This document shows, in pieces, positions 1 to 32,290 of a DNA stretch of 32,290 nucleotides. The DNA is from a bacterium (GTDB lineage: Bacteria > Patescibacteriota > Microgenomatia > UBA8517). Numbering within the stretch: the first letter of the stretch is position 1; the number at the start of each line of letters is the position of its first letter. The stretch covers positions 1 to 32,290 of the forward strand of contig JAKAJP010000030.1 of assembly GCA_021824915.1 (NCBI GenBank). The letters are read 5' to 3'. Below the pieces are notes generated by a model. That model was given only the letters and a program-made list of their open reading frames with translations, had not been told where the DNA came from and did not search any database. A program made the translations under genes and the position numbers.

Positions 1-474
1 AGGTATTTGGTTCCCAGCGCACAGTCCCGGGAGACATTGAATTTTAAGTGCGATGCATTGGCGGGCGCGCAAAACGCATTAAACAAACTTAAGTTACAGG
101 TCTCAAGTCTTAAATCTCAAAACGACAGGACGGTATTATCGGAAGAGAAAAATGAGAAAATTGAAGAATATAGAAAGCAATTTGTGGATGCTTTAGGCGA
201 CGATCTAAATAGCCCTAAAGCTATAGCGATTCTTTGGGAGATGTTGAAAAGCAACATTCCAAGTGGAGATAAATATGATTTGGCGTTGAGTTTTGACGAG
301 GTTTTGGGATTAAAGTTGTCGGAAGGGTTAAAAGAAGTTGAAATACCGGATGAAATAAGAAGATTGATGGAAGAGAGGGAGGAGTTGAGAAAGCGAAAGA
401 AATTTGAAGAATCCGATAAAATCAGAAAGCAAATTGAAGAAGCTGGTTTCAAGGTGAAAGATACGTTGCTTTAA
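1..474 (+). CDS. cysS: Cysteinyl-tRNA synthetase, C-terminal part (truncated by window start)
   Basis: Translation ...LNFKCDALAGAQNALNKLK...VDALGDDLNSPKAIAILWEM... matches the CysRS DALR/C-terminal region; frame is open to the window edge; stop TAA at 472-474. Confidence 0.85.
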   Translation, partial: RYLVPSAQSRETLNFKCDALAGAQNALNKLKLQVSSLKSQNDRTVLSEEKNEKIEEYRKQFVDALGDDLNSPKAIAILWEMLKSNIPSGDKYDLALSFDEVLGLKLSEGLKEVEIPDEIRRLMEEREELRKRKKFEESDKIRKQIEEAGFKVKDTLL

Positions 475-486
475 GTTTACTGCCCG

Positions 487-1113
487 ATGCAAAAGATTTT
501 TCTGCCGATTTTATTAATTTCGATTTTTGTCGCCGGTTTTATTGTTGCTAAAAGCACTTTAGCCAGGATTTACAAAGATATTGCACTTCAAAAACAAAAA
601 GTCAGTGCGGTAGTTGAGGAAAAGACCGGTTGTGATGCAGATTGCCAAAAAATAGTCGCTGACGAGGTTGGGAGAGCTATTGCCACACTTTCGGCTACGA
701 CTCGTCAAGTGATAATTAATCAGGCAACTGGTAGTACGACAAAACCACAGGTTTCGTACGTGCCGCTTGACGGATCATATTCAACTACAAATACGGATTG
801 GACCGATGCGAAGGGAATTGAAGTCTCTTTTGATATCGCACGCGACTATTCTCCCGGCGCGAAAGTTGCATGGGAAGCCTCTCTTCGAGTTGCGAATGCA
901 AACGGAACCGCATATGCCAGACTTTTTGATATTACTCACGGAATTGCAGTTGATGGAAGCGAAGTCTCGGTGACGAATAGTGCTGATTATCAGAGGGTTT
1001 CTTCTGGAAATCTAAACCTCTGGTCTGGCAGAAACGTATATAGAGTTCAAATAAAGTCTCTTAATTCTTTTAACGTTGATTATTCCGGAGGAAAAATTAG
1101 GATTAGCTATTGA
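487..1113 (+). CDS. Hypothetical secreted/membrane-anchored protein with N-terminal hydrophobic segment
   Basis: Complete 208-aa ORF; N-terminus MQKIFLPILLISIFVAGFIVA is signal/TM-like; no family recognised. Confidence 0.6.
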   Translation: MQKIFLPILLISIFVAGFIVAKSTLARIYKDIALQKQKVSAVVEEKTGCDADCQKIVADEVGRAIATLSATTRQVIINQATGSTTKPQVSYVPLDGSYSTTNTDWTDAKGIEVSFDIARDYSPGAKVAWEASLRVANANGTAYARLFDITHGIAVDGSEVSVTNSADYQRVSSGNLNLWSGRNVYRVQIKSLNSFNVDYSGGKIRISY

Positions 1114-1156
1114 AGACGCACTTGAGATTTATCTCGTGGGCGTTATATCATGAAGT

Positions 1157-1801
1157 ATGCCAGAGTCAAATTCACCTCAACAAAATACCGGAAATGCTTT
1201 TGAGATAGTGACACCTTCAAAATCAAAGAAGGTCAATATGAAAAGTATCATCATCATTGCCGCAGTCTTTCTTTTTTTGGGAATCGCCGTTTTTCTTGGG
1301 GTGTATTTAGTCCAGCAGCAGCAGAACATTCAGGAGAAAGCTGCGGTTACAACGTGTCCCGCTGCGGAGCAATGTCCTAATTCAAAAAACCCCAATTTAC
1401 TCCAGAGTTGTCACCCTGGAGAGAGTGATGGCTCAACAAGTGATAGACTTTGTAATACTGCCGGTAGGGTGGAGACCTGCGGACCTGCAACGACTAAATA
1501 TTGTTGTCCTGCCCCGGGTGCAGCTTGGACGACCGATATGTCTGTTTGTAATTCGTTGTCAGCTACGGCCACTCCAACGGCCACACCCACACCGACAGCC
1601 ACCGCAACAGCAACTCCGACAATTGAGCCCTTAGTTACACAAGCTCCTACCACAGGGAGTCCGACCCCAACCTCTACTGTTCAAGCGGCTTCAACCGCGA
1701 GTCCTGTTCCAATTCCGGTCACGGGAGTTGAATGGCCAACGGTTTTAGGTATTGGAGTGGGGGCGGTAACAATAATAGGTTCAATTCTTCTGGCGCTCTA
1801 G
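1157..1801 (+). CDS. Hypothetical surface protein: N-terminal TM, Cys-rich region, Thr/Pro-rich stalk, IPVTG motif plus C-terminal TM
   Basis: 214-aa ORF; TM near N-terminus (IIIIAAVFLFLGIAVFLGVYLV), ATPTATPTPTATATATPT stalk, C-terminal PIPVTGVEWPTVLGIGVGAVTIIGSILLAL. Confidence 0.6.
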   Translation: MPESNSPQQNTGNAFEIVTPSKSKKVNMKSIIIIAAVFLFLGIAVFLGVYLVQQQQNIQEKAAVTTCPAAEQCPNSKNPNLLQSCHPGESDGSTSDRLCNTAGRVETCGPATTKYCCPAPGAAWTTDMSVCNSLSATATPTATPTPTATATATPTIEPLVTQAPTTGSPTPTSTVQAASTASPVPIPVTGVEWPTVLGIGVGAVTIIGSILLAL

Positions 1802-1858
1802 TGCAAATTTAGCATACCTTACTTGGCGCCAACCTCCCAACCTTTAGATCGTGAGTGT

Positions 1859-2176
1859 TTACAGGAGTTTTTTCAGGCTGAATTTTTTGACCACAATTCC
1901 GATGTGGTCAATTAGGGGAAAGTGGCTTTTTACTTCTTCCTGGAATTTTTCGGCCAAGCCTCCGCTGTATTTACCAAATCCGGATTTTTCGGATTGTTTA
2001 CAGAGTTTATCTTCCCATTCGTGAATAATTTTCAATATTGTTTCACCTTCCTGATTAAATTTTTCTTGGTATTTATCCTCATTTGTTGAATATTCAAAGT
2101 GGGCTTGTGTAAATCTGTCGAAAGCGTCTTTATTTTCCTCAACCATTCGGTTGTAATATTCCCGATACTTTGTCAT
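1859..2176 (-). CDS. Hypothetical protein (105 aa), overlaps the ABC permease by 4 nt
   Basis: ORF translationally coupled to the permease upstream on the minus strand. Confidence 0.5.
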   Translation of the reverse strand: MTKYREYYNRMVEENKDAFDRFTQAHFEYSTNEDKYQEKFNQEGETILKIIHEWEDKLCKQSEKSGFGKYSGGLAEKFQEEVKSHFPLIDHIGIVVKKFSLKKLL

Positions 2177-2919
2177 ATTTGTATTTTTGAGAAAAGATAA
2201 CTGCCGATGAGAAGAAATACGAATGTAATTACTGAAAGCACAAGCAGATCGAATCCTGTCCCAAATTGAGCAGCTCCTCCCAAAACTCCGCGCAGTCCGT
2301 CAATTCCATAAGTCATGGGGTCGATTTTTGTTGCAATTTCCATCGCTTTTGGTAGACCCTGGATGGGGTAGAGACTTCCTGATAAAAAGAAAATTGGCAT
2401 AACCAGAAAATTCATAATGAGTTGAAATCCCTGCATATCTTCCAGCATAGAAGCGATGGCCGTTCCCAGAGCTGTAAAAAGGAGGGCGATTATAAACATA
2501 AATAAGAGTGCCAGAGGAATGTGATAATAAGTTGTAAATCTGAAACCTACGAATGTGGAAAGAATTAAAACAACAATGCCCTGAAAAGTTGCAACCGTTG
2601 CGCCCCCTAAAGTCCGCCCCAACATAATTGAAAATCTTGAGACCGGAGCAACCATTGTTTCTTTTAAGAAACCGAATTGTCTGTCCCAAATGATTTCAAT
2701 TCCGGCAAAAATCGCAGTGAAGAGAATACTCATTGCAACAATTCCGGGAGCTAAAAATTGGATATAATTTCCTTGACCCGCTCTGGCAAAAACGCCGCCA
2801 AAGCCATAGCCGAAAGCGATTAAATAAAGAAGTGGCTGACCCAAAGATCCGATTATCCGGCTACGGGAGCGGAAGTATTTAACGACCTGTCTTTTCCAAA
2901 GTATGTAAATTTGTTCCAT
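2173..2919 (-). CDS. ABC-2 type transporter permease
   Basis: 248-aa multi-TM protein (GFLKETMVAPVSRFSIMLGRTLGGATVATFQG, ABC-2 permease pattern), adjacent to an ATPase gene. Confidence 0.85.
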   Translation of the reverse strand: MEQIYILWKRQVVKYFRSRSRIIGSLGQPLLYLIAFGYGFGGVFARAGQGNYIQFLAPGIVAMSILFTAIFAGIEIIWDRQFGFLKETMVAPVSRFSIMLGRTLGGATVATFQGIVVLILSTFVGFRFTTYYHIPLALLFMFIIALLFTALGTAIASMLEDMQGFQLIMNFLVMPIFFLSGSLYPIQGLPKAMEIATKIDPMTYGIDGLRGVLGGAAQFGTGFDLLVLSVITFVFLLIGSYLFSKIQI

Positions 2920-3720
2920 TTAATGCCGGCCTCCCCAAACATGTCTTCGTTGTCTAAGCGCATCAAGAGCTCCGGCTTCTTCGTTTCTGATCTCGTGGCC
3001 CGTCAAATGTAGAAAAGCTTCTTCGAGGGAAGCGGATTTTGTCTTTTTCTTAAGTGCATTGGGTGTTCCCTCGGCAACAATGTTTCCGTGGTCAATAATT
3101 ACAATTCTGTCCGCGTTTTTTTCTGCTTCATCCATATAGTGTGTTGTAAAAAATACCGTCATTCCCTCCTTTTTGTTTATGTCTTTTAAGTAAGTCCACA
3201 TATGATTTCTGGTTTGGGGGTCAAGGCCTATCGTCGGCTCGTCCAAAAAGAGAATTTTTGGATGGTGCAGAAGGCCACGGGCAATTTCAAGTCTTCTTTT
3301 CATTCCGCCGGAAAATGTTTTAACAAGAGACTTGCTTCTGTCGGATAAATCAACAAATTTTAATAGATCTTCAATTCTCTTTTTTCTGGTATTTACGGGG
3401 ATTGAATATAAAACGGCATGCAGTTCCATGTTTTCCATTGCCGTCAGATCATCATCCAGTGACGGATCCTGAAACACTATTCCGAAACCGCGTCTTACCG
3501 CGTCCTGATCTTGAGAAGGATCTGCCCCATTAACTAATATTTTTCCCGAAGTTGGAGCTAAAAGAGTTGTCAGCATTTTTATTGTTGTTGATTTTCCGGC
3601 GCCGTTCGGACCGAGAAAAGCAAAAATTTCTCCCTTTTCGACACCAAAAGAAATATCATTAACTGCAGTAAACCCATTAAATTTTTTGGTCAGACTTTTA
3701 ACCTTTATTATTTTAGCCAT
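2920..3720 (-). CDS. ABC transporter ATP-binding protein (DrrA/daunorubicin-resistance type)
   Basis: Walker A GPNGAGKST, signature FSGGMKRRLEIARGL, Walker B ILFLDEPTIGLD. Start chosen at MAKIIKVKSLTKKF (ATG at 3720), not the longer ORF to 3768. Confidence 0.92.
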   Translation of the reverse strand: MAKIIKVKSLTKKFNGFTAVNDISFGVEKGEIFAFLGPNGAGKSTTIKMLTTLLAPTSGKILVNGADPSQDQDAVRRGFGIVFQDPSLDDDLTAMENMELHAVLYSIPVNTRKKRIEDLLKFVDLSDRSKSLVKTFSGGMKRRLEIARGLLHHPKILFLDEPTIGLDPQTRNHMWTYLKDINKKEGMTVFFTTHYMDEAEKNADRIVIIDHGNIVAEGTPNALKKKTKSASLEEAFLHLTGHEIRNEEAGALDALRQRRHVWGGRH

Positions 3721-3780
3721 CTGATGATCATATATTATCGTTGTGCTGGAATTCAAGCAATAAATCACTGATAATTAATT

Positions 3781-5799
3781 ATGGCTACCACAGATAGTCT
3801 TCCTGAGGTTGGGGATAGAGTGGACATTAAGAACTTGCTCCCTGTTTCTAATCCCGAAAATCGACTTTATGGCACAGCTATGGAAATCTGTGATTATACA
3901 GGGATTAAGCTTTCTGAAATTCCAGGTATTCCTCTAGAGCACAGAGTCAGATCGTCAATGTTGGCTTTAGGAAATCAGGGAATAAGAATGATCGATGGTA
4001 AGCCCGTTTCATTTATTTACATAAGTACATCCGTTAAGGAAGATGATTCGTTTGGCAAGTCTGTATTGGTGGAGGAAACCTTTCATCATATTCAGACCGT
4101 TATGAACAGTGCTTTACTTAAGGAGCGAGCAGAAGTTGAGACAGATAGAAGTTTTCAGTCTGACTATTCACAAAGTAGCGCTCTTTATGAAAATCTCAAA
4201 CAGTCTTCTGGTAAAGCAATGATTGAGTTTGCTTCGAAGACTGGAATCGATTCCAGTCTGCACCCCCAAACTGAAGCCGAAAAAGAGTTGGTGTTAAAGA
4301 GAAGAATAGAAAGACTTTCGCCGGAACAGGCGGCAAGACTTTATACCGCTCTTGACCAGATGGGCGTCGCCAGCGATGGTGAGAATGAACACAGACGATT
4401 TGTTGATAACGCAAAAGAGTATAGAAAAATCGAAAAGCGAATAGACGAGCTCAGAGAGGAGGAAAAAAATTTAGAATCATCGGATGACAGCATCAAATTA
4501 AGGGATATAAGAGAAAGAATACGGAGCTTACGTGAAGGTTTTGACGGCCTTGGAACCTTATCGAGTTTGATATCGTACCAACTTGAGCAGCGCATTGCGA
4601 GAGTGCCTGACGGACCAGAAAGAAGTTCGATTTTGGAAAAGGCCCTTGCAAAATCGTTCGTTGATCTGGATACACTTGGTGCGCAATCAATGTTGTATGA
4701 GGAGAGAATTAAAAACCTCACACCAGATCAAATCCGTAAAGCACTAGAAGATTATTTGGCGAGTAGACCGGATCTTGATTCACTTATTTTCTTGAATAGA
4801 GATTTGACCATAGAAGACAATGAAGAGCATTTGAAGGTTTTAAGGATATTGGAGAGTGGTGATCCGGAGTCTATGGAATATGAAAATTTGAGGCAAAGCT
4901 TCCAGAAAAGAATTGAGAATCAATTGCAGGTAGCCGGTGTTGACGACTTGGCTAAGTTTTACACCGAAAGTTTAATTTATTTAATGCGGGGTGTTGAAAA
5001 GTCCTTGGCCGCGAATGCTCTTGTTGAGGAAAATTTAATATTTTTGTTTGACGATTTACCCATGGACGATGAGACAAGAAAGAGGTTTGTTGGAAATTCT
5101 GAATTTATGCGCCAGCTTAGAGATTTTGTGTTGAAATCCGTCAAAAGCGGAGAACTTTCTCCGTTTGGTTCGGAAGGACTGGATGTTGGGCTATTCTCAT
5201 CCAGTAGAAAGGAAGCTGGGACCGTTCTCAAAAAGTCATTAAAACGACCGACGGATGATATTAATGCCACTGCCTTTTTGGCGGATATGAAATCGGCAAC
5301 TGAATATACAAGATCGAACATTAGTGGTGATCAATTTGATTTTATAGAGGCTGGTTCTGAGAGGAATATTGAAGTTAAATTAAAAGAGACGTTTCCGGAT
5401 AGAAGTATTGCTGATTTGCCTTCTGGAACAGAATTTAGAGATGCCCAACTGGCGGCGTACCAAGAGTCTGTTGAAATTGTGAGAAAATCTAGGAAAGAAA
5501 GTGAGCATAAACACTCGACAGACATCCTTATCGAACCAATAGCAAAAGTTATAAGTCAAAAGTTATCCGGGGGTACACGCAATGATATTGTCTTTCCCGA
5601 AACCATGATGGGTGGCTACACGATAATTCTTAGAACTCAAGAACTTAAAGAGTGGGTCGACAAGCTTTGGACTTATGTTGATAAAGTGCATGAATATAAG
5701 AACAGTGGTGGTGACGCCTCTTTGAGGGAATTTATACATGCCACCAGTTTGGATCAGCAGAGAGCGGTAGTCGAAAAATTTATAAAGGTGATAAAATAG
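3781..5799 (+). CDS. Hypothetical 672-aa protein, originally directly upstream of ychF
   Basis: Long complete ORF ending 4 nt before the stranded ychF start codon at 5804; contains EETFHH segment; family not recognised. Confidence 0.65.
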   Translation: MATTDSLPEVGDRVDIKNLLPVSNPENRLYGTAMEICDYTGIKLSEIPGIPLEHRVRSSMLALGNQGIRMIDGKPVSFIYISTSVKEDDSFGKSVLVEETFHHIQTVMNSALLKERAEVETDRSFQSDYSQSSALYENLKQSSGKAMIEFASKTGIDSSLHPQTEAEKELVLKRRIERLSPEQAARLYTALDQMGVASDGENEHRRFVDNAKEYRKIEKRIDELREEEKNLESSDDSIKLRDIRERIRSLREGFDGLGTLSSLISYQLEQRIARVPDGPERSSILEKALAKSFVDLDTLGAQSMLYEERIKNLTPDQIRKALEDYLASRPDLDSLIFLNRDLTIEDNEEHLKVLRILESGDPESMEYENLRQSFQKRIENQLQVAGVDDLAKFYTESLIYLMRGVEKSLAANALVEENLIFLFDDLPMDDETRKRFVGNSEFMRQLRDFVLKSVKSGELSPFGSEGLDVGLFSSSRKEAGTVLKKSLKRPTDDINATAFLADMKSATEYTRSNISGDQFDFIEAGSERNIEVKLKETFPDRSIADLPSGTEFRDAQLAAYQESVEIVRKSRKESEHKHSTDILIEPIAKVISQKLSGGTRNDIVFPETMMGGYTIILRTQELKEWVDKLWTYVDKVHEYKNSGGDASLREFIHATSLDQQRAVVEKFIKVIK

Positions 5800-5803
5800 C
5801 CTC

Positions 5804-5823
5804 ATGAGCCTTTCTGTTGGAAT
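5804..5823 (+). pseudogene. ychF: Stranded 5' end of native ychF (MSLSVGI), separated from its body by the mobile element
   Basis: ATGAGCCTTTCTGTTGGAAT encodes MSLSVG(I); joined to 23465 onward (TGTAGGGCTACCGAATGTGGGGAAG) it gives MSLSVGIVGLPNVGK, the conserved YchF N-terminus. Confidence 0.85.
5819..5823. repeat. Left attachment junction core GGAAT
   Basis: TGTTGGAATAGT (5815-5826) aligns with TGTCGGAATTGT (23456-23467). Confidence 0.75.
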
Positions 5824-5952
5824 AGTCAGAGCGGGAATCAACTTTTTCCATTCGAGCTTGTGATACCGTTACCCCCACCAAGAATAGCTAGACTAATAGT
5901 TCAACGGGACAAGTGGGGAAGAATTGTACATTCAGAAGCTCCATTGTTTTGA
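5824..5952 (+). pseudogene. Severed 3' end of the serine recombinase gene (42 codons + stop)
   Basis: In frame with recombinase codon 526 (AAT, 23462-23464) when element ends are joined: SQSGNQLFPFELVIPLPPPRIARLIVQRDKWGRIVHSEAPLF followed by TGA at 5950-5952. Confidence 0.75.
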
Positions 5953-6009
5953 GTTAATTTAGGGAAAATATTCTTTTTCTATTCCAGACCGCCTCTTGCG
6001 GTGTTAAAA

Positions 6010-6037
6010 TTGCAATATAAAATTATTAAAATATAGA
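6010..6037 (+). promoter_or_regulatory. Putative sigma70-type promoter for the metabolic cassette (TTGCAA-N16-TATAGA)
   Basis: TTGCAA at 6010-6015, 16-bp AT-rich spacer, TATAGA at 6032-6037, about 60 bp before the ATG at 6099. Confidence 0.35.
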
Positions 6038-6098
6038 CAATGGTTTTATGAGTAAAAATATGAACTGGTTAAATTAATAGCCTTTTTGATCTAAGAAA

Positions 6099-7031
6099 AT
6101 GGAACAAAGGAATTTAGAAGTTGGTGGTAGAGAGTGGGCGTATATAAAAGATAGAGTGCTTGGGAGAGGGAAAATTTACCGTAGTTTAGATGGCACTCAA
6201 TATATGCATACTGGGAGTGTTGCGGAGGTCGGCAATGAAGCGAATTTTATTGAGCAGCTTCATGGTCTTAATTTTCCGGTGCCAAGGATACTTAGTAAGG
6301 GAGAAATCGGAGGAATTAACTACTACATTGAGGAATCAGTTGGGGACATGAGTTTCGGTGAAAAATTTCGCCATGAATACACCTTGCATCAAAAAGTGAC
6401 TGGAGAGACGTTTGAAGGATTTTGCAATATAGCGTGTCAATTCCTGGAAGCGCAATTGAATAATCCAACAGACAGAAGGAGTGAAATAAGGGAAGGGGTA
6501 CATCTATCTAACGTTTTGCAAGAAAATCCAGATCTTAGAGACAAAATTTTCCCATGCATTAGTATGATAGAAACAAATTTGCAACAAATTCCACTCGTAT
6601 TGACCCATGGAGATTTTTCCCCAAGAAATACTTTTACTAAAGGAGTTATTGATTTTGAGCATAGGTTCATTGCTCCCGTCGGTTATGATGTTCTTACGGG
6701 TATAACAATTCAGCGCTTTTGGGATTTTAAGGATAGTGATGGAGAGACTCAGCTTGATTTTGACGTCGAGTCAGGTCAAGTTGCGGATTATTTTAGAAAA
6801 TTAGACAATATCGCTGAGCATTATAAAATAGGGCAATTATCGAGGTTTGCGGATGATTTCGTTGTACTTAAGGCTATTTGGTCTCTTGCTTACGAAAAGC
6901 AATTTGCTAGTCAAACAGGAAACAATTTAAAAAGAAACTTTCGTAAGGCTGTTTTGGTTTATTGTATGGATCAATATATGAATGGCAGACCAGTAGACAC
7001 TAGTAGTTTTAAAAAGTTTGGACAACAATAG
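6099..7031 (+). CDS. APH/choline-kinase-family phosphotransferase
   Basis: LVLTHGDFSPRNTFTKGVIDFEH matches the HGDxxxxN...DFE catalytic pattern of the aminoglycoside phosphotransferase-like fold. Confidence 0.75.
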   Translation: MEQRNLEVGGREWAYIKDRVLGRGKIYRSLDGTQYMHTGSVAEVGNEANFIEQLHGLNFPVPRILSKGEIGGINYYIEESVGDMSFGEKFRHEYTLHQKVTGETFEGFCNIACQFLEAQLNNPTDRRSEIREGVHLSNVLQENPDLRDKIFPCISMIETNLQQIPLVLTHGDFSPRNTFTKGVIDFEHRFIAPVGYDVLTGITIQRFWDFKDSDGETQLDFDVESGQVADYFRKLDNIAEHYKIGQLSRFADDFVVLKAIWSLAYEKQFASQTGNNLKRNFRKAVLVYCMDQYMNGRPVDTSSFKKFGQQ

Positions 7032-7057
7032 AGTAGCGTTGATATAGAATTGAAGTT

Positions 7058-8680
7058 ATGACTAAATTACCAAAGACGATTGAGAATTTATTTTATAATC
7101 CGGAGACGGATTCTGTAGACTCATTACTAAAAGATATTAAGGAGACTCATTTGCATATTTTAGAAAACACGGACTTGTCGAAAGGAACTCTTTCCTCAAA
7201 ACCCGAAGATTATGTGTATGTAATAAAGGATTTTAAAATTCCAAATAACGGAATAGGCCAAGGTTCGTTTGACTCAATTATACCCGCGCTTTTTCGTGGT
7301 GTATCCAGGTGGCACTCTCCTCGAACAATGTATAATGTCGCTCCGCCGCCAATATTACCAACAGTTGTTGGTAAAGTTTTCACTTCACTGTATAACCCAA
7401 ATTTAGCCTTAGACACCGCAGCAGGTAAAAGTCTTTTAACCGAACAGGAAGTAATAAAAGCGATTGCAGATTATATCGGTTGGGATCGAGAAAATGCTGG
7501 TGGAATTTTTACCTGGGGTGGAAAGGCAACAATAATGTATGGTATTAAATTAGGACTAAAAAATTGTTCACCAAATTCTTCTACGCAGGGTGCAAAAGAA
7601 GACGTTGTTGTTCTCTCGACGGTAGCTGGTCATCCATCTCATATACAGGATGCTAATTGGCTGGGTATCGGGACGGACAATGTGATTAGGTTGGAAGTTG
7701 ATAGGGATGGTAAAACGGATGTGAATCAAATGGAACAAGTAATTAAAAAAGTGACCAGAGAGGGTAAAAAAATTGCAGCCATTATTGTTTCAGGAGGAAC
7801 AACCAATAGTATGGTGGTGGATCCAATCGAAAAGGTTGTCGAGTTGAGAAATAGACTTGTAAATGAACTTTCCCTGAAGTATATACCTCATATTCATGTT
7901 GACGCCGTGGTTGCCTTCCCATGGATATTTTTTAAAGACTATAATTTTGGATTAAACAATCTTGATATTGAGGCAGAGGCACTGGAAAGAATATTGAAAA
8001 TAATAAAGGATCTGAAATGTATATATCTGGCTGATTCATTTGGCATAGACTTTCATAAAATGGGTTTTTGTCCTTATATATCAAGTGCCTTTCTCGTTAA
8101 GGACAAAACTCTATTAAGTGGAAAGGAAGACCTTCAAAATTGGCCATTTTTATATTCGATGGAGAATTCTAGAGCTGGTGACGGTCCAAACTCCGCTTTT
8201 ATTGCTTTAAGCGCTTTGGGTGTAAAGGGTTTTCAGGTTTTAATTGCACATTTGACTGAGATGGCGGTGCATTTACAGAATGAGATAGAAAAAACAGGAA
8301 ATTTTGAGATAATAAATAAAACAGGACTCGGAACTTCGGTTATGTTTATTCCACGTATTCCTAAAGGTTTAACTTTCCCAAATTTAGAAATAGAATCGAA
8401 GGTCAGAAATTTTTATACAGCAAGTTTTATCGAAGAAATGTCAAAATTAGGGAATCCTTATTATATTGATAAAATACCCGGCAACTCCACTGGATCCAGC
8501 CCTTTTCCGCTAACATCATTAAAAGCTTACATAATGTCGCCATTTTCAAGCAAAGAAAATAATCTTTCTTTTGTGGAATTTATTGTTGAATTAAAGCGAA
8601 AAATAGATATGAAATTCGATTTTCATAATACAAATATTAAGTCTTCGGATGTTGAATTTTTCCATCCCCTAAAAGGATAA
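7058..8680 (+). CDS. PLP-dependent group II decarboxylase-like enzyme
   Basis: GGIFTWGGKATIMYGIKLGL, HVDAVVAFPW (PLP-binding Asp region) and DSFGIDFHKMGFCPYISSAFLV (HK Schiff-base lysine context) resemble group II amino-acid decarboxylases. Confidence 0.75.
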   Translation: MTKLPKTIENLFYNPETDSVDSLLKDIKETHLHILENTDLSKGTLSSKPEDYVYVIKDFKIPNNGIGQGSFDSIIPALFRGVSRWHSPRTMYNVAPPPILPTVVGKVFTSLYNPNLALDTAAGKSLLTEQEVIKAIADYIGWDRENAGGIFTWGGKATIMYGIKLGLKNCSPNSSTQGAKEDVVVLSTVAGHPSHIQDANWLGIGTDNVIRLEVDRDGKTDVNQMEQVIKKVTREGKKIAAIIVSGGTTNSMVVDPIEKVVELRNRLVNELSLKYIPHIHVDAVVAFPWIFFKDYNFGLNNLDIEAEALERILKIIKDLKCIYLADSFGIDFHKMGFCPYISSAFLVKDKTLLSGKEDLQNWPFLYSMENSRAGDGPNSAFIALSALGVKGFQVLIAHLTEMAVHLQNEIEKTGNFEIINKTGLGTSVMFIPRIPKGLTFPNLEIESKVRNFYTASFIEEMSKLGNPYYIDKIPGNSTGSSPFPLTSLKAYIMSPFSSKENNLSFVEFIVELKRKIDMKFDFHNTNIKSSDVEFFHPLKG

Positions 8681-8727
8681 GGTTTGTTTTGCAAGCCTAT
8701 TGTGATAAAATCTCAGCCATAGAACCC

Positions 8728-9963
8728 ATGATAAAACAAAAAACAAATAGCCAGCCTACACAAGTCTTAAGCAGTTTAGAAGAAGCGAGGGTTAATGTAC
8801 CTTTAGAGAACCCCAATTTGCCAATGCCGCTCAAGTTTGAAGTATCAAGGCCTGAAATTATAAAAAAGTCACTAGCGATTAAAGATCTTACTTTACCAAC
8901 TGAAAGTGGGCAGGAAAGAAGCGTTGTTGGAAAGGTTTTTGATCAGGTTGTAGAAAAATTAAAAGAGCATAATTTTTCTGATATTCATATAGTGAGAGGA
9001 AATCCCATTGTTGAAGTAAGAGATAATTTTGATAAACTCCTCTTTTCGCCAGGAAATCCAGGAAGGTCATCAACTTACACTAGGTACACCGATGAGAATC
9101 ATGTATTAAGAACCCACACGTCAGCACTAATACCATCAACTTTTGAGAAATTGGATAAAAAAGATTTAGACCGCTCGACTTTTGTACTCCCAGGCTTAGT
9201 TTATAGAAGAGATGTGATTGATCCTAAACACTTGGACGTGTTCCACCAAATTGATGTATGGACACTTCAGAAAAACAAAAAATACGGAAAGACAAATAGA
9301 AAAGATTTGTTAGAGCTTGTTAAAGCCGTGTTCGAAGCAGCCTGTCCGGGTGCTGAAATGAAAATTAATGAGGTAAAGCACCCCTATACTTTAGATGGTA
9401 TAGAGGTTTATGCGAAAATTGATAACAAAGAGATAGAAGTCCTCGAAGCTGGGTTGGCGCACCCCACAGTGTTAAGTAATTCTGGCATTAATCCTGAAGA
9501 ATACTCGGGTTTGGCTTTGGGTATGGGTGTTGAACGCCTAATCATGGCACGAAAAGACCTACCGGATATCAGGTTAATTCGATCGACAGACCCCCGTGTA
9601 ATTAAACAAATGACGAATATGGAAAAGTATAGGAGTGTCTCTAATCAGCAAGCCATGTCGAGAGATATGTCCTATTGTGTTGAGAAAGACGAAACAGAGG
9701 AAGATATCTGCGAAGCTATTAGGGTTGCGTTTGGGGAGAATAGCGATTTGTTGGAAGAGGTTAAGATTTTAGAGAGAACTCCATACGAAAAATTGACTCC
9801 AATTGCTAGAAAAAGACTCGGTGCATCAAAAGATCAAGTTAACGTTTTGGTAAGAATTGTTTTAAGACATCCCGACAGAAGCTTGACCAAAAGGGAGGCT
9901 GCGGATTTGTACTCCTCTGTTTATCCAAAATTACACCAAGGGTCAACTTTGGGATATGAATAA
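8728..9963 (+). CDS. Stand-alone class II aminoacyl-tRNA synthetase-like protein (PheRS alpha core plus FDX-ACB-like C-terminal domain)
   Basis: LRTHTSALIP, PGLVYRRDVIDPKHLDVFHQIDVW, GLALGMGVERLIMARKDLPDIRLI are PheRS class II motifs 2/3; C-terminal MSRDMSYCVEKDETEEDICEAIR... is FDX-ACB-like. Start taken at ATG 8728 rather than the TTG at 8689. Confidence 0.8.
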   Translation: MIKQKTNSQPTQVLSSLEEARVNVPLENPNLPMPLKFEVSRPEIIKKSLAIKDLTLPTESGQERSVVGKVFDQVVEKLKEHNFSDIHIVRGNPIVEVRDNFDKLLFSPGNPGRSSTYTRYTDENHVLRTHTSALIPSTFEKLDKKDLDRSTFVLPGLVYRRDVIDPKHLDVFHQIDVWTLQKNKKYGKTNRKDLLELVKAVFEAACPGAEMKINEVKHPYTLDGIEVYAKIDNKEIEVLEAGLAHPTVLSNSGINPEEYSGLALGMGVERLIMARKDLPDIRLIRSTDPRVIKQMTNMEKYRSVSNQQAMSRDMSYCVEKDETEEDICEAIRVAFGENSDLLEEVKILERTPYEKLTPIARKRLGASKDQVNVLVRIVLRHPDRSLTKREAADLYSSVYPKLHQGSTLGYE

Positions 9964-10615
9964 TAATCGGCGTAAGCGTCTAATCACCTTAAGAGAAGCG
10001 TATGAAAAGGAACCTTACAGTGTTAAGCTTAGTGGCCTCAACCTTAGGATAGAAAAAGGTGTTTTTCCTCCTGATGTATCATTTGCTACTCTAAAACTTG
10101 GGAAAATTCTGGGTAACTATCGTCCCGAATCAGCAATAGACATAGGAAGCGGGTCTGGATATCTTGCATTTGTGCTGAAACGAAATGGTGTTCAAAGAGT
10201 ATTTGCAAGTGACATAAATCCGGCCGCAATTAATTGCATAAAAGAAAATGTACGGTTAAATCCCGGCTGTAATCTTAACGGAATTTATTTGAGTGACCTT
10301 TTTAGTAATCTTAAAGAGAACTTAAAGTTTGATCTTATTATCTTCAATCATTTTTACCGTCCCGAAGGAACGGGTATTTTTGGTCCAGTAAACGATGCGG
10401 GAAAAGAGATAATTGAACGGTTTTTGACACAATCAAAACAAAGATTAACTCAAAACGGTGTCATTATTATGAACTTTGTTGAGATGTCTGATCCTGAGAA
10501 TAGCCCGGCAGCAATTGCGAAGCAGATGGGTTATAAGGTGAAAGTATTATTCCAAGAGAGTAACTATCAAAATATGGGTAATTTCTTTGTTTACGAATTT
10601 AAACTGCCAAGTTAA
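9956..10615 (+). CDS. Class I SAM-dependent methyltransferase (HemK/RsmC-like)
   Basis: AIDIGSGSGYLAFVLKRNG (motif I), VFASDINPAAINCIKENVRLN, motif IV position reads LIIFNHFYRPEG. Confidence 0.75.
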   Translation: MNNNRRKRLITLREAYEKEPYSVKLSGLNLRIEKGVFPPDVSFATLKLGKILGNYRPESAIDIGSGSGYLAFVLKRNGVQRVFASDINPAAINCIKENVRLNPGCNLNGIYLSDLFSNLKENLKFDLIIFNHFYRPEGTGIFGPVNDAGKEIIERFLTQSKQRLTQNGVIIMNFVEMSDPENSPAAIAKQMGYKVKVLFQESNYQNMGNFFVYEFKLPS

Positions 10616-10616
10616 T

Positions 10617-12068
10617 TTATCGGCTAATATACTCATCTAGCTTGATAATTGAAGGCAATTTAATCTTGTCTTCTTTGTGAGTTTTATTATAGAAATCCTC
10701 TGCAATCTTTTCGTACATCATTGAGTATATTCTGATGGTCAGTTTCTGGTCATCAATGGTCGAGAGTCTGTCTAATTCTTCCTTGATAACTCTTTCACCA
10801 GCACAAGCTTTAATAAAACTTTTAAACAGATCTTTCGATGTCAAAGTTCCGGTCTCATAGGCGTCAGTAAAGTACCATCTATTAGATTTTTCACCTAATA
10901 AGGGGTGTAACATTTGCCTTAAATCGATGTTGTGCCCTAAAGCCACTTCATCATTTTTTATCAATTGCCACTGTTGTAATGCACCTTGATGTATATCAAA
11001 GTACACAGACGACATTCTTCCTCCGTACTTATCGTGTGCGTATTCTGTAACTTCGGGATTATATTTTGTCAAACGAGGCGCAAATGTAGAATAATTGACA
11101 ATAAAAGTAATTAATCCAATCTGGTTGTTGTTTTTGTCTCTTAATTTTAGGTAAAAATGAAAATCAAGTTCGGTGTTTAATGCTTGTTTGGGGATATTAG
11201 CCACATCATCATTATTCTTATTTTCAACAAGCTTTCTCAAGGATTTATAGCTACCAGCCTTAATATATTCTTCTACTCTCAAGATATAGGGCATAGAAAT
11301 TTCGATAGTGTCAATATTTCCCCTTGCCATTTTAAGATACCAAGCTACCACATCGATATAGTGATAGCTTGTGTGAGAGAGTGTGCCAACCCCGTCAATG
11401 TGTCCGTGCGCGCCACCCTTAAGATATTCGCTTGGATATTTATGAATTCCCCCGTTGATTATAACGTTCATATATCTAATTCCTTCACCAGTCTTTAAAT
11501 ATATTTTATTTAACCCATCTGCTACTTTGATAAAAGGGATTAGCGCTCTTCTTCGAAGGGGAGAGCAAAACATGTAGTTTTTATTTTCCTTTTTGATTTT
11601 GTCATATAATAAATTTAATTTTTCATATTTTTTCTGAATTGACCGAGCTTGATTTATATCTAGAGAGCTATTCATATTGGTAACTAAAGGTTTATCACAA
11701 AGTAAATTTATTTTATTTTTAAGTGCCCATTCGCAGTAAAAATAGTGATGAACAGGGTCTGTCGCAACAATTACCGCATTAATTAGCTTTTTTATATTAA
11801 GTTGATCTAATTCGTATTGTAGTTGGTCGGGTGATTTTCCAGACGTATCAATCCATTGTGGGTTATCTAGTTCTAAAATCTTTTTGAGGTTGTCACGTAT
11901 TTCCTGTTTTTCTGTATCCCTTGGATTAACCGGATCACAGATCGCCACGACTTTTACATTCATGCCCTCTGATTTCAGACTAAGAATCGAGGAATAATGA
12001 TTCTTTTCAGTCCACAAGCCACTACCACCGGCAACAAGAATGTTTATTGTTTTAGAATTCATTCCCAT
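10617..12068 (-). CDS. Gfo/Idh/MocA-family oxidoreductase
   Basis: INILVAGGSGLW... Rossmann start, VVAICDP, AVIVATDPVHHYFYCEWALKNKINLLCDKPLV (family EKP/DKP motif). Confidence 0.75.
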   Translation of the reverse strand: MGMNSKTINILVAGGSGLWTEKNHYSSILSLKSEGMNVKVVAICDPVNPRDTEKQEIRDNLKKILELDNPQWIDTSGKSPDQLQYELDQLNIKKLINAVIVATDPVHHYFYCEWALKNKINLLCDKPLVTNMNSSLDINQARSIQKKYEKLNLLYDKIKKENKNYMFCSPLRRRALIPFIKVADGLNKIYLKTGEGIRYMNVIINGGIHKYPSEYLKGGAHGHIDGVGTLSHTSYHYIDVVAWYLKMARGNIDTIEISMPYILRVEEYIKAGSYKSLRKLVENKNNDDVANIPKQALNTELDFHFYLKLRDKNNNQIGLITFIVNYSTFAPRLTKYNPEVTEYAHDKYGGRMSSVYFDIHQGALQQWQLIKNDEVALGHNIDLRQMLHPLLGEKSNRWYFTDAYETGTLTSKDLFKSFIKACAGERVIKEELDRLSTIDDQKLTIRIYSMMYEKIAEDFYNKTHKEDKIKLPSIIKLDEYISR

Positions 12069-12134
12069 ACGTCACATTTGAGTATTAGTATATCAAGATT
12101 TAATAGCAAACTATAATTTGGAAGGAACCCTTAT

Positions 12135-13571
12135 TTAGAAAAGTTCGTTTTGGTCAGCTTTGACTTCAGCCCTTTTGAAAGGGTTTATTTTATCCGTTGG
12201 TAGTTTTAGCCCCTTGCCTTCAAACCACTCCTTTACTGAAAGTAGTTGTATTTTGGGGAAAGATGTTGATTCAGAGTATCTATATTCTCCGGCTAAAGCA
12301 GCTTCTCTTTTCATCTCGCTTGTAGGTTCGTGTAATGTTATTAAAACTCCCATAGGCGCACTATCCCTTTCAATATCTCCCTTGAGCGTTGAAACTTCAT
12401 TCCGGTGGTTTGTGTTTCCGCCCTTAACTTGAACAATAATCTTTTTGAGCTTGGGATTTCTTAAATCTTCTCTATCATAAAAAAGGATAATTCCATCAAT
12501 ACCCCTGTCTGCGCCTTTCTTTGTCTCACCACTTGGGGGGCTGGCCCCAACAAGAGTTATTGCCCAATCTTGAAATGAAAACTTATCTTTTTCAGCCAAA
12601 CTTACTGCTGACTCAAAATCCATTGGTATTCCATCGAGATGTATTTGTATTCCGGGGTAATGAGCATTCATTCTTTGGTTTATAACATTTACTGCTTGCA
12701 TACTAATGTCTATCCCAGCCCAGTTTCTGTTTAATCTTTCGGCGACTGCAACCGTAGTTCCGCACCCACAAAACGGGTCTAAAATCCAATCACCCTCTTT
12801 AGATGAAATTTTGATTATTCTTTCGAGGAGTTTTTCGGGTTTTTGTGTAGGATAATCCAATCTTTCTTTATCCATAGGGTTTAAAGCTGGTATTTCCCAG
12901 ACATCCATAGGAATTTTGTAAATATCATTTGCACCAATCCTTGCCCCTTTGGGATTTTGAGCTCTTTCCATAGCTTTTTCTGTTCTTTTATCAGGGTCGG
13001 CCATTGGGTCAAAATGATAATCATCAGTTTTTGTGTAGAAGAGAATAATGTCGTGTTTTTTTGAATAATGCTGTTTGCTAGCTCCTCCAGTTTGATAATG
13101 CCATACAATTTCATTCCTGAAATTTTCCTTTCCAAAAATCACATCCATAATGATTTTTAGATAATGGCTTGCCGTCGGATCGCAATGCAAATATATTGAC
13201 CCGGTTGTTTTCAAAACGCGATGAAGAGGCATAAGTCTTGCAGTCATATTGACCAAATAGGCCATCATTTGGTTTTGACCGATAAATTCTGAAAGGCTGT
13301 TTATAAGTATGGCTATTTGTGGTTTTGGATTGTTTTTTAATTCGTTAAATATCCTTACTGTATCTTCCGTCCATTCCCAAGTATCCTCGAAGGCGTGAAT
13401 TTGGGCTGAGGAATCAATCTGACCTTCCTTGAAAAGTACGTTGTAGTTACGGTTTGAATTGAATGGGGGATCAAGGTATATTAAATCAAAGAAATTTTCA
13501 GGGATTTTCTCTTTCAATACCTCTAAGTTATCTCCAAAAAAGAGAGTTCTGTTTTGAATATCCATATTCAA
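12135..13571 (-). CDS. DNA N6-adenine/N4-cytosine methyltransferase fused to an Mrr-like PD-(D/E)XK domain
   Basis: FFDLIYLDPPFNSNRNYN (motif IV) then ILDPFCGCGTTVAVAERLNRNWAGIDIS (motif I), i.e. IV-before-I order; C-terminal GADRGIDGIILF...KKIIVQVKGG matches an Mrr_cat-like D...QVK pattern. Confidence 0.85.
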   Translation of the reverse strand: MNMDIQNRTLFFGDNLEVLKEKIPENFFDLIYLDPPFNSNRNYNVLFKEGQIDSSAQIHAFEDTWEWTEDTVRIFNELKNNPKPQIAILINSLSEFIGQNQMMAYLVNMTARLMPLHRVLKTTGSIYLHCDPTASHYLKIIMDVIFGKENFRNEIVWHYQTGGASKQHYSKKHDIILFYTKTDDYHFDPMADPDKRTEKAMERAQNPKGARIGANDIYKIPMDVWEIPALNPMDKERLDYPTQKPEKLLERIIKISSKEGDWILDPFCGCGTTVAVAERLNRNWAGIDISMQAVNVINQRMNAHYPGIQIHLDGIPMDFESAVSLAEKDKFSFQDWAITLVGASPPSGETKKGADRGIDGIILFYDREDLRNPKLKKIIVQVKGGNTNHRNEVSTLKGDIERDSAPMGVLITLHEPTSEMKREAALAGEYRYSESTSFPKIQLLSVKEWFEGKGLKLPTDKINPFKRAEVKADQNELF

Positions 13572-13660
13572 TTGCTACAAACAGTCCCAATATAGCAGAA
13601 CTATAAAAATGCTACAAGGAGAAGCTGGTCTATCAGTCCCATTTAGCCTAGCCTTGGGGT
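13572..13660. promoter_or_regulatory. Divergent intergenic region with paired direct repeats and an inverted repeat (candidate C-protein operator)
   Basis: TGCTACAA at 13573-13580 and 13610-13617; CAGTCCCA at 13582-13589 and 13634-13641; inverted TAGCA (13593-13597) / TGCTA (13610-13614). Confidence 0.45.
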
Positions 13661-13882
13661 ATGAAAGTTGTTTCAGAAGCTCATAAAAGGTTTGGCCAAA
13701 GATTAAAAATTTTAAGAAAAGAGCAGGGAATGACGCAGGAAGATTTAGCGTTTAAAGTGGGAGTTGATAGAAGTTATATGGGTTTTATCGAGAGGGGAGA
13801 GAAGAATGTTACTCTTAAAAGACTAGTTGATATAGCTAAAGCTTTTAGGGTGTCTCTTTCGGAGCTCTTCAAATCAATTTAA
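13661..13882 (+). CDS. XRE-family HTH regulator (R-M controller/C-protein-like)
   Basis: 73-aa HTH_3: RFGQRLKILRKEQGMTQEDLAFKVGVDRSYMGFIERGEKNVTLKRLVDIAKAFRVSLSELF; divergent from the methyltransferase. Confidence 0.85.
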   Translation: MKVVSEAHKRFGQRLKILRKEQGMTQEDLAFKVGVDRSYMGFIERGEKNVTLKRLVDIAKAFRVSLSELFKSI

Positions 13883-13980
13883 TAAACTTGCAATTTTAGT
13901 GGTAATATACAGGTATAAAACACCCTTGATAAATGGGCTTTTTTTGTAGCTAGTCTTTTACTAGAAAAATTACAATTAAT

Positions 13981-15813
13981 ATGACAACGGAAAGAGTGGA
14001 TGAGTATTATCGCTGGGTTTTAGATAGGCTGAAAGAGCTTCTGGATACTTCTCCCTCAAATAAACCAATTCGCTATGAGTTAAGTCATGTAGCTGCGGCT
14101 GGCGTGCCCAACAATGAGACTGAGGAAAACATTGTTAGAAAGTTGGCAGAACTAGGCATCGTCAAGATAGTAGGGGAACATCCAAGAACTTGGGAATATA
14201 CACATAACGGTTACTTTGAGCTTTTGATTCTTCAACCCCAATTTGACGAACTATGTAGAAAGTTTGGTGTTATTGAGGAAGCTAATAACAAAATTGACGT
14301 AAAGCCTAAAGCTGAAGAACCTAAATTTTTAGAAATCGAAGATTTGTCCGAGGATACACTTCTGCCTGTTTGGTGGGTAATAAAAAGAGTAAAAAACGAA
14401 TATTTAGCCACTATGGAGGGTGAGGAGGTGTTACTTAAATTTGTTCCTGGGGAAGTCATAATTGCTGGAAACCAAAGGACTATCCCAGATTTGGAGGATC
14501 AGAAACTCGCAGTTAGATTGCTGCAAAAAATGGGAGCAATAAAGATTAAAAGTGACTATTTTACCCCCAAAGGGGATAATCGTTTTTATGTTCCTAAAGG
14601 TCAGGCGCCAAATGGGTATTATCTTGATATTTTACAACCTAGGTTTGATGAAATTTATAAACAAAGTGAGAAGGGGAATACGTCACCCAGACAACAAGAA
14701 GAACAAATTGATTTAATACAAGAAGACGAGCCAGTTGAAGTGATTTCGGCCGACCTCAAGGCCTTATTCTCACGAGTTGTCGCTGAGCAGGATGAAATTA
14801 ACTTTTATTTCAAAATTGCAGCATACGGAAAGTATTTAATAGATCACCCCCAGTTGAATCCAATTTTAAGTAATCTTTATGGGCAATCGAAAAAGGATGC
14901 CTTAGGCTTTTTGAAAATATGGGGAGAGTTCTTTGAATTGTGGAAACAGTTGGGTCAAGAATTAGTTGACCTGGCAGAAAAAAATGGTATCAAAGGAAAT
15001 CCTGATATACTTAATCAGGATCTAGCGAGACTAAAACAAAGGTTGGCGGAGCCAGATTTATCGTTTTATTCAGGAGATCTTTACAGCTACTACAGGCCAT
15101 ATTGTGATCTGATAGGCACTTTTGTACGAGAACAAAGGTCGGATTTAGTTGTTCCAAAGTATCTCGATAAAAATTTAGTTAGCTTAACCATTGATCCAAA
15201 ATATAGAGCAGCAACAGAAAGTTGGGATTTGTATGTTAAACAGCGTGTTAATGAACCATGGTGGGCGCACTATCAGATAATGAGATTGACTTCCGGCGTC
15301 CTCGATTTGCCAGACAAAAAGCTATATTTCAAGGATGATAATTTTGTAGACACGCTTTATAAAACAGGGTTTAATGAGCTTGGTAGAGGAATAAAACTCA
15401 GCTTTCTTAATAAGAATAAATTTACGGAATGGATAAAAATACTGCATGATTATATTATCCCGCGACTTGCCAAACTAAATAAAGACAAGGGTGGTATTTT
15501 TTCAGGTTTTAAAGCAATGATCCTGGGTGGTGACAAAATGACAAAACGTGAGCGAGATAAAGAGTTTAATCGACTAAAGAAAGTTTGTGACCTGAGTACA
15601 AAACAAGAAAGTTTGCTTAGGATTTTATTTGATTTCAGGCCACACGATACCAAAAACCTTGAGTCAGATGTGCCGACTAAAGCACTTTCCCATCTTAAGG
15701 ATTCACTAAATGGGAATATTAAAAGGGAAGCATATACGATTGATTCTAAGCTAGGAGGACCACTTGATAAATCTTTTTATACCTTGAGAAAGATCATCGA
15801 TGAAAACAAATAA
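13981..15813 (+). CDS. Hypothetical 610-aa protein with an internally duplicated N-terminal domain
   Basis: Repeated segment NGYFELLILQPQFDELCRKF and NGYYLDILQPRFDEIYKQ; no known family recognised. Confidence 0.6.
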   Translation: MTTERVDEYYRWVLDRLKELLDTSPSNKPIRYELSHVAAAGVPNNETEENIVRKLAELGIVKIVGEHPRTWEYTHNGYFELLILQPQFDELCRKFGVIEEANNKIDVKPKAEEPKFLEIEDLSEDTLLPVWWVIKRVKNEYLATMEGEEVLLKFVPGEVIIAGNQRTIPDLEDQKLAVRLLQKMGAIKIKSDYFTPKGDNRFYVPKGQAPNGYYLDILQPRFDEIYKQSEKGNTSPRQQEEQIDLIQEDEPVEVISADLKALFSRVVAEQDEINFYFKIAAYGKYLIDHPQLNPILSNLYGQSKKDALGFLKIWGEFFELWKQLGQELVDLAEKNGIKGNPDILNQDLARLKQRLAEPDLSFYSGDLYSYYRPYCDLIGTFVREQRSDLVVPKYLDKNLVSLTIDPKYRAATESWDLYVKQRVNEPWWAHYQIMRLTSGVLDLPDKKLYFKDDNFVDTLYKTGFNELGRGIKLSFLNKNKFTEWIKILHDYIIPRLAKLNKDKGGIFSGFKAMILGGDKMTKRERDKEFNRLKKVCDLSTKQESLLRILFDFRPHDTKNLESDVPTKALSHLKDSLNGNIKREAYTIDSKLGGPLDKSFYTLRKIIDENK

Positions 15814-15960
15814 CAACAGTATTTCAAGGCTAATTAATTCACCGATACCTCATGTTTATTTTTGAATAGCAGATATTTAGCTTCAAAAATTTCAATTATT
15901 ACTTTCGACTGGTGAGCATAGACAGGTCAAAAATAAAGCTGGTTACGTTTTTGAAAATTT

Positions 15961-16233
15961 ATGACTATGACTCAAAATCTAGATATCAATGACTATTACT
16001 CGACTTCAGATCTCGCGTTAGCAACCGCGATTTCTCTTTATTATCCACTTGAGGTGGTTGACCGTAGCAATCCCCATAAGGCTCAATTTCTTTTCAAAAG
16101 AGATGACAACCTGGATAAATTTATAGAATCGTATTGGAGAGGAGATCTTAAAGTAAGTCCTTCTTCTTATTTTAATCAGCTAAAAATCATAAAAGCCCGG
16201 CTTTACGAAATGGAAAGGAGCCGCAATGGCTAA
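15961..16233 (+). CDS. Small protein resembling the DUF5659 family
   Basis: DYYSTSDLALATAISLYYPLEVVDRSNPHKAQFLFKRDDNLDKFIESYWRGDLKVSP.YFNQLKIIKARL pattern. Confidence 0.65.
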   Translation: MTMTQNLDINDYYSTSDLALATAISLYYPLEVVDRSNPHKAQFLFKRDDNLDKFIESYWRGDLKVSPSSYFNQLKIIKARLYEMERSRNG

Positions 16234-16414
16234 AATTAAAGTTACTTTTGAACAGGTGGAATTGAGTAAGGAGGAGTTAAAAAATCGCATTGATTCCATT
16301 TTTGATATTTTGTTTGAGGAAATTGTGAAGTCGTCAGTACGGCCAAATAAGAATATTTCTATAGATCGCGTGGATGGCGGGAGGGAGGTGAATGAACAAA
16401 TATGCCTAAGTTAA
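16226..16414 (+). CDS. Hypothetical small protein (62 aa)
   Basis: Overlaps both neighbours by 8 and 13 nt, suggesting translational coupling. Confidence 0.45.
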   Translation: MAKIKVTFEQVELSKEELKNRIDSIFDILFEEIVKSSVRPNKNISIDRVDGGREVNEQICLS

Positions 16415-16815
16415 TTTTCAAAAAAAGAGTAGTTCCGGATGCGGGGAAAATAATGACCCATTTGGTCTCAGTTGGCGAAGTGGAGAACCAGTTTTACAAC
16501 CCAAAAGAGCAAAGTGAGGATAAAAAGACGCAGTTGGAATGGATTTTTGAGTACACGGACAAGCCGGGAATGCAAATACGGCTTTGGTCTACCAAAAGTC
16601 TATCAACTTACAAGGGTAAGAAATCCAAAGCTCTAACTATTACTGAATCCTTGCTGGATAAAGAACTGACTGATGAAGAAAAAGAAAGTTTTGGAGATAC
16701 CGATCAGTTGGTTGGACGAAAGTGTTATCTAACTGTTAAGCACGAGAAGAAAGATGACGGTCAGATTTACGCAAAAGTAGTTGATTTTGAAAGCGAATCA
16801 GGAATTCCCTTTTAA
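16402..16815 (+). CDS. Putative ssDNA-binding (SSB-like) protein of the element
   Basis: 137-aa beta-rich ORF ending ...FESESGIPF, an acidic tail with terminal IPF like the host SSB tail (ADEDIPF at 25745); directly upstream of the primase. Confidence 0.45.
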   Translation: MPKLIFKKRVVPDAGKIMTHLVSVGEVENQFYNPKEQSEDKKTQLEWIFEYTDKPGMQIRLWSTKSLSTYKGKKSKALTITESLLDKELTDEEKESFGDTDQLVGRKCYLTVKHEKKDDGQIYAKVVDFESESGIPF

Positions 16816-16865
16816 CTTTCATTCCGGGCGTAACTTCAAATTGCGCCTGGAGACGAGAGCTGAAT

Positions 16866-19202
16866 ATGGCTAATCAAGATACTACTACAAATAAGATTTT
16901 GGAGCAAGCTTTGTTCCTATCTGAAAAGATGGGGTGGAGCATAATTCCTGTGGGAGCCGATAAGAAACCATTGATTGAGTGGAAAATCTATCAAAACCAA
17001 AAAGCAACTCCCGAGCAGGTTAAAGAATGGTTTTCAGAGCCAGGTGTTAATTTGGGGGTTGTTACCGGCAAGATATCAAATTTGGTAGTCGTAGACATTG
17101 ATATTAGAAGTGGTGGTACAGATGAGGATTTTAAGGGAGTTCAGACGGTTAAATCTAAGACTGGGGGTGGTGGCTGGCATTACTATTTTAAATTCGAGGA
17201 AGGTTTACAGAATCAGGCGGGGATAAGACCGGGAATTGATATTCGAGCCGAAGGCGGCTATGTGGTAGCACCTCCATCAACCCATAAGTCGGGTAACTTA
17301 TACGAGTGGTTAAGAGCGCCCGTGGACGCGGAAGTTGTAGAACTACCAAATTTCGTTAAAGAGTGGATAGGTAATGTCAAAAGTAAAGATGGTTCTAAAG
17401 AAAGTAAATGGAATAATAAATTACTCGGTGGTGTTTCTGAAGGTAATAGAAACGATGCTGCCGCCTCCGTAATTGGTAAGTGGCTTAAACGTTACCCGGA
17501 GGAGGAATGGGATGAAGTTTGGTCAATGGCGCTTCTTTGGAATAAAGATAATAAACCCCCACTACCTGAAGAGGAGTTGCGGACCGTTTTTGAATCAATA
17601 GTCAAAACTGAAAAAGCAAATGAAGGAGAGGATGATGACAGTCCGGGGAGGCGGACTGTAGCGGATAAAATAGTTGATTTGGTTTTGGAGCTAAAAGCTG
17701 AACTATATTTGGATCAGACAGGAGAACCTCATATTACTTTTCCAGAAAAGCCCGTTGTTGGCTTTCCCATAAAAAGCTCCGTATTTAGAAGGTGGATTAG
17801 TGGTAAGTTTTGGGAACAATACGAAAAGGGATTTTCTGGAGAAAGCTTCCAACAGGCGGTAAGTAGTATTGAAGGAAAATCATTCCATGAGGGAGTAACA
17901 AAAAGTCTTTATAACCGTGTTGCCAGAGTTGATGGTGTAATTTACTACGACTTAGGAGATGATGCGCGGGTTATAAAGATAACAAAAGAAGGTTGGGAAG
18001 TAACTACTAAATGTCCGGAGAAGTTTAGAAGATTTAGTCATCAACTGCCTCAGATTGAGCCTAAAAAGGGCGGAGACGTGTTGAAAGTTTTGGAATATCT
18101 TAACCTCAAAACAGAAACAGACAAACTGCTTTTCATAACATATCTTCTGACAGTCTTTATTCCTGATATACCAAGAGTGGTTTTAATTAACATTGGGGAT
18201 CAGGGCGCGGCCAAAAGTACTGCCTTAAGAATTATCAGAAGTTTGGTGGACCCAAGCATTTCAGAACTCTTAAGTCCTCCGTCGGATATTAACGAACTAG
18301 CTCAGGCATCAAATCATCATTATTGTCTGTATCTGGATAATCTTTCATACCTCCGTGACGAGCTATCTGACGCTTTGTGTAGGCTTGCTACAGGCATAGG
18401 GTTTACGAAACGGAAACTGTTTACCAATGATGAGGACGTGTTGTTTACCCAGAAGGCTGCGGTTGGGATTACAGGAATCAACCTGGTAGCCCAACGAGCG
18501 GATTTACTAGATAGATGCTTGATATTGAGTTTTGAACGAATTCCCGAGGATATGCGAATAGATGAGGAAGACTTTTGGAAGAATTTCAACAACGATAAAC
18601 CACTAATGTTAGGTTCTATTTTTGACAAGTTATCACTGCTTTTGGGGATGGCACAGGAATTTAAGTTGGCAAGAAAGCCCCGAATGGCGGATTATGCCAA
18701 ATATGCTGCGATTGGTGCCTTAACGCTAGGTAAGAGTCCTGAAGAGTTTCTAACTGCCTTTGGTGAGAATATAGAAAGGCAGAACCAGGCGGCAATTGAT
18801 TCATCCCCAACAGCTCAATCTATTTTGAAATTCATGAGTGACAAAGATAGTTGGAGCGGTCCGAGTACGGAACTACATAAGCTTCTTAAAAGCATAGTTG
18901 AGGCAGCTAACTTGCAAATAGGGGGTTCTGAAGGCTTTCCTAAATCTTCCAATTGGCTTTGGAAGCGAGTAATGCAAATACGTCCCAACTTATTGTCTTT
19001 GGGTATAAGTGCCTCTAAATCCGAAACAATAGAAGGTTCAGAAATAAATCTCAAAAAAGGTGTCCAGGAAGAGAAAAATACTGCCATTACTGCCAATACT
19101 GCCACTGAAGTGAAAGACATGGCAGCAGTGGCAGTAGAACAGGGGACTTTGGAGGGAGTCTCAACCTTTAGTTCAATTCCCGGATTGGAGGATTACAAAT
19201 GA
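16866..19202 (+). CDS. Bifunctional primase-polymerase (AEP prim-pol) with C-terminal helicase/ATPase domain
   Basis: N-terminal GWSIIPVGADKKPLIEWKIYQ...NLGVVTGKISNLVVVDIDIR...GGGGWHYYF...GIDIRAEGGYVVAPPSTH is prim-pol; INIGDQGAAKSTALRIIRSL is a Walker A-like motif. Confidence 0.88.
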   Translation: MANQDTTTNKILEQALFLSEKMGWSIIPVGADKKPLIEWKIYQNQKATPEQVKEWFSEPGVNLGVVTGKISNLVVVDIDIRSGGTDEDFKGVQTVKSKTGGGGWHYYFKFEEGLQNQAGIRPGIDIRAEGGYVVAPPSTHKSGNLYEWLRAPVDAEVVELPNFVKEWIGNVKSKDGSKESKWNNKLLGGVSEGNRNDAAASVIGKWLKRYPEEEWDEVWSMALLWNKDNKPPLPEEELRTVFESIVKTEKANEGEDDDSPGRRTVADKIVDLVLELKAELYLDQTGEPHITFPEKPVVGFPIKSSVFRRWISGKFWEQYEKGFSGESFQQAVSSIEGKSFHEGVTKSLYNRVARVDGVIYYDLGDDARVIKITKEGWEVTTKCPEKFRRFSHQLPQIEPKKGGDVLKVLEYLNLKTETDKLLFITYLLTVFIPDIPRVVLINIGDQGAAKSTALRIIRSLVDPSISELLSPPSDINELAQASNHHYCLYLDNLSYLRDELSDALCRLATGIGFTKRKLFTNDEDVLFTQKAAVGITGINLVAQRADLLDRCLILSFERIPEDMRIDEEDFWKNFNNDKPLMLGSIFDKLSLLLGMAQEFKLARKPRMADYAKYAAIGALTLGKSPEEFLTAFGENIERQNQAAIDSSPTAQSILKFMSDKDSWSGPSTELHKLLKSIVEAANLQIGGSEGFPKSSNWLWKRVMQIRPNLLSLGISASKSETIEGSEINLKKGVQEEKNTAITANTATEVKDMAAVAVEQGTLEGVSTFSSIPGLEDYK

Positions 19203-19507
19203 TTACAGAAACAATAAAAGAAACACTTGAGAAATATATTCGGCTTTGCTCTTGGTTCCTGATTAAAGACGGAGATAAAGACGTTGCTTCGAATCAATTT
19301 GAGACAGTTTTAAAGGAAATTGGGAATTTGGAAGACAAGCTGATTGGAGAAGGTGTCTCCGGGAAAACTATTGAGACGATTGTTGAGATGACAAGAAAAA
19401 ACACTTTAGAGAAACCAATAAGTGAGTTAAGCGATTCTCAATTACTCAAGGTTTGTAAATTGATATTTGGTAAGGAAGTTGAATTTGAGGGGGGTGCCAC
19501 CCCATAA
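19199..19507 (+). CDS. Hypothetical protein (102 aa)
   Basis: Overlaps the primase stop (ATGA-type junction), same operon orientation. Confidence 0.5.
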   Translation: MITETIKETLEKYIRLCSWFLIKDGDKDVASNQFETVLKEIGNLEDKLIGEGVSGKTIETIVEMTRKNTLEKPISELSDSQLLKVCKLIFGKEVEFEGGATP

Positions 19508-19518
19508 GCGTAACTTAT

Positions 19519-19908
19519 ATGGAAGAAAAACCACAATGCAGTTTTATAAAAGAAAATGGGGAGAGATGTAATGCTATACCTATGAAAGATAGTGGCTATT
19601 GCTTTAGCCACAATCCTGATGTGGAAGTTGAGCGCCATATGGCTTTGGTTAAGGGTGGTTTGGCCAGTAAGAAAGTAGAGTTAAACCTTGAACCCTTGAG
19701 CATAAAAGACCCTAAAGAAGTGGCCACCTTGCTTGAAAGCACAATTAACGGTGTAAGAAGTGGTGAGATTCCACCCAATATTGCAAACACGATTGGTTAC
19801 CTCGCAGGGCACGTTCTGAAGGCCCTGGAATCATCGAACTTAGACCAGAGAGTGGAAATGGTAGAGAGCATTCTTTTGGAACGTAAGCGAAGCATAAAGA
19901 AGCACTAA
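19519..19908 (+). CDS. Small Cys/His zinc-finger-like protein
   Basis: CSFIKENGERCNAIPMKDSGYCFSHNP gives C-X9-C-X10-C-X3-H. Confidence 0.6.
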   Translation: MEEKPQCSFIKENGERCNAIPMKDSGYCFSHNPDVEVERHMALVKGGLASKKVELNLEPLSIKDPKEVATLLESTINGVRSGEIPPNIANTIGYLAGHVLKALESSNLDQRVEMVESILLERKRSIKKH

Positions 19909-19909
19909 A

Positions 19910-21652
19910 ATGACGAAAAACTTAGACTTAACCAGAATATCGGAAAATCTAACCCCTAAAGAGCGGGTCCTCCTCATGGTTCACGACGATGTTGAAGAAC
20001 AAAAGACCGGGAAAGGAGTATTAACTGATGCCGATAAACACGCCTTAACAGAAGGTTGGACGCCTAAAAACAATTATGAAGTAGATGAGTATAACAAGTT
20101 TAATAAAGGCTGGAGAATGATGGGCTTTGCTGAAATTGACGCACAAACAACGTTTTTAAATGCACAATCAACTTATTTTCAGGAGAAACAGATGAGCAAT
20201 TTCCTTTTGTTATATCCACTCTTTAGAGATGCAAAGAATTGGGTGGATAGCCTTGATAATATTAAGCCGGTGAGTATCGACCAGGCACTGGAGATAGTTA
20301 AAAGACAGAGAGAAGTGAAATTAAAAGGTGGTTTGGAATTTGATCGTGCGGTTTATCAACTGGCATTTGAGAATTTAAGTAAGGATTTACAAGAGGATTT
20401 AGAAACCCTTTATCCAGAGATTAAATATGAGACAGATTATTTAGACGAGGAAGAAATAATTGCGGGTCTTTTTGGCGGTAAAGAAAAACTAGCAATTGAG
20501 GATAAGAACAAGCTGGCGGATCTGATAATCAAAAAATCTTACAATCAATACGCCAAAGAATACCAATTTTTTCATTATTTTGCCTCAATTCCTATAAAAG
20601 AAGTTGTTAAAAGGTGGATGAAAAAGAGGGGGATACAGCCGGAGACTTTACCAGCCGATGAAGAGTTTCAAAACGCTTTTACTAAGATTTCGGAGGAGAA
20701 AAACTTAAATTCTGAAGAGGCTATTATAGATTGGACGGCCGAAAATATAGCTGAAGCAATCAGTGATTATGCTAGAAAACATCAAACAACAGTGGAAGTT
20801 GAATTAAAAGAGGTATGTTTGGAATGGATAGACGAAGGCTTGTTAGATAATTACCAACCTTTATTTAAGTCTACAGATACCAAGACTTGCAACGGCACAA
20901 CCAAGTTACCCTGCAATCTAATTTTTAAGGAATGGATTGAGGCCAAAACAAAAGCCAAAAATATTCTGGACAATCTTATTTCAGAGGGGAAATTAAAGCG
21001 GGAAGGCGACACTTTAACCGGGGGAAGTCTTTACAACTTCAAAGGAGATTACCAATTTATTAAGGAACATAACAAATATGTAGATTTATATGATGCCAAC
21101 TTGGGTATTGTATACGCAGATGATGATCCGGAGCACAAAAAAGCACATTTGGATAGGGAGTTTCTGATAACCGAGATTGGAGAAGACGGTAAACCCAGCG
21201 GTATCAATTTTTCACAAATAGCTATGGCGAGAATAAAAGGATTCTTTGAGATGCTGGGATTTGTAAAGGAAAGTGAAATAAATGGGGAGAGGATTATAGA
21301 GTTTAAGGATGAAAATTTTAATGAATTAATGAGAAATACAATCACATCTCTTAAGGAGTTATATTCTGCGCTTTTAACTTTCCGGGAACTTTTTAGAAAG
21401 CTGTCCAAGGTGTATGAAGTGGACCTAACTTTTAAGATTGATGAATGGGTGAAACAAACTGAAAAGTTTATAGATAGCCACAATGAGGTTCTTAAACTAG
21501 CTACCAAAAAGGATTTTATGGAAATGCGAAGCAAAAATACGGTAAGGTTTAAAGATGATTGGTTTATTGATAAATCGAAAATAAGTTCAGACGAAGAAAG
21601 AACAATGAGATACTTTAAAGAGTTTGAAGGGATATTAAAAGAGGACTTTTAG
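19910..21652 (+). CDS. Hypothetical 580-aa element protein
   Basis: Long complete ORF in the replication/mobility operon; no motif recognised. Confidence 0.6.
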   Translation: MTKNLDLTRISENLTPKERVLLMVHDDVEEQKTGKGVLTDADKHALTEGWTPKNNYEVDEYNKFNKGWRMMGFAEIDAQTTFLNAQSTYFQEKQMSNFLLLYPLFRDAKNWVDSLDNIKPVSIDQALEIVKRQREVKLKGGLEFDRAVYQLAFENLSKDLQEDLETLYPEIKYETDYLDEEEIIAGLFGGKEKLAIEDKNKLADLIIKKSYNQYAKEYQFFHYFASIPIKEVVKRWMKKRGIQPETLPADEEFQNAFTKISEEKNLNSEEAIIDWTAENIAEAISDYARKHQTTVEVELKEVCLEWIDEGLLDNYQPLFKSTDTKTCNGTTKLPCNLIFKEWIEAKTKAKNILDNLISEGKLKREGDTLTGGSLYNFKGDYQFIKEHNKYVDLYDANLGIVYADDDPEHKKAHLDREFLITEIGEDGKPSGINFSQIAMARIKGFFEMLGFVKESEINGERIIEFKDENFNELMRNTITSLKELYSALLTFRELFRKLSKVYEVDLTFKIDEWVKQTEKFIDSHNEVLKLATKKDFMEMRSKNTVRFKDDWFIDKSKISSDEERTMRYFKEFEGILKEDF

Positions 21653-21691
21653 AATATTGCAAAGTATTACAAAGTAATCTAATATGAATCT

Positions 21692-21883
21692 ATGGAAGAA
21701 TTTTACACAACAAGACAAATTGGAAAGATGCTTCATGTTAAAGCCATTACCATAAGGCGTTGGATATCTAAAGGCGATTTACCCGCACTTTTCTTTGAGA
21801 AGGAATATAGAGTAATAAAATCGGATTTTGATAAATTTATTCAAAGTAAAAAAGTTCAAATAAAGAAAGGAAAGGGTAAATAA
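21692..21883 (+). CDS. Excisionase-family (MerR-like/HTH_17) DNA-binding protein, candidate recombination directionality factor
   Basis: YTTRQIGKMLHVKAITIRRWISKGDLPALFFEKEYRVIKSDFDKFI is the excisionase-type wHTH; 3 nt before the recombinase start. Confidence 0.8.
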   Translation: MEEFYTTRQIGKMLHVKAITIRRWISKGDLPALFFEKEYRVIKSDFDKFIQSKKVQIKKGKGK

Positions 21884-21886
21884 AAA

Positions 21887-23503
21887 ATGTTGGTGGCTAC
21901 TTACAAAAGGGTTTCAACAATGCGTCAGGAAAATGAGCAGACCATTGAGAATCAGACAATGGCTATTAAAGAGTTTGCTGATAAGAATGGCCACACAATT
22001 ATCAAGGAATATCAAGATGATGGTTGGAGCGGGACAATTCTTGCCCGCCCAGGACTCGATGGGCTTCGGATTGATGCTAAAAAGAAAGTTTGGGAGGCTG
22101 TAATCATCTATGATCCGGATAGAGTTGCCCGTAAGTATTCCTATCAGGCTTTAGTAATTGATGAGCTTGAAGAAGCAGGAATAAAAGTTCTTTTTGTTAC
22201 AACCCCTCCGGCCCTAACAGAAGAGGATCGTTTACTTTATGGAGTGAAAGGTTTGTTTGCCGAATATGAAAGAGCCAGAATTGCTGACCGCTTCAGGCTT
22301 GGCAAATTAAGAAACGCACGCGAAGGAAAAGTGGTAACTAGCGCTGCCCCATATGGCTATAACTACATTCCCAAACAAGGGAGTGTTCACGGACATTTTG
22401 AAATAAATAAACAGGAAACAATTGTGGTCAGGATGATCTTTAAGTGGGTTGGTGAGGAAGGTATCACAATGATGACTGTAATTAAAAGGCTTCATGAAAT
22501 GGGAATTCCCCCGAGAAAAGGTAAGAAAGAAACATGGAGCACTAGTACCCTTACATCGCTTCTGAGAAATGAGACTTACATTGGGTTGGCACACTATAAC
22601 AGTTCCTATGCTGTTGTTCCTCAAAACCCGCTAAAACACGATAAATACAAAAGGGTGAAAAAGTCGAGTAGAAAAATGAGACCGCGTGAAGAGTGGATAT
22701 TTATTCCAGTACAGTCAGTTATTGATAAAGAATTATTTGAAAAGACTCAAAAACAATTAAAACTTAATTATGAGCTTTGCCAGAGGAACAAAAAGAACGA
22801 CTATCTTCTGGCACAAATGATGTATTGCGTTTGTGGTAGAAGACGAACCGGTGAGGGACCACAAAAGGGTAAGCATCTATACTATAGATGTACAGACAGA
22901 ATTTATCATTTTCCGCTTCCCCGTAAGTGTAAAGAGAGAGGAGTTAATGCCAGGATTGCGGATGATTTGGTTTGGAGCAGGGTTAAAAAGTTTATGACCT
23001 CACCCGATCTAATTAAGGAACAGGCTAAAAGGTGGGTAGGAAAAAAGAAGGGTGAACTTACAAACTCCCATGAATCAATAGATGACCTTAAGTTTGAGTT
23101 GGAGAAAATTAAAAAAGAGGAACAAAGATATATAAAGGCTTATGGAGCGGAAATGCTTACGATTGAACAGCTTAACGAGACGATGGGGGATTTGAGGTTG
23201 AGAAGGTCTATTTTAGAAAAGAGAATCAAGGATATGGACGATAGTTCGAATTCTATGGAAATTAAACTTCCAAATGATGAACAAATAGAAGAGTTTTGCA
23301 AGCAGGCATTAGATAAATTGGAAGGCTTGAGTTTTGAGGGGAAACGGGGGATACTAACGAAGGTATTAACCAAAGTCATAGGAACCCAAAAAGAATTAAG
23401 GGTTTTAGGTTATTTACCAATAGAAAACAACCAAAATGTCGAGTTCAAAACTGAGTGTCGGAATTGTAGGGCTACCGAATGTGGGGAAGTCTACCCTGTT
23501 TAA
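21887..23503 (+). CDS. Large serine recombinase (integrated, C-terminally swapped form, 538 aa)
   Basis: Resolvase N-domain (YKRVSTMRQENEQTIENQ...DDGWSGTILARPGLDGL...IIYDPDRVARKY), recombinase domain, zinc ribbon (MYCVCGRRRTG...YYRCT...CKERGVNA), coiled coil. Last 12 codons lie in host ychF DNA. Confidence 0.93.
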   Translation: MLVATYKRVSTMRQENEQTIENQTMAIKEFADKNGHTIIKEYQDDGWSGTILARPGLDGLRIDAKKKVWEAVIIYDPDRVARKYSYQALVIDELEEAGIKVLFVTTPPALTEEDRLLYGVKGLFAEYERARIADRFRLGKLRNAREGKVVTSAAPYGYNYIPKQGSVHGHFEINKQETIVVRMIFKWVGEEGITMMTVIKRLHEMGIPPRKGKKETWSTSTLTSLLRNETYIGLAHYNSSYAVVPQNPLKHDKYKRVKKSSRKMRPREEWIFIPVQSVIDKELFEKTQKQLKLNYELCQRNKKNDYLLAQMMYCVCGRRRTGEGPQKGKHLYYRCTDRIYHFPLPRKCKERGVNARIADDLVWSRVKKFMTSPDLIKEQAKRWVGKKKGELTNSHESIDDLKFELEKIKKEEQRYIKAYGAEMLTIEQLNETMGDLRLRRSILEKRIKDMDDSSNSMEIKLPNDEQIEEFCKQALDKLEGLSFEGKRGILTKVLTKVIGTQKELRVLGYLPIENNQNVEFKTECRNCRATECGEVYPV

Positions 23504-24416
23504 CGCCTTACTCAAAAAACAACAGGCCTATGTGGCCAATTTTCCTTTTGCCACCATTGAACCCAATGTTGGAGTTGTTCCGGTTCCTGACGAGCGGCTT
23601 GAGAAATTAGCAGCGATTTATCATTCACCGATTGTTCCTGCGACAGTTGAGTTTGTTGACATTGCCGGTCTAATTGCGGGAGCGTCGAAAGGTGAGGGGC
23701 TTGGAAATAAATTCTTGAGTCATATTAGAGAAACTTCGGCTATTTGTTTTGTCTTACGTGCCTTTAGTGACCCGGATGTTATCAAACAAGGAGTTAAGGA
23801 TCCGAAGACTGATTTTGAGGTACTTAAGTTGGAACTTGATTTGGCTGATGCAGAAACTATCGAAAATCATAAGAAAAAGAAAAATCCGGATGAGGGCGAA
23901 CTTCCTTTGTTTTCCAAGAAACCCTTTCTTATTGTTCTGAATGTTGATGAAGGGGATCTCAAAAAATCAATTGAGATAGAGGAAAAGTATTCAAATGAAC
24001 TCTCGGTGGGTAAAGACCAAATTGTCGTAATTTCGGCTAAAACCGAAAGCGAACTTTCGGAACTTTCCGATGAAGATCAAAAAGCTTATCTTGCCGATCT
24101 TGGTGTTGAAAAATCCGGCCTTGAGCGGCTTATTCAAAAAGCCTTTAAGACCCTCGGGCTTATAACTTTTCTGACGGCCGGGGAAAAAGAGGTCAGGGCG
24201 TGGACTATAAAATCCGGAACTAATACCCAAACAGCTTCCGGTGAAATCCACACGGATTTTGTTAAAAAATTTATTAAGGCAGATGTTTGCGACTTTAATG
24301 ACTTTGTTTCTCTTGGTGGCTGGAAAGGTGCCCGGGAAGTAGGAAAGGTGAGAAGTGAGGGGCGCGATTATACAATGTGTGACGGTGACGTGGTTGAGTT
24401 TAAGATTGGAGCCTAA
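23436..24416 (+). CDS. ychF: YchF/OLA1-family GTP-binding protein (ATPase) with element-provided N-terminus
   Basis: GIVGLPNVGKSTLFNALLKKQQAYVANFPFATIEPNVGVV... conserved YchF G-domain and TGS C-terminus; start codon and first ~8 codons lie in the element. Confidence 0.95.
   Translation: MSSSKLSVGIVGLPNVGKSTLFNALLKKQQAYVANFPFATIEPNVGVVPVPDERLEKLAAIYHSPIVPATVEFVDIAGLIAGASKGEGLGNKFLSHIRETSAICFVLRAFSDPDVIKQGVKDPKTDFEVLKLELDLADAETIENHKKKKNPDEGELPLFSKKPFLIVLNVDEGDLKKSIEIEEKYSNELSVGKDQIVVISAKTESELSELSDEDQKAYLADLGVEKSGLERLIQKAFKTLGLITFLTAGEKEVRAWTIKSGTNTQTASGEIHTDFVKKFIKADVCDFNDFVSLGGWKGAREVGKVRSEGRDYTMCDGDVVEFKIGA
23460..23464. repeat. Right attachment junction core GGAAT
   Basis: GTGTCGGAATTGTAGG; aligns to the left junction at 5819-5823. 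Confidence 0.75.
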
Positions 24417-24670
24417 ACCATCGCGGGGACTAATTCATCTTTCTTTTTAATTTCATATCTGCCGTCAACGGCTGTTCCGACTTCTACGGGGCCTTCCGTT
24501 GAAATTGCGTATCCTTTAATAAATCTTCCGTTGGGAACAAGAGTTGCGGCTCCTAGCGCCTGTTCAATTGCTTTAGTGCACGGCTTTTCTTTTGCACTTG
24601 ATTCTTGGGCGACCACTGTTCCGCAGGCATGATTGAACGGACAATTTGCGGCACAAGGAAGTTCTTTCAT
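24413..24670 (-). CDS. Small cysteine-containing hypothetical protein, paralogue A
   Basis: MKELPCAANCPFNHACGTVVAQESSAKEKPCTKAIEQALGAATLVP...; similar to the adjacent ORF at 24688. Confidence 0.6.
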   Translation of the reverse strand: MKELPCAANCPFNHACGTVVAQESSAKEKPCTKAIEQALGAATLVPNGRFIKGYAISTEGPVEVGTAVDGRYEIKKKDELVPAMV

Positions 24671-24687
24671 GGCTAGAATTATATAAT

Positions 24688-24933
24688 TTATGCTGTTGGT
24701 GTCAACTGCGAGGTTATTTGCCCGCGGTTTATCGTTGCTATGTGTTGTCCGGCTTCGTTGAAAGCTTTAACTTTATCTGTCGGGTCGGGCTCCAATTTAG
24801 TGGCTCCTGGTATGGCGTTTTTGATTTCTGTAGTGCAACTATCCGCGCTGCGGGCCACCATTGTTCCACATTGCAGTAGATATGGGCAGCCGATAAAGCA
24901 GTTAGGAAACATTTGGGGTTTTCTGTCAGTCAC
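24688..24933 (-). CDS. Small cysteine-containing hypothetical protein, paralogue B
   Basis: MTDRKPQMFPNCFIGCPYLLQCGTMVARSADSCTTEIKNAIPGATKLEP...; same C-X3-C-P-X5-C-G-T-x-V-A pattern as its neighbour. Confidence 0.6.
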   Translation of the reverse strand: MTDRKPQMFPNCFIGCPYLLQCGTMVARSADSCTTEIKNAIPGATKLEPDPTDKVKAFNEAGQHIATINRGQITSQLTPTA

Positions 24934-24987
24934 AGGACGATTATATTCCTGTTGATGAGATTAAGCCAGCCGTGATATACTTCGGGG

Positions 24988-25269
24988 ATGAATGAATACG
25001 AATTGACCCTGGTTTTGGACGGAAAAGCAGGGGCGGCAAAGAAGAAAAAGACCGTTGAGACTTTGGAAAGTATCCTCAAGCTTTTCAAGGGTGCTATTAA
25101 GGAAAGTAAAGAGTGGGGAGTTAAGGAACTTGCCTACAAAATAGGCAAATCCGAGACCGGTCTTTACCTGTTTTTTGATCTCGAAATGGAGCCAAAAGCT
25201 GTTAAGCAGTTGAATGAAAAATTGAGAGTTGACCCTGATATTGTTAGGTATTTGGTTGTAAAGAAATAA
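24988..25269 (+). CDS. rpsF: 30S ribosomal protein S6 (bS6)
   Basis: NEYELTLVLDGKAG...ELAYKIGKSETGLYLFFDLEMEP...; followed by ssb and rpsR. Confidence 0.9.
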   Translation: MNEYELTLVLDGKAGAAKKKKTVETLESILKLFKGAIKESKEWGVKELAYKIGKSETGLYLFFDLEMEPKAVKQLNEKLRVDPDIVRYLVVKK

Positions 25270-25745
25270 TGGCAAGAAGTCTAAACAAGGTTCAGTTGAT
25301 AGGGAATTTAACACGCGACCCCGAAATGAAATACACACCGGCGGGTGCTGCGGTTTGCACTTTTGGCGTTGCCACAAACAGAAATTGGACAACCGAAAGC
25401 GGGGAGAAGAAAGAAGATGCTGAATTTCACAATATTGTTGCCTGGAATAAATTGGCGGAAATTTGCGCACAACTTCTCAAGAAGGGGAGAAAAGTTTATG
25501 TGGAGGGCCGCCTTTCTACGCGTAGTTGGCAGGGGCAGGATGGAACCCAGCGTACCCGTACAGAAGTTGTAATTAGCGACATGATAATTTTGGATAAAAG
25601 AGAGGGTGAGGTAACAGGAGAAATTGATATTCCGGAACCAATAGTTGAGACGCAGGAGCCGGTAGAGCAACCGAAATCAAAGTCGAAGTCAAAGACAAAA
25701 GAAGAGAAAGCGGAAGAATCGGCAGATGAAGATATACCGTTTTAA
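25269..25745 (+). CDS. ssb: Single-stranded DNA-binding protein
   Basis: LNKVQLIGNLTRDPEMKYTPAGAAVCTFGVATNRNW..., C-terminal DEDIPF. Confidence 0.95.
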   Translation: MARSLNKVQLIGNLTRDPEMKYTPAGAAVCTFGVATNRNWTTESGEKKEDAEFHNIVAWNKLAEICAQLLKKGRKVYVEGRLSTRSWQGQDGTQRTRTEVVISDMIILDKREGEVTGEIDIPEPIVETQEPVEQPKSKSKSKTKEEKAEESADEDIPF

Positions 25746-25757
25746 TAGTAAATAAAT

Positions 25758-26012
25758 ATGGCGAAGAAAGAAAAGCGAAGATCAAGAAAATTTGAAGTAG
25801 AAAAGGTACCTCAGGGTAATTGTCCCTTTGATAAATCAGGTAAAGAACCTGATTATAAAGATGTAGAAACACTCATGAAGTTTGTTTCCGACCGGGCAAA
25901 AGTTTTGGGTAAAGACAGGACCGGCGTTTGTGCTAAGCACCAGAGAAAACTAGCTTTAGCCATCAAGCGTGCCAGGCATTTAGGCCTTCTACCTTTTACT
26001 CCAAAGATTTAG
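25758..26012 (+). CDS. rpsR: 30S ribosomal protein S18 (bS18)
   Basis: [60 protein letters not shown]. Confidence 0.92.
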
Positions 26013-26025
26013 TATACTGACTTTC

Positions 26026-27288
26026 ATGGCGAAATTTTTTGGACTTCCAAGAGTTAAGATTTCTTTTGTCCGAAAATTTGTTTTGATTTTTGTAATCGTT
26101 ATAGCTTCATTCGGTGGGGGTTATTATTTTGGTTTCAAAGGGTTTAAGGCCCAATTTAAGAGTTTTAATCAGGTAAGTTTGGTTCGGGAAGTTCCACCTG
26201 ATGTAAATGCAAACATGGACCTTTTCTGGACAGTCTGGAAGGAGTTGGGTGATAAGTATTTTGATAAAACAAAGCTTAACCCCCAAGACATGGTTTATGG
26301 CGCAATTCAGGGAATGGTAGCGGCAGTGGGGGATCCATACACCATGTTTTTACCGCCGGTGCAAAACAAAGTCACAAATGAAGATTTAAGTGGCAGTTTT
26401 GAAGGGGTAGGTATTGAGATTGGTTATAAGGGGGTTAGGTTGGCGGTAATTTCACCTCTTCCGGGTAGTCCGGCAGAAGCTGCTGGAGTTAAACCCGGAG
26501 ACTTTATAGTTAGGATTAAGGACGACGCAAAAAATATTGACGAATCAACCAGTGGAATATCTTTACCGGATGCTGTTGAAGCAATTCGGGGTCCGGCTGG
26601 CACAAAAGTAACCTTAACTCTTATTCGTGACGGACAGGATAACCCAATAGTTACCGACATCACGCGCGCGAAATTGACCGTTCCCTCGGTTACGTTAACT
26701 TATGTTGGGAAGGATAACTCGATCGCGGATGTTAAAGTTAATAAATTTGCTGCGGATACGGATGATGGCTGGAATGGTATCGTGGAAAAGATTAAAGAGA
26801 ACTCGAACGTTAAAGGGGTAATCGTTGATCTTAGAAACAACCCTGGCGGGTATATGCAGGGGGCGATTGACTTGGCAAGCGAATTTATCCCCGTTGGCGG
26901 AGGCGAAAAGTCAGTTGTGGTGATTGAAGATAGAGGTGGGGTCCGTACGGATTATAAAGTTAATAAAGCCGGTAGGCTAATCGGTGTACCCGTTGTGGTT
27001 TTAATTAATGGAGGAAGTGCCAGCGCCTCTGAAATCTTTGCCGGTGCGCTTCGTGATGACTTGGGCGCGAAGCTTGTCGGTGAAAAATCATTTGGTAAGG
27101 GAACAATTCAGGAACCTTTGGATTTGGCCGGAGGCAGCGGCCTTCATATTACAGTTGCCAAATGGTTAACTCCGGATGGAACTTGGGTTCACGAAAAAGG
27201 GCTGGAGCCTGATTTTAAGATTGGGAACCAAGAAAATGCAAGTGGGGACGCCCAACTTGAGGCGGCGGTTAAGCTGCTTTCTCAGTAA
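26026..27288 (+). CDS. C-terminal processing peptidase (S41 family) with PDZ domain
   Basis: PDZ region plus GVIVDLRNNPGGYMQGAIDLASEFIP and VVLINGGSASASEIFAGALRD...GEKSFGKGTIQ (catalytic Ser/Lys). Confidence 0.93.
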   Translation: MAKFFGLPRVKISFVRKFVLIFVIVIASFGGGYYFGFKGFKAQFKSFNQVSLVREVPPDVNANMDLFWTVWKELGDKYFDKTKLNPQDMVYGAIQGMVAAVGDPYTMFLPPVQNKVTNEDLSGSFEGVGIEIGYKGVRLAVISPLPGSPAEAAGVKPGDFIVRIKDDAKNIDESTSGISLPDAVEAIRGPAGTKVTLTLIRDGQDNPIVTDITRAKLTVPSVTLTYVGKDNSIADVKVNKFAADTDDGWNGIVEKIKENSNVKGVIVDLRNNPGGYMQGAIDLASEFIPVGGGEKSVVVIEDRGGVRTDYKVNKAGRLIGVPVVVLINGGSASASEIFAGALRDDLGAKLVGEKSFGKGTIQEPLDLAGGSGLHITVAKWLTPDGTWVHEKGLEPDFKIGNQENASGDAQLEAAVKLLSQ

Positions 27289-27314
27289 TTTTTAAGGAAA
27301 GACTGGTATTTTGT

Positions 27315-28469
27315 ATGTCGAAGATGTTAAAAATATCGGTGAAAAAAGCCTTTATTTTTATTGCCATTATTCTTGTTGTTTTGGCGGCGGTAACAAGCGG
27401 TGCAGTTGCGGATAGATTGTTTGGCTTAACTCCTCTTGATAGATTTTTCCCCAGACTTGGAATTAATACACTCCAGCAAAAGTTTGTAAACGAAGAAAGT
27501 GATGTAATTGATGTTGTTAAAAACGTGGGTCCGAGTGTTGTAACTGTTTCAGCGGTTACACCCAAAAGATCGATTATTCAGTTTTCTCCTTTCGGAGGTT
27601 TCAGTCAGGGAACGACCGGTGGAACTCCTCAGGATATTGGAAGTGGTTTTGTCGTTTCGGCAGACGGATTAATAGTCACAAATAAGCACGTTGTTGCCGA
27701 TGCATCGTTAACCTATAAAGTGGTGACAAGTGATGGAAAGAGTTTTGATGCAAAAGAGATTAGTCGGGATCCTAATAATGACATTGCGATTATTAAAATT
27801 GACGCCAGAGGTCTAAAGCCGGTTGAGCTGGGTGACTCTGGAAATCTTCAGGTTGGGCAATTTGTCATTGCAATTGGCACAGCACTTGGAGAATTTAGAA
27901 ACACAGTAACCACCGGAGTTGTTTCCGGACTTGGTCGCGGAATAGATGCGGGTGATCAGTTTCAGGGTTATGTTGAACGCCTTGATAATGTAATTCAGAC
28001 GGATGCGGCTATTAACCCGGGAAATTCCGGAGGCCCGCTACTTAATTCCGCAGGTCAGGTGATTGGAATAAATGTTGCTGTTGCCCAAGGAGCTAACAAT
28101 ATTGGTTTTGCTATTCCAATAAATACGGTTAAGGATGCACTAAATTCCTTTAAGGCAAACGGAAAATTCCCTGCAAAAGCATATCTCGGGGTTCAATATC
28201 AGATGGTTAGCCAGCAGGCCGCGCTTCTCAATAGTGTCCCACAGGGGGCGTATGTTGTGGATGTTGTAGCCGGGAGCCCTGCGGAGAAAGCGAATATTCA
28301 GGCAGGAGATATTATTTACAAAGTCGATGGAAATCAGATAACTGATACTAATGGGGGACTGGCGAAATTAATTGCGGGCAAAAAACCCGGCGATGTTCTA
28401 AATCTTGAAATTTGGCGAGACGGGAATACGGTTAAGGCTCCAGTAACTCTTTCCGAGGCTAATCAGTAA
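27315..28469 (+). CDS. HtrA/DegP-like trypsin-type serine protease with PDZ domain
   Basis: GSGFVVSADGLIVTNKHVV, NDIAIIKID, INPGNSGGPLLNSAGQVIGIN catalytic motifs, C-terminal PDZ. Confidence 0.94.
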   Translation: MSKMLKISVKKAFIFIAIILVVLAAVTSGAVADRLFGLTPLDRFFPRLGINTLQQKFVNEESDVIDVVKNVGPSVVTVSAVTPKRSIIQFSPFGGFSQGTTGGTPQDIGSGFVVSADGLIVTNKHVVADASLTYKVVTSDGKSFDAKEISRDPNNDIAIIKIDARGLKPVELGDSGNLQVGQFVIAIGTALGEFRNTVTTGVVSGLGRGIDAGDQFQGYVERLDNVIQTDAAINPGNSGGPLLNSAGQVIGINVAVAQGANNIGFAIPINTVKDALNSFKANGKFPAKAYLGVQYQMVSQQAALLNSVPQGAYVVDVVAGSPAEKANIQAGDIIYKVDGNQITDTNGGLAKLIAGKKPGDVLNLEIWRDGNTVKAPVTLSEANQ

Positions 28470-28914
28470 GGTTATATACAAAAATTTTTTTGCCGGATTT
28501 TTCCGATTTTTCTTTCCAGCCAGTTCTTTGATAAAGATTAATGGCTGGTAGGTTATCAATGTGAGTTTCAAGCCATATTCTGCCGCCACCCATTTTTTTG
28601 TAGTCTTCAGACTTCAGGAAACTCTTTAGGGTATTGGTTAAAAATTTAACCGAATAACCTTTGCCGCGGGCTGGCGGATAGGTGCGGATGGCAAAAGTTA
28701 TGCCGTTTTTATTTCCAAACCAGACAATTCCCAGCAAATTTTTGGATTTGTCGGTTAGGGTATAAATGACCCGATTTTTTGACCATTTATCGAATTTTGC
28801 AAGCGAAGAAAAACGCCTTTTATCACCGGTAAATTTCAGAATTTGGGGATCGGTTTGGGAGTACTTAATGAGCTGACTAATTTGTCTTTTGGAGATTCCC
28901 TTCGTGATTTGCAC
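28459..28914 (-). CDS. GNAT-family N-acetyltransferase
   Basis: FAIRTYPPARGKGYSVKFLTNTLKSFL...WLETHIDNLPAINLYQRTGWKE is the GNAT motif A/B pattern. Confidence 0.8.
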   Translation of the reverse strand: MQITKGISKRQISQLIKYSQTDPQILKFTGDKRRFSSLAKFDKWSKNRVIYTLTDKSKNLLGIVWFGNKNGITFAIRTYPPARGKGYSVKFLTNTLKSFLKSEDYKKMGGGRIWLETHIDNLPAINLYQRTGWKEKSEKSGKKIFVYNLTD

Positions 28915-28935
28915 GAAGATATTATAGCAGTGTTG

Positions 28936-29157
28936 CTATTGTTTACTTAAAGGAAAAACTCTCCTAGAGGCTCCGTCATCAACAGCTATAACTTTTTGAC
29001 CATTCACTGTGGCGGTTTGGCTTTCAGGAAGTATAGTTTTTTCCGTTGTCGCAGCACCTGACGAGGCCACATTCATGGCGTTTTCAAGCTCTCTTTTCTC
29101 ATTTCGGAGCGCAAAATAGGCCTCGGAAAATCCCTGTGCAATTGATCTAAGTGACAT
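28936..29157 (-). CDS. Hypothetical small protein (73 aa)
   Basis: Complete ORF between prfA and the GNAT gene, same strand. Confidence 0.45.
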   Translation of the reverse strand: MSLRSIAQGFSEAYFALRNEKRELENAMNVASSGAATTEKTILPESQTATVNGQKVIAVDDGASRRVFPLSKQ

Positions 29158-29180
29158 GGCGGTATTTTATTCCTATAGTC

Positions 29181-29879
29181 TTAGACTGTCAAGTTCTTTG
29201 TTAATTCTATGACCTTGTCCAAATCTCCGTCAAGAATTACTTCCAATTTACCCCAGGATTTGCCAAGTCTGTGGTCAGTGACCCGGTCTTGGGGAAAGTT
29301 ATAAGTTCGGATTTTTTCACTTCTCATACCGCGTCCAATGACGCTTCTATAGCCTGCGATTGTGCGTAGCTTTTCTTCTTCTTGTTTCTCCCAGAGCTTT
29401 GAACGCAAAAGGGAAAGGGCGATTTGTCGATTTTGTTCCTGAAAACGCTCTTCACGGGCCTCAACCACTATTCCGGTGGGTTTATGGACCAAACGGACCG
29501 CGGTACTAACTTTATTAACATTTTGGCCTCCATGACCGCCGGCGCGGGTAAAGCTCCATTCAAGATCGTTGGGATTTACCGCCACTTCGTTTTCTTTAAT
29601 CTCAGGTAGGGTCGCAACTGTGGCTGTCGAAGTATGAATTCTGCCTCGTTTTTCTGTAACCGGAACTCTCTGGACTCTGTGGACTCCGGCCTCGTTTTTC
29701 AGGAGATCAAAAACATTCGGGCCGCTTATTTTTATTGTTTTGTCGTCAATTTGGAGCACCTTCCAGCCTTTTTTCTGGGCAAAGCGGATGTACATACGGA
29801 GTAGGTCGTCCCCCCAAAGTTTGGCTTCAGCACCGCCTGTTGCACCGCGAATTTCAATATAGCAGACCTGATTTTCCAT
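29181..29879 (-). CDS. prfA: Peptide chain release factor 1-like, lacking N-terminal domain 1
   Basis: [23 protein letters not shown] (RF1 PxT stop-recognition motif = PVT) and [26 protein letters not shown] (GGQ); only 232 aa. Confidence 0.88.
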
Positions 29880-29891
29880 AAATTGGCCCAG

Positions 29892-30215
29892 TTACGCTTG
29901 ACCACGAAGCTCGGAAAGTGATGTTGGTCGCTCTTGTTCTTCTTGAAGTCTTTTTGCCCTTTTAATCTTTCTTTTCTCAGTTTTGCTAATAATTTTCTTC
30001 TTGGCGGCTGCCTGTTTGGCCTTAAAGGCATCTACGCGGCCAGCTGTGTCCACAAACTTCATTTGTCCTGTGTAAAAAGGATGGCAATTGTAGCAAACCT
30101 CGACATGAATTTCGGGCACAGACGCCCCCGTGGTAAATGTATTGCCGCAGGCACAAATCACCTTTGCTTCCGGATACCATTTTGGGTGGATACTTGCTTT
30201 CATAATGAGGCTCAA
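29892..30215 (-). CDS. rpmE: 50S ribosomal protein L31 (bL31) with extended basic C-terminus
   Basis: [60 protein letters not shown]; start probably MKASIHP at 30203. Upstream of prfA, as in many bacteria. Confidence 0.9.
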
Positions 30216-31123
30216 TTATACCTTTTCTTTTTGAATTCAGCAAGGAAGACGCCCACAAAAGTAATAATGGAGCCAATTACTATTGTGGTTGTGATTTTGT
30301 CTCCAAGAAGCTTTACGGCCAGAATTGCAGAAAGAATAGGATACAGGTAGGAAAAAAGAGCAGTCTCGGAGAGTTCAATTGATTTTAAGCCTAGGTTATT
30401 GAGAATATAAGCGAGTGTTCCTGAAAGAAGACCCATATACATTATCCCGAAGAAGAATAATGGGTTACCTTTCATAAAAATTCCCGTTATTTGACCTAGT
30501 GGATGCAAGCTTAGAGAGATGGGTATCATTGTTAGAAATCCGATAAGAAATGAGTAATTGGCAAGCCGAACAGCTCCGTAGCCCTTTCTTAGAAGTTCCT
30601 TCGCAAGGAGTCCGGCGACGGCTCCTGCAATTACAGATGCAAGGACTAAGATGTTACCCACAAGTCTGCCGTCCTTTTGTTGGCTTTCGAGGGGTTCGAT
30701 GAGAATAAAAAGTGAGCCGACAAGTGCGAGAAATGTTCCAGTTTTTTCTTGTTTTGTTATCCTGTCGCGCAAAAAATAATAGCCTAAGGCTATTGTTAAG
30801 AGAGGGCCAAAAATTGAGATAAGGCTCATATCAAGTAAAGTCGTTTTTGCCGTTCCCCAGAAAAGGAGGCCTAAGGTAATTGTCGAGTTAAGGACGGAGT
30901 ATATAATCACTTGTAGAAACTCGCCAAAATTCCTGGCAATTTTAAAATTTGTCAATGCAAACATGATAAGAGCAGCTATTGCCGAGAACATAAATCGGTA
31001 GAGCAGAAAGAGGTCGGGTGCAAGGCCTGTGTTGAGAGTGATTTTAATTACTGGTCCTGCAACTCCCCAGATAACAACTACAATTGCAAGATAAAGATAG
31101 GCCTTAAGACGGATAGGGTTCAT
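30212..31123 (-). CDS. EamA/DMT-family transporter
   Basis: About 10 hydrophobic segments, [15 protein letters not shown]...[13 protein letters not shown] EamA pattern, duplicated halves. Confidence 0.85.
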
Positions 31124-31126
31124 AAG

Positions 31127-31999
31127 TTAGCTTAAAAGGTCAATAATTCGGTCAATTCCGAATGAAAATCCAACTGCAGGAATACTCCTACCGGTAAACA
31201 TCCCGATTAAATTATCGTATCTTCCTCCGCCTCCGATTGTCAGTTCCTCCGGCCGACCATTAAGCTTCATTTCAAAAATGGTGCCGGTATAGTAGTCGAG
31301 GCCTCTGGCAAGAGTCGGGTCAAAAATATAATCTTTTCCTTCGATCACGCCATAATTGGTTTTCAAAATCTTAAACGTTTCCGTAAGTTCCTGTGTCGGC
31401 TTGGTTTTGTCAATAAAATCCAATAGCTTTTGAGGAATATTTTCCCGTCCAATCTTGTACATTTTGTCGATTGTCCTGATCTCGTCAATTGTCAGGCCTT
31501 CAAAATTTTTTCTATCATTGATCATCAGAGCTGCTTTTTTGAAGCCGAGTGCACGTGCAGAGTCTATCGCGCAAGCAATAATCTTGGCATCCTCTTCCGG
31601 ACTTTTTACCCCAACCGTATCGAAGTCAAACTGAGTAAATTCCCGGCGTCTGCCTTTTTGCGGGTTTTCGCCGCGAAATACCTGACCGATTTGATATCGG
31701 GAAAATGTAGGGTCGAGTAATCCTAAATTATTGGCAACAAAACGGGCTAGGGGGACTGTCAAGTCATATCTTAACGCCAACTTCCTTCCACCTTTATCTT
31801 CAAATTGATAGATAAGCTTTTCATCTTCACCGTATTTTCCAAGTAGTGTTTCCGCAAACTCAACGGTTGGCGTTTCCAAAGGCTGAAAGCCGTATTTTTC
31901 CAATATCGGAATAACCGCATTAAACATCTTACGTCGTTTAGCGGCCTCTTTTGGGTAAATGTCCCCGAACCCCTTTGGTGTAACTGGTCCTCTTTGCAT
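31127..31999 (-). CDS. hisS: Histidyl-tRNA synthetase catalytic core (290 aa, no C-terminal anticodon-binding domain)
   Basis: GFGDIYP, LRYDLTVPLARFVANN, YQIGQVFRGENPQKGRRREFTQFDFDTVG, ARGLDYYTGTIFE, GGGGRYDNLIGMF, GFSFGIDRII; stop immediately after the core. Confidence 0.9.
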   Translation of the reverse strand: MQRGPVTPKGFGDIYPKEAAKRRKMFNAVIPILEKYGFQPLETPTVEFAETLLGKYGEDEKLIYQFEDKGGRKLALRYDLTVPLARFVANNLGLLDPTFSRYQIGQVFRGENPQKGRRREFTQFDFDTVGVKSPEEDAKIIACAIDSARALGFKKAALMINDRKNFEGLTIDEIRTIDKMYKIGRENIPQKLLDFIDKTKPTQELTETFKILKTNYGVIEGKDYIFDPTLARGLDYYTGTIFEMKLNGRPEELTIGGGGRYDNLIGMFTGRSIPAVGFSFGIDRIIDLLS

Positions 32000-32014
32000 A
32001 TTTTTAGTCTAGCA

Positions 32015-32038
32015 CAAAAAAAGGAACCTTTCGGTTCC
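32015..32038 (-). terminator. Rho-independent terminator hairpin upstream of hisS (minus strand)
   Basis: Minus strand GGAACC-GAAA-GGTTCC followed by a T run (plus-strand stem 32023-32038, A run 32016-32022). Confidence 0.7.
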
Positions 32039-32167
32039 CCATATTATCGATTCTCGATTTTTACGCTTATCTGCGCCCCGTATTTGGCGGGGTCCTTGCG
32101 CCATCGTGACTGACGCTCCAACGGATTTATATAACTGGAAGTAATTATATACTGAAACGTTTTGGTG

Positions 32168-32290
32168 TCAAATTTTGATTAAGAAAATTGAGCGGAGTTT
32201 TTGGGTTTTTCCGCCATTATCCATTATGAAGATAACCGTATCTCCCTCGGAAATTTTTGAAAGTGATATTGCAACTTCTTTTCCGTCTTT
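32168..32290 (-). CDS. 3' end of an unidentified CDS running in from the right edge
   Basis: Minus-strand open frame ...KDGKEVAISLSKISEGDTVIFIMDNGGKTQKLRSIFLIKI* ending TGA at 32168-32170; upstream part is outside the window. Confidence 0.5.
   Translation of the reverse strand, partial: KDGKEVAISLSKISEGDTVIFIMDNGGKTQKLRSIFLIKI

Follow-up and report, generated by a model that had tools for sequence, protein, structure and literature searches.

Five cargo genes of an integrated element in a patescibacterial genome include SrmL, most likely a mobile single-chain phenylalanyl-tRNA synthetase

Why would a reduced Patescibacteria genome carry, side by side, a kinase, a pyridoxal phosphate (PLP)-dependent decarboxylase, a ligase resembling phenylalanyl-tRNA synthetase (PheRS), a methyltransferase and an oxidoreductase, and do these enzymes work together? 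The host genome is 752 kb and 97% complete, and the window (the whole stretch of DNA analysed here, 32,290 nucleotides) is its contig 2. A preliminary description, made from the sequence, had proposed that the five genes form a compact, possibly undescribed pathway, either biosynthetic or serving tRNA-linked amino-acid modification. The genes are arranged as follows.

6099-7031, plus strand: APH-fold kinase, 310 aa; Pfam PF01636 (APH), 2.9e-9; HGDxxxxN and IDFE motifs
7058-8680, plus strand: group II PLP-dependent decarboxylase, 540 aa; Pfam PF00282 (Pyridoxal_deC), 2.5e-17
8689-9963, plus strand: SrmL, PheRS-like ligase, 424 aa from a TTG start; tRNA-synt_2d PF01409, 2.8e-37; NF051887, 389.5 bits
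9956-10615, plus strand: class I SAM methyltransferase, 219 aa; Pfam MTS, 7.5e-13; HemK2-like fold
10617-12068, minus strand: Gfo/Idh/MocA oxidoreductase, 483 aa, convergent; Pfam PF01408 (GFO_IDH_MocA), 7.5e-8

The open reading frame coordinates agree with the arrangement first described, with five intact genes, four of them co-directional and tightly packed and the oxidoreductase convergent, and Pfam and NCBIfam confirm each of the five family calls. Kinase and decarboxylase are separated by 26 nt, and decarboxylase and SrmL by 8 nt (or 47 nt if SrmL starts at the alternative ATG at 8728); the methyltransferase overlaps the SrmL gene by 8 nt, and the 3' end of the oxidoreductase sits one base past the end of the methyltransferase. 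The length of the five reading frames and the quality of their family matches are far beyond what chance would produce. Scans for promoters and terminators in the cargo gave results at chance level, no tRNA gene was found in the element or the window, and no structured RNA was found in the window. PADLOC identified no defense system in the cargo, its sole match being a weak one to a methyltransferase domain.

The five genes make up the left end of an element of about 17.6 kb (about 5,820-23,460) of the serine-recombinase type, inserted in ychF; that they lie inside an element, as had been claimed, is borne out by the severed ychF start at 5804-5826 and by the remainder of ychF, which resumes at about 23457 behind the large serine recombinase.

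5804-5826, plus strand: left junction, the severed native 5' end of host ychF (MSLSVGIV), ATGAGCCTTTCTGTTGGAATAGT; matches the ychF starts of relatives (e.g., L099, L088, and L091)
21887-23503, plus strand: large serine recombinase of the element (PF00239/PF07508)
23457-23467, plus strand: right junction half-site inside ychF

The half-site GTTGGAATAGT at 5816-5826 pairs with GTCGGAATTGT at 23457-23467, and the 3' end of the recombinase gene overlaps a replacement start of ychF at 23436. A direct search for attachment repeats of 10 to 12 bp found none; the borders were set from the severed ychF start, which leaves a 672-aa open reading frame at 3781-5799 outside the element. Uninterrupted ychF starts of the same form are present in relatives, and four other genomes (G388, G399, G385, and G396) show the same kind of overlap between ychF and other serine recombinases; because this overlap recurs, the 5' end of ychF is a recurrent integration site in the family.

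The cargo is as unexpected in this lineage as the preliminary description had held: of 380 genomes of the phylum, the present one alone had the decarboxylase and 2 had an SrmL scoring above its cut-off, as did 1 of 374 genomes of the class; the kinase was present in 1 of 37 genomes of the family. The proposal of a compact biosynthetic pathway fared less well. It came with its own check, conserved co-occurrence of the genes in other genomes, and none was seen within the collections sampled, which largely refutes it there. As a test for a conserved biosynthetic gene cluster, we looked for the gene set in other genomes and did not see it recur. In the SrmL flanks fetched from another Patescibacterium, six phage records and three plasmids, no counterpart of the other four cargo genes was seen. 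One close relative of SrmL (69% identity) was found when genome contigs were searched with the protein as query (L003); there no methyltransferase lies downstream of SrmL, and the upstream side, where a kinase and a decarboxylase would lie, is cut by the contig end. Relatives of each cargo gene sit in unrelated contexts. On balance, we favor the explanation that the integrated element carries these genes as accessory cargo and not as a five-gene pathway that recurs, and that SrmL is most likely a mobile single-chain PheRS.

By sequence, the other four products look like catalytically intact small-molecule enzymes, which could work either together with SrmL or independently of it. The kinase retains its catalytic motifs (HGDFSPRN and IDFE) and is about 30% identical over its full length to phosphotransferases of Streptomyces plasmids, where its relatives belong to a set encoding a phosphatase, a 383-aa protein, the kinase and a nucleotidyltransferase; the 383-aa neighbor was suspected of being aminoacyl-tRNA synthetase-like, and no family or structure match supported this. 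In the decarboxylase, H192, D282, and H333-K334 are invariant in the alignment, so that the PLP lysine (HK), the Asp and the stacking His are kept. It has the PLP lysine and ligands in common with the group II tyrosine and 2,4-diaminobutyrate decarboxylases, and its HKMG-x-x-PY motif is similar to that of Enterococcus-type tyrosine decarboxylase in the alignment; all NCBIfam equivalogs are far under their cut-offs. Its nearest relatives form a distinct, uncharacterized subfamily of about 540 aa, often beside an aminotransferase (in Melissococcus, Enterobacter, and Brevibacillus) and beside GadC in Polymorphobacter. The best family models for the methyltransferase are HemK2-like, and it shares the fold and SAM-binding motif of HemK2/MTQ2-type enzymes, but the segment IIFNHFYRPEG has NHFY where the catalytic NPPY is expected; because of this replacement, a glutamine-methylating role of the HemK type is unlikely. 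Its best, weak match in the PDB is a gentamicin N-methyltransferase. The oxidoreductase has full-length relatives in Streptomyces plasmids (31% identity over 97% of the length, 2e-72), set among genes for a methyltransferase, a nucleotide-sugar dehydrogenase, a phosphoenolpyruvate-utilizing enzyme and a glycosyltransferase. Scans of viral contigs for the decarboxylase, kinase, oxidoreductase and methyltransferase returned zero relatives.

That relatives of the decarboxylase, kinase and oxidoreductase each occur in different contexts would also fit a history in which unrelated genes were gathered singly at the variable end of the element and their packing reflects reduced-genome compaction without functional meaning. 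Such a history is compatible with SrmL being a PheRS; we regard it as a serious contender that is nevertheless somewhat unlikely, since four intact co-directional genes, with the short gaps and the 8-nt overlap given above, suggest co-transcription and selection.

The PheRS-like ligase, the central gene of the cargo, matches the NCBIfam family NF051887, "PheS-related mystery ligase SrmL," with 389.5 bits against a cut-off of 300. The match takes in nearly the whole profile (positions 8-349 of 349), to which the cargo protein adds about 40 to 50 N-terminal residues. NCBI lists the family as a ligase and assigns it no role; literature searches for SrmL or "mystery ligase" found nothing relevant, and nothing on point came from searching for a monomeric or a second PheRS in bacteria, in phages or in biosynthetic clusters. 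The match to the FDX-ACB domain (PF03147) reached 5.1e-6 and 27.3 bits, under the Pfam gathering score of 31.1. Structure prediction and active-site comparison, among the checks proposed at the outset, gave for this protein a predicted fold like that of mitochondrial PheRS and a pocket that differs from that of bacterial PheRS. For the AlphaFold model, built from seven sequences (mean pLDDT, 76.5), the best match in a fold search was human mitochondrial PheRS over its full length (E value of 1.9e-24, TM up to 0.67, 378 to 403 columns), which outranked every bacterial PheS chain; because of this full-length match, SrmL is predicted to combine a class II core and a ferredoxin-fold anticodon-binding domain in one chain. 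Mitochondrial PheRS is built alike, but SrmL is only 21 to 23% identical to it, scores 136.9 bits against the mitochondrial PheRS equivalog TIGR00469 (under the cut-off of 258.35), and is carried by bacterial mobile elements and phages. With bacterial PheS it has in common the class II core with motifs 2 and 3, which are conserved across the SrmL family (VYRRD..D..H...HQ and GLALGMGVER), but it has no pheT partner and possesses its own anticodon-binding domain; its score against TIGR00468 (bacterial PheS) is 105 bits, with a cut-off of 237. The host retains canonical pheS and pheT elsewhere in its genome, and SrmL is therefore an additional copy.

In the amino acid pocket, Phe258 and Phe260 of Thermus PheRS align with invariant His231 and Tyr233 of SrmL, where mitochondrial PheRS has Phe/Phe, and the equivalents of Gln183 and Glu220 are altered as well. 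On these aligned residues, another aromatic amino acid is a possible substrate. Human cytosolic PheRS has Asn and Tyr at the Phe258 and Phe260 positions and still takes phenylalanine (PMC3275996), so the His231/Tyr233 pocket is neither decisive against phenylalanine nor proof of it.

The occurrence of SrmL in phages bears on this question. The gene is found on six large phage records of 181 to 635 kb, five of which are tRNA rich (49 to 71 tRNA genes) and all five of which encode tRNA-Phe(GAA). The four phage proteins tested (L033, L044, L045, and L048) score 423 to 443 bits against NF051887. No full-length PheRS core other than SrmL is present in any of the six records, and the sole signal in a search of them for pheT was SrmL's own C-terminal domain, a genomic indication that SrmL may work without a beta subunit. 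In L045, SrmL lies directly between two tRNA-Phe genes, the only 2 among 17 tRNAs, an arrangement expected by chance in 1 of 136 cases; in L048, tRNA-Phe is the second-nearest tRNA. These two phages are related, so their SrmL/tRNA-Phe adjacency is not independent, and the proximity is confined to them; in L046 and L033, the tRNA arrays lie a long way from SrmL. In L044, a LysRS gene adjoins three tRNA-Lys genes and a SerRS gene lies among tRNA-Ser genes. The cargo copy of SrmL sits in a four-gene operon, whereas the other copies seen in the family are solitary or among tRNA genes. In the phylogenetic tree, SrmL forms one clade with 100/99 support that includes all six phage copies; bacterial PheS lies outside it, as does another single-chain PheRS that occurs in Patescibacteria.

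These observations suggest that the SrmL family is a single-chain PheRS carried by mobile elements. Established for SrmL are its family membership, its (predicted) two-domain fold, its catalytic motifs, its status as an extra copy in this genome and its presence as a single gene, with no pheT, in large phages that have tRNA-Phe genes; its activity, and phenylalanine as its amino acid, we infer. On this model, the class II core would activate phenylalanine with ATP, the C-terminal ferredoxin-fold domain would recognize tRNA-Phe, and the enzyme, like mitochondrial PheRS, would need no beta subunit to charge tRNA-Phe; in the cargo operon, it would most likely be a second, host-independent PheRS. 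Of the earlier idea of tRNA-linked amino-acid modification, the link to tRNA thus holds for one gene, SrmL, and a mobile single-chain PheRS explains that gene better than a modifying enzyme. Three readings remain for its role in the operon: it may be a second PheRS picked up along with unrelated enzymes, a safeguard against a PheRS inhibitor, or a source of charged tRNA or aminoacyl-adenylate for the neighboring enzymes.

Second aminoacyl-tRNA synthetase genes serve self-protection in mupirocin- or indolmycin-type systems. By analogy, the operon could be a small-molecule pathway in which an aromatic amino acid is decarboxylated and then phosphorylated and methylated, with the product or an environmental analogue hitting PheRS and SrmL serving as the insensitive copy. 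The tight packing of the co-directional genes is consistent with this, as are the best plasmid relatives of the kinase and oxidoreductase, which are in Streptomyces, and the weak resemblance of the methyltransferase to the gentamicin enzyme. Two contexts of SrmL elsewhere add support by association: on antibiotic-resistance plasmids it is a direct neighbor of cmx, with erm(X) and tet genes not far away, and in the other Patescibacterium it is clustered with genes for an S66/MccF-type peptidase, a carbamoyltransferase, a nitrilase, a methyltransferase and an AdoMet decarboxylase, together with two further class II aminoacyl-tRNA synthetase-like genes. But the cluster is not conserved, the cargo has no transporter or recognizable scaffold enzyme, no PheRS-directed product is known, and the plasmid neighbors may be hitchhikers; we consider such protection unlikely. 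A broader version, in which SrmL is a general mobile PheRS that maintains tRNA-Phe charging for phages, resistance plasmids and antibiotic-making elements when the host PheRS is blocked, and in which a small-molecule pathway that blocks PheRS travels on the present element together with the enzyme giving immunity to it, strikes us as very doubtful. Also very unlikely is that SrmL has lost ordinary charging, and instead activates a different amino acid or makes an aminoacyl-tRNA or aminoacyl-AMP building block for neighboring enzymes: the invariant His231/Tyr233 and other first-shell changes, the presence of a decarboxylase, kinase and methyltransferase next door and the NCBI listing as a ligase of unknown role fit it, but the tRNA-rich phages with tRNA-Phe(GAA) have no PheRS-type gene other than SrmL, which is flanked by tRNA-Phe in one of them and keeps no conserved partner genes, and the cargo contains no recognized enzyme that uses aminoacyl-tRNA.

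The favored interpretation of SrmL as a mobile single-chain PheRS gives a named "mystery ligase" family a testable function. A monomeric PheRS has been described as peculiar to mitochondria, the prokaryotic enzyme being a heterotetramer in every species known (PMC3275996, 2010); the present analysis points to single-chain PheRS on bacterial mobile DNA, in phages and plasmids as well as in integrated elements. If SrmL proves insensitive to PheRS inhibitors, it would be relevant to drugs directed against bacterial PheRS.

Insertion of the serine-recombinase element has interrupted ychF at about codon 8, and the element brings a replacement start (positions 5804-5826 and 23436-23467 of the window). 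In at least four related genomes, other recombinases use the identical ychF site. Further genes of the element include the following:

12135-13571, minus strand: fusion of a DNA methylase with an Mrr-like endonuclease domain
about 13661-13885: small XRE-type regulator ORF, neighboring the fusion gene
13981-15813: 610-aa protein
19910-21652: 580-aa protein

The methylase-Mrr fusion and its XRE-type neighbor are likely restriction-modification cargo. No family match was obtained for the 610-aa protein in Pfam, NCBIfam, PHROGs, or PADLOC, nor for the 580-aa protein in PHROGs and PADLOC, the only two databases covered in its case. The APH-fold kinase of the element shares 30% identity with an APH-like kinase on Streptomyces plasmids, where it belongs to a conserved set with a histidine phosphatase, an uncharacterized, zinc-finger-like 383-aa protein, and a nucleotidyltransferase (L067, 6162-9939; L068, 6196-9972; L070, 6164-9945).

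SrmL, the PheS-related ligase, is also found on actinobacterial resistance plasmids, annotated as a hypothetical protein. It adjoins cmx in Glutamicibacter (L034, 14977-16095), and in C. diphtheriae it is flanked by erm(X) on one side and a tet gene on the other (L036, about 11207-12232); the latter copy is possibly truncated.

In about 30 of the 380 Patescibacteria genomes that we sampled, the only PheRS is a single chain of ~380 aa (loci L005-L032 and, e.g., L064), which scores 208-260 bits against the SrmL model NF051887; canonical pheT is absent from these genomes. In many of them, a separate ~135-aa EMAP/B2-like tRNA-binding ORF directly adjoins the synthetase gene, as in G262 (L064, 768-1892 and 1900-2310).

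Synthetases and cognate tRNAs are packed into one compact cluster on a 508-kb phage contig (L044, 1238-7974), with three tRNA-Lys genes beside LysRS, tRNA-Ser around SerRS, and a gene for a HisRS-like 211-aa protein. On a Patescibacteria contig (L057, G150 contig 51, 7838-16375), SrmL is grouped with two class II proteins, one LysRS-like and one AsnRS-like, and with an S66/MccF-type peptidase, a carbamoyltransferase, a nitrilase, a methyltransferase, and an AdoMet decarboxylase; this gene group looks like an uncharacterized biosynthetic cluster.
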